Assembly: GCA_018623155.1 (NCBI GenBank) | Contig: JAAZVZ010000008.1 | Coordinates: 1 to 64,000 of the forward strand | Source of the DNA: Glaciecola sp. | Lineage (GTDB): Bacteria > Pseudomonadota > Gammaproteobacteria > Enterobacterales > Alteromonadaceae | Direction of reading: 5' to 3' | Length of the DNA stretch: 64,000 nucleotides | In this document: in pieces, positions 1 to 64,000 of the stretch | Numbering within the stretch: the stretch's first letter is position 1 | Layout of the letters: the number at the start of each line of letters is the position of its first letter | Position numbers and translations under genes: made by a program | Notes under the pieces: model-generated | The model's database searches: none | The model's input: only the letters and a program-made list of their open reading frames with translations | Told to the model about the DNA's origin: nothing

Positions 1-27
1 ATTAACTATACCTAATAAGTATTTTAT

Positions 28-579
28 ATGGATTTTTTTAATTCAGAATTTGCGCAACAACAGCTCAGTGGTAATCGAGAGATACTGTATCGTTTATTAA
101 CCAAGTTTATTGATGAATATCAAAATGCAGAGTCAGAAATTAAAGAAATGATTGAGAAGCATAATTTTACTTCTGCTCACATGCTCATACACACGTTAAA
201 AGGCGTATCAGGAAACCTGGGGTTGGAGCAACTTCACGACTTTTGCAAACATACAGAAAGCCTAGCACGAGATAAGCGTTTACAGCCATGTGATGTCAAT
301 GAGTTAACTAGCCTTATTGCCGAAACTACAAAACACCTAAACCAGTTTATGAATGAAGCGGTTTCAGACAAACCTTTGGTAAATACCACTCAGAAACCCA
401 CTGTCGACTCCAAAACAAAACTATTGGAGTTCCTGAGCAAAAACCAATTTATACCATTTGATAAACTTGAACATCTATTAGCTACTTTAACCGCTGAGGA
501 AACCGACATACAGCAACTCCGTGAATCTATTCAAATCTTGGACTATGAAAAAGCACTTGGTATAATCGAAAAAATTTGA
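28..579 (+). CDS. Hpt (histidine phosphotransfer) domain protein
   Basis: ORF 183 aa; Hpt-type motif 'AHMLIHTLKGVSGNLGLEQLHDFCKHTE' with phospho-acceptor His in HTLKG. Confidence 0.8.
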   Translation: MDFFNSEFAQQQLSGNREILYRLLTKFIDEYQNAESEIKEMIEKHNFTSAHMLIHTLKGVSGNLGLEQLHDFCKHTESLARDKRLQPCDVNELTSLIAETTKHLNQFMNEAVSDKPLVNTTQKPTVDSKTKLLEFLSKNQFIPFDKLEHLLATLTAEETDIQQLRESIQILDYEKALGIIEKI

Positions 580-595
580 TTTTTGTGACCCCATT

Positions 596-1270
596 TTGCT
601 CGAAGTACTGTTCGACCATTTAGACTTTGTTGTCTTAAACAAACCTCCTGAAATGACAATGCACAGGAGCTCTCATTCGGCATATCCCGCACTATTCGAT
701 TGTACTGGTATTCAATCCAGTTGGCATTTAGTTCATCGACTTGATGACGTCACTAGCGGATGTCTGATTATGGCTAAACACCCCGATGCTGCCGCGATGT
801 TTACAACAATGTTTGCGTCACAATCTATACAAAAAACCTACCTCGCATTATCTGCACATAAAGGTAAACGCAAAATGGGCTGGGTCAAAGGCGATATGCA
901 CAATCGCAGAGATGGTTTATGGTTGCTCAAAGAAACCAATAACAACCCAGCAATCAGTTATTTTATTCGAAAACCCGGTCCAAACTCATTAAAAGCCTTT
1001 TGGGTACAACCTTATACAGGTAAAACCCATCAAATAAGAGCCGCATTAAAAAGCAATGGCGCAAGTATTCTAGGTGATATTCAATATGGGGGAGCTAAGT
1101 CAGACCGTATGTACCTTCATGCCTATGCAATATCATTTGCATGGAGAGGTTTAGAGTACAATCTAACCGCTCCGGTACAGTATGGAGATAACTTTTTATC
1201 CAGGGAACCCCTTTTCTGGCAACAACAATTTGAAGAAGTTAATCAATTATGGCCACAAAAACTAAGATAA
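596..1270 (+). CDS. RluA/TruC-family tRNA/rRNA pseudouridine synthase
   Basis: 'WHLVHRLDDVTSGCLIMAKH' matches the HRLD catalytic motif; 'GKTHQIRAALKSNGASILGDIQYGG' C-terminal motif; TTG start. Confidence 0.85.
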   Translation: MLEVLFDHLDFVVLNKPPEMTMHRSSHSAYPALFDCTGIQSSWHLVHRLDDVTSGCLIMAKHPDAAAMFTTMFASQSIQKTYLALSAHKGKRKMGWVKGDMHNRRDGLWLLKETNNNPAISYFIRKPGPNSLKAFWVQPYTGKTHQIRAALKSNGASILGDIQYGGAKSDRMYLHAYAISFAWRGLEYNLTAPVQYGDNFLSREPLFWQQQFEEVNQLWPQKLR

Positions 1271-2151
1271 ACCTAATTGGGCAGGGGTGCATAAGTAGTT
1301 TAATCGCAACGCGCTGTTGTTGTGAAAAGCTGCGTTTTACCCAGTTTGCTCGGACACCAGAGTCGCTCACAGTTGAACATCTCACATATGGCAAGATTCA
1401 TTTACCTATCCCACAACAACTCAATCAAGACACACGATTAGATGATATTGTTATTTTGCCATTAAAGGCTTATGCCATAACGACTGTTTTACAACAATTA
1501 CAAGCTGTTATTGAGCCAACGTGTTGTATTGTATTGTTGCACAATGGTCTTGGCACAATCGAAATCGCAAAACAACTTTATCCTAACAATCACATCGTTG
1601 CAGCGATTACAAACACCGCAGCATTCCGAAGCAACAAGACAATAAAACACACTGGCCATGGCAGTACATACTTTGGCACTGTACACAGCGGTAATATCAG
1701 CACAGCAACGATAGAACACCATTATTCAATGCTTGAGAAAGCGTTGTATGATGCTCAAATGCTTACTGAGATTTTGCCAGCACTGTGGACAAAGTTAGCG
1801 GTGAATGCCGTTATTAATCCTTTAACTGCGATACATGATTTGCAAAATGGGGGGTTATCTGCACCGAGCTATGTCAAACTCATAAATCAAATATTAAGTG
1901 AAATATTGACTCTCGCCAAAGCTAAACAGATAAATATTGACCATTCAACTCTATTAAAAACGGTCAATACAGTGATCTACGATACGCAAGACAATTTTTC
2001 ATCAATGCAACAAGATATTGAGCATGGACGTCGAACTGAAATCGATCACATCAACGGTTATATTGTGCAACAAGCGGAAAAGATGGGGTTGCAAGTCCCA
2101 ACAAACAAGCGGTTGTGGTTAGATATCCAAAAACTCGAAGGCCATTTATAA
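1249..2151 (+). CDS. panE: 2-dehydropantoate 2-reductase
   Basis: ketopantoate reductase fold motifs ('LHNGLGT', 'LWTKLAVNAVINPLTAI', 'RTEIDHINGYIV'); overlaps the end of the previous ORF by 22 nt. Confidence 0.85.
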   Translation: MATKTKINLIGQGCISSLIATRCCCEKLRFTQFARTPESLTVEHLTYGKIHLPIPQQLNQDTRLDDIVILPLKAYAITTVLQQLQAVIEPTCCIVLLHNGLGTIEIAKQLYPNNHIVAAITNTAAFRSNKTIKHTGHGSTYFGTVHSGNISTATIEHHYSMLEKALYDAQMLTEILPALWTKLAVNAVINPLTAIHDLQNGGLSAPSYVKLINQILSEILTLAKAKQINIDHSTLLKTVNTVIYDTQDNFSSMQQDIEHGRRTEIDHINGYIVQQAEKMGLQVPTNKRLWLDIQKLEGHL

Positions 2152-2208
2152 AGGCGATTCAAAAAAGCCCCAACTCAAGGTCGAGGCTTAGTTTGATGAC
2201 AGTTTGTG

Positions 2209-3759
2209 CTACGCTTCATTATCCTGAGACAGTGGCTTCATATGAGGGAAAAGGATCACATCCTTAATAGTCGGACTGTCACTGAATAACATCACCAAAC
2301 GGTCAATACCAATTCCTTCTCCAGCCGTTGGCGGCAGCCCGTATTCCAATGCACGAATATAATCGTCATCAAAATGCATGGCTTCATCGTCACCTGCGTC
2401 TTTTTCTTCAACCTGCTTGGCGAAACGCGCAGCTTGGTCTTCAGCATCATTGAGCTCAGAAAAACCATTAGCCAGTTCACGACCACCAACGAAAAACTCA
2501 AAACGGTCAGTGACAAAAGGATTGTCATCATTGCGACGTGCCAGAGGAGAGACTTCCCATGGGTATTGAGTGATGAACGTCGGCTGATCCAGTTGTTCTT
2601 CTGCGGTCGCTTCAAAAATTTCGCACAGGTATTTACCCGCCCCCCAAATACCATCAATCTCAGGCTCTTTAATGTGCAACTGCTTTGCCATTGCTTTGAG
2701 TTCATCAAGATGGTTTTCAGGATCATTGATTGCATCAGCGTTCGCTTCTGGCCAATATTTTAAAATCGCATCGCCCATACTCAAGCGTTGGAATGGCTGA
2801 CCAAAATCATAGGTTTTGGTTTCAACCACCTCCCCTTCAGAGTTTTTGATGGTATTGATTACCTTAGTTGTCCCTAATACATCTTGTGCAAGAGTCCGTA
2901 ACATATCTTCGGTTAGATTCATTAAGTCTTGATAATCTGCATAAGCCTGATAAAACTCAATCATCGTAAATTCTGGATTGTGGCGAGTGGATAAACCCTC
3001 GTTACGGAAATTACGGTTAATTTCAAATACGCGCTCAAAACCACCCACAACTAAGCGTTTCAAATATAACTCAGGTGCAATACGCAAATACATATCAATA
3101 TCTAAGGCATTGTGATGCGTCACAAATGGCTTCGCTGTCGCGCCACCAGGAATGACTTGTAACATTGGCGTTTCCACTTCCATGAAGTCACGCTGGACCA
3201 AGAAGTTGCGGATCCCATTGACGATCTTACTGCGCATATGGAACGTCGCACGCGTTTCAGGCGAGGTAATCAAATCCACATAACGCTGACGGTATTTGGT
3301 TTCTTGATCAGACAGTCCATGAAACTTTTCAGGTAATGGACGCAGTGACTTGGTCAATAACTGATACTGGGCCATATTGACGTACAAATCACCTTTTCCA
3401 GATTTGTGCAAATCACCTTTCACACCAATAATGTCACCAATATCGAGTTGGCCGTATTGAGCTTTTATCGCTTTTTGGGTGTCTTTATCAGCATAAGCCT
3501 GAATTTGTCCTGTCATATCTTGTAACAACAAAAACGGACCACGTTTCGCCATGATACGACCGGCAATACTGATTTGATTTCCTTCTTGCTCTAAGGTTTC
3601 TTTATCTTTTTCACTGTGCGCGGCTTGTACATCCGCCGCATAAAATTCCCTGCGGAAATTATTGGGAAAGCCATTTGCGGAACAGTTTTCACGGATCTGT
3701 GCAAGTTTAGCGCGTCGTTCGGCTATGAGTTTGTTTTCATCTTGAGTGGGTGCAGTCAT
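2209..3759 (-). CDS. lysS: lysyl-tRNA synthetase, class II
   Basis: '[23 protein letters not shown]', '[26 protein letters not shown]' class II aaRS motifs; likely start at internal ATG ([11 protein letters not shown]) at 3759 rather than 3822. Confidence 0.95.
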
Positions 3760-3772
3760 GTGGCTTCCTACT

Positions 3773-4871
3773 TTACAGGCCTGATTTGAGGCTAGCTTCA
3801 ATAAATTTATCGAGATCACCATCCAACACTGCTTGAGTGTTGCGATTCTCTACTCCGGTGCGCAAATCTTTAATACGCGAATCATCTAGGACATAAGAAC
3901 GAATTTGACTGCCCCAGCCAATATCCGATTTACTATCTTCTAGTGCTTGTTTTTCTGCGTTTTGTTTTTGTAATTCAAACTCATAAAGCTTTGCTTTGAG
4001 CTGTTTGAATGCTTGATCTTTGTTTTTGTGTTGTGAGCGATCGTTTTGACATTGTACCACGATATTGGTCGGTAAGTGTGTGATCCGAACCGCTGAATCC
4101 GTTCGGTTTACGTGCTGGCCACCTGCCCCCGACGCTCGATAGGTATCAATGCGCAAATCGGCTGGGTTGATTTCAATATCAATATCATCATCAATCTCAG
4201 GATACACAAAGGCAGAAGCAAAAGACGTATGACGTCGATTACCACTGTCAAACGGAGATTTTCGAACTAAGCGATGAACGCCGGTTTCAGTTCTCAACCA
4301 GCCAAAAGCATACTCACCACCAAAACGGATGGTGGCGGATTTGATCCCCGCAACATCGCCATCTGAGACTTCAATTAACTCGGTTTTAAAGCCATGTTCT
4401 TCTCCCCAACGCAAATACATGCGCAAAAGCATATTCGCCCAGTCTTGAGCCTCTGTCCCGCCAGAACCAGATTGAATATCGACATAACAGTCATTGCTGT
4501 CGTTCGGACCTGAAAACATTCGGCGAAATTCCAGTATTTCAAGTTGTGAGAGTAAATCTTGTAATTCAGATTGTGCTTCGGCAAACGTATCTTCATCCTC
4601 TGCTTCAACAGCTAACTCTAGAAGTCCCTCGACATCTTCAGTACCTTGAGTCAGATTGGAGATCGTATCGACAATTTGCTCTAGGGTATTCTTTTCTTTA
4701 CCCAGAGCTTGTGCTTTATCGGGTTCGTTCCATATAGCAGGATCTTCTAACTCGCGGGAGACTTCTTCGAGACGCTCGGCTTTACTATCGAGGTCAAAGA
4801 TACCCCCTAAGCGCATTAGTACGCTCGCGAATATCAGCAATAGCTTGAGTAATGGGGTTTGTTTCAAACAT
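3773..4871 (-). CDS. prfB: peptide chain release factor 2, expressed through programmed +1 frameshift
   Basis: '[19 protein letters not shown]' GGQ motif; zero frame ATG at 4871 reads [28 protein letters not shown], then +1 frame [11 protein letters not shown]... Confidence 0.95.
4793..4808 (-). promoter_or_regulatory. RF2 programmed frameshift signal (AGGGGG SD-like element, TAT CTT TGA C slippery/stop)
   Basis: minus strand reads AGGGGGTATCTTTGAC; in-frame UGA at 4796..4794. Confidence 0.95.
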
Positions 4872-4964
4872 GATAAGTCAACGTAAAAAGACCGAAAATA
4901 TTGGACGCGGATAGTAGCGGATTTTCGGTCAAATTCCTAGTTAATATCGGGATTTTGTGATGCG

Positions 4965-5537
4965 TTACCCTTTTATAGCCGTTGTAAATTGTACCAACTG
5001 TGCGCCTAGGTCATGGCACTTAGAGCGTGTTTTATCATCGCTCACTAAGCCTTGCTCATCAATAAGAGTGTGAACTTTACTAAATGCCTGTTGGGCAGGG
5101 TGAACGTGCATACCCAAATTTCCCAACAACATGCGCAAACTCACTAACCCACGTAAACCGCCCAATGCACCGGGTGATGCCCCCATTAGCAGCGCGGTTT
5201 TACCACGAAATGCGGCCAATGGTTTTTCCCCATCCGCTCCGCGTGATGCCCAATCAATCGCGTTTTTCAATGCCGCACTGTAACTTGAATTGTACTCTGG
5301 AGACGCGATCAAAAAACCGTCATGGCCAATCAGTAAATCCTTAAATGCTTGCGCAGTTGCTGGCATCCCCTGCTCAGCTTCCAAATCTTCGTTAAACAGT
5401 GGGGATAAATAGTCCTTTAACTGCACGATGGTCACCTCTGCACCAGCTTGGACTGCGCCTTGTGCTGCCGCTGCAACAACAGATTGATTATAAGAAGCCT
5501 TGCGTAAACTGCCACTGAAAGCGAGAATTTTGATCAT
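4965..5537 (-). CDS. NADPH-dependent FMN reductase / NAD(P)H oxidoreductase
   Basis: 'FSGSLRKASYNQSVV', 'SPEYNSSYSAALKNAIDWASR' flavodoxin-like FMN reductase motifs. Confidence 0.85.
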   Translation of the reverse strand: MIKILAFSGSLRKASYNQSVVAAAAQGAVQAGAEVTIVQLKDYLSPLFNEDLEAEQGMPATAQAFKDLLIGHDGFLIASPEYNSSYSAALKNAIDWASRGADGEKPLAAFRGKTALLMGASPGALGGLRGLVSLRMLLGNLGMHVHPAQQAFSKVHTLIDEQGLVSDDKTRSKCHDLGAQLVQFTTAIKG

Positions 5538-5594
5538 CTGATTATCCTTTTTAATAAGCTTGTATGGTATACGCTATATATCTACCACACGATT

Positions 5595-5624
5595 AAAAAA
5601 GCGACTTAGAAAAGTCGCTTTTTT
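5595..5624. terminator. rho-independent terminator (symmetrical, downstream of argS)
   Basis: AAAAAAGCGACTT-AGAA-AAGTCGCTTTTTT perfect 13-bp stem with A/T flanks. Confidence 0.9.
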
Positions 5625-5630
5625 GGTGCA

Positions 5631-7352
5631 TCACATTCTGTCTAAAGTTTCAATCCCTAGACATCCTAACCCATGCCCAAGTGTATTTTGCGTCAAAGCA
5701 CTCAGCTGCAAACGAGATGCTCTGACGTCACTTGCAACACCCTCTTTTAGGATAGGACAGGCCTCATAAAACTTCATGTACAAGGCTGCCAGTTCGTATA
5801 AATACGTACACAAGACGTGTGGAGTCGCTTCCACTGCAACCGTCTCAAGGCTATCTTGATATTGCAATAATTTTACAACCAGGGCTTTTTCAGCATCTTC
5901 ATTGATTGCAATTGAAGCTTGAGTATCAACCTCGCCTGCTTTGTTGAAAATACTTTGAATACGAGTGAATGCATATTGTAAATAAGGTGCTGTATTTCCC
6001 TCAAAACTTAACATTGTATCCCAGTCAAAGACATAATCTGTGGTTCTTGCTTTGGCCAAATCCGCATACTTAACGGCGCCAATACCAATTTTGTGTGCCA
6101 TTTCATCTGCATTCTCAAGCTCAGGGTTGCGCGTTTGAATCAGTGAGGCAGCCCGCTCAACGGCTTCATCCAACAAATCTACAAGCTTGACGGTATCACC
6201 AGAACGGGTTTTAAATGGTTTGCCATCTTTTCCGAGCATCATACCAAATGGACAATGTTGATATTCTTGAGATGCTTCAATAAAACCGGCTTTGCGCGCT
6301 ACGATTTCGGTTTGCTTAAAATGCAACGCCTGGCGAGCATCGGTAAAGATCAACGTTCTATCAGCATGCAATTGAGTATTGCGGTAGCGAATGGCAGCCA
6401 AATCTGTGGTCGCGTACAAATACCCTCCACCTGATTTTTGTACAATGTACACCGCTGGCTTACCATTTTTATCGGCAAGTTCTTCAAGAAAAACCACTTT
6501 TGCACCCGCATCTTCCACTGCAACACCTTGTTGTATCAAGGCATCAATCACATTGGCGAGATCATTATTGTAAGCACTTTCGCCCATGACATCTTTTCTG
6601 GTTAAACTCACAGATAATTTGTCATAGACTTCTTGCGAATGCGCGATGCTGATATCAATGAAGTTTTGCCATAATGCTAGGCAATGAGTATCGCCTCCCT
6701 GTAACTTCACAACATAATCGCGAGCTCGGTCGGCAAACCCTTCTTCGTTGTCAAAGCGCACCTTGGCTGCACGATAAAAATCTTCCAAATCAGATAACGC
6801 CGTTTCCGCCACTTTATCAGCCGCCAATTCATCACTTAGGTGCGCCAATAACATGCCAAATTGGGTACCCCAATCGCCCATATGATTCTGACGAATCACC
6901 TTGTGCCCCATAAATTCTAACACTCGAACTACCGCATCACCGATGATAGTGGAACGCAAATGTCCGACATGCATTTCTTTGGCTAAATTCGGAGAAGAGT
7001 AATCCACAACGATTGTGTGAACCTGTGCTTGGGCTATACCAAGACGTTCGTCATTAAGGGCTTCTGTGGCAGCTTGTGCCAACCACTGAGGGTGCAAGTG
7101 GATATTGATAAACCCAGGACCGGCAATTTCCAATTGACTGGCCATATCACTTAACTCAACGGTATCGAGGATCTGCTGTGCAGTGTCACGTGGATTTTTT
7201 TTCATCGATTTTGCCAATGCCATCGCACCGTTGAACTGATATTCACCAAATTCAGGGCGCGTTGACTTACCCACAGGTACGGGCGCATCTGGATGCCCAA
7301 GCTGAATCAATGCGTCTTGAAAACGCGTTGCGATAAGTTGTTGAATGTTCAT
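5631..7352 (-). CDS. argS: arginyl-tRNA synthetase
   Basis: 'DYSSPNLAKEMHVGHLRSTIIGDAV' HIGH-type (HVGH) motif, 'FGMMLGKDGKPFKTRSGDTVKL'. Confidence 0.95.
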   Translation of the reverse strand: MNIQQLIATRFQDALIQLGHPDAPVPVGKSTRPEFGEYQFNGAMALAKSMKKNPRDTAQQILDTVELSDMASQLEIAGPGFINIHLHPQWLAQAATEALNDERLGIAQAQVHTIVVDYSSPNLAKEMHVGHLRSTIIGDAVVRVLEFMGHKVIRQNHMGDWGTQFGMLLAHLSDELAADKVAETALSDLEDFYRAAKVRFDNEEGFADRARDYVVKLQGGDTHCLALWQNFIDISIAHSQEVYDKLSVSLTRKDVMGESAYNNDLANVIDALIQQGVAVEDAGAKVVFLEELADKNGKPAVYIVQKSGGGYLYATTDLAAIRYRNTQLHADRTLIFTDARQALHFKQTEIVARKAGFIEASQEYQHCPFGMMLGKDGKPFKTRSGDTVKLVDLLDEAVERAASLIQTRNPELENADEMAHKIGIGAVKYADLAKARTTDYVFDWDTMLSFEGNTAPYLQYAFTRIQSIFNKAGEVDTQASIAINEDAEKALVVKLLQYQDSLETVAVEATPHVLCTYLYELAALYMKFYEACPILKEGVASDVRASRLQLSALTQNTLGHGLGCLGIETLDRM

Positions 7353-7385
7353 AAGTTCTTTTCTCTAAATGCTAAGTGTTAGCGC

Positions 7386-8975
7386 TTACTGTTCGCGAGT
7401 CGCAGCAAAGGTAATATCAGGATGACGTTCTTGTGCGAGGGATAGATTCACCATAGTGGGCGCAATATACGTTAAATTATCCCCCCCATCGAGGGCAACA
7501 TTGGCTTCGGCTTTGCGCTTTATGTTGTCGACATCCTTATCCGAACCATAGATCCATCGTGCTGTGGCAACATTAACATGTTCGTAAATCGCGTCTACAT
7601 TGTACTCCGCTTTAAGACGAGCTACGACCACATCAAACTGAAGTACACCGACCGCACCGACTATCAAATCGTTGTTCGCGAGAGGGCGAAACACTTGTAC
7701 GGCACCCTCTTCGGATAGCTGAATAAGCCCTTTTTGTAATTGCTTCATTTTAAGCGGATCTTTAAGGCGTATTCGCTTAAACAGCTCTGGAGCAAAGTTG
7801 GGGATCCCCGTAAAACGAAAATCCTCACCAGACGTAAACGTATCGCCAATACGAATAGAACCATGATTGTGCAGTCCGATGATATCACCAGCATACGCCT
7901 CTTCTAATAACGCTCTATCTCCTGCCAAAAAGGTTAATGCATCAGACACCCTGACGTCCTTATTGATTCGAGTATGGCGCATTTTCATGCCTTTTTCGTA
8001 TTTGCCGGAGACAATTCGACAAAACGCAATACGGTCACGATGTTTAGGGTCCATATTGGCTTGGATTTTAAATACAAACCCACTAAATTTGGCATTATCT
8101 GCAGCCACATTGGTGTCTTTGTCTGTTTCGCGAGATTGTGGCGCGGGTGCCCAGGCCGTCAGGCCGTCCAACATGTGATCCACACCAAAGTTCCCCAACG
8201 CAGTACCAAAAAATACGGGGGTTAATTGCCCTTCTAAAAACATCTCTTGATCAAATTCATTCGATGCGCCCATAACAAGTTCTAACTCTTCGCGAAGTTG
8301 TGTCGCTAAATCACTGGTCACAGCTTCGTCTAACTCAGGGTTATCCAGGCCTTTGATAATACGCACATCTTGAATGGTATGACCTTGACCTGTGGCATAC
8401 AAAATGGTTTCGTCACGGTGGAGGTGATACACACCTTTAAATAGCTTACCACAGCCGATTGGCCAAGTTATTGGAGCACAGGCGATATCCAATTCATTTT
8501 CGACTTCATCCAAAAGCTCCATTGGATCGCGGATATCGCGGTCAAGTTTGTTCATAAATGTAATGATGGGCGTGTCGCGTAAACGTGTGACTTCCATGAG
8601 TTTACGAGTACGATCCTCAACCCCTTTTGCAGCATCAATGACCATTAAACACGAGTCCACTGCCGTCAGTGTTCGATAAGTATCTTCAGAGAAGTCTTCG
8701 TGCCCAGGTGTATCCAGGAGGTTGACTAGATGCTCTCCATATGGAAATTGCATCACGGAGGTGGAAACCGAGATCCCACGTTCTTTTTCCATCTCCATCC
8801 AGTCCGATTTAGCGTGTTGACCTGATTTTTTACCTTTAACGGTACCGGCTTTTTGCAAAGCGTTTCCAAATAACAGCACTTTTTCAGTAATTGTGGTTTT
8901 ACCCGCATCCGGATGCGAAATAATAGCGAAAGTCTTTCGCTTGTTGATTTCTTCTAGAAAATTGGCATTTGCCAT
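7386..8975 (-). CDS. prfC: peptide chain release factor 3 (GTPase)
   Basis: '[21 protein letters not shown]' G1, '[19 protein letters not shown]' G3, 'FMNKLDRD' G4. Confidence 0.95.
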
Positions 8976-9071
8976 GTCTCGTTGTTCCTAATCTTACGCT
9001 GACTGAGCGCTTCATTTATGCCGAGTATTTTAGCAAAATTACTGCACACAGTGAATGATTCTTGATTGTAA

Positions 9072-9422
9072 CTAAGCCTTCTTCACAAACTTAGCCGTGA
9101 CCATCATTTCGCCTGCCCCATCGACGCGGCAATCTAATTCGTGGTCTTTGGCGTCTTTAATGCGTCGAATCATCAATTTGGTGCCGACTTTTATCACCTG
9201 TGAACTGCCCTTAATTTTGAGGTCTTTTACTACAGTCGCTTTATCACCTTCCTGCAACACAGTGCCATTAGCATCCTTTGCTGTAATGTTATTTTCATCA
9301 GCAAGCACTTTAGGATCCCATTCATATCCGCACATGGAACACACTATAAGAGCGCGATCTTCGTAGGAGTACTCAGATTGACATTGTGGGCATGGGGGGA
9401 GTTCAGAGGCGGAAGACATCAA
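9072..9422 (-). CDS. PhnA/YjdM-family zinc-ribbon protein
   Basis: 'CPQCQSEYSYEDRALIVCSMCGYEWDP' and 'DANGTVLQEGDKATVVKDLKIKGSSQVIKVGTK'. Confidence 0.85.
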   Translation of the reverse strand: MMSSASELPPCPQCQSEYSYEDRALIVCSMCGYEWDPKVLADENNITAKDANGTVLQEGDKATVVKDLKIKGSSQVIKVGTKLMIRRIKDAKDHELDCRVDGAGEMMVTAKFVKKA

Positions 9423-9498
9423 TATAGTTTCTCAAAATACAAAAACAAAATTATATCACGCCTGTACAAAATAAGCTGTGCATCAATTGCACAATTCC

Positions 9499-9969
9499 TT
9501 ACATGGTTGCGAGCGGATAATGACACATCACAAAACCGTCTTCTCTACCTTCATCGATAGGATAGTAACCTTTACGCACATCGATGTGTACAAAGCCCAT
9601 TTTCTGGTACAGGTGAATCGCATTGTGATTCGATGCTCTTACTTCAAGCCATATTTCATTTACTGCATATGCTTGAGCTCGATGCAATAAGTCATTCAAT
9701 AAACAATGTCCAAGGCCTTGTCCTTGATTTAACGGATTGACTACGATTTCCATAAGCGACCATTCCTTGTGCTCACCAACGGCCACTTCGTGAACAATAT
9801 AAAAACCTTGAAGTAAATTGTACTCAAATACCCCTATGGCTTGGTAAGGGGATGATAAGCAGGATAGAAAAGTATCAAAGGACCACGCATGCAATTGAGC
9901 ATCTCGCATAATATTATATGCCCTCATGGTGTCCTGCTCACCCAAAAGAAGGCATTGCCTACTGTTCAT
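9499..9969 (-). CDS. rimI: ribosomal protein S18-alanine N-acetyltransferase (GNAT)
   Basis: 'IVVNPLNQGQGLGHCLLNDLL', 'WLEVRASNHNAIHLYQKMGF' GNAT/RimI motifs. Confidence 0.85.
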   Translation of the reverse strand: MNSRQCLLLGEQDTMRAYNIMRDAQLHAWSFDTFLSCLSSPYQAIGVFEYNLLQGFYIVHEVAVGEHKEWSLMEIVVNPLNQGQGLGHCLLNDLLHRAQAYAVNEIWLEVRASNHNAIHLYQKMGFVHIDVRKGYYPIDEGREDGFVMCHYPLATM

Positions 9970-10210
9970 GGGAGTATTGACAATAGGCCGCCCAGATATC
10001 GCGTTTTTGTTGTGCAGACGGAATTGCTGGTAATGAAAGCATAGCGTCTTTTAGCGCCACTGTTTGCGAAACCACAAAGTGAAATGATGGCATAGCAACT
10101 TGTAGATCGCTCAGCATTGGCTCAGAATCAAAGGCTTGTATAGTCGGGTCTTTATAAACATGACGGGCTATGCCCATCGCATCTAATATAGCCGTTTGAT
10201 AAGAATTCAT
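9959..10210 (-). CDS. short HolD-like protein (putative DNA polymerase III psi subunit)
   Basis: overlaps rimI 5' end as holD does in E. coli; C-terminal 'RDIWAAYCQYSHEQ' resembles the HolD C-terminus; only 83 aa. Confidence 0.45.
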   Translation of the reverse strand: MNSYQTAILDAMGIARHVYKDPTIQAFDSEPMLSDLQVAMPSFHFVVSQTVALKDAMLSLPAIPSAQQKRDIWAAYCQYSHEQ

Positions 10211-10281
10211 AACCTATAGTGAAGTGTTTTTTGTCATATTTAAATCATAACAAATTATCTAAACCACAACCAAGACATTCG

Positions 10282-10734
10282 TTAAAAGGCTTCGATTGTC
10301 CATTCTCCAACCGCTACTTCACTGACCCTCACTTTGGTCCCAGCATTTAGTGGTACCGCTGATACTAAACGCCACTCGATCCCCGAATATTTATATGTCA
10401 CGTGACTCTCAAGTGCCACATCTTGAGCAAGTACAAAGGTAAAGCCAACAAGATCAGAGGACACAGGTGAATCATCGCGTTGATTTTGAAGATTTTTAAA
10501 AGGTTTCCACAACCCCGCAGTCAACACCCCGGTCAAAATCGCAACGACCAATACAGCATCCAACATCTCTGGTGGGAGTAAACCAACATAGACCGCAATG
10601 GCTGTCAAAATTAAGGCACAGCCAAGCATAAACAATACAATCGTAGATAAACTTAAGACGACGACTTCAATAATGAGCATTGAGATCCCCAAAATGAATA
10701 GTGTTTCCGCTAAGTTCTCAGTGAATATACTCAT
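10282..10734 (-). CDS. NfeD-family membrane protein
   Basis: N-terminal hydrophobic helices plus C-terminal OB-like 'SGIEWRLVSAVPLNAGTKVRVSEVAVGEWTIEAF'; paired with stomatin-like gene. Confidence 0.85.
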   Translation of the reverse strand: MSIFTENLAETLFILGISMLIIEVVVLSLSTIVLFMLGCALILTAIAVYVGLLPPEMLDAVLVVAILTGVLTAGLWKPFKNLQNQRDDSPVSSDLVGFTFVLAQDVALESHVTYKYSGIEWRLVSAVPLNAGTKVRVSEVAVGEWTIEAF

Positions 10735-10736
10735 AG

Positions 10737-11678
10737 TTACTGACCTGAATTGAGTTTGTTGATTATAGTGGTGGCTTGTGCAACAAGGCTTGCTGCATCG
10801 GTTGCGTTATCGGGTAACAACACCACAGAAGAATCTTTGGCAATCGCTTGTTTGGCTTCAATCGCTTTGGTCGCCAAATCCAACTGAATTGCTTTTTGGC
10901 CTTCATCCGTATTGGCTTGCTCACCGATCATCTTAAGCGCAGCTGCTTGTGCTTCAGCAACAGCCAAAATAGCTTTGGCTTCGCCTTCGGCTTTTAGAAT
11001 TTGCTCGGAACGCTCTGCCTCTGCGGCAAGTACGATGGCTTGCTTATCCCCTTCCGCGCGATTAATTGCTGCCTGTCTATCCCCTTCAGACTCAAGGATC
11101 TGCGCACGTTTAACCCGTTCAGCCTTCATCTGGGCTTCCATCGCTTCCATTACCGAGGCTGGAGGCGTAATGTCTTTGATTTCATAACGAAGCACTTGAA
11201 TCCCCCATGGACTGGAGGCTTCATTTATGGAAGACACGATATTAGCATTCAACATATCGCGTTCTTCAAATGTTTTATCTAATTCAATTTTGCCGATTTC
11301 TGAACGCATTGTGGTTTGCGCAAGTTGAGTCACAGCAAACACATAATCTTCAACGCCATAAGTGGCTTTCTTTGGATCTAACACACGAAAATACAAAACC
11401 CCGTCCACCGCAAGAGAAATATTATCTCGGGTAATCGCCGATTGTTCAGGGACATCAACGGCTTGTTCTTTCAGACTCCGGTCCGCAGCCACTCTATCGA
11501 TAAATGGAACCAGAAAGTTGATCCCCGCCTCACGTGTCGATTGATATTTGCCAAAACGCTCAACAATGAATGCCCGATTTTGGGGCACAAATTTAACCGA
11601 AAACTTGATGACCAACAGCACCAAAATAATGACAAATACTGGCACGGTAAAAAATAACTCGATAAAAGATGTGTCCAT
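10737..11678 (-). CDS. SPFH/band 7 (stomatin-like, QmcA-type) protein
   Basis: 'VPQNRAFIVERFGKYQSTREAGINFLVPFIDRV'; likely start at ATG 11678 (MDTSFIELFFTV). Confidence 0.9.
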   Translation of the reverse strand: MDTSFIELFFTVPVFVIILVLLVIKFSVKFVPQNRAFIVERFGKYQSTREAGINFLVPFIDRVAADRSLKEQAVDVPEQSAITRDNISLAVDGVLYFRVLDPKKATYGVEDYVFAVTQLAQTTMRSEIGKIELDKTFEERDMLNANIVSSINEASSPWGIQVLRYEIKDITPPASVMEAMEAQMKAERVKRAQILESEGDRQAAINRAEGDKQAIVLAAEAERSEQILKAEGEAKAILAVAEAQAAALKMIGEQANTDEGQKAIQLDLATKAIEAKQAIAKDSSVVLLPDNATDAASLVAQATTIINKLNSGQ

Positions 11679-11905
11679 ACTAAATCCTAATAAAACTAAC
11701 AGTATTGATAGTTTAAGTATAAGGATAAGTTCCATCCGCGCAATCTCTGTGCTGTATCAAAATGTAACGTATCTTTTTTACCCATTCTTTATTCTCAATT
11801 ACATCTCCTCCTTTAGTCTGAGAAATCTATTTTTTACAATCTGATTACAGTATAAATAATCCCATTAACGAATAAGGCTTTATTATTACAAGGACCCTAC
11901 ATTTC

Positions 11906-13792
11906 ATGTCATATCAATCAGAATATAACGCATCAATAGACACCCCTGAGAATTTTTGGGCAGAACAAGCCAATCAACTTCCTTGGTATACACCACCTAA
12001 GAACATTTTATCTAAAGACGAAAATGGCATGGACCGCTGGTTTGCTGATGGGGTTATGAATACTTGTTATATGGCAGTTGACCACCACGTTAATTCAGGC
12101 CGTGGTGAGCAAAATGCGATTATTTTCGACTCCCCTGTCTCTGATACCAAATACACTCTTACTTTTGCACAATTACAAGACAAAGTAGCGACATTTGCCG
12201 GTGCATTAGCGGCAAAAGGTGTGGGTAAAGGCGACCGTGTAGTCATTTATATGCCAATGATCCCAGAAGCCGTTATCGCGATGCTTGCGGTAGCAAGATT
12301 AGGGGCGATACATTCTGTTGTATTTGGTGGATTTGCTCCCAACGAATTGGCTGTGCGTATTGATGATGCGACACCTAAAGTCATTGTTACCGCATCATGT
12401 GGTATTGAAATCAGCAAAATCATTTCTTATAAACCACTTGTTGATGCAGCCATTGAACAGGCATCACATAAACCCGATAGCGTCATCGTATTCCAGCGTG
12501 AGCAAGTGACCGCGGAGATGCATGCACCCCGAGATATTGATTGGAACGATGCAGTTGCTAATGCTAGCCCTGCAGAGCCGGTACCCGTTAACGGTACGGA
12601 TCCCTTATATATCCTGTATACGTCTGGTACTACAGGTACCCCAAAAGGCGTGGTAAGAGATAATGGCGGTCACGCCGCGGCATTATTTTACTCGATGAAA
12701 GCCATCTATAACGTGGAAGCGGGCGATGTCTATTGGGCGGCATCTGACGTAGGTTGGGTAGTTGGTCACTCCTATATCGTGTATGGTCCACTGCTTAAAG
12801 GCTGTACCACCGTCGTCTATGAAGGTAAACCAGTCCGCACGCCAGATGCTGGTGGCTTTTGGCGTATGTGTGAAGAATATAAAATCTCAACGCTTTTTGC
12901 TGCACCGACTGCATTTCGAGCAATCAAAAAAGAAGACCCGGATGGCAAACTGATTGAACAATACGATTTGTCGGCACTTAACAATATCTTCATGGCCGGT
13001 GAACGTCTTGATCCCCCTACTTATGATTGGACGGTTGAAAAAACAGGTAAGCCAGTTATAGATCACTGGTGGCAAACTGAGACCGGTTGGGCGATCTGTG
13101 GCAACTTATTAGGGGTTGAAGCCAAAGCACCTAAGCCTGGTTCCGCTACTTTGCCAACTCCTGGCTTTAAAGTGGAAGTCTTGGATGACGATGGCAACGT
13201 TCTACCTGCCAATACACAAGGTTCGATAGCGATCAAATTACCTTTACCACCAAGTTGCTTACCATCCATTTGGGGGAACTTTGAACGTTTTAAGGAAAGC
13301 TACCTAACGGAGTTTCCTGGGTACTATTGCAGTGGCGATGGTGGTTACATTGATGAAGATGGCTATGTCTTTATCATGGGACGTACTGATGATGTGATTA
13401 ATATTGCCGGACATCGCTTGAGTACGGGTGAAATGGAAGAAGTCGTGGCCGCGCATCCAGCTGTGGCAGAGTGTTCAGTAATTGGGGTTAAAGATGAACT
13501 CAAAGGACAACTACCGGTTGGCTTAGTCATCTTGAAAGACGGTGTTGAAATTGACGAAGCGACTTTATTTGCAGACTTAAAAGCCAGTATGGTCAAACAA
13601 ATTGGTCCGATTGCTTGCTTTAAAGAAGCCTTAATCGTCAATCGCCTACCCAAAACACGTTCGGGCAAAATATTGCGCAAAATATTACGCCAAATTGCCG
13701 ATGGTCAAAGCTATACTGTACCATCAACCATTGATGACCCAGCGAGTCTTGATGAGATCTCATCAGTGATGAAAGAAAAATCTTTAATTTAA
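11906..13792 (+). CDS. prpE: propionyl-CoA synthetase / propionate-CoA ligase
   Basis: 'YILYTSGTTGTPKGVVRDNGGHAAAL', 'GRTDDVINIAGHRLSTGEMEEVV', 'LPKTRSGKILRKILR' acyl-CoA synthetase motifs; PrpE-like VRDNGG. Confidence 0.88.
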   Translation: MSYQSEYNASIDTPENFWAEQANQLPWYTPPKNILSKDENGMDRWFADGVMNTCYMAVDHHVNSGRGEQNAIIFDSPVSDTKYTLTFAQLQDKVATFAGALAAKGVGKGDRVVIYMPMIPEAVIAMLAVARLGAIHSVVFGGFAPNELAVRIDDATPKVIVTASCGIEISKIISYKPLVDAAIEQASHKPDSVIVFQREQVTAEMHAPRDIDWNDAVANASPAEPVPVNGTDPLYILYTSGTTGTPKGVVRDNGGHAAALFYSMKAIYNVEAGDVYWAASDVGWVVGHSYIVYGPLLKGCTTVVYEGKPVRTPDAGGFWRMCEEYKISTLFAAPTAFRAIKKEDPDGKLIEQYDLSALNNIFMAGERLDPPTYDWTVEKTGKPVIDHWWQTETGWAICGNLLGVEAKAPKPGSATLPTPGFKVEVLDDDGNVLPANTQGSIAIKLPLPPSCLPSIWGNFERFKESYLTEFPGYYCSGDGGYIDEDGYVFIMGRTDDVINIAGHRLSTGEMEEVVAAHPAVAECSVIGVKDELKGQLPVGLVILKDGVEIDEATLFADLKASMVKQIGPIACFKEALIVNRLPKTRSGKILRKILRQIADGQSYTVPSTIDDPASLDEISSVMKEKSLI

Positions 13793-13814
13793 TATAAATT
13801 AACAAGGAATATTT

Positions 13815-14780
13815 ATGCGCGCCATAGTGTTACGTGAAGACAAACAAGTTGCGATAGAACAATGCAATGTAACCGATTTACCAGAAGGCGATGTACTCGT
13901 AAAAGTCGCCTACTCAACGCTTAACTACAAAGATGCCTTGGCACTTACCGCCAGTGCGCCAATTGCAAAATCTTATCCGATGGTACCTGGGATCGATTTT
14001 GTCGGCGTTGTCAAAGAGTCTAACGCCTCTGACTTTGCAGTGGGCGATACGGTTGTCTTAAATGGCTGGGGAGTAGGCGAAAAACACTGGGGTGGTTTAG
14101 CTGAGTATGCTCGAGTCAAAAGCAAATGGTTAATCAAATTACCCACTAATATGGCACCACAAGACGCTATGAGCATTGGCACAGCCGGTTATACCGCCAT
14201 GCTGTGTTGTAATGCATTGCGTGACGCAGGCGTTACTCCAGAATCAGGTAATATTTTGGTTTCTGGTGCAACGGGTGGCGTTGGGTCGGTTGCCGTAGCG
14301 ATTCTGGCAAAACGGGGATATTCTGTCACGGCATTAAGTGGTAAAGCTGAACAAGCGGAATATTTGACTGGCCTCGGCGCAAGCGCCATCAAAGATCGCA
14401 AAGAGTACGAAGGCAAAGCACGTATTTTGGGCGGTCAAGATTGGGCTGGAGCGGTTGACGTAGTCGGTTCGCATACCCTTGCGAATATTATTGCAAACAC
14501 CCAATATGGTGGAGTAGTGACCGCGTGTGGTCTCGCGCAAGGTATGGACTTACCAAGTTCTGTAGCGCCGTTCATTTTGCGTGGCGTTTCTTTACTCGGT
14601 ATAGACTCAGTATATTGTCCTCAAGAAAGACGTCAACGTGCGTGGAATGATTTAGCCGAGGAACTCGACCCTACTGTAATACAGCAAATTACCCATGAAA
14701 TTGGTTTGGATGACTGTATTGAAGCTGCACAAAACATCATGGCTGGATCTGTAACAGGTCGTTATTTAGTGAAACTTTAA
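13815..14780 (+). CDS. acuI: acrylyl-CoA reductase (NADPH), YhdH/AcuI family
   Basis: MDR family, 'VAYSTLNYKDALALTASAPIAKSYPMVPGIDFVGVV', 'VSGATGGVGSVAVAILAKRGY'. Confidence 0.85.
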   Translation: MRAIVLREDKQVAIEQCNVTDLPEGDVLVKVAYSTLNYKDALALTASAPIAKSYPMVPGIDFVGVVKESNASDFAVGDTVVLNGWGVGEKHWGGLAEYARVKSKWLIKLPTNMAPQDAMSIGTAGYTAMLCCNALRDAGVTPESGNILVSGATGGVGSVAVAILAKRGYSVTALSGKAEQAEYLTGLGASAIKDRKEYEGKARILGGQDWAGAVDVVGSHTLANIIANTQYGGVVTACGLAQGMDLPSSVAPFILRGVSLLGIDSVYCPQERRQRAWNDLAEELDPTVIQQITHEIGLDDCIEAAQNIMAGSVTGRYLVKL

Positions 14781-14816
14781 ACAAACACTAGGACTAATGC
14801 ATTAGACCTACAAATA

Positions 14817-14868
14817 TAAAAAGGCCGGAGCGCAATGGTTTACCCCTTGTGATTCGGCTTTTCTCGTT
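14817..14868 (+). terminator. possible rho-independent terminator after acuI
   Basis: AAAAAGGCCG...CGCAA...TTGTG...CGGCTTTT imperfect hairpin followed by T-rich tract. Confidence 0.5.
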
Positions 14869-14909
14869 TACAATAGTGGTAGTTTATATTCAATATACAA
14901 GGATGAGAT

Positions 14910-16331
14910 ATGTCGACTTGCAGTCAAACCATCGCTAAGAGTGGCATCAAATTTGGCACATCAGGCGCTCGTGGTTTAGTCACTGATTTTACGCCCCTCG
15001 CGTGTCATGCGTTTACCTTTGCGTTCATCAAGTCAATGCAAGAAGATTATGTATTTAATCGCGTCCTAGTCGGAATTGATAACCGACCAAGTTCTCCCAA
15101 TATAGCAAGTTATTGTATCAGCGCTCTCAAGGTATTAGGCATTGATGCGATATATTGTGGTGTTTTGCCCACGCCTGCTCTAGCGTTGGCTTCCTTACAA
15201 GAAAGTATACCTTGTATCATGGTCACTGGGTCACATATCCCATTCGATCGCAATGGCCTGAAGTTTTACACCCCGGATGGGGAAATCACTAAAGCCCATG
15301 AACAAGCGATTTTGGCATGTACAAGCGATGTTGCGGGCTGCTCAGAAATAATCTTGCCAGAAGTAGAAACTTCTGCCACTGAGCGATATATTCAGCGTGC
15401 TACCCAGTTATTTGCCTCAGATATATTTGCCTCAAAACGCATCGGAATTTACGAACACTCCAGTGCTGGCCGTGAACTTTATGCACCTATATTTGAAGCA
15501 TTGGGAGCTGAAGTAATCGCATTGGAACGTTCAGACGAATTTGTGCCAATCGATACAGAAGCAGTAAGTGATGCTGATAAGGCAAAAGCAAAAGCATGGT
15601 CAGACACTCATCAGTTCGATATGATATTTTCGACCGATGGCGATGGTGACCGTCCACTCATCAGTGACGAAAACGGTGAATGGTTACGCGGTGATATAGT
15701 CGGCTTATTAACCGCTAAAGCATTACAAATTGAAGCCTTAGCAGTGCCTGTTAGTTGTAATACAGCTATTGAAGCCAGTCTCGCTTTTAGCCATGTCTCT
15801 CGTACCAAAATTGGCTCGCCCTATGTCATCGAGGCGTTTGCTTCCTTAGACTTTGACTACCGTTCAGTTGCAGGCTTTGAAGCAAATGGTGGTTTTCTGT
15901 TAGGTTCAGATGTGCACTTTAATCAGCACACTATTCACGCATTACCAACTAGAGATGCATTACTGCCAGGGCTTTTATTATTAGCGGATGCTTGTGCCCA
16001 ACAAACAACCATAAGTCAATTGGTTGCAATGTTGCCCCAGCGATTTACAGACAGTGACCGAATCAAAGATTTTGCTACCGAACGTTCACAAGAACTCATT
16101 AAACAACTCAGTGCCCACCCAAATCAACTGATCGCAGCCATGGGCATCCCTGGAGAAGTTGAGCAAATAAATACGATAGACGGGTTGCGCATCACTCTCA
16201 ACACAGGTGACATTATCCACCTTCGTCCAAGTGGCAATGCACCAGAGTTGCGTTGTTATGCTGAGAGCGGCAGTCAAGCAGTTGCTAAGCAACTCGTTGC
16301 AACAGCGCTTATGACGGTAAAACTTTTGTAA
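14910..16331 (+). CDS. phosphohexomutase (phosphomannomutase/phosphoglucomutase family)
   Basis: 'KFGTSGARGLV', 'VTGSHIPFDRNGLKF', 'STDGDGDRPLI', 'LRPSGNAPELRCYAES' alpha-D-phosphohexomutase motifs. Confidence 0.9.
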   Translation: MSTCSQTIAKSGIKFGTSGARGLVTDFTPLACHAFTFAFIKSMQEDYVFNRVLVGIDNRPSSPNIASYCISALKVLGIDAIYCGVLPTPALALASLQESIPCIMVTGSHIPFDRNGLKFYTPDGEITKAHEQAILACTSDVAGCSEIILPEVETSATERYIQRATQLFASDIFASKRIGIYEHSSAGRELYAPIFEALGAEVIALERSDEFVPIDTEAVSDADKAKAKAWSDTHQFDMIFSTDGDGDRPLISDENGEWLRGDIVGLLTAKALQIEALAVPVSCNTAIEASLAFSHVSRTKIGSPYVIEAFASLDFDYRSVAGFEANGGFLLGSDVHFNQHTIHALPTRDALLPGLLLLADACAQQTTISQLVAMLPQRFTDSDRIKDFATERSQELIKQLSAHPNQLIAAMGIPGEVEQINTIDGLRITLNTGDIIHLRPSGNAPELRCYAESGSQAVAKQLVATALMTVKLL

Positions 16332-16407
16332 CCCAAAAACACAATCCCTCATAATTTTCTTTAAAAAACTCAAAATCAGACGATCAAAAACGATATAGAT
16401 AGAACGT

Positions 16408-19400
16408 TTGTGTAATGTAGATAAGTCTGTGAGAGTTGGGATTGTGTTAGATACTCGTGCCTATGGTGGCATTGAGTCTCATATCTATGGCGTTGCTTCC
16501 GCACTTAATAAAGTGCAAGACGTTCCATTAGAAATATGTTTTATTCGCCTAAAACATTATGGCGAACATATCCTTACGTCTAAATTACAGACTAAGAACA
16601 TACGTACTTATACCATTAATAATGGCTTTCTCGATTTCTTTAAATTCATTCAAGAAAATACGTTCCATGTCTTACATTCGCACGGTTATAAAGCAAACTT
16701 ATGGTGCAGACTCACTTCGATCATTACCCAATCTAAGCATATTGCGACCTACCACTCAGGTGATCAGGGCACTGGAAAACTGTATTGTTATGATTTTATT
16801 GACCGCTTATCTTCTGGATTAAGTCACCAAAACATCGCAGTCAGCGAGCCAATTGCAGAATCCTTATACAGCCGTGCAAACGTGATGTTTAACGCATTAG
16901 ACTGCACTGACATTACGTTGAGTTGGGGGAATCACATTGGCTATGTTGGCCGATTCAGTTCTGAAAAAGCGCCAGGACGCTTCGTTGAAATTGCACGTGC
17001 CTTGATGGATCAATCCTTTGTTATGGTTGGAGATGGCCCCTTACTTAATGATATCAAGAAATATGCTCCTAACCATATTACCTTAACTGGACATTGCCAC
17101 AATATGGAGGAGCAGTGGAAACAATTGGATCTATTGGTATTACCCTCCCACCGAGAAGGCATGCCAATGGTCTGCTTAGAAGCAATGGCTCGAGGCATTC
17201 CCGTACTCACTCACCAACTTGGCAGCTTAGATAGACTCATCGTTCATGAACACAATGGTTTCTTGTTACCTCAATATTCCAAAGCGGATTACATTAAAAT
17301 CATTGAAGATTGGCTGGCTCTTTCTTCTGAAGCCCAAAAGCGCATTCGCAACAATGCTCGCCTAACCATACTGAATCACTTTGGCATGGGGCAATACATT
17401 GATAAGTTGGTGCGCCTTTATGTTTCGAGTTTACCTCTCGTAGAATTAAGTCATACCAAACATGCATCGTTCAACAATTCTCAGTCCAGAATACCCGTTC
17501 TCTTTGTTCATTATGCAAAACATGAATGGATCCGTGGCAGTGAACGATGTTTAATTGATCTGATCAAAAATATCGATGCTTCACGATTTGAACCGATCGT
17601 TTGGTGTGATACCAAACTCTTGGAAGCTACATTTACCTCACAACACATTACCGTTTATCGAGACCGGTTTACCATACTAGGCGACTGGGAAGCGCCTCGC
17701 TTTGCCATCAATAACACACGCTATTTTTGCAAACGTGGCAGAGAATTGATTAAGCTGCATCAAATACAACTTATTCATTGTAACAGTGCTGCACCGGCCC
17801 AATGGATGGTGTCAGTTGCAAACCAAACACGCACTCCACTCGTCACTCAACTACATGCTCGATATGTGTTTAGTGAAAGGCTCAGATGTCGTATAACGAG
17901 TTCCGATCACATAGTGGGTGTAAGTCAACCGATCATAAAGCAATGTCAAGGTGATAAGGGTCAAGAACCCCATTATCATGTAGTTGCCAATGGCATCGAT
18001 ACCAATAGACTCTTGGCACAACCCACCTACAATCTACGCATGGCATACCAGCTTAGTAAAAATCACTTTGTCATGGTAAGCATTGGCTCACTCATTCATC
18101 GTAAAGGCATGGATTTGGTGATAAAAGCGTGTCATAAAATGCATCAATCAGGTATTGAAACCGCTTTATTCATCATCGGTGATGGGCCTGAAAAAGCCCA
18201 CTTAGAGAAGCTCATTGATGACCTAAATATGCAGCAGCATATTTTTCTCTTAGGTGAGCAAAAGCATGCTTTTGGCATGCTCAAAGAAGGGGTCGATGTC
18301 TTTATCTCCGGTGCGAGAGAAGAAGTGTTTGGTTTGGTTTTTGCCGAAGCCGGCTTAGCTAAACTCCCATGCATCGCACCTGATGTTGGTGGGATCAGTT
18401 CTGTTATTGAACACAACCTGACCGGTAAACTGTGCCTTCCTGAGTCGGATATTGGGCTTTATGAGGCATGCAAAACTCTCTTTACCGATCGCAAAGCCGC
18501 CAGAGAAATGGGCAAACAAGGCTACCACCGAGTCCTTCAAAATTTTACCATTTCTCAAAATGTTGAACGCATGAGTGGCATATATGAAGAAGCAATATTA
18601 CGAGGAAGAAAACAGCTATCATCATGGCAAAAGGTCAAAAGTATTGGCCAAATGACCCTAGGTTATTGCCGACAAAAATGGTTTGCGAAGACGCAAAGAA
18701 AAGCCATATTAATCATTGATACAATTGAATTTAATGGCGGTTCCAAAATTGCCACAAAACGCTTTTTAGAGACACTTTCTCCGGACATCGATGTTTATAT
18801 CTTAACGATTGATGCAGATTCATGGCAATGCAGCAATACGCGCATCATCTGCCTTAAACAAGCCCCCTTCTTAAAAGATGCTGAGAGTGGCTATAAATAC
18901 TTACTAAAACATGGCTTTTATGCCTTACAACTTTTATTTGCTCTGTTTAGACACTCTCATATCAAAACGGTGTTGGGCTGTTCTTTACCTAGTAATGATA
19001 TGGCAGTGTCCGTCTGCAAATTTGTTTGTCCAGTGCAATGGGTACAATTTATTCATGGTCCAGTCTATGCCAGTCGCTTAAATGGGAAATTACTGCTACA
19101 AACCGATGCTCTATTTTATTTAGATTCTGCGCGGGAATCGATCGAATCAGCACTTGCTAAATGTGACACGAACTTACGCAAAATATCAGATGTAAAACCG
19201 TGCAAAACGTTTGTGAACGGGTTATCCGAATATGCGTTTAGCCCACCGCTAAAGCACTCACATATAAAAGTGCTATGGGCGGCATCAAATCTGCGTTGGA
19301 AGGGCTTAGATACCTTTCTTCATGCGTTACAACAATTCAGCGATACAGAACGACCAGAATGCAGTATCTGCTTTATTCGTGCAAAAGAGCCTAATATTCC

Positions 19401-19791
19401 AACCTCTGAGGTTAATATACCACTCCCACATGTGACTTGGCTTGAGGCTCCCGATAATTTGTCAGAGATACGCCTAGCGCATTCCATTTTTGTTTCCACT
19501 AGTCAAAAAGAACCTTTTGGACTGTCCATATTGGAAGCCCTTGCTGCAGGTCTATGCGTATTAATTCCTGCTGATAATGCATACTGGGATAAAAAGTTAA
19601 CACAAGGCGAACATTGCTGGAAATATGAGCCGAATGATCCATATGATTTGCACAAGCAACTTCACCTACTACTCAAACAATCAGACCGAATAGAATTACT
19701 TGGCAAAAATGGATTTATGTTTGCAAAACAGTACGCTGCTCAAGACAGTTATGCCGAAATAAAATCCCATATTGAGAGGCAGTTCATATGA
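16408..19791 (+). CDS. three-domain GT4-type glycosyltransferase (1127 aa)
   Basis: three consecutive GT-B units, each with an E-x7-E-like motif: 'HREGMPMVCLEAMARGIPV', 'REEVFGLVFAEAGLAKLPC', 'QKEPFGLSILEALAAGLCV'; TTG start (or GTG 16429). Confidence 0.88.
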   Translation: MCNVDKSVRVGIVLDTRAYGGIESHIYGVASALNKVQDVPLEICFIRLKHYGEHILTSKLQTKNIRTYTINNGFLDFFKFIQENTFHVLHSHGYKANLWCRLTSIITQSKHIATYHSGDQGTGKLYCYDFIDRLSSGLSHQNIAVSEPIAESLYSRANVMFNALDCTDITLSWGNHIGYVGRFSSEKAPGRFVEIARALMDQSFVMVGDGPLLNDIKKYAPNHITLTGHCHNMEEQWKQLDLLVLPSHREGMPMVCLEAMARGIPVLTHQLGSLDRLIVHEHNGFLLPQYSKADYIKIIEDWLALSSEAQKRIRNNARLTILNHFGMGQYIDKLVRLYVSSLPLVELSHTKHASFNNSQSRIPVLFVHYAKHEWIRGSERCLIDLIKNIDASRFEPIVWCDTKLLEATFTSQHITVYRDRFTILGDWEAPRFAINNTRYFCKRGRELIKLHQIQLIHCNSAAPAQWMVSVANQTRTPLVTQLHARYVFSERLRCRITSSDHIVGVSQPIIKQCQGDKGQEPHYHVVANGIDTNRLLAQPTYNLRMAYQLSKNHFVMVSIGSLIHRKGMDLVIKACHKMHQSGIETALFIIGDGPEKAHLEKLIDDLNMQQHIFLLGEQKHAFGMLKEGVDVFISGAREEVFGLVFAEAGLAKLPCIAPDVGGISSVIEHNLTGKLCLPESDIGLYEACKTLFTDRKAAREMGKQGYHRVLQNFTISQNVERMSGIYEEAILRGRKQLSSWQKVKSIGQMTLGYCRQKWFAKTQRKAILIIDTIEFNGGSKIATKRFLETLSPDIDVYILTIDADSWQCSNTRIICLKQAPFLKDAESGYKYLLKHGFYALQLLFALFRHSHIKTVLGCSLPSNDMAVSVCKFVCPVQWVQFIHGPVYASRLNGKLLLQTDALFYLDSARESIESALAKCDTNLRKISDVKPCKTFVNGLSEYAFSPPLKHSHIKVLWAASNLRWKGLDTFLHALQQFSDTERPECSICFIRAKEPNIPTSEVNIPLPHVTWLEAPDNLSEIRLAHSIFVSTSQKEPFGLSILEALAAGLCVLIPADNAYWDKKLTQGEHCWKYEPNDPYDLHKQLHLLLKQSDRIELLGKNGFMFAKQYAAQDSYAEIKSHIERQFI

Positions 19792-21200
19792 AGTTTGCCA
19801 ATATTCCTCACACGATTTTATACGGTTTTAGTTTGGCTCTGATGAAAGGTCTGTCTCTGATCATGTTGCCATTTGTTGCTCATACTTTATCACCTGATGA
19901 ATTTGGACGTGTAGAGGTTCTCAGCAGTATTACGATTATTGCGAGTGTGATTGTTGGTTTTGGTTTAGAAGACAGTCTTTATCGATTCGCCGGACTCGCT
20001 CGAAATGTTCAACGGCAACGCGTAATGGCGAGTGCTATATTCACACTGGCAACTTTAATGAGCGTCATCTCATTGCTGTTTTTGTGGTTATTTGTGGCAC
20101 AAATCCAAAAGCATATTCCTGGGAACATTCCGCTTGAAGCCATAATACTCGGTTTGTGTATCGTTTCATTCGAAGCCATGATTGCCGTCCCTCTTGGATG
20201 GTTACGGATGAATGATCAAGCAAGTGAGTTTTGTGTTGCCACCATTGGACGAGCGTTTATTCAAGTTGTCCTGACACTTTGGTTTATCCAAGTCTCTCCC
20301 ACCGTAACCAGTATATTCGCAGCTGGATTCATAGCCGTCATAATACAACTTGCCTATCTTATATTTTGGCAGTGTCAAACCACAAAATGGATATGGTTAC
20401 CAAAAACATTTAAAAAGATTTTAACCTACTCATTTCCTTTGCTAGGCACTGGATTAGTTGGATTTGCCTTAATGGGAGCCGATAGGTTATTCGTTGCGCA
20501 CTATACATCTTTAGAGCAGGTTGCTTTATATGGTGTTGCAGCCAAATTTGCCATTGGTGTTGTGTTGTTCCTGCAACCCTACACAATGTGGTGGGTACCC
20601 AAACGGTTCCAAACTTTGGTGCAACCAAACGGTGCGCATAGTGTTGCTCAATTCACGTCTTTTGGCCTACTTTATCTAGCGATTGCAACATTTATGATTA
20701 TGACCACCAGTGAGTTTTTGATCACACTACTGATGCCTGTTTCTTACCTAGATGCGATGAATTGTCTCTTAATCCTCGCATGTGCCATGTTTGCAAAAGA
20801 GGCCGCCGAACTTCTCAATATTGGTGCTTTCACTGGTCGCAATACGTATGAGCAATTTTTTATCAACTGTATTATCTCTTTACTCGGAATCGGGCTTTTT
20901 TGGAGCTTAGTGCCCCTACATGGAGCATATGGCGCTGCAATTTCACTGTGTATTGCCATGTCAGCTAAAGCGATTGGTCTATTTTTGTTGAGTCAAAAAC
21001 GCCTACCTTTACCGTTTTCATATGGGTTACTCTTCGGTGCACCAACCGCGATTGTAATATTGGGTGTCGCTTTACACCTATACCTGTCTCCAGTGTCTCA
21101 GTTCATCATAAGTGTTGGCTCATTATTCGTAATAGGGCTTGTGACTATGTGGTTTCGCAGCACTGACGCATTTTCCAAATACCAATTAGGAAAAATGTGA
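19788..21200 (+). CDS. Wzx-like polysaccharide flippase / oligosaccharide translocase
   Basis: multi-TM protein, 'GLSLIMLPFVAHTLSPDEFGRVEVLSSITIIASVIVGFGLEDSLYR'; SypK-like position. Confidence 0.85.
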   Translation: MKFANIPHTILYGFSLALMKGLSLIMLPFVAHTLSPDEFGRVEVLSSITIIASVIVGFGLEDSLYRFAGLARNVQRQRVMASAIFTLATLMSVISLLFLWLFVAQIQKHIPGNIPLEAIILGLCIVSFEAMIAVPLGWLRMNDQASEFCVATIGRAFIQVVLTLWFIQVSPTVTSIFAAGFIAVIIQLAYLIFWQCQTTKWIWLPKTFKKILTYSFPLLGTGLVGFALMGADRLFVAHYTSLEQVALYGVAAKFAIGVVLFLQPYTMWWVPKRFQTLVQPNGAHSVAQFTSFGLLYLAIATFMIMTTSEFLITLLMPVSYLDAMNCLLILACAMFAKEAAELLNIGAFTGRNTYEQFFINCIISLLGIGLFWSLVPLHGAYGAAISLCIAMSAKAIGLFLLSQKRLPLPFSYGLLFGAPTAIVILGVALHLYLSPVSQFIISVGSLFVIGLVTMWFRSTDAFSKYQLGKM

Positions 21201-22585
21201 ACACTATGCTTAACCTATTCACTAACCACTATCTCATTTTCATATGGATCATCCTGCTCACCTTTGCTTGGTCTGTGATGCCACACCCTTTGCTTGTGAT
21301 TGGGATCAGTATCTTACCGATTGCGATATTAATGATGTTGCACTACCCATTTTTGATGGTGTTGTTGTTTGTCATTTTTTCGTTTTTTCGCATCCACGAA
21401 GTGATTCCACAACTCTATAATTTCAAAATCCCCTTATTGCTCTCTTTAGCCAGCTTTGCAACTCTTGGTTGGAATGTATTTTACAAACAGAGATTTACAT
21501 TATGGTGGCGGCCAGAACTGACTGGTTTAACAGCATTTTTTATCGCTGTCAGTATCGGGGTTGTCATGGCAAGTAATTTGCCAATCGCCATTCAGTATTA
21601 CTTAAATATTTTTATCAAAATCGCCATTATGTGTTTTGCCATTACATGGTTAACCACTCGCGAGACGGATTTTGCCTTTGCAGCAAAAGCGATCGTCTTT
21701 GCTGGGTGCATTGTCGGGATCAAAGCCCTTTATAACAAAGCCAATGGCATAGGGCTCGTTGAAGAAACGCGCGTCACAATTGGTCGCGTGTTCGGATCAG
21801 TACTCGGTGATCCAAATGATCTGTCATTAGTGCTCATGTTTCCTTCTGCTTTTGCTGTGGGTTTTATCCTGACAAAAGGACTGAGCTATCGCCTCAAAAT
21901 ATATGGCGTCATGAGTATCTGCATCTTGTTTTCAGCCATCCTGGCAACGCAAAGTCGAGGTGGGTTGTTAGGTATTTTGGCGGTCTTTGGTATTTTTGCT
22001 TACCGAAGAATCCAAAACAAACTGCTATTTTTGGGTGGTGGCGCTATCGCTGCCTTAATTTTATATCAAGTCGCTGGTATTTCAGGGCGTGTCTCTGGTG
22101 GTGCGGCTGAGGAAGGTATCGATGCTTCAGCCATGGGAAGGATTTATGCTTGGGAAGCCGCCATTGGCATGGCTAACGATAACCCGTTTACGGGAGTTGG
22201 CATTGATAATTTCTACTCGAATTACTTTTTTTATTCACCCCATTGGGATGGCGTAAATCACGCCGTTCACTCAACTTGGTTTGGCGTATTGGCAGAGACT
22301 GGGTATGTGGGACTTATTATCTTCGTCACTGTCATTGTGATGCTGGTTAAAACTAATTTACACACCCTACAGATTCTCGAATCTCATCCAAGTAAATTTT
22401 CCCCTGCGATTCATACCACAGCCGAAGCACTTTTGGCTGGTCTAGTGGGAACCCTTGCTGCCGGAACCTTTTTGACTTTTGGCTTTAGTTGGCCAATTTA
22501 TATCCTCGGGGCAATGACTATCAGTCTAGCGCATTGGACTGAGCAACAATTGTTACCTCACACTGTACAACAAAAGGATTATTAA
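21197..22585 (+). CDS. O-antigen ligase/polymerase (Wzy/WaaL-like)
   Basis: multi-TM, 'GRVFGSVLGDPNDLSLVLMF', 'TQSRGGLLGI', 'NPFTGVGIDNFYSNYFFYS...HAVHSTWFGVLAETGYVGLI'; SypL-like position. Confidence 0.85.
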   Translation: MNTMLNLFTNHYLIFIWIILLTFAWSVMPHPLLVIGISILPIAILMMLHYPFLMVLLFVIFSFFRIHEVIPQLYNFKIPLLLSLASFATLGWNVFYKQRFTLWWRPELTGLTAFFIAVSIGVVMASNLPIAIQYYLNIFIKIAIMCFAITWLTTRETDFAFAAKAIVFAGCIVGIKALYNKANGIGLVEETRVTIGRVFGSVLGDPNDLSLVLMFPSAFAVGFILTKGLSYRLKIYGVMSICILFSAILATQSRGGLLGILAVFGIFAYRRIQNKLLFLGGGAIAALILYQVAGISGRVSGGAAEEGIDASAMGRIYAWEAAIGMANDNPFTGVGIDNFYSNYFFYSPHWDGVNHAVHSTWFGVLAETGYVGLIIFVTVIVMLVKTNLHTLQILESHPSKFSPAIHTTAEALLAGLVGTLAAGTFLTFGFSWPIYILGAMTISLAHWTEQQLLPHTVQQKDY

Positions 22586-22587
22586 TC

Positions 22588-24531
22588 ATGCATCTTATTC
22601 GTTTGCTATCTCTAATCATTGCTGCAAGCTATAGCCTAAATATTAGTGCGACAACGGACCCCTCTTCTTGGCTATGGGTGGATTCATCATTAGATCCAAA
22701 TGTATCGACCACCCAAAATCATCAAGATCACTTTACCCGTATGGGCACCCCTTTGCGCCTATCCAATATCAATGACCAACTAGATGAATTTCTATTAGAT
22801 GGGTTTTATGCATTAGTGCCTGAAGGTCAACGTGTTGATCCCACGTTACTCGAAAATACGTTCAACAACATCGGAGTGAAAGATGACTTTGAAGGGACCG
22901 CTACGGTCAAAGTGGCTTTTTTAAACGAAGGAGCAGGATACAAAAACTCTCTTGGGTACTTTATTTATGAATCCAATAACCCACCTACATCATCCACCAT
23001 TGCGGATGTTGAACATGTATTGATCTTTCCTAACAGCTCTAGAGCCCGTTCTGGTGGTGAGTTAGTGCAAGGCGATCAAGTCGATTTAAAAATCACACTC
23101 CCTGCTGGATACAGTATCGGTTTTTTCATTGCCTCTAACAATTGGAACGGATGGTATGGTGGACAAAAAAACAATTTTCAGTTCGGACAACCCTTTTATA
23201 CTTTACCAGCATTAAACCCAAACGTTGGCTTAGGCAACAAGTATCATGTTTTGTTCAGAGATACTTTATCGGGTAGCGACGACATCAATGATATTGGCTT
23301 TTTTGCCTATGGATTTGAAGATATTAGAACCGATATGGGCGATAAAGATTTTAATGATCTTATTTTTAATGTTGAAGTCACCCCTTTAGCAGCCATTGCA
23401 GGGTTAGAAGATGTCATTAATGTGAAATCAGTCAAAGATACTGAACACAAAAAAGTCGGTAAAGTTGCGTTTGAAGATAACTGGCCCATGCAAGGGGATT
23501 ATGACTTTAATGATGCGGTTATTGCCTATGACGCAATAAAAGTGATTACCACTAAAGAAATTGAAAGCAACAATCAAATCACGCAAGAAGATGTATTAAA
23601 ATCTCTTACGATTGACTACAGTATTGAAGCGATTGGCGCAATTTTTCGCAATGGAATAGCTCTGTCCTTACCCAACGTTAAACTTGAAAACATTCAAACA
23701 TTAACCTTGCTGAAGACCGATAGTGCAGGACGTGAAGTCGCTCAATATCGATATGCAAACGGAGAATTTAACCTCAATGATGTTGCAATCAACGGCTTCA
23801 GTAATTACCCATACCCTCTTGCTCTAGAGACACAATCTGACCGTTTAGTCATTACATTATCCGAAAATCTCTTTGAAGAATTATCACATTATCAAGCTAT
23901 TAACCTAGCTGAATCTACACGCTGTATGTATCGAACAAGTATAGATAATGGTGTCTCTTGTCCAGCAGGCACCACAACCAACACCTGGCAGCTTGCTATT
24001 GAGTTTAAACATTCCGATGAGCAACAAGACGATTGGCTAAACAGTGCCAATGCTTTGAATGAAACCAACTATGATCACTTTATGTTTGCCAGCGAAAAAG
24101 GTAACCCTTCATATGAAATCTCTCACTTTCGTTTCGAGCGATATCAAGAAAGTTTTCCATGGTTTAATCAATGGTTAACGGGTAATCCATCATATAACCA
24201 TTTAACCGGACCGGGGCGATGCCTTGAAATTCATCTTTCTGAATTTTCTGGGACGGATTATTTTGAAGCGGAAGGGTCATATCGTGACGGACAGCTATTT
24301 GCAACACCGCTGTCTTATCAAGTTGACGCTAGCTTAGTGCGGCCATTTAACGTCACTGAAAAAGCGTTGCCATGGGTATTAGATTTACCTAGTAATTGGC
24401 ATCATCCGTTGGAGTCACAAGATATTGCAAAAGCATATCCAGATTTTATCAACTGGCTCAATGCACCTGAACAATATACTGAGTGGTATAAGCAAAATAT
24501 CAACTCTCAATTTATCTTCAATGCAGAATAA
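22588..24531 (+). CDS. secreted LruC-domain / DUF4114-type protein
   Basis: signal peptide; 'DMGDKDFNDLIFNVEVTP' and 'MQGDYDFNDAVIAYD' motifs typical of DUF4114/LruC families. Confidence 0.8.
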   Translation: MHLIRLLSLIIAASYSLNISATTDPSSWLWVDSSLDPNVSTTQNHQDHFTRMGTPLRLSNINDQLDEFLLDGFYALVPEGQRVDPTLLENTFNNIGVKDDFEGTATVKVAFLNEGAGYKNSLGYFIYESNNPPTSSTIADVEHVLIFPNSSRARSGGELVQGDQVDLKITLPAGYSIGFFIASNNWNGWYGGQKNNFQFGQPFYTLPALNPNVGLGNKYHVLFRDTLSGSDDINDIGFFAYGFEDIRTDMGDKDFNDLIFNVEVTPLAAIAGLEDVINVKSVKDTEHKKVGKVAFEDNWPMQGDYDFNDAVIAYDAIKVITTKEIESNNQITQEDVLKSLTIDYSIEAIGAIFRNGIALSLPNVKLENIQTLTLLKTDSAGREVAQYRYANGEFNLNDVAINGFSNYPYPLALETQSDRLVITLSENLFEELSHYQAINLAESTRCMYRTSIDNGVSCPAGTTTNTWQLAIEFKHSDEQQDDWLNSANALNETNYDHFMFASEKGNPSYEISHFRFERYQESFPWFNQWLTGNPSYNHLTGPGRCLEIHLSEFSGTDYFEAEGSYRDGQLFATPLSYQVDASLVRPFNVTEKALPWVLDLPSNWHHPLESQDIAKAYPDFINWLNAPEQYTEWYKQNINSQFIFNAE

Positions 24532-24542
24532 GGACTTTTCTC

Positions 24543-24965
24543 ATGCAAAAATCAATTTTCATTTCCTCTTGCTTATTTCTATTCGCGTGTGGCGGTTCAA
24601 ATAATTCTGGAATAGAACAAAATGTTTCAGCCCCTCCTGCACAGAGTCAACCAGCATTACAATCTACAACGGATACCATTGCTGCAGATGGACACACGTT
24701 TGCCATGTTCAAATCCCATGACATATCGTTCACCAATTCCAGTTCAAATTTAGTCACTGTGCAACTCATGGATGAAAACCAAACCATCTTAATTCAGACT
24801 TCCTTAACGCAAGGACAGAGTAAATCGTTAGCCATTCAGATCCCTGAAGGCAACGAGCAAACATACGTTTTATGGAGCGGTAGAAATAGTGCAGATAATT
24901 CTTTTGCAAGTGAAAAACATACTGCGGATATATCTCAAGTGATTGTATTTAATGGATTTAACTAA
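24543..24965 (+). CDS. small putative lipoprotein
   Basis: lipobox 'LFLFACGGSNNSG'; 140 aa; no recognised family. Confidence 0.65.
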   Translation: MQKSIFISSCLFLFACGGSNNSGIEQNVSAPPAQSQPALQSTTDTIAADGHTFAMFKSHDISFTNSSSNLVTVQLMDENQTILIQTSLTQGQSKSLAIQIPEGNEQTYVLWSGRNSADNSFASEKHTADISQVIVFNGFN

Positions 24966-24966
24966 T

Positions 24967-25956
24967 ATGAAAAATACTTTTGATGATACTTATGGAGAAG
25001 TAAAAGTACTTTTGCTCAGCGACTGCTCGCAATCGTTACAAAATATTGAGGCCACGTTAAAACAACTCAACTATCATGTCAGTGCATTTACCAATTGTGA
25101 GCAAGGCATAGCAGCACTAAGAGCAATGCCCGATATGTATTCACTCATCATTATTGACCTGCAAGAAAAAAATGAAAAGAGCATCGAAATGGTCAAGATG
25201 ATCAGAATGATGGAGGATCTACTTGAAGAAATATGGCGTCCTATTTTATTGACCGGTTCCGTCGAAAATAATAAGGATGACTTCATTAAAGGTCTTCAAG
25301 TGGGTGCAGATGCCTTCTTTTTAGCTCCTATGGATAAGGACCTAATTCAAGCTATGGTGAATGCCATTGTTAGAATGTTTTCGATGCGCAAAAAACAACT
25401 CAATAAATATCTTACCTTACAGCATGAATCGCTGACTGACGTATTAACAGGCCTTCCCAATCGCAGGCATTTTACCGAGATTCTCAAGAAAGCAATGACG
25501 GTCTCTCAGCGTCATCAGCGACCTTTGTGCGTGGCATACTTTGATTTGGATTTTTTTAAAAATATTAATGATACCTTTGGTCATGAGGCGGGAGATATGG
25601 TGCTCAAAGAAGTGTGCACAACGCTGAAATCCAACCTGCGTACTGAAGATTCGATTGGGCGTATGGGAGGCGAAGAGTTCTGCATCTGTATGCCGGATAC
25701 ATCTATGAAAGAAGCCAAAATACCCATCGAACGATACCGTATTGCAATTGAATCATTGCAGCTAAACTATGATGACAAGCCCATTCATGTTACTGCAAGT
25801 TTTGGGTTGACTCAGTTTAAGCCCTTTAAACATGATATCGCCTCATTATTAGCTCACTCAGATCACGCACTTTACGAATCCAAAACCAATGGTCGTAATC
25901 GTGTGACCGCCTTATCGTATGACTTTTTCCAGGGACAATCATGCAACAAGATGTAA
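24967..25956 (+). CDS. diguanylate cyclase: degenerate receiver + GGDEF domain
   Basis: 'LTDVLTGLPNRRHF...GRMGGEEFCICMPD' with RTED I-site 5 aa upstream of GGEEF; N-terminal REC-like domain with 'LIIIDLQEK'. Confidence 0.9.
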   Translation: MKNTFDDTYGEVKVLLLSDCSQSLQNIEATLKQLNYHVSAFTNCEQGIAALRAMPDMYSLIIIDLQEKNEKSIEMVKMIRMMEDLLEEIWRPILLTGSVENNKDDFIKGLQVGADAFFLAPMDKDLIQAMVNAIVRMFSMRKKQLNKYLTLQHESLTDVLTGLPNRRHFTEILKKAMTVSQRHQRPLCVAYFDLDFFKNINDTFGHEAGDMVLKEVCTTLKSNLRTEDSIGRMGGEEFCICMPDTSMKEAKIPIERYRIAIESLQLNYDDKPIHVTASFGLTQFKPFKHDIASLLAHSDHALYESKTNGRNRVTALSYDFFQGQSCNKM

Positions 25957-27059
25957 TTGTTTTTGGTGAAGACTGGGGTAAGTTACCTTCCAGTACGCAA
26001 CACTTGATTAAACATATCGCCAAAGATCGACGTGTGGTTTGGGTCAACTCTATTGGTTTGCGCAAACCCAGGGTAACTTGGCATGACCTGACTCGTCTCA
26101 TTCATAAGATCATTGCCAAGTGCCGCGCCAAATCTACACAACAAGATACTGTCATCCCAGATAATATGACAATTATCAACCCATTGACGATACCGGTTCC
26201 CAAGTGGTCTTTGACCAGAAAAATTTGTCAGATTATTCTCAAAAAACAAATCGTTCCTATCGTTGAACGTCTTCAATTGAATTCACCGATCTTATGGTTA
26301 TCACTGCCTACGGCAGTTGATATGATTGGACATCTAAATGAAGAAAAGGTGGTATATTATTGTGGTGACGATTTTTCTGGGCTATCTGGCGTTGAGCATG
26401 ATACGGTTTCTCAACGAGAAGAGGAACTATTGCATAAAGCTCACGTTATTTTCGTTTCCAGTCAAATACTAGCGGATAAATTAGCAAGCCCCAAAACCTT
26501 CATGATCCCTCATGGAGTCGATTATCAACTATTTTCAAACCCAACCGTTGCTTCTGAATTACTCCCTCAAGGCAAACCCATTGCAGGCTTTTATGGCAGT
26601 ATATCGGCGTGGCTAGACTTATCATTATTGCATGAAGTGATTGCCAAAATGCCAACATGGCATTTCGTTTTTGTTGGAAAAGTTGTCGTAGATGTGAGCG
26701 CGTTATCCCAATTCCCGAACGTCTTTTTTTATCCTGAAGTCGCACATAAGGAGTTACCAAGGTTTTCGCAACATTGGGACGTATCGATATTACCGTTTGT
26801 CGACAATGCCCAAATTAGAGCGTGTAACCCCCTGAAATTACGTGAATATTTGGCCGCAGGCACACCCATTATCAGCACAGATTTTCCCGCATTGGCTCCT
26901 TACCGAGAGGTGATTAATATCATTCACTCTCCACAAGAAATGTGCGAAGCATTAGATAAAACTTTACATACAGCGCCAATAAAGACACAACAAAAACTGG
27001 TGGAACGTGAAGACTGGTCGATAAAAGCTCTAGATGTAATGGAGATTTTGGCACAGTGA
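25941..27059 (+). CDS. glycosyltransferase (GT-B fold, SypN-like position)
   Basis: 'IPHGVDYQLFS', 'IAGFYGSISAWLDLSLLHEV', 'RACNPLKLREYLAAGTPIISTDFPAL'. Confidence 0.85.
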   Translation: MQQDVIVFGEDWGKLPSSTQHLIKHIAKDRRVVWVNSIGLRKPRVTWHDLTRLIHKIIAKCRAKSTQQDTVIPDNMTIINPLTIPVPKWSLTRKICQIILKKQIVPIVERLQLNSPILWLSLPTAVDMIGHLNEEKVVYYCGDDFSGLSGVEHDTVSQREEELLHKAHVIFVSSQILADKLASPKTFMIPHGVDYQLFSNPTVASELLPQGKPIAGFYGSISAWLDLSLLHEVIAKMPTWHFVFVGKVVVDVSALSQFPNVFFYPEVAHKELPRFSQHWDVSILPFVDNAQIRACNPLKLREYLAAGTPIISTDFPALAPYREVINIIHSPQEMCEALDKTLHTAPIKTQQKLVEREDWSIKALDVMEILAQ

Positions 27060-28510
27060 GTAATATTAGCTATCAATTATATACGCTGCTAGATGCTGGG
27101 TGGAGACACCGATATATTATCATTTTACCGATTTTATTATTTCCTGTGATCGGTTTTTCTATCGGTGTCTTCACAGCCAAAACATACACTGCACATACAA
27201 GCATGTTGATTCAAGAAACGTCCAAACTAAATCCTTTCTTGGAGGATTTTGCCGTATCGGCGATGCTCAAAGAGCGCTTATCAGCTTTACAAACCTTATT
27301 GCATAGTCGGCACATATTGCGTCAGGTGGCCATCGATCGTCAACTCATAACAGAAGAGACGAACAAAGTAGACCAAGAGAGGGTAATCAATCAACTGTCC
27401 AGTTCATTGAGAATGGAAATGTCCGGTAAAGATTTGATTCGAATTGAGTATTCAAGCTCTGATCCTAAAACTATCGTGCCGATACTGGATACCGTTTCAA
27501 ATCATTTTATTGAACAACTGTTAGCACCAGAGCGTTCTTCAATTAAGGATTCTTCAACGTTTCTATCAGAATTATTAACCAATCGCCAATTCGAACTTGA
27601 GGCGGCAGAAAATGCACTTGCCGCTTTCAAAAATCAGCATGCAGAACAGCTTCCAGAACTGCATTTGGGTAATGTGAGTCGTTTGGCACAGCTTAAGCAA
27701 ACTCTGTTTGAAAAAGAAGCTGAACTCGCCGGTGCTATCAAAACGCTCGGCACAATTGACCAACAATTATCAAAAACAAATCCTGTTGTTGCCAATCTAG
27801 AAGAGCGGATCATCCAACTTCAGAGCCAGCTTGCCCTACTAAAAGCTCGATATACCGATAATCATAGTCAGGTTCAGGGTGCCATGCGAGTATTAAATCG
27901 ACTCCAAGACGAACGCCTTGCCGCCTTGCAAAATCAGGATAATCAAATCGATGTCGATCAGCTATGGAGCATTGCCAGTCAATCTAAACGCAGTTCTGAT
28001 TCCCAACAACCTTTGTTGTTGATCGCGCAATTAGATCACCTACAACTTGCCCGAGGTAAAGTGAATGCGCTGACAGAAGAAACCAACAATCTTAGAACAA
28101 TGATCAACAAGCAGGCCCAAAGAACCTCTCAACTCGGTAAATTAGAAAAGCAACTCAATGAATTGCAGCGTGATTTAAAAGTGAAACGCAACCTTTATGA
28201 AGATTTGTTAGAACGTTATGAGCTCGCGCGTGTCACCGGTGCCTTGGGTTTTTTTGAAAAAGAGAAACGCATCAAAGTCATTGACTTACCCTTTACTCCC
28301 AGTGTACCCAACAATCCATCCGCCATCTTGTTTTTCATTGCAGGTATCGTGGGAGGGATAGTATTTGGTATTGGCTGTGCTATTTTTGCACACATAAATG
28401 ACCATACTATACGATACAAAAAACAGTTAGAGACAAAGTTGGGGCAAGAGGTATTAACTCGCATTCCACAGGTTGCTTCACAAGATTTGCGTGGAGGATT
28501 GCTTGAATAA
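27056..28510 (+). CDS. Wzz/GumC-type polysaccharide chain-length determinant (SypO-like position)
   Basis: N-terminal Wzz TM region, long coiled coil 'RQFELEAAENALAAFKNQHAEQLP', C-terminal TM; no fused kinase. Confidence 0.88.
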   Translation: MSNISYQLYTLLDAGWRHRYIIILPILLFPVIGFSIGVFTAKTYTAHTSMLIQETSKLNPFLEDFAVSAMLKERLSALQTLLHSRHILRQVAIDRQLITEETNKVDQERVINQLSSSLRMEMSGKDLIRIEYSSSDPKTIVPILDTVSNHFIEQLLAPERSSIKDSSTFLSELLTNRQFELEAAENALAAFKNQHAEQLPELHLGNVSRLAQLKQTLFEKEAELAGAIKTLGTIDQQLSKTNPVVANLEERIIQLQSQLALLKARYTDNHSQVQGAMRVLNRLQDERLAALQNQDNQIDVDQLWSIASQSKRSSDSQQPLLLIAQLDHLQLARGKVNALTEETNNLRTMINKQAQRTSQLGKLEKQLNELQRDLKVKRNLYEDLLERYELARVTGALGFFEKEKRIKVIDLPFTPSVPNNPSAILFFIAGIVGGIVFGIGCAIFAHINDHTIRYKKQLETKLGQEVLTRIPQVASQDLRGGLLE

Positions 28511-28526
28511 ATATTGTTGTTTCGCC

Positions 28527-30890
28527 ATGTTTACGGTTATTACCATATTACTATTCGGTGCTTATGCTTATGCTGAAGGCAAACATGTCTGGTATGTGAG
28601 TCAACATGACCTAACCAATACAACTTTAGAATTCAAAGGGATTAATCACACCGAGGAGCCTCAAATTGTCGTTGTTCGAATTGACGACAAAGACTCCCCT
28701 AACTTCGCTCAGCGCGTCAATTATGAACGCACTGTCGTACCAGGTAAATTTGTATTTCATCTCAGTACAAATGAGTTATACACCAGCAGTAAACGCAAAG
28801 TGAAGCCGACTGATATCCAAAGAATTTATATCTTCGCAGGAAAATCTGATGCCAATATTGAATTTCAGGCGACCACGCTTAAAGAGAGAACAATCTTACC
28901 TGAACATCTTGTTGCATGGGATTTTGGTGACCACAATAGTAAAATATGGCCCGGTTTTGAACGCATAACTCCAGATCACCCAGCCCTGACTGGGACACTC
29001 ACCTCGCTACAGCGAGATCGACACAATGGCATCAACGACGGACTCATTAGTGACGGGATCAAAGGAATCAATGCCATAACCCTACCAATCAAGGCAGGCC
29101 GCTATCGTCTTCATTTGTGGCTTGAAGATATGGGAGACTGGGAATATGCTCCACATTTTTTAGAACGGACTATCACCTTTAATCACCGTCGCCTTGAACA
29201 TTTTTACGACACCCCTGAGTCTTGGCAGAATCACCGCTATTTGAGACAACCCATCTATTCCAACAAACCTGATGTGTTTGATGATATCGTCATGCCGTTT
29301 TATGGACATCGCTCTTATACAATCGAAACGGACAGCTCTGATAATGTATTGACACTCAATGGTGATCGCCTTTCTGCCCAATATCTTTCTGCATTACTGA
29401 TCGAACCATTGGGTGATGACAATACAATCCGTCATGTGACTGACCAACAAGCGTTATGGTGGAGACAAAATTGGCCCATTTCAGAGGCACTTCACATCCC
29501 AATGCCAACTCAGGAGCTTTCATCAAATATCACCATTGTGATGGCAAAAGATGAGCAACAACACTTAGCCTTTACGCAGGACTTTGCTACGGATTTTAGT
29601 ATATTTAATGTGATCGCAAAGCGCGAAAAGCAAAACTCAAGTTCACAACCTCCTATCCCAATTATTACCCAAAGAAATGTGCAATGGCAGCTTAGACGAA
29701 AATCTCTACAAGGGAATTTACTGCATTTTTCCGCACAACGACTCAGCAACGAATCGACATCTGAGAATCCAACACTTCCCGGCATTAGTACCCTTTCACT
29801 GTTCACCAAACCGAACACCCCAGCTGGAACATACCACTATGAAGTCGTTGTAAAGACACATGGGCAACGTCGCTCAGTGCCTTTAGAGGTCCATGTTTTA
29901 GACATGACACTGCCAAAATTAACGACCAGTATTGGCGTGTATCTTGAACCGCCTTATCACCGTTCATGGTTTACATCTCTTGCCCACAGTCGTGCCTATC
30001 AATGTGATCTAGACAGACTAAAACAGTTTGGTTTAAATGCACTTTCTCCTGGATTACCGACTCCCTACAATGCATCAAGCACCAAAGCATTTATAGAACG
30101 AATAAGAGAGGTTATGGCCGTGGGGATGCACGCCACGATCCTTGCATACGCGCCCTATAAACGCTTAGTTGCACAAATGGGGATAACCAATGCCGTGGCG
30201 CAAATCAAAAAAGTTGATGCATTAGTACGTTCTGAATTTCCTGATATTACGTTGTACTGGTCTATCGCAGACGAACCAAGCAACGCTGCAAGCACACCCT
30301 TCACTGCCACCCATAATGAGTTAGAGAATGTCACTGCTGGGCATTTTAACGCGCCAGAAGATACCAAGTGGTTTCATTCGGTAGCCGCTAAATTCGTTAA
30401 CCCTTCAGTGCAGTTAAAGACAAAAGATTATCATGCGATGGCAAAAGAAGATTCAACAATATATTTATACAATATAGAACAGTACCGACATGCCGCGGGA
30501 TTAGCTACTTGGTACTGGCAAACCGACGGTTATTTGCAATGGCATGCCCGCATGCCAGGTGCTTACCCATTTTCACCTGTCGATGCTCGGGAAGATGACG
30601 TATTTTTCATCTATCCATCGGCAGAATTATGCTCTGCAACACCTGATATAGATTGGACTTTACTCGCTATCAGTCAAGGAATATCTGATCAGAGATGGTT
30701 GCAATGGTTAGTTACAACCGCTGAACACAACAAGAACGCCGATCAATTAGTGGCATCAATACAATCTATTATTCAGAAACAACAATCACCGCTCAATGTC
30801 GACATAGACACACTTAACCAGTGGCTTATCAAAATAAAACAATTAGCTCATACAATTCATTTGGAGGCATCGCATGGAAGCGACTCTTAG
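28527..30890 (+). CDS. secreted protein with DUF4091-like C-terminal domain (putative glycoside hydrolase-like)
   Basis: signal peptide 'MFTVITILLFGAYAYAEG'; 'PDITLYWSIADEPSNA', 'GLATWYWQTDGYLQWHARMPGAYPFSPVDAREDDVFFIYPSAEL' resembling the DUF4091 C-terminal signature. Confidence 0.6.
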   Translation: MFTVITILLFGAYAYAEGKHVWYVSQHDLTNTTLEFKGINHTEEPQIVVVRIDDKDSPNFAQRVNYERTVVPGKFVFHLSTNELYTSSKRKVKPTDIQRIYIFAGKSDANIEFQATTLKERTILPEHLVAWDFGDHNSKIWPGFERITPDHPALTGTLTSLQRDRHNGINDGLISDGIKGINAITLPIKAGRYRLHLWLEDMGDWEYAPHFLERTITFNHRRLEHFYDTPESWQNHRYLRQPIYSNKPDVFDDIVMPFYGHRSYTIETDSSDNVLTLNGDRLSAQYLSALLIEPLGDDNTIRHVTDQQALWWRQNWPISEALHIPMPTQELSSNITIVMAKDEQQHLAFTQDFATDFSIFNVIAKREKQNSSSQPPIPIITQRNVQWQLRRKSLQGNLLHFSAQRLSNESTSENPTLPGISTLSLFTKPNTPAGTYHYEVVVKTHGQRRSVPLEVHVLDMTLPKLTTSIGVYLEPPYHRSWFTSLAHSRAYQCDLDRLKQFGLNALSPGLPTPYNASSTKAFIERIREVMAVGMHATILAYAPYKRLVAQMGITNAVAQIKKVDALVRSEFPDITLYWSIADEPSNAASTPFTATHNELENVTAGHFNAPEDTKWFHSVAAKFVNPSVQLKTKDYHAMAKEDSTIYLYNIEQYRHAAGLATWYWQTDGYLQWHARMPGAYPFSPVDAREDDVFFIYPSAELCSATPDIDWTLLAISQGISDQRWLQWLVTTAEHNKNADQLVASIQSIIQKQQSPLNVDIDTLNQWLIKIKQLAHTIHLEASHGSDS

Positions 30891-31998
30891 CCTAACTGAA
30901 CACAAACAAACCAATCGACGATTGCGCATAGCGCATATTGTGCAACATTTACAACCTGGCGGTATCGAAACAATGGTTGTCAATATGGCAAACTCAATGA
31001 AAGGAACTGTCGCGTCAAGAGTGATCAGTTTGCAAGGCCAGTCAGAGGAGTTATTACAAAATTGGAAGCGTTTATCGTCTTTACAAACACCATGGATGGG
31101 CTTTGCTAAAGCAAAAGGCGTAACACCATCACTCGTTTTACAACTAAAAAATTATCTGCAAGAAAACAAAATAGAGGTTGTACACACCCATCATATTGGC
31201 CCACTTTTGTACGGGGGGATTGCTGCGAGAATGGCTGGATGTCGAGTCGTACATACCGAGCATGATGCATGGCATTTGGAGAGCTTTCGCAGAAGAACAT
31301 TACAACAAGCTATCCTTAGGTTAGTGAACCCTACCGTGATCGCAGATGCAAAATATGTTGCCAGTGCATTTGAAAAAAATACCCGAGTAAGAGTCGCTAA
31401 AATCATCCCTAATGGGGTGGATATGTCGCAATTTCGCAGCGGTAACAAGGGCTATGCTCGCACTCATTTAGGTTTGCGTCAAAATGTATTTTGGGTAGGT
31501 TCTGCTGGGCGTCTAGAGCCAGTAAAAGACCATAAAACATTGTTAGATGCACTGGTCACAGCGCCATCAGACGTTCACCTTGTCATTGCAGGTAATGGTT
31601 CTCAAGCTGAACCATTAAAAGACTACGCACAAAGACTTGGTATATCCGAACGAGTGGTGTTTCTTGGGCATATTGAAGAGATGAAAACATTTTATCAAGC
31701 GATTGATTGTTTTTGTTTACCTTCATTGAAAGAAGGTTATCCCATAGCAACACTTGAAGCTCAGGCCTGTTCTGTACCATGTATTGTCACGGATACTGGT
31801 GGAAGTACAGAAGCCTTATGTCCTTTAACGGGTATCGCCGTTCCCGTGCAAAGACCTGATTTACTGAGTAATGCCATCTCGCAGTTATATCATCATCCGG
31901 CCAAATGCGATCCTCGTGAGCACGTCTTTGAACACAATCATTTTGCACATACAATAAGCAAATACTTGGGCGTTTATTCACAAGGAGCAAACGAGTGA
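30874..31998 (+). CDS. GT4 family glycosyltransferase (SypP-like position)
   Basis: 'IVQHLQPGGIETMVVNMANSM', 'PNGVDMSQFRSG', 'PSLKEGYPIATLEAQACSVPCIVTDTGGSTEAL'. Confidence 0.9.
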   Translation: MEATLSLTEHKQTNRRLRIAHIVQHLQPGGIETMVVNMANSMKGTVASRVISLQGQSEELLQNWKRLSSLQTPWMGFAKAKGVTPSLVLQLKNYLQENKIEVVHTHHIGPLLYGGIAARMAGCRVVHTEHDAWHLESFRRRTLQQAILRLVNPTVIADAKYVASAFEKNTRVRVAKIIPNGVDMSQFRSGNKGYARTHLGLRQNVFWVGSAGRLEPVKDHKTLLDALVTAPSDVHLVIAGNGSQAEPLKDYAQRLGISERVVFLGHIEEMKTFYQAIDCFCLPSLKEGYPIATLEAQACSVPCIVTDTGGSTEALCPLTGIAVPVQRPDLLSNAISQLYHHPAKCDPREHVFEHNHFAHTISKYLGVYSQGANE

Positions 31999-33155
31999 CT
32001 TCAGCTCTCCTTGTCATCCATGGCTTAGCCATAATATTGATTTTATATCACCATATTGTTTATCCCTTACTACTGAATTGGTTAACTAGGGGTAAACCTC
32101 AAGATCAAGGCATTACCATTGATATGCCTGAAAATAATTTACCTGAAATCACTATTCTCATTCCTGCGCATAATGAAGCTCAATGGATTGCAGAGAAGGT
32201 CTTGAATCTTGCGACTCTCGATTATCCCCAAGATAAATTAACTATATTGATATTGTGTGATGGGTGTACTGACAACACAGTCGACATTGCCAAACAATAT
32301 ACAACCTATCCTGAGTGTCAAGGGTTGAACTTACACATAATAGATTTTCCCGAAAACCGTGGTAAAGTCAGCGTAATCAATGAGGGGATGAAGTTTGTCA
32401 AAACGGAATTGGTCGCCATGTCTGATGTGTCAGCGCTGATCTCAATTGATGCTTTAAAACTTTCAGCACAAAAGTTTTTGGACCCAGAAGTCGGCGTTGT
32501 GAATTCGCATTACCAGTTATATAACGCCCAAGACGGCGAGCAATCCTATTGGTTGTATCAATCGAAAATCAAACAACAAGAGTCCTTACTAGCTTCCACT
32601 TTAGGGGCTCATGGCGCTTTCTACATTTTCCGCAGTAAGCTCTTCACTGAATTAGAGCACGATACAATCAACGATGACTTTATTTTACCCATGCGGATTG
32701 TTGAACAAGGCTACAAAGTCAAGCAACTCAAAGATGTGCACGCTTTAGAATTAGAGGCCAGTTGCAATACCATGGATCAACAACGACGAAAACGTATATC
32801 CGCTGGGAATATACAACAAGTAATGCGCTTAAAATCATTACTGCGTCCAAAATATAAGCAGGTTGCATTTTTATTTGCTTCTGGCAAAGCACTTAGGGTC
32901 GCTATTCCGTTTCTGATGATCGTGACCTACCTATCTAATGCAATGTTATTGAGCAAACACTCTATTTTCGTGTATGAGTTTATATTGCAAAATCTATTCT
33001 ATCTTCTTCTGTTAATAGAAATTCGCTATGGATTTGCAAGCCATAATCGATATATAAAAATGGTCTCTTATATGTTTAGGGGGCACTTGAGTGGCTTAGT
33101 TGGCGCTCTGGATTATCTCATTCATAGACATCGTAAACCTTGGAAGAAAGTTTAA
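31995..33155 (+). CDS. GT2 family membrane glycosyltransferase (SypQ-like position)
   Basis: 'ITILIPAHNEAQWIAEKVLNLATLDYP...ILCDGCTDNTVDIA', 'QQRRKRISAGNIQQVMRLK' QxxRW-type region, C-terminal TM helices. Confidence 0.88.
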   Translation: MTSALLVIHGLAIILILYHHIVYPLLLNWLTRGKPQDQGITIDMPENNLPEITILIPAHNEAQWIAEKVLNLATLDYPQDKLTILILCDGCTDNTVDIAKQYTTYPECQGLNLHIIDFPENRGKVSVINEGMKFVKTELVAMSDVSALISIDALKLSAQKFLDPEVGVVNSHYQLYNAQDGEQSYWLYQSKIKQQESLLASTLGAHGAFYIFRSKLFTELEHDTINDDFILPMRIVEQGYKVKQLKDVHALELEASCNTMDQQRRKRISAGNIQQVMRLKSLLRPKYKQVAFLFASGKALRVAIPFLMIVTYLSNAMLLSKHSIFVYEFILQNLFYLLLLIEIRYGFASHNRYIKMVSYMFRGHLSGLVGALDYLIHRHRKPWKKV

Positions 33156-34696
33156 GATAGTGGGTCTTGTGTTTCACCTAAGTCGATAAGGCACAAGACT
33201 AAATCATCTAATGGTCGCTCTTGTGTAAATTTATCAAATTGATACAACACTTCATCCATAGAAGCTTGCACATCTAAATGTATGGTCTTTTGCAATGTGC
33301 TTAGCATGAGTTCTTTAAGTGCTTTTCTAGACGAAGTATCAAATCCAGATTCAAAGAATCCATCCGTGAAAAGCGCGATTCTACCGCTTTTAGGGAGGGA
33401 AAAAGTCGCAACCTTATAAGCTGCATTGGGGATAACTCCCGGAATAATCCCGCTTTGTGCAATCGGTTTGCTTCCATCTGCTGTGATGAGAAGGCCTTCA
33501 GGATGTCCGGCACTTGCATATTTTAATTCTCGTCCCTGCCCCATTTGCAAAACGCAACAAGTCAAATTAATGCGTGACAGTAATTCGTCATTTAACGCCA
33601 TATTAGATAATGTAAGCAATAGTTCATCTGGATTGTCGAGTAAATAATTATTGTACAATAACCCTCTAATATACCCTGCATAAGCAAATGAGAAGAATTT
33701 AGCACTATCATCGTGCCCCATGATATCAACCAACACAATGGTATCGCCATGAGTACTTGGTTGATGTAATAAAAAATCGCCACCGCCTTTGCCTGTATTG
33801 CGATAACCAACTGCGATATTCCATGCTTTGAGGTGCTCAGGAATAGACGGAAGTAAAGACTCAGAAATTTTTTTATCAATCCGGTCTTGCAGTCTGCGAT
33901 GCATGTGTCGGGTTCGCTGAAGTACGCGCTTAACGGTGTTTAACAAAATGGTTTTGGGAACAGGTTTACACAATACATCGTCCACTCCCAAATGATAAGC
34001 TTGTTCAAGCATCTCAGGTTCATCACTTCCTGTGATAAAAATAAAAGGAATGACTTCTTTTCGGTTTTTTTGTAGATAAATATATAGATCGATACCAGTG
34101 ATTCTCGGCATATGTAGATCACACAGAATCAGACTAATTTCATGCTTTTCAATCAGTTGTGATGCTACCACCGGATTTTCACAGGTTATCACATCATACT
34201 CTTCACTGAGTTGATGTTCGAGGACCGCCAATTCATATTGACTGTCTTCGATAATCAGAATCTTGTTTTTATGTGCTTTTGATTGGTGTTCCCAAAAACA
34301 TGAAAGTGAATTCAGCCGGCTTTTTTCTAGAAACTGATACTTCACATCATCACATTCTTGCTTTATCAGATAGATCCCCCTTTGATTTTCAAGTAAAGGA
34401 AAGTCATCATCCAACTTTACTGCCTCAACGAGTAATGGATTAAAAGCAGGTGCATCATCCAAGATTTTGAGCCAAAATCCAGAATCATTTTTACCAAATT
34501 TTACTGTAATCGTAACGCCAAGTTCGTCATTGTGCTTATTAATATTATTAACCGCTTCACTCAACACAAGCAGCACTTTATTTTTGACACTCGATTCGGT
34601 GACAACATTAAATAATGCCTTTTGTAAGTGCCCTCGAAATTTTCGAGCACTTGAAATATGACTGTCTAAATTAATTTGAAATAATGTTTGATTCAT
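33152..34696 (-). CDS. SypE-like regulator: HATPase (RsbW-like) + REC + PP2C/SpoIIE phosphatase
   Basis: 'LLVLSEAVNNINKHN' N-box; 'KILIIEDSQYEL...LILCDLHMPRITG...LCKPVP' receiver; 'GGGDFLLHQ...VLVDIMGHDDSAKFF...LFTDGFFESG...DDLVLCLIDLG' PP2C-type. Confidence 0.88.
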   Translation of the reverse strand: MNQTLFQINLDSHISSARKFRGHLQKALFNVVTESSVKNKVLLVLSEAVNNINKHNDELGVTITVKFGKNDSGFWLKILDDAPAFNPLLVEAVKLDDDFPLLENQRGIYLIKQECDDVKYQFLEKSRLNSLSCFWEHQSKAHKNKILIIEDSQYELAVLEHQLSEEYDVITCENPVVASQLIEKHEISLILCDLHMPRITGIDLYIYLQKNRKEVIPFIFITGSDEPEMLEQAYHLGVDDVLCKPVPKTILLNTVKRVLQRTRHMHRRLQDRIDKKISESLLPSIPEHLKAWNIAVGYRNTGKGGGDFLLHQPSTHGDTIVLVDIMGHDDSAKFFSFAYAGYIRGLLYNNYLLDNPDELLLTLSNMALNDELLSRINLTCCVLQMGQGRELKYASAGHPEGLLITADGSKPIAQSGIIPGVIPNAAYKVATFSLPKSGRIALFTDGFFESGFDTSSRKALKELMLSTLQKTIHLDVQASMDEVLYQFDKFTQERPLDDLVLCLIDLGETQDPLS

Positions 34697-35398
34697 CTAC
34701 ACATCCATGCGCAATAATTTTGTTTCTCGTATCTCATTAATTAATGCAGACCTAAGCTTACTCATCCAATTTGGTAAACGAGTCATTTGTCGAATAAGCT
34801 CAGATTGTAAGGTCGGAGAATGCTTATCGTTGATGACTACACCGAGTATCGATGCGCCAACCTTATCGAGTTTATTGATACACTCTCGTACCATAACATC
34901 CGTTGTCACACCAGATAGTACCATCAAGATATTAGAATCCACTGCGGCTGCAATTCGTTGCGCTGGGATATTATGCTGATTGATTTGGCCGATCGGTGTG
35001 GTATCAAAAATAACAAAATCAAAATCATCAAGCCACTGCACTATCTGTTGTTCGAGTTTTCCAGGACATCTTAGCTGCAATAGTTTTGACTTGCTATTGG
35101 GTGCTTGTACACCTGTCATTACCAATTGATGCTGCTCATCTGTCAATAACATTGGTGGCATATCATGCTGCTGAAAATGAGGCAGACTGATGGAAGACGA
35201 AAAGAAGGGTTTATGGCTATTAAAATCCACCACTAATACGCTTTGCCCAGACAGTAGTATGCGCCTTGCAAGTGCAAGCACCATTGATGTGACGCCTTCA
35301 CCCGAAGTCGCTGATATCACTGCAATACTCCGTTTGTTTTCGGTTAACAACTTTGAATATACCGTGTCAATTTCGTTACTCAGAGTAATGTAAGACAT
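34697..35398 (-). CDS. CpsD/CapB/BY-kinase-like ATPase (SypD-like), degenerate Walker A
   Basis: 'ISATSGEGVTSMVLALARRILLSGQSVLVVDFNSHKPFF' aligns to SxxPGEGKST...lliDaDlRkP; start at ATG 35398 overlapping the upstream stop (TGATG). Confidence 0.75.
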   Translation of the reverse strand: MSYITLSNEIDTVYSKLLTENKRSIAVISATSGEGVTSMVLALARRILLSGQSVLVVDFNSHKPFFSSSISLPHFQQHDMPPMLLTDEQHQLVMTGVQAPNSKSKLLQLRCPGKLEQQIVQWLDDFDFVIFDTTPIGQINQHNIPAQRIAAAVDSNILMVLSGVTTDVMVRECINKLDKVGASILGVVINDKHSPTLQSELIRQMTRLPNWMSKLRSALINEIRETKLLRMDV

Positions 35399-37509
35399 CA
35401 GATCAATCCCAACAGTGCAGCAATCGATGCAAACTGGAATACATCTGACAACCCCTGACGCCATTTTTGAAACGCACTTGCGGAGCGATACGGTATATAC
35501 ACTGTATCACCAGCCCTAAGCAGGGGTAGTTTGGTGACATCTGCCGTTTTGCTAAAGGCTAACAAGTCAAAGCTTTGTGCTTGGTTCTTACAACATGAAA
35601 GGTTAACAATGGTAATTTTTTCAATATAAGCATCGCCTTTAGTACCAGCGGCTTGGGCGATCAAATCAATTAATGTCATATCGTCAGTAAAGCGATAGCG
35701 TCCTGGTTTATTTATCGCACCTAAAATACGCACTGTGCTGGTGCTTGTTTCATCTATCCATAAGCGATCTTTTTCAGGGATGTATATCGAATCACCCGTT
35801 TTCACATCAGGTAATATATTTTCATCCCCAGTTTCAAAATACAGAGCTAGATTGAGTTTACTCACCTTACTATATGGTAAGTCACGATGACTCACTCTAA
35901 TATTATGTAAATCGGCTTTATCAGTCGGTCCATCAGCCGCGGCCAATATATCCAAAAAATGCATATCATCATCAAATTTATATCTCCCTGGCGCGCCCAC
36001 TTGACCAAAGATATAAATCGATTTTTCGGATGCTTGACGTACCCATTGTGATTTATTGTCTGTTGGATCCACAGGTAGGTCATGTACCCGCACTGTTGCG
36101 CCCGCGTAAACTTTGGGTAATGCAGATTCAGGTTGCCCTGTTTTCATGAATTTATCTAAATTGAAAACCGTCAACAATGTACTGCCATCAGGTTGGGGTG
36201 AGAGTACTTCAATGGTCGACGTGTCAGCACGTGATGTAGGACCGCCAGTGTGAGCAATTAAATCGAGCAAAGACATTTCATTAGACCACTCGAACCGCCC
36301 GGGCTTAACCACTTCACCAATCACCCTTACGGCGCGATTTGGGGTTACTTTTAACCAAGATTTTTCATTTATGTCGGTCTTTTCTGGAATAAATATCGCG
36401 TCACCATTTTCAATTTCAGGTGGTAACATACTACTTCCGCCTTCTGTAAAGGCCGTCAAATCAAATGGAATCACCTCTCCATTAGCTTTTATCACGCGAA
36501 TTTGTCTCGATTCAGCATATCTTGTTGGACCGCCAGCATTAGCGAGTATGTCCATAAACGTTGCGTCCTCTTTACCTTCAAAAGCCCCTGGCTTTTTGAC
36601 TTCTCCCATAATGTAAACAACATTACCGCCTGTTTTTATTTCCTCTACTTGGATGGGAACAAAAATGGTGGTGCCTGGCTGAATATTGGGTAATAGAGAG
36701 TCATCTCCTGTTTCTAAATAGCGTTTCAAATTGAAGAGTTGAGGCTCACTGTCTGCAATTAAACGAATCTGTTCCACCCCTGCATACCGAGTAACTCCCC
36801 CAGCGCGCATCAATAAATCGATGATCCCCTTACCCGGTCTGAAAGAAAAACTTCCGGGACTTTTGACTTCGCCAAATACTTTAATGGCGGTATTGTCTCG
36901 AGCAGCATCCCCAGAATCGGGGATTTTTGCAGGGTCAAACTCCATCTCAACGTTACCAATAATGGGAGAGGCTGGGACAAATAGTTCATCCATAGCTTGT
37001 AACTTAGGCAGCTCTGATGCGTCGCCAGAATCTAAATAAGATTTGTAGTCAAAATAAATTTGGCCATCTTGTCTGCGAAGCTGTAGTTTGTTGATCTGTG
37101 CTCCGGAGCGAAGCCCTCCTGCATACTGCAGTGCCGTTTGTATCGATGCGCTCCGCGGAACAACGTATTCACCGGGTTCTTTAACATAACCGCTGACGAA
37201 AATAAGCATCTGTTTTTTGGCAACAAATGCATCTAAACCAGTCAAGTCAAGATAGACGTTCGCCAAGAATTCTGTAAGAAACATTGGCAGTTCATCTTCA
37301 TAGACACCTACCACCCTCACTCGTCCGATCTCTGGAAGATGAATATCACCATCTCTATTAACCGTAAAAGGGACTGAAAACGCTTCTTCTCCAGGAATAG
37401 ATATGGTTAGCTCGTCCCCTGGCTGAATGGAGTAATCCTCTGCAAACGATGGCAACCCAAAAAGGGCAATAAAAACCAATGCCACACAACGAAATATCTG
37501 CATTATCAT
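35398..37509 (-). CDS. polysaccharide export protein (Wza/SypC-like) with about six SLBB repeats
   Basis: Poly_export N-terminus 'YSIQPGDELTISIPGEEAFSVPFTVNRDGDIHLPEIGRVRV'; repeated 'GxVxxPGxxxF...LLDLIxxAGG' units. Confidence 0.9.
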   Translation of the reverse strand: MIMQIFRCVALVFIALFGLPSFAEDYSIQPGDELTISIPGEEAFSVPFTVNRDGDIHLPEIGRVRVVGVYEDELPMFLTEFLANVYLDLTGLDAFVAKKQMLIFVSGYVKEPGEYVVPRSASIQTALQYAGGLRSGAQINKLQLRRQDGQIYFDYKSYLDSGDASELPKLQAMDELFVPASPIIGNVEMEFDPAKIPDSGDAARDNTAIKVFGEVKSPGSFSFRPGKGIIDLLMRAGGVTRYAGVEQIRLIADSEPQLFNLKRYLETGDDSLLPNIQPGTTIFVPIQVEEIKTGGNVVYIMGEVKKPGAFEGKEDATFMDILANAGGPTRYAESRQIRVIKANGEVIPFDLTAFTEGGSSMLPPEIENGDAIFIPEKTDINEKSWLKVTPNRAVRVIGEVVKPGRFEWSNEMSLLDLIAHTGGPTSRADTSTIEVLSPQPDGSTLLTVFNLDKFMKTGQPESALPKVYAGATVRVHDLPVDPTDNKSQWVRQASEKSIYIFGQVGAPGRYKFDDDMHFLDILAAADGPTDKADLHNIRVSHRDLPYSKVSKLNLALYFETGDENILPDVKTGDSIYIPEKDRLWIDETSTSTVRILGAINKPGRYRFTDDMTLIDLIAQAAGTKGDAYIEKITIVNLSCCKNQAQSFDLLAFSKTADVTKLPLLRAGDTVYIPYRSASAFQKWRQGLSDVFQFASIAALLGLI

Positions 37510-38345
37510 TCCTCGTAGACTTCGGCCATTACTCTTCGATTGGTAAGATCTATATGCTCTCCATCACCATCAAATAATGGTTGCGATTCACCTGCACTGT
37601 CCATAGATAAACGTTCATTTGCGACACCAAATGCTTCCAAATATCGTCCGACTTGTTCTGCCCGAGCTAAACCTAGAGATTGATTATCAGCTATTGAACC
37701 ATACTTATCCGTATGACCAATCAGATTTACACGTAAAGAAGGGTATTGTTTTAATACCTGAGCAGCCTGAGCTAGACGCGCTACATATTTTAGATTAACG
37801 ATGGCAGAATCAGTCGCAAATTGATTGTCCGCATTGATTAATTCAAGGATGTGACTAATTGCCGAAGATATACTCATCTCTTTTGCTTCACTCACATTGT
37901 CTTGTTCTGAAGCAAACTCTAAAGAGGTAATAGAGTCGCTATCTATCTGTGTTGAAGGTGGCTGGCAAGTTTGTTTTTCGAGAACATAATCGAGCTGTCT
38001 TTCCAAGCGGTATAAGAGGTGTCTCAACACAATCACATCATTAGTAGCATCGAAGTGCATCTGGGCAAAGATTTCTCGTGCCACTCTTTTTTCAAGTAAT
38101 TGTGCTTGTTTAACAGTGGCTGGAAAGCACCATTCTGCCCCTTCTAATATGAGTACAGCAAGTTGTTGTCGCAACAACTCAAATTCGAACTTGAGTCCAT
38201 GTTCTGGACCCATTGGCTCATCGGTGTAAAAAGGATCAATTAAGTCAATGTGATGTTCTGCAAAACCGCCCTTCCCATAATCAGGAAAGCTTGTACAGCC
38301 TTGCAGAAGAACAATTGATAGGCATACAGCTGCAACTTCTCTCAA
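37506..38345 (-). CDS. OmpA-family lipoprotein (SypB-like)
   Basis: lipobox 'SIVLLQGCTS'; 'LRVNLIGHTDKYGSIADNQSLGLARAEQVGRYLEAFGV...NRRVMAEVYEE' OmpA C-terminal domain. Confidence 0.88.
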   Translation of the reverse strand: MREVAAVCLSIVLLQGCTSFPDYGKGGFAEHHIDLIDPFYTDEPMGPEHGLKFEFELLRQQLAVLILEGAEWCFPATVKQAQLLEKRVAREIFAQMHFDATNDVIVLRHLLYRLERQLDYVLEKQTCQPPSTQIDSDSITSLEFASEQDNVSEAKEMSISSAISHILELINADNQFATDSAIVNLKYVARLAQAAQVLKQYPSLRVNLIGHTDKYGSIADNQSLGLARAEQVGRYLEAFGVANERLSMDSAGESQPLFDGDGEHIDLTNRRVMAEVYEE

Positions 38346-38349
38346 TGGA

Positions 38350-38691
38350 CTAACTCGCTACCATCTCTGTTGGATCGCCTTCGTATAATTCAACGGTAAT
38401 GACCGTATCAATTCTTAAAAGCTTTATGAGTTCCAATGGTTGACTGTGTACATTTGACAAAACCACTTCAATAGAATGTTCTCTCATTTTTTTAAACAAG
38501 AAAACAATCACACCAATACCGGATGAATCAATGAAAGAGACATTTTTCATATCAATGGTAATGGTGGTAAAGTCTTGCTGGGCAGCGAGCTGAACAAATT
38601 CATTTCGAATTTGTTCTGTGCTTTCGGCATCAAGTTCACCTGATAGAGTAAACTGTAATTCTGTTCCTATATGTTCTTTTACGAAGTCCAT
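38350..38691 (-). CDS. STAS-domain anti-sigma-factor antagonist-like protein (SypA-like)
   Basis: 'ITIDMKNVSFIDSSGIGVIVFLFKKM' with DSSG phospho-acceptor motif (S56/S57). Confidence 0.92.
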   Translation of the reverse strand: MDFVKEHIGTELQFTLSGELDAESTEQIRNEFVQLAAQQDFTTITIDMKNVSFIDSSGIGVIVFLFKKMREHSIEVVLSNVHSQPLELIKLLRIDTVITVELYEGDPTEMVAS

Positions 38692-38774
38692 GTTTTCTCC
38701 AAAGAAATATTACTGTATTTTTATCGACCTCCCCAAATAAAACTTAAGAACCGTAAGCTTGAATATTCAATTAT

Positions 38775-39380
38775 TTATTGCGTCAATGCTTTGGCAATGC
38801 GCGCTTTTTGCGAATCGTTTAATTTACCAGCTTGGATCAATTCTACAATGGCATCTGCCAAATCAAACTCCACTTCAGCGGTCTGGTATCGCGAGGTCTC
38901 AACTGACACCTCTTCACCTTCTTTGTCAATCTCGACGACGATCATTTTATGTTGTTTATTGACTTCAATCTCTTGTTCTTTGCCATTTTCATCAATAAAC
39001 ATGAACTCGACTTCTTTTTCGATGATCCCTTGTCCATCTGTGAGCATCTCTTTATCGGTCGGATAAGACACTTTGGTTAGTACTGCCACTAAGCGATCTA
39101 ATTCAGTATTCGGGAGAACAGCAAATGCGCGACGAATGACTTCTTCAGTTAATTCAGTCCCTGGTGCTAATTTGACACGCAGTTCCTTATCCCCACTCAT
39201 GTATTTGATCTCTGTCCCTTCAGCTTCCGGTATCCTATGAGGTGCAAACTTTGCATCGCCTGTCGTATGCCATTTTTTTACCGTGACCTCTTTTTCAACT
39301 TTTTTCATATGGTCATGCGCAAAGGTAGGCACAGACACCAAAGGCAACATAATAAAACTCATTAAAATTAGTTTATTCAT
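38775..39380 (-). CDS. conserved-looking secreted protein of unknown function
   Basis: signal peptide 'MNKLILMSFIMLPLVSVPTFAHDH'; 201 aa, charged, no recognised family. Confidence 0.6.
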   Translation of the reverse strand: MNKLILMSFIMLPLVSVPTFAHDHMKKVEKEVTVKKWHTTGDAKFAPHRIPEAEGTEIKYMSGDKELRVKLAPGTELTEEVIRRAFAVLPNTELDRLVAVLTKVSYPTDKEMLTDGQGIIEKEVEFMFIDENGKEQEIEVNKQHKMIVVEIDKEGEEVSVETSRYQTAEVEFDLADAIVELIQAGKLNDSQKARIAKALTQ

Positions 39381-39381
39381 T

Positions 39382-39846
39382 TCATTTTCCTTGTAAAATC
39401 ATATCGATATGTTCAATGTCATCTTCTAAGTAGACATTAGAAATAGGTAAAAAGTTTAATTTCTTATAAAAATTTTGCAGGTAGACTTGTGCACCTATGG
39501 TAATGCCTTGTCCTGCCCAATGTTGCTCACAAGTAGCTATTGCTTCAAGCATTAATCTATGGGCGATCCCTCGACCTCTAGCTGGCTCTATCACTAACAC
39601 ACGACCGATACTTGGGGTATCGTAACTCAATCCTGCTGGTAAACATCGTGCATAGGCAATACACTCTCCCGCTTGATATCCAACTAAATGCAATGTTTGT
39701 GGGTGGATGTCTTTATCGTCCAAATCCAAATATGCACATGTTTGTTCTACTACGAACACCTGAGCGCGCATTTTTAATAAGTGATACAGAGTATGAGTAT
39801 CAAGTTGTGCAAAGGAAAAAAGCGAGAATTTGAGCATAACCGGCAT
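39382..39846 (-). CDS. GNAT acetyltransferase, ElaA-like
   Basis: 'LYHLLKMRAQVFVVEQTCAYLDLDDKDIHPQTLHLVGY' ElaA N-terminus; 'GRVLVIEPARGRGIAHRLM'. Confidence 0.85.
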   Translation of the reverse strand: MPVMLKFSLFSFAQLDTHTLYHLLKMRAQVFVVEQTCAYLDLDDKDIHPQTLHLVGYQAGECIAYARCLPAGLSYDTPSIGRVLVIEPARGRGIAHRLMLEAIATCEQHWAGQGITIGAQVYLQNFYKKLNFLPISNVYLEDDIEHIDMILQGK

Positions 39847-39906
39847 TGTTAATTTTTGTTGTCAGTGTAACAATATCATCATGCAAAGCAATGATAAAAC
39901 GTTACG

Positions 39907-40674
39907 ATGGATATTCCAAACCCAGAACTGATAGGAAAAGTAAGTAATGAAGAATGGCAGATGCGTGTCGACTTGGCTGCCTGTTACAAACTGCTCGTTC
40001 TACATGAGTGGGATGACCTAATTTATACACATGTCTCAGCAAAGGTACCAGGGACTGAGCATTTTTTAATTAACCCATTCGGCCTAACCTTCAGCGAGGT
40101 CACTGCCTCTAACCTGGTCAAAATCGACATTGATGGAAATATTATTCAGGAAGATTGTCCGTTTGATATTAATCCTGCAGGATTCACGATCCACAGTGCC
40201 GTGCATGCAGCAAGAGACGATGCCACTTGTGTAATTCATATTCATCAAGACGATGCAATTGCCGTTGCCTCACAACAAAGCGGGCTATTACCTTTGAGTC
40301 AATACGCCGCTTTTGCACTAGCCTCCTTGTCTTATCACGACTATGAAGGCCTTGCTGTCGATGCAGGAGAATGCGAGCGACTACAAAGTGATTTAGGTAA
40401 TGCTAATTTTATGTTGCTACCTAATCACGGCGCCTTAACGGTTGGACAAACTATTGGCGATGCGTTTATGCATATGTATGATTTGATTCGCGCCTGTCAG
40501 ATCCAACTTAAAATGCAACAATCCGGCGCTGAGCTGATATATTTGCCACCAGATATTGTGCCAAACATTAAAGCGCAGGCGAATGTTGTTCACACCGGTC
40601 TCACCGGTGGACAAAAAGCCTGGCCAGCCATGTTGCGTCGTGTCAAAGCAGCTTTTCCCGACTTTGACCAATAA
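39907..40674 (+). CDS. class II aldolase/adducin family protein
   Basis: 'YTHVSAKVPGTEHFLINPFGLTFSEVTASNLVKID', 'FTIHSAVHAARDDATCVIHIHQDDAIAVA', 'LLPNHGALTVG'. Confidence 0.88.
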   Translation: MDIPNPELIGKVSNEEWQMRVDLAACYKLLVLHEWDDLIYTHVSAKVPGTEHFLINPFGLTFSEVTASNLVKIDIDGNIIQEDCPFDINPAGFTIHSAVHAARDDATCVIHIHQDDAIAVASQQSGLLPLSQYAAFALASLSYHDYEGLAVDAGECERLQSDLGNANFMLLPNHGALTVGQTIGDAFMHMYDLIRACQIQLKMQQSGAELIYLPPDIVPNIKAQANVVHTGLTGGQKAWPAMLRRVKAAFPDFDQ

Positions 40675-40696
40675 CTTACCAAGATAAGAGAACACA

Positions 40697-41872
40697 ATGA
40701 AAATTACCCACGTTGAAATATTTGATATCCACTGTCCAGATCGTCCTCCATGGAATCCTATTTTTGTGCGCATTCACACCGATGAAGGTATTCATGGTGT
40801 GGGTGAGGCAGGCCTTGCCTATGATTGGGGACACAGTGCTGCGGCGGCAATGATTAAAGAGATCGCTGAAGCGGTTCTCATTGGATACGATCCATTTAAA
40901 ACCGAAGCCTTATGGTCGCGTATGTTACGTGAGAGTTTCTGGGGACTCGGTGGAGGCCCTATTTTATATTCAGCCATGTCAGCCATTGATACGGCTTTGT
41001 GGGATATCAAAGGCAAAGCCTTAAATGTCCCTGTGTATCAACTCCTCGGTGGCAAGACTAACGATAATTTGCGTACCTATGCATCACAATTGCAATTTGA
41101 CTGGGATAAAGAGTGCACCAAGCTAATTCACCCGGAACAATATGCCGCAGCGGCTCGCAAAGCAATGGATGAGGGGTATGATGCGGTAAAAGTCGATCCA
41201 ATTGTCTATGATGAACATGGTGAATCAAGCTTTGACCGCACCAAGTTGTTTACGCCAAAACAAATGAAACTCTTTGGTGACCGCTTAAGAGCGATTCGCG
41301 ATGAAGTCGGTGATGAAGTCGACATAATCTTTGAAGCGCATTCTTTGATGGGCTGCGCGTCTGCGATTCAAATGGGCGCGGTGATTGAAGAAGTCGGCTG
41401 CATGATGTTTGAGGAGCCAGTCAACTATCTCAACTCCGCGGTACACAAAAAAGTCGCCGATAAACTCACTGTCCCGATTGCTGGTGGAGAACGTTTATAT
41501 CATCGTTGGGATGTGCGCCCGTATTTTGAAGATCAGAGTATCGATGTACTCCAACCTGATGTTGGCCTGAGTGGTGGCTTTACCGAGGCAAAGAAAGTCT
41601 GTGATTACGCTGATACTTATGATATCCGTGTTCAAGCTCATGTGTGCGGAGGCCCTGTTGCCACAGCTGCAGCATTACAGCTTGAAGCTGCGATACCAAA
41701 TTTCTTGATTCACGAGCATCATACCTATGCGATAAAGCATTGGAACCGGGAGTTGTGTATTCAGGACTATCAACCACAAAATGGGGAATTTAAGGTACCC
41801 GATTTACCTGGGATCGGTATTGAACTCAATGATGAGGTTGTTAAGCGGTCGCCTCATGTAACCGTAAAATAA
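40697..41872 (+). CDS. mandelate racemase/muconate lactonizing enzyme family (putative sugar-acid dehydratase)
   Basis: 'SAIDTALWDIKGKALNVPVYQLLGG', 'FEEPVNY', 'PIAGGERLYHRWDVRPYFE', 'QAHVCGGPVATAAALQL'. Confidence 0.85.
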   Translation: MKITHVEIFDIHCPDRPPWNPIFVRIHTDEGIHGVGEAGLAYDWGHSAAAAMIKEIAEAVLIGYDPFKTEALWSRMLRESFWGLGGGPILYSAMSAIDTALWDIKGKALNVPVYQLLGGKTNDNLRTYASQLQFDWDKECTKLIHPEQYAAAARKAMDEGYDAVKVDPIVYDEHGESSFDRTKLFTPKQMKLFGDRLRAIRDEVGDEVDIIFEAHSLMGCASAIQMGAVIEEVGCMMFEEPVNYLNSAVHKKVADKLTVPIAGGERLYHRWDVRPYFEDQSIDVLQPDVGLSGGFTEAKKVCDYADTYDIRVQAHVCGGPVATAAALQLEAAIPNFLIHEHHTYAIKHWNRELCIQDYQPQNGEFKVPDLPGIGIELNDEVVKRSPHVTVK

Positions 41873-42675
41873 ACTCGTTTAGCATTGTTATAATACAGCT
41901 CAGGTCTATCTGCATAGGCCTGAGTTAAATATGACCAATACTCACAATATGACATACGCCATGTTAACAATGGAAAATTGCTAGCAATTAACACGCGCTC
42001 TTTCCCAAAATACTCAATACATTGGTCAATCACATACTGAACTTCAGCCCATGTAAACTGAGTGTCCTGCATTTCAAACCCTGAGCATTTTATCACTAAC
42101 GAAGGTATTTGCGATAATGCAAACATCCCAGCACGCCAGTTTTGTCGTTCTGATGAGGATACTGCACAATACCCAGCATGATTGATTACCCAGCGCCAAT
42201 GAGAGTGAGTATGTAGAAGGTCAGACACTCGTTCAACAATTTCTTGGTTAGCCGCATCAAATTGAGCTTCAAATAAGTATCCGTGTTGCGCAAGAATATT
42301 GAGATTGTCAACGGCTTGAGGGTTGCTTAATAATTCTGGTGCAGCGCCATCCAAAATGTGACGCCCCCCAACACAGCGTGGGTATTTTGCAAGTTTCGCC
42401 AAACTCTCAACAAATGCTTCTGAAGGTAACGTCAGATCAAGGGTGGCAATAGCTCGCATTGGTTTTGTTGCAACTGATTCTAGCCAAGCCAACTCGCGCC
42501 AAGGTTGCGTGTTATCAAAACCAGCCTCAATATGTACGTAAGCCTCGCAATGCAACCCCTTGTCAGAGACCTGTAGTGGCAAATTACTCGTGTTACGTAA
42601 CCAGTGATAATGACCTTGCTGCGCATCCCAAATGTGTAAATGCGGATCGATAAATCTCACGGAGTGCTCGCTCAT
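41854..42675 (-). CDS. amidohydrolase family (COG3618-like), putative sugar lactonase
   Basis: 'RFIDPHLHIWDAQQGHYHWL', 'RWVINHAGYC', 'SLVIKCSGFEM', 'RVLIASNFPL'. Confidence 0.82.
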   Translation of the reverse strand: MSEHSVRFIDPHLHIWDAQQGHYHWLRNTSNLPLQVSDKGLHCEAYVHIEAGFDNTQPWRELAWLESVATKPMRAIATLDLTLPSEAFVESLAKLAKYPRCVGGRHILDGAAPELLSNPQAVDNLNILAQHGYLFEAQFDAANQEIVERVSDLLHTHSHWRWVINHAGYCAVSSSERQNWRAGMFALSQIPSLVIKCSGFEMQDTQFTWAEVQYVIDQCIEYFGKERVLIASNFPLLTWRMSYCEYWSYLTQAYADRPELYYNNAKRVYFTVT

Positions 42676-43397
42676 CGCGCTGTATATCCACCATCCAACA
42701 TAGCTAAAGATCCTGTAATAAAGCTTGCCTCATCAGACAAAAGAAAGGCTGCATACGCGGCCACTTCCTCTGCTGTGCCCAGTCGATTTAATGGTTGTTC
42801 CGCTGCTTCTGCACAGTGCACCTCTTGTGCAACTGCGCCACTTCGAGCACAATATTTCGCAATGGCCTCTTGATACAATGGTGTATCAATGGTGCCAGGA
42901 CAAAGGGCATTGGCACGAATATTATAAGCAGCAAAATCGATAGCAGTTGTTTTCACCATTGATGCCAAGGCATGTTTGGATAGGTTATAAGCAAATGAAT
43001 TTGGTTTTGCCACAACCGCTTGGTCTGATGCGACGGCCAAAATAACTCCATTACGCTGAGATTTTAAAGTTGGTAACACGGCCTGCACTGCTGCATACGC
43101 ACCCTTTACATTAAGCGCAAATAAATTGTCAAATGTGGTCTCGTCGGTATCTTCAATGCTTGCAGACAGATGAATACCAGCGTTGCTCACTAACCCATAA
43201 ACAGTGTGTTTTACACAAATATCAGACACGACTTGTTGCACCTGGTCAAAATTGCGCATATCGCAAAAGTGATACTCGCCAACGTCACTAGCATGGATAT
43301 CAAGATTACACACGTGATAGCCATTACTGACAAAGCGCTTAGCCATGGCAAGGCCAATCCCTGAACTGCCGCCTGTTAAAATAATTGTTTTAGACAT
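42672..43397 (-). CDS. short-chain dehydrogenase/reductase
   Basis: 'LTGGSSGIGLAMAKRFV', 'LVSNAGIHLSA', 'SFAYNLSKHAL', 'NALCPGTIDTPLY'. Confidence 0.92.
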   Translation of the reverse strand: MSKTIILTGGSSGIGLAMAKRFVSNGYHVCNLDIHASDVGEYHFCDMRNFDQVQQVVSDICVKHTVYGLVSNAGIHLSASIEDTDETTFDNLFALNVKGAYAAVQAVLPTLKSQRNGVILAVASDQAVVAKPNSFAYNLSKHALASMVKTTAIDFAAYNIRANALCPGTIDTPLYQEAIAKYCARSGAVAQEVHCAEAAEQPLNRLGTAEEVAAYAAFLLSDEASFITGSLAMLDGGYTAR

Positions 43398-43455
43398 GAA
43401 GGTTATTATTGGTCATAAACGGTGTTACTAACCATACTCTGAGAAGGTGCAAATG

Positions 43456-44364
43456 TTAAGCTTGATTTTGAGAAATTACATCTTCTTGAAGGATCGACAA
43501 TGAATCTAAATGTTTTACTAATAAACTAGTCAGTGCTTTAGGCTGTTGCATATGCACATAGTGGTTACCCGGCAAATGGACTGAGTCAAATTGCGATAAC
43601 CAAGACTGCCGCGATGTTGCCTGAAGTGCTACCCGTTCGAAACCATCTTCCCCCATAATTAAGGTCACAGGACAATGGACATTTTGCATGATTGTGCGCG
43701 CTTGTTCATCACTAAAACGCAACGTCGATTGAGTACGCAATCTAGGATCGGTTTTCCAGGTAATTTCAGTCCCTGAAAAATTGACATTCCGCTCCATAAT
43801 CATGGCAGCGTGGGACTCATCTAAACCACTGGCGTTTTGTTTTGCTTTGATTAAGGACTCCCAATCACTGGGTTGCTTAATGGTTTTCAAATACACGCTC
43901 ATTCTCGAACGAAACGCGTTTTGCATTTGTTCAACCGTGCTCTTTTCTGAGCTTGATAAAGGCCCCATAGCCTCTACGCAAATTAACCTTTCAATGCTTT
44001 GTGGCATAATGGAAGCCAGAGAAGAAGATACGATCCCACCCATCGAATGCCCTAATAACGTAACAGATTGCCATTGCTGAGATTGAATCAAAGCATATAA
44101 ATCGAATACGTAATCAGTATGATGATAATGTGCGTCCAGTGAGCGATGAGAACTGTTCCCGTGTCCTGCAAAATCAAGTGCTAACCAATTATATTCTGAG
44201 GCCAAAGCACTTTGTTTCAACTCCCCAAATAACGGTAGCCAGGTATTGGCATTGTCTAACCAACCATGAGTGCACAGTACGATGGGTTTGTTGTCTTGCC
44301 ATGGTACTAAACTGAATCCTGCGAGAGTCAGTCCTGTGGGTAAATCATATTGTTGGGCGATCAC
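43456..44364 (-). CDS. alpha/beta hydrolase
   Basis: 'CTHGWLDNANTWLPL', 'VTLLGHSMGGIVSSSLA' nucleophile elbow. Confidence 0.88.
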   Translation of the reverse strand: MIAQQYDLPTGLTLAGFSLVPWQDNKPIVLCTHGWLDNANTWLPLFGELKQSALASEYNWLALDFAGHGNSSHRSLDAHYHHTDYVFDLYALIQSQQWQSVTLLGHSMGGIVSSSLASIMPQSIERLICVEAMGPLSSSEKSTVEQMQNAFRSRMSVYLKTIKQPSDWESLIKAKQNASGLDESHAAMIMERNVNFSGTEITWKTDPRLRTQSTLRFSDEQARTIMQNVHCPVTLIMGEDGFERVALQATSRQSWLSQFDSVHLPGNHYVHMQQPKALTSLLVKHLDSLSILQEDVISQNQA

Positions 44365-45095
44365 CTACCACGTTCTCGCGGGTTATTATTGCTGGTTGGC
44401 TGACGCTGTGGCTTAGGTGGTGGTACCGTTGGCTCAATGACCTGACCGCGGTTATCGGTAGGTGCGGTTGACAGGTTACCTGGTCTATCATTACTCGACT
44501 GTGTGTTGTTGGAGCGGATGCGTACAGTGGAATGATTCACAACTGGTGTCAAATGACGAATTCTCCGATAAGGTACTCCAATATACTGAAAACCATAACC
44601 ATAGCCAAAACGATACATGTGGCTGTGATGAATGGTCGTAATGTCCACATCTTGTTGATCTTCCCACAAGTGATAACCGCTGACTTGCAAGCTAGGATAG
44701 GTGTAGGCTTGCTCACCGACTGTACCTTGCATTGCCTCAGAAACCGAACCTAATACACTCACAACACGGTCTTTTTTAAACACCATAGGGTCGATAAAAC
44801 CATCAACTACTGCTTTAAATCGTCCTATACTGGCTTCGCGCAAATTGGGCCGCCCATTGGCTTTGAGAGGGTAATGCACAATTTCCATGACCGAGTATTC
44901 AGGCAAATTCTCGACGCCTGCAATCACTCCTCCCCAACGGGCAACGGTGCCTATTGGCACATTATCCATCACAGCGTTTTCATACGTAACCATATTTGTC
45001 ACTGGCGATTGCAAAGACTCAGGTACTGAAACACACGCCGACAACCCAATGGTTAATAACATAACTGAAAATGATTTGTGAGCTTTGTTGAGCAT
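44361..45095 (-). CDS. Slp-family outer membrane lipoprotein
   Basis: lipobox 'IGLSACVSVPESLQ'; 'ARWGGVIAGVENLPEYSVMEIVHYPLKANGRP...GRFKAVVDGFIDPMVFKKDRVVSVLG'; adjacent to tsaB. Confidence 0.88.
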   Translation of the reverse strand: MLNKAHKSFSVMLLTIGLSACVSVPESLQSPVTNMVTYENAVMDNVPIGTVARWGGVIAGVENLPEYSVMEIVHYPLKANGRPNLREASIGRFKAVVDGFIDPMVFKKDRVVSVLGSVSEAMQGTVGEQAYTYPSLQVSGYHLWEDQQDVDITTIHHSHMYRFGYGYGFQYIGVPYRRIRHLTPVVNHSTVRIRSNNTQSSNDRPGNLSTAPTDNRGQVIEPTVPPPKPQRQPTSNNNPRERGR

Positions 45096-45203
45096 AATAG
45101 ACGACTCCTACTATCGGAATCTCAGTGTATGTAAGTAAGGATTAATCGCAACTGAATTTTGACGAGTAATTTGATACGGATTGCGACCTGAGCAGAAATT
45201 GCA

Positions 45204-45890
45204 TTACCTTCCTGGGAGCTTTTTCCACGTAACTGTATCACGTACATATTGCGGCGCTATATCTTCTACCGCTTGCCCTTGTCCTGTAGCAAAGGCCTTG
45301 GCTGCGAGAGGAAGCATATTGCAAGCATCAGGTAATCTGCAAGTGACTTCAACGCCATCGCCTAACTCAGGGTACGCCTCCCAGCCTGTCCCTACTGCGA
45401 CAAACCTCTCTTGAGGAAGTTGTTTCAAAGCATTGATTGGCGACAATACGCTCTCATCACCTTTGATAACAACCAAACCATCAACTACATGATACTGTGC
45501 AAAGTAGACCTCACTCATGCGAGCATCTATTGCGCTGATAATAGGGGTAGTTGATGACTGTGACTCGCCTGTGTGAACGACCGCGCTTTGCGCTAGAGTC
45601 GCTAGGGTAGATATCCCCACCACTGGTATGTCTAATCCTAACGCCAACCCTTGACAATGAGCTGTCGCAATGCGGACCCCCGTAAAGCTTCCTGGGCCTT
45701 GTCCAAATGCGATACCGTCAATGGAAGATTTATCTAATTTGGCTTCCTTTAAAACATCATCGATCATACCAAGTAGTTTTTGTGCATGTTGTTGTGGACA
45801 TTCTTCCCAACGTGAAAATACGCCTTGTGCTGTTTGTAAAGCAACGGAGCATGCTTCTGTTGCAGTATCTATCGCCAATATATTGTTCAT
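45204..45890 (-). CDS. tsaB: tRNA threonylcarbamoyladenosine biosynthesis protein TsaB
   Basis: 'ILAIDTATEACSVAL', 'GIAFGQGPGSFTGVRIATAHCQGLALG'. Confidence 0.95.
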   Translation of the reverse strand: MNNILAIDTATEACSVALQTAQGVFSRWEECPQQHAQKLLGMIDDVLKEAKLDKSSIDGIAFGQGPGSFTGVRIATAHCQGLALGLDIPVVGISTLATLAQSAVVHTGESQSSTTPIISAIDARMSEVYFAQYHVVDGLVVIKGDESVLSPINALKQLPQERFVAVGTGWEAYPELGDGVEVTCRLPDACNMLPLAAKAFATGQGQAVEDIAPQYVRDTVTWKKLPGR

Positions 45891-45899
45891 AGTTCGTAT

Positions 45900-47819
45900 T
45901 TACTCTAATTCTTGTAAAAATTGACATGCCAAGGTTAAATCTCGAGTGCGACGCATATCGGGTAAACTTGATAAGAAAATTTTACCATAATTTTTTGTGA
46001 CCAAGCGAGTATCACAGATGACTAAAACTCCTGAGTCGTTGACATCCCTAATTAATCGACCCGCTCCTTGTTTGAGGGTAATGACCGCTTGTGGTACTTG
46101 AATATCCATGAAAGCATTGCCACCGCGTTTTTTACAATTTTCGATTTTGGCTTGCAACAGAGGATCATCGGGCGCAGCAAAAGGTAACTTGTCAATCAAT
46201 ACACAAATCAAATCATCCCCGCGAACATCTACCCCTTCCCAAAATGCCCCAGTTGCTAGCAGAACGGCACCGGGTTCTGACACATAACTATCTAGTAAAG
46301 CTTGTTTGGAGGTACTCCCCTGCACGAGCAAGGGATTAGCGACGCGCTGAGCTAATGCATCGGCTACGCGATTGAGCATATAGTGTGATGTAAACAACAA
46401 AAAACAACGCCCACGAGCTGCCATGATCAACTCTTGCGCCACCTCTACTACCCTTTCCAGCATAAGAGGATCCGAGGGTTCGGGTAAATTTCTTGGCACA
46501 CATAAAATGGACTGTTTTTGGTAGGCAAACGGTGAATCAAGAACTAATGTTTTAGCCTTGCCCAAACCCAACATATCTTGATAATGAGAAAAGTGTCCAT
46601 TCACCATTAGAGTCGCTGACGTAAAAATCCAACTTCGCAAAGGTGCCTGCGTGAGTTCAGAGAATTTATCCGCTATATTCAGTGGCGTTTGATGCATAAC
46701 AACCTGTTTAGGCGTCGTTTCATACCAGAGACTGACATCGGGTGCACTTAGGTCAGAAACTTCGGCAAAGTCGGATTTACCTTGCACCAGTCGCTCATAA
46801 ATATTATCGAGTGCTTTGTCTCGGCCAATATGATGTTTTAGCATAGCAACCGTTTCGTGCAATGCTTCCCGTAAGCGCGAATGTTGTTCGGCAATCGCCT
46901 GATTTCGCAAAACGTCTTCCCATTTCCCTTTACTGTTGTGTTCACCAAACAAAATTCGTAGCTCACTTGCATGAAGCGCCATCTTACTCGCCATACGTTC
47001 AACTTGTTCGATGTCTTTTAAACTGCTGCGATATACCTGAGTAATATCACGCGCAGCATCATGCAATAATCTTGTCGAAAAATTCACGCCAAAATATTCA
47101 CTGGCGATATCGGGAATTTGATGCGCTTCATCAAAAATAATCGTTTGAGCTTCTGGGATCAGTTCGCCAAATCCCGTGTCCTTAAGAGCTAAATCCGCAA
47201 AAAACAAATGATGATTAACCACAACGATATCCGCCTCCATGGCTTCAGAACGTGCTTTAACCACATAACATCCCTCGTAATCGGGGCAGTCTCGACCTAA
47301 ACAGTTCTCTGCATTGGAGGTAATGAGCGGAATGATGGACGCATCTTCTGCCAAAGCCTGTAACTCTCCTATGTCACCAGAGTGTGTCACTTCAGCCCAA
47401 TCGCGAACTGGTTTCAGCTCTGACAGGGTATTTTTGTCGCTAAACAATGCTGAAGAGCCCGTGTTTTTCTTCATCCTGTACGTACACAAATAATTAGCAC
47501 GGCCTTTGAGTAAAGCAACTTGCAAAGGGGATGATAGAGCCTCTTTAACCACTGGCAAATCCCGGTGAAACAACTGCTCCTGAAGGTTCTTGGTGCCGGT
47601 AGATATAATCGTTTTCTGTCCTGACAAGAAGGCTGGGGCTAAATAAGCAAATGTCTTTCCTGTACCAGTACCTGCTTCAATAATGCTTTTTTGTTTGAGC
47701 TTAATGGCTTCTTCCACAGCGCAGGCCATATCAATTTGCGCTTGCCTAGGCCGATAACCTGGAATGGCTTGACTAAGCAAACCATCTGCCGTGAACACCT
47801 TTTTGGATTGGAAGCGCAT
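45900..47819 (-). CDS. DinG/YoaA-family ATP-dependent helicase
   Basis: 'YRPRQAQIDMACAVEEAIKLKQKSIIEAGTGTGKTFAYLAPAFLSG', 'DEAH', four-Cys Fe-S cluster region 'CTYRMKK..CLGRDCPDYEGC', 'QGAGRLIRD'. Confidence 0.92.
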   Translation of the reverse strand: MRFQSKKVFTADGLLSQAIPGYRPRQAQIDMACAVEEAIKLKQKSIIEAGTGTGKTFAYLAPAFLSGQKTIISTGTKNLQEQLFHRDLPVVKEALSSPLQVALLKGRANYLCTYRMKKNTGSSALFSDKNTLSELKPVRDWAEVTHSGDIGELQALAEDASIIPLITSNAENCLGRDCPDYEGCYVVKARSEAMEADIVVVNHHLFFADLALKDTGFGELIPEAQTIIFDEAHQIPDIASEYFGVNFSTRLLHDAARDITQVYRSSLKDIEQVERMASKMALHASELRILFGEHNSKGKWEDVLRNQAIAEQHSRLREALHETVAMLKHHIGRDKALDNIYERLVQGKSDFAEVSDLSAPDVSLWYETTPKQVVMHQTPLNIADKFSELTQAPLRSWIFTSATLMVNGHFSHYQDMLGLGKAKTLVLDSPFAYQKQSILCVPRNLPEPSDPLMLERVVEVAQELIMAARGRCFLLFTSHYMLNRVADALAQRVANPLLVQGSTSKQALLDSYVSEPGAVLLATGAFWEGVDVRGDDLICVLIDKLPFAAPDDPLLQAKIENCKKRGGNAFMDIQVPQAVITLKQGAGRLIRDVNDSGVLVICDTRLVTKNYGKIFLSSLPDMRRTRDLTLACQFLQELE

Positions 47820-47920
47820 GGATAATTATGATTCCGCAATATGACCTAAACGAGGTTGAAATTATGCCTGTAGATCCACTAGTATGCTACTGTACGAAAG
47901 GTAAAAAAGACACATATACG

Positions 47921-48205
47921 ATGCGTAAACTAGTTTGGATAGCGATATTATCCGTTTCTACCGGGTTAAGTGGGTGCTCGTCACAAGCAATATACAATGA
48001 TTTACAGCGCAATTTTCAAGCACAGTGCTATGAAAAGTTTATCGGCAGTGCGTTACAAGAATGCCTTGAGCGTTATAATACCCCATACCGTTCGTTCAAA
48101 CGACAAAACGAAGAATTATTGGGTAAGGAAAAAACACCCAGTCTGACTGAGTTTGAGAAAAGCAAAGCCAAAGACGCAGAAGAAAAAGCAAAAACTAAGT
48201 ACTAA
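47921..48205 (+). CDS. small putative lipoprotein
   Basis: 'MRKLVWIAILSVSTGLSGCSSQAIYNDLQRN' lipobox LSGC; likely start at ATG 47921. Confidence 0.7.
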   Translation: MRKLVWIAILSVSTGLSGCSSQAIYNDLQRNFQAQCYEKFIGSALQECLERYNTPYRSFKRQNEELLGKEKTPSLTEFEKSKAKDAEEKAKTKY

Positions 48206-48225
48206 GAACAACTAAAATGCACGGG

Positions 48226-49167
48226 TCAGTGCGAAAGCATTTGCCCCCATGGCAAACTTGCTACCCCCATAAACATAACCCAAGTTGCAAAAAACATTTT
48301 GACCTGTACTGGGTTAAACAACAATACAAGGTGCTTGGCAATGGTCCCTCCGACAATCGCACCAATACCTGCAAAAGCCACTATTGGGTAAACAATCGTC
48401 GAAAATCCCTCTGATGAAATGACATTATTTAATACAAAATAGCCAATCCCTGACCATACCGAAAAGGCGGTCAAAATCACCGCACAAGCAATCGACAGGG
48501 TCACCGAAGCATTGCGTAAAATCAAATAGACTGCGACCAACTCTCCCACCCCAACGGATAACCATGCGGTAATCATACCGCCAGCAAACGCCACAATGGG
48601 CAAGGCGATTTTGTCAAACAGGTTGGGTATAAAAATTTGATCCTCTTGTTTCATTTTAGGCAGGGTGACAAATAAAGCCACTGCGAGCAAAATAGAAAAA
48701 CAGCCAAAGACCCAGTGTAATATATTATCTGATTGGGTAACTAAAGCCATCAAACCTGAGTATTGAACCGTCCAAATTCCCAAAAATGAAAACGGTATTG
48801 TTAACCATAGTAATTTAGGCAATACCCGCCAAATCGATCGCAAAAAACTATCTTGTTTCGATAATACATATTGGTCTCGCCAGCTTATGGCACCTGCGAC
48901 CATACCGCAGCATTGAATCGCAAAACTTGTCGCCACAATGTTCATTGGAGTTAATTCAAATTGGTTGAATAAAGGAACAAATACCACACCACCGCCAGCA
49001 CCTGTAGCATTGGCAAATATTGCTCCAACTATGCCAACTAAACTAAATCCTGCGTAATCCTGCACCACTGAAACGGGTTCAGGATGCATAAAGAGGAAAC
49101 CAAATACAGAAAACAACAGTAATAAAAATAAGTAGAGTCTTCTTTTGCGTAGAGCAGAAGTTTTCAT
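48226..49167 (-). CDS. TauE/SafE-family sulfite exporter-like permease
   Basis: 'VGIVGAIFANATGAGGGVVFVPLF', C-terminal 'AGIGAIVGGTIAKHLVLLFNPVQVKMFFATWVMFMGV'; real start probably MKTSALRK at 49167, not 49458. Confidence 0.82.
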   Translation of the reverse strand: MKTSALRKRRLYLFLLLLFSVFGFLFMHPEPVSVVQDYAGFSLVGIVGAIFANATGAGGGVVFVPLFNQFELTPMNIVATSFAIQCCGMVAGAISWRDQYVLSKQDSFLRSIWRVLPKLLWLTIPFSFLGIWTVQYSGLMALVTQSDNILHWVFGCFSILLAVALFVTLPKMKQEDQIFIPNLFDKIALPIVAFAGGMITAWLSVGVGELVAVYLILRNASVTLSIACAVILTAFSVWSGIGYFVLNNVISSEGFSTIVYPIVAFAGIGAIVGGTIAKHLVLLFNPVQVKMFFATWVMFMGVASLPWGQMLSH

Positions 49168-49249
49168 TATTCTTTGTGTAACAAGCAGTGTTATATAACA
49201 ACCACTGTACACAAACCCTTTTAATAAAGAAAGATACAGCAGAAAAAGC

Positions 49250-49747
49250 ATGGTTGAGATCCAAGAACACCCAGATTCAACAATCATCAAACTCACCCCG
49301 AATCGTTCCGCAACTTGGCGAGAAACAAAGGTTGCTATTGGGATTATGGTCGCTTTAGTGATGACAATTGCATTGGGTTGGGCTGCGGTTGGAGCTTGGG
49401 TAATTTTACCTTTCGCTGGATTGGAAGTAGGATTATTTGCGTATTTTATGTACCGCATTTGTCGTCAGGGCTTTAATCAACAAGTTGTCACAATTACCAA
49501 GGAGTTTGTCCTCATTGAATCTGGCATCATGCGTCGAGAAGTCGCACGCACTTATGATAGAAACCAACTGAGCTTCGAAGTGACAGAAACTGAACGCGAT
49601 TGGCACCTACCCGATATTATCATGTGCTTGGGCTTATATCGCTTTAGTATTGGAGAGTTTCTCAATAAAGATGATCGAGTCAAACTCAAAGACGCCCTGC
49701 AAAATAATGGTCTACCACTCTCCCGCACTCATTGGTGGAAAGATTAA
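49250..49747 (+). CDS. DUF2244 membrane protein
   Basis: 'IIKLTPNRSATWRETKVAIG...WAAVGAWVILPFAGLEVGLFAYFMY', typical DUF2244 pattern. Confidence 0.85.
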   Translation: MVEIQEHPDSTIIKLTPNRSATWRETKVAIGIMVALVMTIALGWAAVGAWVILPFAGLEVGLFAYFMYRICRQGFNQQVVTITKEFVLIESGIMRREVARTYDRNQLSFEVTETERDWHLPDIIMCLGLYRFSIGEFLNKDDRVKLKDALQNNGLPLSRTHWWKD

Positions 49748-49858
49748 AACCGGTACCACAGTATAATTATTAATTCTATTTATTGGTCAACGCATCAACA
49801 CTTGTGTTCTAATCTTTACTAAATATCCAATCACAATAATAAGCATACGGGTAATACA

Positions 49859-51061
49859 ATGTCTAAATCATTCGATATCGTTCTCTATGGTGCGACAAGC
49901 TTTGTCGGACAGATCACTGCCAAATACCTTGCTCAACATCAAGCCGAAGCTTTCACTTGGGCGATAGCTGGTCGCAATCAAGCTAAATTAGAGTCGCTCA
50001 AAGCCGAGTTGGGGCTGGACGATTTACCTGTTTTACTCGCAGATAGTCAAGATGAAGACGCTTTACGCGCGATGACTACTCAAACCAAGGTAGTTATCTC
50101 GACGGTTGGCCCCTACGCCTTATACGGTGAAACATTAGTCAAAATCTGTGCTGAAACTGGAACGGATTACTGTGATCTGACGGGTGAGCCGCAGTGGATC
50201 AAGCAGATGTTGGATAAATACGAAACGGTTGCCAAAGACAATGGTGCGCGCATTATTCACTGCGCAGGCTTTGATTCCATTCCATCTGATATGGGCGTAT
50301 GGGCGCTTCAAGAACACGCTATTGCAGAGACTGGTCAAGCCATCTCACATATTAAAATGCGCGTAAACAAAATTCGTGGCGCCGCCTCTGGTGGCACCAT
50401 AGCTAGCATGCTCAACGTCATGGCAGATGTCGGCAAAGACAAATCCTTGCGCAAAGTATTGGTCAACCCGTATGTATTGTGTCCAGATGAACATGGTTTT
50501 CATGTACGACAAACCAATCACCAAAAAGCGCAGTTTGAGTCAGATACCAATATGTGGGTGATGCCGTTTGTCATGGCGGCGATCAACGAGCGCATTGTCC
50601 ACCGTACCAATGCGTTATTGGGAGCGCGTTATGGCTCAGACTTCCGCTACGACGAGGCCATGCGCGCCAAGTCAGCCGGACAAGCCTGGGGGATGACCTT
50701 AGGATTGGGGGCGTTTATGTTAGGAGCGGCGACGAGTCTTGGACGCTCATTGATGGCAAAGACTTTTTTGCCCAAACCCGGAGAGGGTCCCAGTGAGCAA
50801 GCGCAACTCAAAGGCATGTTCGACATGCGCTTTTACGGTACAACCTCTGACGGAACAAAACTGGAATTTAAAGTTGAAGGCGATCGCGATCCTGGCTATG
50901 GCTCGACGGCCAAAATGCTCGCACAAGTCGGTTTGTGTCTAGCCCAAGATGTTGGGCAGCTTGAGGGTGGTTGTTGGACCCCTGCCTCTGGATTAGGGCA
51001 ACCCCTTATTGCACGCCTCGAAAAATACGCTGGCGTGACCGTTACTCAAGTTCAACGATAG
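49859..51061 (+). CDS. saccharopine dehydrogenase / trans-acting enoyl reductase family protein
   Basis: 'DIVLYGATSFVGQITAKYLAQH', 'VVISTVGPYALYGETLVKICAETGTDYCDLTGEPQWI', 'HCAGFDSIPSDMG'. Confidence 0.88.
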   Translation: MSKSFDIVLYGATSFVGQITAKYLAQHQAEAFTWAIAGRNQAKLESLKAELGLDDLPVLLADSQDEDALRAMTTQTKVVISTVGPYALYGETLVKICAETGTDYCDLTGEPQWIKQMLDKYETVAKDNGARIIHCAGFDSIPSDMGVWALQEHAIAETGQAISHIKMRVNKIRGAASGGTIASMLNVMADVGKDKSLRKVLVNPYVLCPDEHGFHVRQTNHQKAQFESDTNMWVMPFVMAAINERIVHRTNALLGARYGSDFRYDEAMRAKSAGQAWGMTLGLGAFMLGAATSLGRSLMAKTFLPKPGEGPSEQAQLKGMFDMRFYGTTSDGTKLEFKVEGDRDPGYGSTAKMLAQVGLCLAQDVGQLEGGCWTPASGLGQPLIARLEKYAGVTVTQVQR

Positions 51062-51241
51062 TGAAAATTAATTCGTCTAGAGTATGCTCCATTAAGATCG
51101 CCTACTAATTTTTCATAGGGAGGAGGAATGTGATATGGATTGAATTCCAGTCTCTTTCTGAAATGAGCACTGCATTGTTTCTTTTACTCGTAATCAAAAC
51201 CGGCTCATGTGATTGAGCTGTTTCATCAATTTGAGTAAAAG

Positions 51242-51763
51242 TTATTTGACTTTTTTATCGAACCTTTTTGCGGCTTTTTTCTCTAGGATAACCTCGGCTT
51301 GGGTTCGTAGCTTGTTCTTACTCCGAATATTTACAAACGGGTCTTTTGTAGCAACCTGAGGTTGTACCTCTTTGTCCTTCGCTTGAGCCGATGTTTTTGA
51401 ACTTTTAGCCGTTTTGGCTTGGGCAATGGATGCTTGCGCTGTTTCTTTGGCTCTCAAGATTTTGGCTAAAACCGTATTACCTTTGCCTTTTTGCTTGGAT
51501 TCTTCGGCTTCTAAACGCTTGTTGGCGTAATGATTGATGACAAAAAATCCAACTAATAAGGCAATATACGAGCAATATTTATAGATAAAACTCATGCCCG
51601 TTGCGACCACGGGATCTTGCATTTTCGCCCAGGTCAAATAGTCCGAATGCGCCATGTTAATAATCACAACCGTGAAAATGAGCAGCAGTGTTGTGACAAT
51701 GAGGACTTTGTAATTACGCCAGAGCAAAAACGTCAGCGCGTATTTAATTAAACGACTCATCAC
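51242..51763 (-). CDS. hypothetical membrane protein with Ala/Lys-rich cytoplasmic tail
   Basis: two hydrophobic segments then 'AKETAQASIAQAKTAKSSKTSAQAKDKEVQ'; overlaps next ORF by 4 nt. Confidence 0.6.
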   Translation of the reverse strand: MMSRLIKYALTFLLWRNYKVLIVTTLLLIFTVVIINMAHSDYLTWAKMQDPVVATGMSFIYKYCSYIALLVGFFVINHYANKRLEAEESKQKGKGNTVLAKILRAKETAQASIAQAKTAKSSKTSAQAKDKEVQPQVATKDPFVNIRSKNKLRTQAEVILEKKAAKRFDKKVK

Positions 51764-51987
51764 CCAAAGAACCCTAAACCTAACGCGGCCAATACGGCGA
51801 GGAAGCCTTTTTCTTTGAAGGAGTTGAAAATCTTTTGTTCTTCTTCGGCAACGATGATCTCAAGCTCTTCTTCTGAGAAGTCAGCCAAATCTCGTTCGCA
51901 CAAAATAATCCGTACCTTGGCGCGCTCAATCGCTTTATCTCGGATAGCTTGTTTGACCTTGTCTTTTTGATCGATAAAAAACTGCAC
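51760..51987 (-). CDS. hypothetical small protein
   Basis: 75 aa, 4-nt start/stop overlap with the downstream ORF, charged helix then C-terminal hydrophobic segment. Confidence 0.55.
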   Translation of the reverse strand: MQFFIDQKDKVKQAIRDKAIERAKVRIILCERDLADFSEEELEIIVAEEEQKIFNSFKEKGFLAVLAALGLGFFG

Positions 51988-52015
51988 TGAATACCCTCAT
52001 GTTGAGGTTTACAGT

Positions 52016-52207
52016 CTACACGAAAATATCAAAATACTCCTGTCCGTCATCGTCAATATGTGTATCTTTTTGTTGCGAATTGTGTTTTTGCAGCATCACA
52101 TCATAGGCAGGATGATGGTTTTCTACAGTGAGATCCTTTTCATTTTCTGCGGTTTTGCGACTTTCTAAAGGGCGTTCGACAATCGCGGTTTCAACCAAGT
52201 TTTGCAA
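52016..52207 (-). CDS. hypothetical small protein (weak)
   Basis: 63 aa ORF, same strand and just upstream of 51760-51987; no family recognised. Confidence 0.3.
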   Translation of the reverse strand: MQNLVETAIVERPLESRKTAENEKDLTVENHHPAYDVMLQKHNSQQKDTHIDDDGQEYFDIFV

Positions 52208-52324
52208 ATAGTCCTTTAATTTAAGACGATCCGCGCATAACTTATTACAAGATTCCCTGCCGTAGGCATTGAATCAGCCACCACTATTGGGTATCATTCG
52301 CACCATTATTGATATGAGATTTTT

Positions 52325-52369
52325 ATGATTTTCAACAACGCAAACAACCACCATCATCATTTAGCATAA
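52325..52369 (+). CDS. hisL: his operon leader peptide MIFNNANNHHHHLA
   Basis: short ORF with four consecutive His codons upstream of an attenuator hairpin and hisG. Confidence 0.88.
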   Translation: MIFNNANNHHHHLA

Positions 52370-52384
52370 CCTTTCTGGTTTGTG

Positions 52385-52459
52385 CTGGAAGGGTTATTGT
52401 CCTTCCAGTGGCGTTGAAATCGATTCAAGACCCCCGGAAGGCACTTCTGGGGGTTTTTT
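52385..52459 (+). promoter_or_regulatory. his attenuator: pause hairpin (CTGGAAGG/CCTTCCAG) plus terminator (ACCCCCGGAAG/CTTCTGGGGGT + T6)
   Basis: 8-bp perfect stem 52385-52392/52401-52408; terminator stem 52430-52440/52444-52454 followed by U-run; CCTTCC 52401-52406 can alternatively pair with GGAAGG 52436-52441. Confidence 0.88.
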
Positions 52460-52495
52460 GTTAGCGTTTGTACTCACATTTTTTAAGGAATATAC

Positions 52496-53395
52496 ATGAG
52501 TGACAGCAACCGATTACGTATCGCCATCCAAAAATCAGGGCGACTATCAGACGACTCAATTGCTTTGTTAAAGGCAATAGGTGTCAAATTACAAATCCGA
52601 GACCGGTTACTTATCGCTCACTCTACCAATATGCCGATTGATTTGTTGCGTGTGCGTGACGACGATATCCCAGGATTGGTTATGGATGGCGTGGTAGATT
52701 TGGGCTTTATCGGTGAAAACGAACTGGAAGAAAAAATGCTTGAACGTCAAGCTTCCGGTAAGCCAAGTGAATTTAAAACTCTACGTCGTCTTGATTACGG
52801 CGGTTGCCGCTTATCTATCGCCGTGCCAAATGAATTACATTACGACGGTGTACAATCTTTAGAAGGCAAAAAAGTTGCCACTACTTACCCTTATCTTCTT
52901 GAACGTTTCTTTGCTGAAAAAGGCGTGAACGCCCAAGCAGTTATGCTGACCGGTTCGGTCGAAGTTGCCCCTCGTGCGGGTGTCGCAGATGCAATTTGTG
53001 ACTTGGTGTCCACCGGTGCTACGCTAGAAGCCAATGGCTTACATGAAGAAGATATCATCTTCAAATCCAAAGCGGTTCTTATCCAACGCAGCGGTGTGCT
53101 AGAAGGTGACAAGCAAGACATGATCAATCGATTCTTACCTCGTATCGATGGTGTTATTCAAGCCAAAGAATCAAAATATATTATGTTACACGCACCCAAA
53201 GCGTATTTGGAGCAAGTTAAATCATTACTGCCTGGCGCTGAGAATCCAACTGTTCTGCCCCTTGCACAATCCGACGACACAGTGGCAATTCACGTGGTGT
53301 CTTCTGAGGATTTGTTCTGGACAACAATGGAAAAACTCAAAGCACTAGGCTGTAGTTCTATTTTAGTCATGCCAATTGAAAAAATGATGGGTTAA
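52496..53395 (+). CDS. hisG: ATP phosphoribosyltransferase
   Basis: '[24 protein letters not shown]', '[25 protein letters not shown]'. Confidence 0.97.
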
Positions 53396-53402
53396 ATCGC
53401 AC

Positions 53403-54707
53403 ATGCTGATCCAATGGTCACAACTATCTAACGAAGCTCGTATTGATGCACTGGCTCGTCCTGCTCAACGTGTCAATCCACAGCTGACTCAACAAGTACG
53501 AGCCATTGTTGAATGCATTGCCACCGAAGGTGATGCGGGCTTATTACGCTACACCGCGAAGTTTGACAAGGTAGAGCTTGATTCTCTAGCATTAACAGAA
53601 GAACGCAAGGCCACCGCAGTGGCATTGCTTGACCCTGCCGTGAAAGCATCGATTGATGTAGCCTATCGTAATATTAAAGCGTTTCACGAAGCGCAAATGC
53701 CTAAAGATGTTGAGCTTGAGACTCAGCCAGGTGTGCTGTGTGAGCTCAAACACGTTGCTCTGGATGCAGTTGGTTTATATGTGCCTGGAGGATCTGCGCC
53801 TCTACCTTCAACCGTTTTGATGCTGGGTACCACTGCACAAGTCGCAGGCTGTCCACGCAAAGTGTTGGTGAGCCCACCGAGTCCGGAACAGTCTTTATCT
53901 CCTGAAATTATTTATGCCGCGCAGTTATGCGGTATCGATGAGATTTACTTGGTCGGCGGTGCACATGCCGTTGCAGCCTTGGCGCTAGGCACTGAAACCA
54001 TTGCCAAAGTAGATAAAATCTTTGGTCCAGGTAACAGTTATGTCACTGAAGCCAAACAACAAGTCACTATGCTGGCGGGAGGCCCTGCGATTGACATGCC
54101 AGCGGGACCTTCAGAAGTATTAGTCCTTGCAGATGGACAAGCAGATGCAGATTTTGTGGCATCGGATTTGTTATCCCAGGCCGAGCATGGCAAAGATTCT
54201 CAGGCGATTTTGGTCACTGATTCCCTTGAGTTTGCCCAATCGGTTCAGTTGGCAGTGGACACACAACTCGCGCAACTAAGTCGTTGTGAAATCGCCAGTC
54301 ACGCCATGCAATATGCTCGCTATATTGTCTGTTCCAGTATTGATGAAGCGATCGATGTATCGAATCAGTATGCGCCTGAACATCTTATTGTACAGGTTCA
54401 AGATACCCATGCTGCCTTAGCCAAATTAAAATATGCAGGGTCGATTTTTGTTGGCCCCTATTCACCTGAGTCGGCTGGAGATTATGCTTCTGGTACAAAT
54501 CACGTATTACCAACCTATGGATACTCACGTAATTATTCGAGTTTAGGTCTGATGGATTTTATCCGACGTTATACGGTACAAACATTATCAGCTCAAGGGA
54601 TCCAAGAACTAGGTCCTGATATTATGCGTATTGCTGATGCGGAAGGTTTAGACGCCCATCGCAATGCGGTGGCGATTCGTTTAGCCAAACTGGGAGATAA
54701 AAAGTGA
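53403..54707 (+). CDS. hisD: histidinol dehydrogenase
   Basis: 'VGLYVPGGSAPLPSTVLML', 'IFGPGNSYVTEAKQQV', 'YASGTNHVLPT'. Confidence 0.97.
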   Translation: MLIQWSQLSNEARIDALARPAQRVNPQLTQQVRAIVECIATEGDAGLLRYTAKFDKVELDSLALTEERKATAVALLDPAVKASIDVAYRNIKAFHEAQMPKDVELETQPGVLCELKHVALDAVGLYVPGGSAPLPSTVLMLGTTAQVAGCPRKVLVSPPSPEQSLSPEIIYAAQLCGIDEIYLVGGAHAVAALALGTETIAKVDKIFGPGNSYVTEAKQQVTMLAGGPAIDMPAGPSEVLVLADGQADADFVASDLLSQAEHGKDSQAILVTDSLEFAQSVQLAVDTQLAQLSRCEIASHAMQYARYIVCSSIDEAIDVSNQYAPEHLIVQVQDTHAALAKLKYAGSIFVGPYSPESAGDYASGTNHVLPTYGYSRNYSSLGLMDFIRRYTVQTLSAQGIQELGPDIMRIADAEGLDAHRNAVAIRLAKLGDKK

Positions 54708-55798
54708 GTATTTTGTCGATCGTCGCCAAGCATGTCGTCAACTTAGTACCCTATGCATCCGCTCGCCGATTGTTTAAAGCTTCAGAACAAGGGGGGGCAA
54801 AACCAGTGTGGCTCAATGCTAATGAAGCCCCAACGGGTAATCAATATAGCTTGGATACTTCTTTATACAATCGCTATCCTGATTGTCAGCCAGATGCTGT
54901 AATTACAAGCTACGCCCACTATACAGGCCTTGCCAAAGAGCAAGTGCTTGTTTCTCGTGGTGCTGATGAAGGTATTGAGCTTTTAATTCGCGCTTTTTGT
55001 AATGCGGGAAAGGATTCAATCTTAATTTGTCCTCCGACTTATGGAATGTACGCCATTAGTGCTCGAACGTTTGATATTGGAGTAGAAGAAGTGCCATTGG
55101 GTAACGACTTTCAACTTGACGTGCCCAATATCGTTGCAAAGCTAGATCGAGTCAAAATGGTGTTTATTTGTGCGCCAAACAATCCAACGGGTACACTGCC
55201 AGAACCTACAGATGTAGAGACTGTCATCAACGCTGCACAGGGTAAAGCACTAGTGGTCATCGATGAAGCCTATGTCGAGTTTGCACAAGACAACGCGCTA
55301 GGATGGCTGGTGCACGAGCATGTAGTTGTATTGCGTACTTTATCCAAAGCATTTGGTTTGGCCGGATTGCGTTGTGGCTTTACACTTGCACACCCTTTGG
55401 TAATCGAAACTCTGCTCAAAGTCATAGCGCCTTATCCTTTATCAGCACCCGTTGCCGATATCGCTGCGCAAGCATTAAGTTCGTCCGGAGTGGACACTAT
55501 GCAAAAACAAGTCGCTCAAATATTGGCTAATCAACAGGTCATCTTACACAGTTTATCCAACCTTGGTGATATTGAGCTCGTGGGTGCTCAGCACGGAAAC
55601 TTCATTTTATTTCGCACTTCATACAAAGATGCATTAATGGCACATTTGGTTGAGCACAAAGTGTTTATTCGCGATCAATCCAAACAACCTCAGCTTGAAA
55701 ATTGTCTACGGATCAGTACTGGCACTCAGGAAGAAAATGCCAAATTACTAAGCTTAATCGAACAATTTTACACGACACAGGAAGCAACACGCGCATGA
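54704..55798 (+). CDS. hisC: histidinol-phosphate aminotransferase
   Basis: '[10 protein letters not shown]', '[12 protein letters not shown]', '[16 protein letters not shown]'. Confidence 0.97.
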
Positions 55799-56868
55799 GT
55801 CAGGCAATTTTATTCATCGACCGAGACGGCACAATCGTAGAAGAGCCGCCCATTGACAAACAACTCGACCGACTCGATAAGCTGGTGTTTGAACCTAACG
55901 TCATTCCTGTACTGTTGCGTTTGCAAGCTGCTGGGTATCGTTTAGTGATGGTATCTAACCAAGATGGTTTGGGTACTGATTCGTTTCCTCAAGCGGATTT
56001 TGACGCTCCGCACGACATGATGATGAATATATTAGCCTCACAAGGGGTCAAGTTTGACGACGTGTTGATTTGCCCTCATTTTCCTGAAGATAATTGCGCT
56101 TGTCGCAAGCCGCATTTAGGCTTGGTCAAAGAGTATTTGGCATCTGGCAAAATTGACTTCGCTCGTTCCAAAGTCATTGGTGACCGGGTTACAGATGTTC
56201 AGTTAGCTGAAAATATGGGCCTCGAAGGTATTCAATATCACCCACAAACCTGTAATTGGGAACACATTGAAACACAACTGTTGCATAGCGAGCGAGTGGC
56301 AACAGTCCAGCGTAACACCAATGAAACACAGATACTTGTTGAAACCAACCTAGACCAGCATCAGTCAAGCGAAATCAGCACTGGTATTGGCTTTTTTGAT
56401 CACATGCTAGACCAAATCGCAACTCACGGTGGAATTTACTTGAAAGTCCAAGTCAGTGGTGACTTGCATATTGATGACCATCATACCGTTGAAGATACCG
56501 CATTAGCTTTGGGAGAATGTCTCAAAAAAGCCCTAGGTAACAAACGGGGAATCGGTCGATATGGTTTTGCGCTCCCCATGGATGAATGTCGCGCTGAGTG
56601 CTTGATGGACATATCCAACCGTCCATTGCTTAAGTTTGATGCCGAATTTACCGAGAGTCACGTTGGGGAGTTATCGACACAAATGGTTGAGCATTTTTTC
56701 TATTCACTTGCTCAATCAATGGGATTGTCATTACACTTGTCAATCACAAAGGGCAATGCACATCATCAGGTAGAAGGGTTGTTCAAGGCATTCTCTCGCG
56801 CTTTGAGGATTGCTATCAGCAAGCAAGGCGATAGCGATGCCCTACCAAGCTCTAAAGGAGCGCTGTAA
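55795..56868 (+). CDS. hisB: bifunctional histidinol-phosphatase / imidazoleglycerol-phosphate dehydratase
   Basis: HAD '[12 protein letters not shown]' + IGPD '[19 protein letters not shown]', '[17 protein letters not shown]'; start ATG 55795 overlaps hisC stop (ATGA). Confidence 0.97.
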
Positions 56869-57479
56869 TGAGCTCACAAAAAATCGTTATCATCGATACG
56901 GGTTGCGCTAACATCTCATCGGTAAAATTTGCCGTTGAGCGTCTCGGAGTCAATGTCACTGTTTCCGATGAAACGTCAGTGATCCAAGGCGCAGACAAGG
57001 TTTTTTTACCAGGTGTGGGGTCAGCGCAAAACGCAATGCAATCCATCGCTAACAAAAACTTAATTTCAGTTGTGCAATCCTTAACTCAGCCGGTATTAGG
57101 TATTTGTCTCGGTATGCAGTTAATGACGACGGACAGCGCCGAAAGTGGTCTGAACTCAACGGTGCATGTGGCAGGACTGAATGTCATACCTGGAAAAGTA
57201 CGACGCATGCAAGTTGGTGAATTGCGTTTGCCGCATATGGGCTGGAACGCAATTAGCACTCAGGATGAGACATTGTTTAAAGGCATCGGTAATGGCACAT
57301 ATTTTTATTTTGTGCACTCTTATGCCGTTGCACAATACGAGAATACACTGGCTTCATGTGAATATGGTATGCCGTTTAGTGCCGCGATCCATAAAGATAA
57401 TTTCTACGGTGTGCAATTTCACCCAGAGCGTTCTGGTGATGCTGGGGCGAGTTTATTAGAAAACTTTATTGGGTTGTAA
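56868..57479 (+). CDS. hisH: imidazole glycerol phosphate synthase, glutamine amidotransferase subunit
   Basis: 'IIDTGCANISSVKFAVERLG', 'VLGICLGMQLM', 'VQFHPERSGDAGASLLENF'. Confidence 0.97.
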   Translation: MSSQKIVIIDTGCANISSVKFAVERLGVNVTVSDETSVIQGADKVFLPGVGSAQNAMQSIANKNLISVVQSLTQPVLGICLGMQLMTTDSAESGLNSTVHVAGLNVIPGKVRRMQVGELRLPHMGWNAISTQDETLFKGIGNGTYFYFVHSYAVAQYENTLASCEYGMPFSAAIHKDNFYGVQFHPERSGDAGASLLENFIGL

Positions 57480-57516
57480 CCTCAACCCAATGTGCTTGAA
57501 CATTTTCGCTACACTA

Positions 57517-57855
57517 CTATAAATCTTCAGGACACCATTGAAAATATTTCATTGAAATGCGCATGTTTTTAACAACAATGCCTTCTTGCAGTAAACGGGA
57601 CTGTTGCAGTTGACCATGCTCGGTATCGGCCCCAAACGCAATACGGCCATCGGCTCGAACCACTCTCCACCAAGGAATTTTTTCGCGGTTAAAAGACGCA
57701 CCGAGCGCTTTGCCCACCATACGGGCTCGACCAGGTAAGCCAACCATGTCAGCAATTTGACTATACGAAGCAACACATCCTTGGGGAATTCGATAGACCA
57801 TACCATGAATGGCTTGGTATTTTTGTAAAGGTGTGGCGTCTTCGATATGGTACAC
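57517..57855 (-). CDS. alkyltransferase-like (ATL) protein, MGMT family
   Basis: MGMT-like domain 'GCVASYSQIADMVGLPGRARMVGKALG' with 'IPWWRVVRADG' (Trp in place of the PCHRV Cys). Confidence 0.88.
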   Translation of the reverse strand: MYHIEDATPLQKYQAIHGMVYRIPQGCVASYSQIADMVGLPGRARMVGKALGASFNREKIPWWRVVRADGRIAFGADTEHGQLQQSRLLQEGIVVKNMRISMKYFQWCPEDL

Positions 57856-57878
57856 CCGATTAACTCCTATTGGATGAT

Positions 57879-58592
57879 CTACCCATGCATAGCTAATAAA
57901 ATATTGGCATGCTCATCGTCCTGTAATAAGCAATCACAACTAGCAAAACCAGCTTGAACGGCCATAGATTCTAACAAGCTGCGAGTGGCGGGAAAGTCAC
58001 TACTGCGTACATGTTGGTTAAGAAGTTCAGTTTGGGCGTCATCCAACGCTTGCCAGTGCGACCAAGTCGGTGCTAAATACCGCTCAAGATACTCATTTCT
58101 CGACTCTCCTTCTCGTCGGCACACATCAATGTATAACAAAATACCGTTATTGTTTAGGAGTTGACGTAGATTTTTAAACATAGACGCTTTGTCACTATCT
58201 GAAAGGTGATGCAACGCAAAGCCAGTGAATATAATATCAAATCGTCTATCGGTTTCGATTAAATCAGTAACACCTTGTACAAAATCGCAATTTAAAAGCT
58301 CTAACTCACAGTTTAATAGAGCCAAATTGTGTGTCGCAAACGCTAACGCATCAGCTGACAAGTCGATGGCGGTATATGATGTAATGTTAATATCCTTTAT
58401 GTGCTCAGCAATAACCTGAGCATCACCCGAACCAATGTCCAAAAATGCCACAGGTGTTGACTCAATATAACTTGTCAAAAACTGTTTTAAGACACTATAA
58501 ATCGACTGATGCCCCATGTAATCCTCTCGCAAAATAGTTTGATAGAGTTGCCAATGGGCATCAAATATATGATTGTAAGGGCGTTCCAACAT
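57879..58592 (-). CDS. class I SAM-dependent methyltransferase
   Basis: 'VAFLDIGSGDAQVIAEHI' SAM motif I, 'FDIIFTGFALHHLSD'. Confidence 0.85.
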   Translation of the reverse strand: MLERPYNHIFDAHWQLYQTILREDYMGHQSIYSVLKQFLTSYIESTPVAFLDIGSGDAQVIAEHIKDINITSYTAIDLSADALAFATHNLALLNCELELLNCDFVQGVTDLIETDRRFDIIFTGFALHHLSDSDKASMFKNLRQLLNNNGILLYIDVCRREGESRNEYLERYLAPTWSHWQALDDAQTELLNQHVRSSDFPATRSLLESMAVQAGFASCDCLLQDDEHANILLAMHG

Positions 58593-58761
58593 CTTAAGCT
58601 ATAATTTCTACGATTCATGTTATTTAGGAGTGTCACATTTTTCTTGGAGAAATTCCATAACAAAGCAAAAGATAAATATCATATCCTGCTAAAGTATTTT
58701 GTGGTTCGTATAGCATCTGTAATATAATCCTAATCATTCGCAAGACATATATATAACTTCT

Positions 58762-59493
58762 ATGATCATACCTGCTATTGACCTCATCGATGGTCACGTC
58801 GTTCGCCTTTATCAAGGCGATTATAATCAAAAAACCCAATATCAACTCGACCCAATTGACGTCGTGCATCAATATGCAGATGCAGGTGCAAAATGGCTTC
58901 ATATCGTTGACCTAACAGGGGCTAAAGATGTCGACAAGCGTCAACTAGGACTGATTAAACGTATGGTTGATACAGGACGCATGTCATTCCAATCGGGTGG
59001 TGGCATTCGTTCGGAAGCAGATGTTTCAGGATTACTCGATATCGGAGTGAAACGAGTTGTAATAGGCTCGCTTGCAGTGAAACAACCCGAACTCGTTAAG
59101 TCATGGATCACTACATATGGACCAGAAGCCATTGTCTTGGCATTGGACGTGAATATTAACGCTGAGGGTCAAAAATGTATCGCAACCCATGGCTGGCAAG
59201 AAGATTCTGGTGTTGAAATTGAAGGACTTCTTGAAGATATGCTCAGTGTGGGAGCTAAGCACGTGCTTTGCACCGATATCAGTCGCGATGGTACCTTACA
59301 AGGTGCAAATGCTGAACTTTACGCTCAAATGAAAGCCCAATTCCCATCCGTAGTATGGCAAGCCTCTGGCGGTATTGGTTCATTAGACGACATCGAACGA
59401 TTGAAGCCGACTTCAGTTGATGGTGTGATCTTAGGGAGAGCTTTACTAGAAGGTAAGTTTACCCTTGAACAGGCGATACAAATCTGGAAATAA
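58762..59493 (+). CDS. hisA: phosphoribosylformimino-AICAR ribonucleotide isomerase
   Basis: '[21 protein letters not shown]', '[11 protein letters not shown]', '[12 protein letters not shown]'. Confidence 0.97.
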
Positions 59494-59500
59494 ACCTTCT

Positions 59501-59896
59501 TTAAGGAAGACGACCGTCTTCCTCAACTCCTGTTGTGGCGGTTGGCGGAAGTTGCTTGCGCGCAAGTTTTACCATCTCTCGATTACGAGTTCTTGGAATC
59601 ATTTTGACTTGATGATGCATGGCGACTTTTGCCAATATATGAGCGACTACAGGGGCAGTAATAACCAAAAATAGTGTAATCAGTAACACATTTACAGTAA
59701 TGTAGCCCTCTGTAGCATAGGTATAAATCATTGAAGCCAGCAGTACACTGCCCAAACCAACAGTAGTCGCTTTTGTCGGTGCATGCAACCGAGTATAAAA
59801 GTCTTGCAACCTTGCTAATCCTAACGAACCCACAAAGATAAATATGCCACCAATAACCAGTAAAACTGAAATAACGATTTCAAACATGTCATTCAT
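59501..59896 (-). CDS. mrpG: Na+/H+ (K+/H+) antiporter subunit G
   Basis: 'GSLGLARLQDFYTRLHAPTKATTVGLGSVLLASMIY'. Confidence 0.9.
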   Translation of the reverse strand: MNDMFEIVISVLLVIGGIFIFVGSLGLARLQDFYTRLHAPTKATTVGLGSVLLASMIYTYATEGYITVNVLLITLFLVITAPVVAHILAKVAMHHQVKMIPRTRNREMVKLARKQLPPTATTGVEEDGRLP

Positions 59897-59906
59897 TCAT
59901 AAACCC

Positions 59907-60176
59907 TTATTCAATAATATCGCCGCGAAGCAAATATTTGGCAAACGCAACACTGCTCACAAAACCTAACATAGCAATCAGTAGGGCTGCTTCAAAATAC
60001 AAGGTTGTGGATGAATGCATACCATAGACCAATATAAGAGCAATACTATTAATGTACATCGTATCCAATGCTAACAATCTATCTGAAGCATTTGGTCCAA
60101 GAAATAGTCGATACACATTAAGCAGCAGTGAAATAGCTAAAACGATGCCTACAAAAATAACGGCGAAATCTAACAT
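59907..60176 (-). CDS. mrpF: antiporter subunit F
   Basis: 89 aa, 'YRLFLGPNASDRLLALDTMYINSIALILVYG'. Confidence 0.9.
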   Translation of the reverse strand: MLDFAVIFVGIVLAISLLLNVYRLFLGPNASDRLLALDTMYINSIALILVYGMHSSTTLYFEAALLIAMLGFVSSVAFAKYLLRGDIIE

Positions 60177-60661
60177 TCGAAGATCTCCTTAATATTTGCC
60201 TCATATCGAGTTTTGATAAAGTCGACCACTTCTTGTTCATCCTCTGGCATATTTAAAACATGCACATAGATAAACTTTTTATCACTCGATAACTCAGCAC
60301 TAACCGTGCCTGGTGTCATGGTCACAGTACTGGCTAACATGGTAATCGGTAGCGCTTCTTGCAAGTCCAAAGGTATGGCAACAAAACCTGGGTTGATGCG
60401 ACTAGAGGGCCCTAATACTAATAATGCAACTTCAATGTTAGCCTTAATCACATCAATTAATACCAGCAAGGCATAAGAAAAAAGCTTCATAGGCCTTTTA
60501 AACTTAGGCTGAGGTATGCGCAAAGGTTGGCAGACCAAAGGAATCACTACTCCCAAAACCATGCCTAATAGTATATGACCTGGACTCAAACTGTTATTGA
60601 GCATTAACCACACAATTAACAACGAAACTGTATGAAATGGCATAGGTAAAAATTTACTCAT
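60170..60661 (-). CDS. mrpE: antiporter subunit E
   Basis: 'LLVLIDVIKANIEVALLVLGPSSRINPGFVAIPLDL', 'MLASTVTMTPGTVSAEL'. Confidence 0.92.
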   Translation of the reverse strand: MSKFLPMPFHTVSLLIVWLMLNNSLSPGHILLGMVLGVVIPLVCQPLRIPQPKFKRPMKLFSYALLVLIDVIKANIEVALLVLGPSSRINPGFVAIPLDLQEALPITMLASTVTMTPGTVSAELSSDKKFIYVHVLNMPEDEQEVVDFIKTRYEANIKEIFEC

Positions 60662-62184
60662 GGCTCACCTCTTGCAAGACCCATAATCTCAATGATATTT
60701 TGCACATTGTGTAACTGAGATGCAGCTTGTTCTGTCAAACTCAATATTGATGCACCCGCTAATGACAACATTGGAATCGCTCCGAGTAAAAACAATGTAC
60801 CAACAAACTGCCATCGCGAAATACCCGGTGAGTCTGAGACATCTTTTGTTGGCGAATGACGCATAAAAATAGTTGTTCCAGCACGTGAAAAAGCGACAAT
60901 CGTGACTAAACTAGAAATCAATAAGCTCGCATATACCAACGCTTTTTCATTATTTGTCACGGCAGCTTGCAATACGACAAGTTTCCCCAAAAAACCAGAA
61001 AATGGTGGTAGTCCTGCTACTGCCATCGCGGTGATAAAAAAACATATCCCTAAAAACACCTGATTGCGTAATTTGCGGGTGACCACGAAGCGATCAACGG
61101 CTTTTCCACGTTGTAGACCAATCATATCAGCCACTAGAAATAATACCGCGGTAGCTAACGTACTGTGTATAAGGTAATAAAAAGCAGCAGCCGTTGCTTC
61201 AGGCGTGCGTAATGCAAATGCTAATAACAAAGTCCCAATGGAAACGATGACTAAATTACCAGCCATTCCGCGAAGACTTGGATTAGATAAAGCACCAATG
61301 GTACCAACAGTAATCGTAGCAATTGCAATGGGCCAAATATAAGGGACAATGACATCTGCCAACTCACCTGCCTGCTCGCCATAAATAACCGTATACACTC
61401 GGAAAATACAATAAATACCTACCTTGGTCATAATAGCGAATAGTGCGGCGACTGGTGCCGGAGCCGCTGCATACGTTTTAGGCAACCAAAACTGTAGGGG
61501 TAACATGGCAGATTTTAGACCAAACACGACCAATAGCATGGCGCCACCAATATGAGCTAATAAACGATTTGATTCGTTTAAGGAGCTGATTTTAAGCGCC
61601 ATATCGGCAATATTTAATGTTCCTAATGCGCCGTACATCGTACCTAACGCGAACAAAAAGATACTCGATCCAATCAGATTCAGAATAACATAATGCACAG
61701 CAGATTCGATTCTTTGCTTTTGACCCGCATGTATCAACAGACTGTATGAGGCGATTAATAATACTTCAAAAAAAACAAATAAGTTAAACAAATCATTGGT
61801 CAGAAATGCCCCATTGATTCCCAAGATTTGAAACTGTATAAGTGGATGAAAATATCGCCCGGCTCTGTCCTCACCAGCAAATGCATACAATATGATGCCT
61901 AAACCTAAAAAGCTATTCAAAGTCACCAGCATGGCTGAGAGCGGATCAGCAAACAGAATAATACCAAAGGGAGGTTGCCAGTTGCCCACAGCATACATCA
62001 TGGCGGGGCCTTGTGTGACCGTCTGTAACATCCACAATGCAATTAACAGTTGGCTAACCGCTAGGATAAAAGCAAACACACGGCGATTGTTGTAACGCTC
62101 CACGCCTGAAAATGGTGGCAGTAACATAAACAAGCCACCAACCATAGGCACAATGATAGGTAAGATAGGTAAATGTTCAATCAC
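60658..62184 (-). CDS. mrpD: antiporter subunit D (proton-conducting, NuoN/MrpD-like)
   Basis: multi-TM 'LPLQFWLPKTYAAAPAPVAALFAIMTKVGIYCIFRVYTV', 'GLPPFSGFLGKLVVLQAA'. Confidence 0.93.
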   Translation of the reverse strand: MIEHLPILPIIVPMVGGLFMLLPPFSGVERYNNRRVFAFILAVSQLLIALWMLQTVTQGPAMMYAVGNWQPPFGIILFADPLSAMLVTLNSFLGLGIILYAFAGEDRAGRYFHPLIQFQILGINGAFLTNDLFNLFVFFEVLLIASYSLLIHAGQKQRIESAVHYVILNLIGSSIFLFALGTMYGALGTLNIADMALKISSLNESNRLLAHIGGAMLLVVFGLKSAMLPLQFWLPKTYAAAPAPVAALFAIMTKVGIYCIFRVYTVIYGEQAGELADVIVPYIWPIAIATITVGTIGALSNPSLRGMAGNLVIVSIGTLLLAFALRTPEATAAAFYYLIHSTLATAVLFLVADMIGLQRGKAVDRFVVTRKLRNQVFLGICFFITAMAVAGLPPFSGFLGKLVVLQAAVTNNEKALVYASLLISSLVTIVAFSRAGTTIFMRHSPTKDVSDSPGISRWQFVGTLFLLGAIPMLSLAGASILSLTEQAASQLHNVQNIIEIMGLARGEP

Positions 62185-62546
62185 GCCTGGCCTCGCTTTT
62201 TATCGATCATCTTACTGGTATCAGGTGGTTCTCTCCCATCTACAAAATCACTACCTAAGTCCGCACGTGCGCGCATTGATAAAATTACGACAAACGCAAT
62301 CATCGCAAAACCAATAACTATTGCGGTAAGCACCAATGCTTGAGGTAATGGGTCGGCGTATTGTTCCGCCTTACCAAGCACCGCAGCACCGTTCAGATGC
62401 AAGCGACCGCTTGAAAATAAGAACATATTGACCGCGTACCCTAACATGGTTAAACCAACCACAACCGGAAAAGTACGCCCCCTCAAACATAAAAAGATAC
62501 CGCTAAAGGTTAGCACACCCACACAGATTACATATACTAGTTCCAT
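62181..62546 (-). CDS. mrpC: antiporter subunit C (NuoK-like)
   Basis: 'GIFLCLRGRTFPVVVGLTMLGYAVNMFLFSSGRL', 'DPLPQALVLTAIVIGFAMIAFVVIL'. Confidence 0.92.
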   Translation of the reverse strand: MELVYVICVGVLTFSGIFLCLRGRTFPVVVGLTMLGYAVNMFLFSSGRLHLNGAAVLGKAEQYADPLPQALVLTAIVIGFAMIAFVVILSMRARADLGSDFVDGREPPDTSKMIDKKRGQA

Positions 62547-64000
62547 TATGACTCTACCTTTGGTCTTTCCGGCGTTGAGAGCTTACCCAAGTGCGCCAAT
62601 ATTAATAACGTTGAGCCCACTACGGTCAAATAAACGCCTAGGTCAAATATCAGTGCACTTGCCAGTTCAATTTCCCCAATTACTGGGATGTCAAAATAGT
62701 CGAACCAAGTGGTCATAAATGGGTAACCAAAGCCCCAGCTTGCTATACCTGTAAAGGCAGCAATTAACACCCCAAAAGCAATGAAATTTTGGTAATCAAC
62801 TTTGATTCTAGGTTTCACCCATTCGACGCCATGAGCTATGTATTGCTGAATAATAGCAATCGATGTAATCAGACCGGCAATGAACCCACCACCGGGTAAA
62901 TTATGACCGCGTAAGAATATGTAAAATGATACGAGCAGTGCCAGTGGCAAAAGACCCTGTGAAATCATTGATAGTATGACAGGATGACGGTCCGTTGACC
63001 AAGGGCGACCTCTCACATCAGTCGTTGGCATAGCAAGCTTGATGCGTGCCATAAGTTTGAAAATACCTAAGGCAGCAATGCCAAGAACAAGAATTTCACC
63101 AAGTGTGTCTAAGCCTCGAAAATCAACCAAGATGACATTCACCGCATTGGTACCACCGCCACCGGTTTTACTATTCGCTAAGTAAAATTCTGAAATACTC
63201 GCCAATGGTTGTGTAATGAAAATATAGTTTATCGTCGCGACTAAACCACCAAGCGCGGCCGCGATCCCCAAATCTCTAACGACACGACTCGGTGCACTCT
63301 CAGATGGCGTTTTCTTAGGTAGGAAGAACAAAGCCAACATCAATAAAATGACCGTAGCAACCTCAACGGATAATTGTGTAAGGGCTAGGTCTGGAGCGGA
63401 AAGGCGTGCAAATGAGACCGAAACAATAAGTCCAACAACCGATATTGCAATAAGAGCCATTAATCGCTGACGATGAAAGACCACGGTTGCAATGGCTGCG
63501 AGACACATGATCACGGCTGCTGTTATTTCAATTCCTGAGATAGGTTGCATTCTCTCAATAGAAAACGCATTTTGAAAACCAAATAATGGTTGTGCTATCA
63601 GAATGATAGTGAAGGTAAGTAAGGCTGCTACATAGCGCTGAAGCGAACCGGTATCGAACATGGCATATAAACGGCTAGCATTATTTACAATGCGTTGCAC
63701 TGCCCCTTCAAAAATATGTTTCGCGTCCGTTTCCATAAATTGTGATTGGAATCGATAAAGATGATTCCGATAAGCATATACAATTAAACCACCCACAATC
63801 GCTATTGCACTCATGAGTAATGGTAAGTTAAACCCATGCCAAATGGATAAACTGTAATATGGCAGTTCCTCGACGCGCAAAACTGATAGCGCAGCAGTCG
63901 CTAGAAAGTCTCCCACCATAAACGCTGGAAAGATACCCACCGCAATACATAACACAACCAAAATCTCAATAGGGACTTTCATAAACCTAGGCGGCTCATG
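62546..64000 (-). CDS. mrpA: antiporter subunit A fused to B (PhaAB/MrpAB), N-terminus beyond the window
   Basis: frame remains open to the window edge (HEPPRFMKVPIEILVVL...); C-terminal MrpB domain 'RGRPWSTDRHPVILSMISQGLLPLALLVSFYIFLRGHNLPGGGFIAGL'. Confidence 0.92.
   Translation of the reverse strand, partial: HEPPRFMKVPIEILVVLCIAVGIFPAFMVGDFLATAALSVLRVEELPYYSLSIWHGFNLPLLMSAIAIVGGLIVYAYRNHLYRFQSQFMETDAKHIFEGAVQRIVNNASRLYAMFDTGSLQRYVAALLTFTIILIAQPLFGFQNAFSIERMQPISGIEITAAVIMCLAAIATVVFHRQRLMALIAISVVGLIVSVSFARLSAPDLALTQLSVEVATVILLMLALFFLPKKTPSESAPSRVVRDLGIAAALGGLVATINYIFITQPLASISEFYLANSKTGGGGTNAVNVILVDFRGLDTLGEILVLGIAALGIFKLMARIKLAMPTTDVRGRPWSTDRHPVILSMISQGLLPLALLVSFYIFLRGHNLPGGGFIAGLITSIAIIQQYIAHGVEWVKPRIKVDYQNFIAFGVLIAAFTGIASWGFGYPFMTTWFDYFDIPVIGEIELASALIFDLGVYLTVVGSTLLILAHLGKLSTPERPKVES

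Follow-up and report, generated by a model that had tools for sequence, protein, structure and literature searches.

Gene cluster and reading frame

The window, a stretch of 64,000 nucleotides from a Glaciecola sp. draft assembly, contains on its plus strand a single unbroken open reading frame at positions 16408-19791, which encodes 1127 residues if read from TTG. Its stop codon overlaps the ATG of a Wzx gene at 19788, so that the frame lies directly upstream of the flippase gene, as a preliminary description of this DNA had stated. The frame comprises three glycosyltransferase modules and two linkers, listed below with the neighboring genes and with the evidence for each assignment. Residue numbers refer throughout to the 1127-residue frame with the TTG start.

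14910-16331, plus strand: phosphomannomutase/phosphoglucomutase-family gene, directly upstream of the fusion (Pfam; also upstream in the genus members G004 and G008)
16429-17448, plus strand: module 1, SypH-like GT4 glycosyltransferase, residues 8-347, with K187, E250 and E258 (Pfam, tree, BLASTP, GTG start aligned with G004)
17449-17481, plus strand: linker 1, residues 348-358, joining the SypH-like to the SypI-like module, within a poorly conserved stretch of about residues 341-362
17482-18627, plus strand: module 2, SypI-like GT4 glycosyltransferase, residues 359-740, with K566, E639 and E647 (Pfam, tree, BLASTP, orthologue alignment)
18628-18690, plus strand: linker 2, approximately residues 741-761, a basic and possibly amphipathic stretch located where separate SypI proteins have their C-terminal tail
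18691-19788, plus strand: module 3, SypJ-like GT4 glycosyltransferase, residues 762-1127, with K965, E1035 and E1043 (tree, BLASTP, AlphaFold2, Foldseek)
19788-21200, plus strand: Wzx-type flippase in the SypK position (PF01943, synteny)
21197-22585, plus strand: Wzy/O-antigen-ligase family protein in the SypL position (PF04932, synteny)
25941-27059, plus strand: SypN-like glycosyltransferase (50% identity to SypN of Aliivibrio fischeri; tree)
27056-28510, plus strand: SypO-like chain-length determinant of the Wzz/PCP type (TIGR03007 below the curated cut-off; synteny)
30874-33155, plus strand: SypP-like GT4 and SypQ-like GT2 glycosyltransferases (family matches, tree)
33152-38691, minus strand: SypE-like regulator, SypD-like kinase, SypC SLBB export protein, SypB OmpA protein and SypA STAS protein (Pfam; synteny with Vibrio loci)

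By its gene content, the region is a syp/scv-type biofilm exopolysaccharide cluster. The order H-I-J-K-L is kept, with the three modules directly before Wzx and Wzy, and SypA to SypE form a reversed block; no SypM or SypR was seen in the window cluster. In the A. fischeri locus (L104) the order is SypC-, SypD- and SypE-like genes, a second regulator, SypH, SypI, SypJ, Wzx, Wzy, SypN and SypO, and the arrangement SypH-I-J-Wzx-Wzy is common to this locus and most of the others compared. Two phosphoglycosyltransferase genes were located on other contigs (G000 C34:558-1106 and C52:3321-3833; L159 and L160), and either product could serve as the starter of the repeat unit.

The TTG at 16408 is the longest start possible. 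The same tri-fusion is present in G004, a single-contig genome of the same genus, where it encodes 1120 residues with 71% identity and without internal stops. As the GTG start of G004 aligns with GTG 16429 of the window, the latter is probably the real start and the protein 1120 instead of 1127 residues long. The single open frame of the preliminary description thus stands, while its length probably has to be shortened. Since the window genome is a draft of 56 contigs, we considered that a sequencing or assembly error might have merged three frames. No positive sign of such an error was found, and the independent G004 genome carries the same continuous frame with linkers that align at equal length, which shows that the frame is genuine and leaves an artefact a negligible chance.

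Catalytic residues and fold of the three modules

Three GT-B units had been proposed for this frame, at approximately 16408-17470, 17485-18610 and 18690-19788, and our boundaries, which delimit the modules at about residues 8-342, 362-735 and 764-1127, are close to these. Pfam families PF00534 (the Glycos_transf_1 C-terminal domain, E 4.7e-69) and PF13692 (E 2.2e-56) each matched three separate stretches of the protein. The E-x7-E-like motif ascribed to each unit turned out to be exact in all three, at E250/E258, E639/E647 and E1035/E1043, so that every module combines a Glycos_transf_1 domain with E-x7-E and a conserved basic residue, as is typical of GT4 members. For each module, 21-22 orthologues were aligned; the lysine and both glutamates proved invariant among them, and all three residues are kept in modules 1, 2 and 3 of the window. 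None of the modules has thus lost its catalytic residues, and each is likely to be active.

When module 3 was modelled separately with AlphaFold2, a two-domain GT-B fold was obtained with a pLDDT of 91.8. Foldseek matched this model to many GT4 structures, including MshA, BshA, PglA and PimA, mostly with TM scores of 0.6-0.76, bearing out the expectation of a GT4 fold; the N-terminal half of module 3 is the least similar to known families among the three modules. For the full-length protein, the alignment of single-domain rows placed all of them on module 1, and these rows were consequently left out of folding. The resulting model, built from six rows, reached a pLDDT of 66.6 and a pTM of 0.37, with weak linkers at residues 343-359 and 735-763. 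It is too uncertain to describe the arrangement of the modules, and the GT-B fold of modules 1 and 2 is seen solely in this low-confidence model.

Phylogenetic placement of the modules

The preliminary description had suggested a fusion of three pathway glycosyltransferases and pointed to the three separate enzymes SypH, SypI and SypJ at the same place in A. fischeri, which we found as proteins of 338, 424 and 387 residues in L104. In a maximum-likelihood tree of 69 sequences that included this locus, module 1 grouped with the SypH orthologues (UFBoot/SH-aLRT 100/100), module 2 with those of SypI (99/97) and module 3 with those of SypJ (100/100), the A. fischeri protein falling into the respective group each time. 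SypN and SypP formed separate groups, and all five glycosyltransferase groups were monophyletic. The best A. fischeri matches were likewise one to one, with 36% identity to SypH, 39% to SypI and 33% to SypJ. Tree, best matches and synteny agree in showing one-to-one orthology, and the gene is best explained as an end-to-end fusion of adjacent ancestral sypH, sypI and sypJ.

All three modules are of the GT4/GT-B type, as would also be expected if a single glycosyltransferase gene unrelated to SypH, SypI and SypJ had recently been duplicated internally. However, the modules barely resemble one another (best BLASTP E 0.006), which excludes a recent duplication, and the similarity of each to its SypH, SypI or SypJ counterpart in other genera is much higher than that to its neighbors in the same polypeptide. 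Internal duplication was rejected on the basis of the tree and the BLAST comparison between modules, and we regard it as having practically no chance of being correct.

Distribution of the fusion and probable order of events

To determine how widespread the fusion is, contigs of named genomes were scanned with the SypI-like family, and the best 80 of 133 relatives were taken for locus comparison. The tri-fusion was found only in the window genome and in G004 among the loci compared. Within these 80 loci, a SypI-SypJ bi-fusion was confined to Glaciecola sp. HTCC2999 (L079/G007; 779 residues) and a related MAG (L080/G009; 787 residues), and both genomes encode a separate SypH of 345 residues. 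The other 78 loci, some of which are cut by contig ends or are without one of the genes, showed no fusion among SypH, SypI and SypJ. About 40 further loci, partly from the same species and some with a SypH-like gene only, likewise revealed none outside the genus. Long open frames (values up to 1296) had hinted at more fusions, and direct ORF calling resolved them into separate genes in all fetched cases. Five other genus members had no relative at E <= 1e-20, and in G008 the contig ends within module 1. The tri-fusion is thus real and uncommon.

In HTCC2999, the SypH gene and the SypI-J gene overlap in different frames (ATGAATATGTCTAA). The simplest order of events starts from three separate genes, with SypI and SypJ fusing first, probably in an ancestor shared by the four genus members with a readable cluster, and SypH joining later, on the lineage of the window genome and G004. 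If the overlap in HTCC2999 is ancestral, joining SypH would have needed a frame change in addition to the loss of a stop codon. It is possible, yet less likely, that SypH instead split off later in the HTCC2999 lineage.

Selection on the modules and properties of the linkers

Comparison with G004 yielded dN/dS values of about 0.08-0.10 per module (0.18/1.81, 0.15/1.75 and 0.19/2.37 for modules 1, 2 and 3), which are approximate because dS is near saturation. These ratios show the signature of purifying selection on each module. In linker 1 the two proteins share 18% identity with a dN of 1.8, and both the length and the frame are kept; linker 2 is of equal length at 39% identity.

No in-frame start codon is present at window residues 336-380, the region of linker 1, and module 2 therefore lacks a start codon of its own close by. 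Linker 2 holds an ATG at residue 749, for which no shared ribosome-binding site was seen by eye. In the window, the hydrophobic moment of linker 2 is 0.36 and its net charge +3, values comparable with those of the basic tails of separate SypI proteins. A helix at residues 739-758 appears in the low-confidence full-length model. These properties suggest that linker 2 may retain a membrane-binding helix of the SypI tail.

Proposed function

The explanation that we favor overall, at a probability of about 0.78, is that the SypH-I-J fusion is a trifunctional enzyme which adds three consecutive sugars to a lipid carrier before export by Wzx. A phosphoglycosyltransferase encoded elsewhere would start the undecaprenyl-diphosphate-linked intermediate, and the fused protein, presumably at the cytoplasmic face of the inner membrane, would extend it by three consecutive sugars, each module transferring one of them, with retention, from a nucleotide-sugar donor. 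The SypN-, SypP- and SypQ-like enzymes would complete the repeat unit, which Wzx would flip and the Wzy-like protein polymerize. No donor or acceptor sugars were found in the literature searched, even for A. fischeri. In that species sypJ is needed for biofilm formation, while deletion of sypI merely delays it (PMC4263508), and perhaps not all three steps are essential. The fusion would at least fix a 1:1:1 stoichiometry of the three enzymes, and the fused protein may also be processed into separate enzymes. It is only tentatively that we extend this reading to an assembly-line enzyme of the Wzx/Wzy pathway, of stepwise origin in one genus, that hands the intermediate from site to site, and the odds are against it. 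If it were true, the module order could reveal in which order the sugars of SYP-type polysaccharides are added.

A strong alternative to an adaptive explanation, to which we give about an even chance, is that gene compaction produced the fusion neutrally, in that overlapping genes lost their stop and start signals and the enzymes work as if they were separate, without any benefit from channelling. This alternative opposes the adaptive reading and leaves the three-step enzymatic reading untouched. It is consistent with the overlap of the SypH and SypI-J genes in different frames in HTCC2999, with the barely conserved linkers and with the small genomes of the genus (2.1-3.3 Mb, as compared with mostly 3-6 Mb in the family). 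Against it, both species have retained the fused frame although synonymous change between them is near saturation.

Multi-module glycosyltransferases whose modules differ in activity are known in general, and the mild effect of the sypI deletion in A. fischeri could likewise be explained if one or two modules were catalytic and the rest acted as scaffold or regulator. We consider this unlikely, given that the lysine and both glutamates are retained in all modules and invariant across orthologues, and that all three have comparably low dN/dS values. Still less probable, at long odds, is a multi-linkage polymerase that would synthesize a complete homopolymer containing three types of linkage in place of three steps of a repeat unit. 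Three-module bacterial glycosyltransferases with one module per linkage are known, namely WbdA of Klebsiella O5 and E. coli O8, whose three modules are mannosyltransferases (PMC11231755), but here each module has its one-to-one orthologue in a single enzyme of the Wzx/Wzy-type syp clusters. Moreover, the tri-fusion adjoins genes of the Wzx, Wzy and Wzz families instead of the ABC transporter and WbdD-type terminator that accompany WbdA.

Comparison with known systems

SypH, SypI and SypJ are separate proteins in squid-colonizing Vibrio and their relatives. The A. fischeri proteins are orthologues of modules 1, 2 and 3 in the same order before Wzx and Wzy, but they are three polypeptides there, whereas the window genome and G004 encode a single polypeptide and no separate single-domain proteins. 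HTCC2999 and the related MAG, from the same genus and with the same cluster, join modules 2 and 3 via a similar linker and differ in having SypH as a gene of its own that overlaps the bi-fusion. This genus together with its relatives thus constitutes a natural series with three, two or one polypeptides for the same three reactions, which suggests that SypH, SypI and SypJ work one after another on a single intermediate. We did not find such consecutive action on the SYP polysaccharide settled in the literature searched. The series is a ready system for asking whether fusion of glycosyltransferases channels lipid-linked sugars or is a mere by-product of genome compaction.

The SypH-I-J tri-fusion appears to be unreported in the literature searched. 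The main text of a survey of scv (syp-like) loci states that scvF is fused to scvG in Agaribacterium haliotis and scvN to scvO in several genera, and equates scvE with sypG and scvN with sypQ (PMC8941931). By gene count and order, scvF and scvG would correspond to sypH and sypI. Neighboring syp/scv genes are joined in these loci as in ours, although two genes are involved there and three here. In the same main text, HTCC2999 is named only for its scvI protein, and neither a SypH-I-J nor a SypI-J fusion is ascribed to it (PMC8941931). WbdA resembles the tri-fusion in carrying three glycosyltransferase modules on one bacterial polypeptide, but is an ABC-transporter-dependent polymerase that uses one donor sugar, whereas the window modules derive from three different enzymes of a Wzx/Wzy cluster. 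A111/114R of chlorovirus PBCV-1, for which a role in adding three different sugars to the same glycan through its three glycosyltransferase domains has been proposed (PMC7826918), resembles the tri-fusion in layout, but is viral and concerns an N-glycan core. The initial expectation that a fusion of this kind would be unusual holds insofar as the tri-fusion is uncommon; it is nevertheless not the first of its sort, because trimodular bacterial glycosyltransferases such as WbdA and other fusions in syp loci, including a putative SypH-SypI fusion, have already been published.

Other genes in syp-type clusters

Several further genes of the region were recorded. An 805-residue protein without a Pfam match above the cut-off is encoded at window positions 28473-30890, between the SypO- and SypP-like genes, and has relatives with 27-34% identity in the syp-type clusters of HTCC2999 and Aeromonas. 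At positions 22588-24965, a 647-residue LruC/DUF4114-domain protein and a small putative lipoprotein are encoded inside the cluster and may be matrix proteins; proteins with an LruC domain are also found beside the syp-type clusters of Psychromonas and Motilimonas. A GGDEF-domain response regulator (24943-25956) is encoded within the polysaccharide operon, which suggests local control by cyclic-di-GMP. In the syp-type clusters of Aeromonas (L109, L114, L118, L124 and L130), Wzx and Wzy precede SypI and SypJ, and an adjacent SypH-like gene is usually absent.
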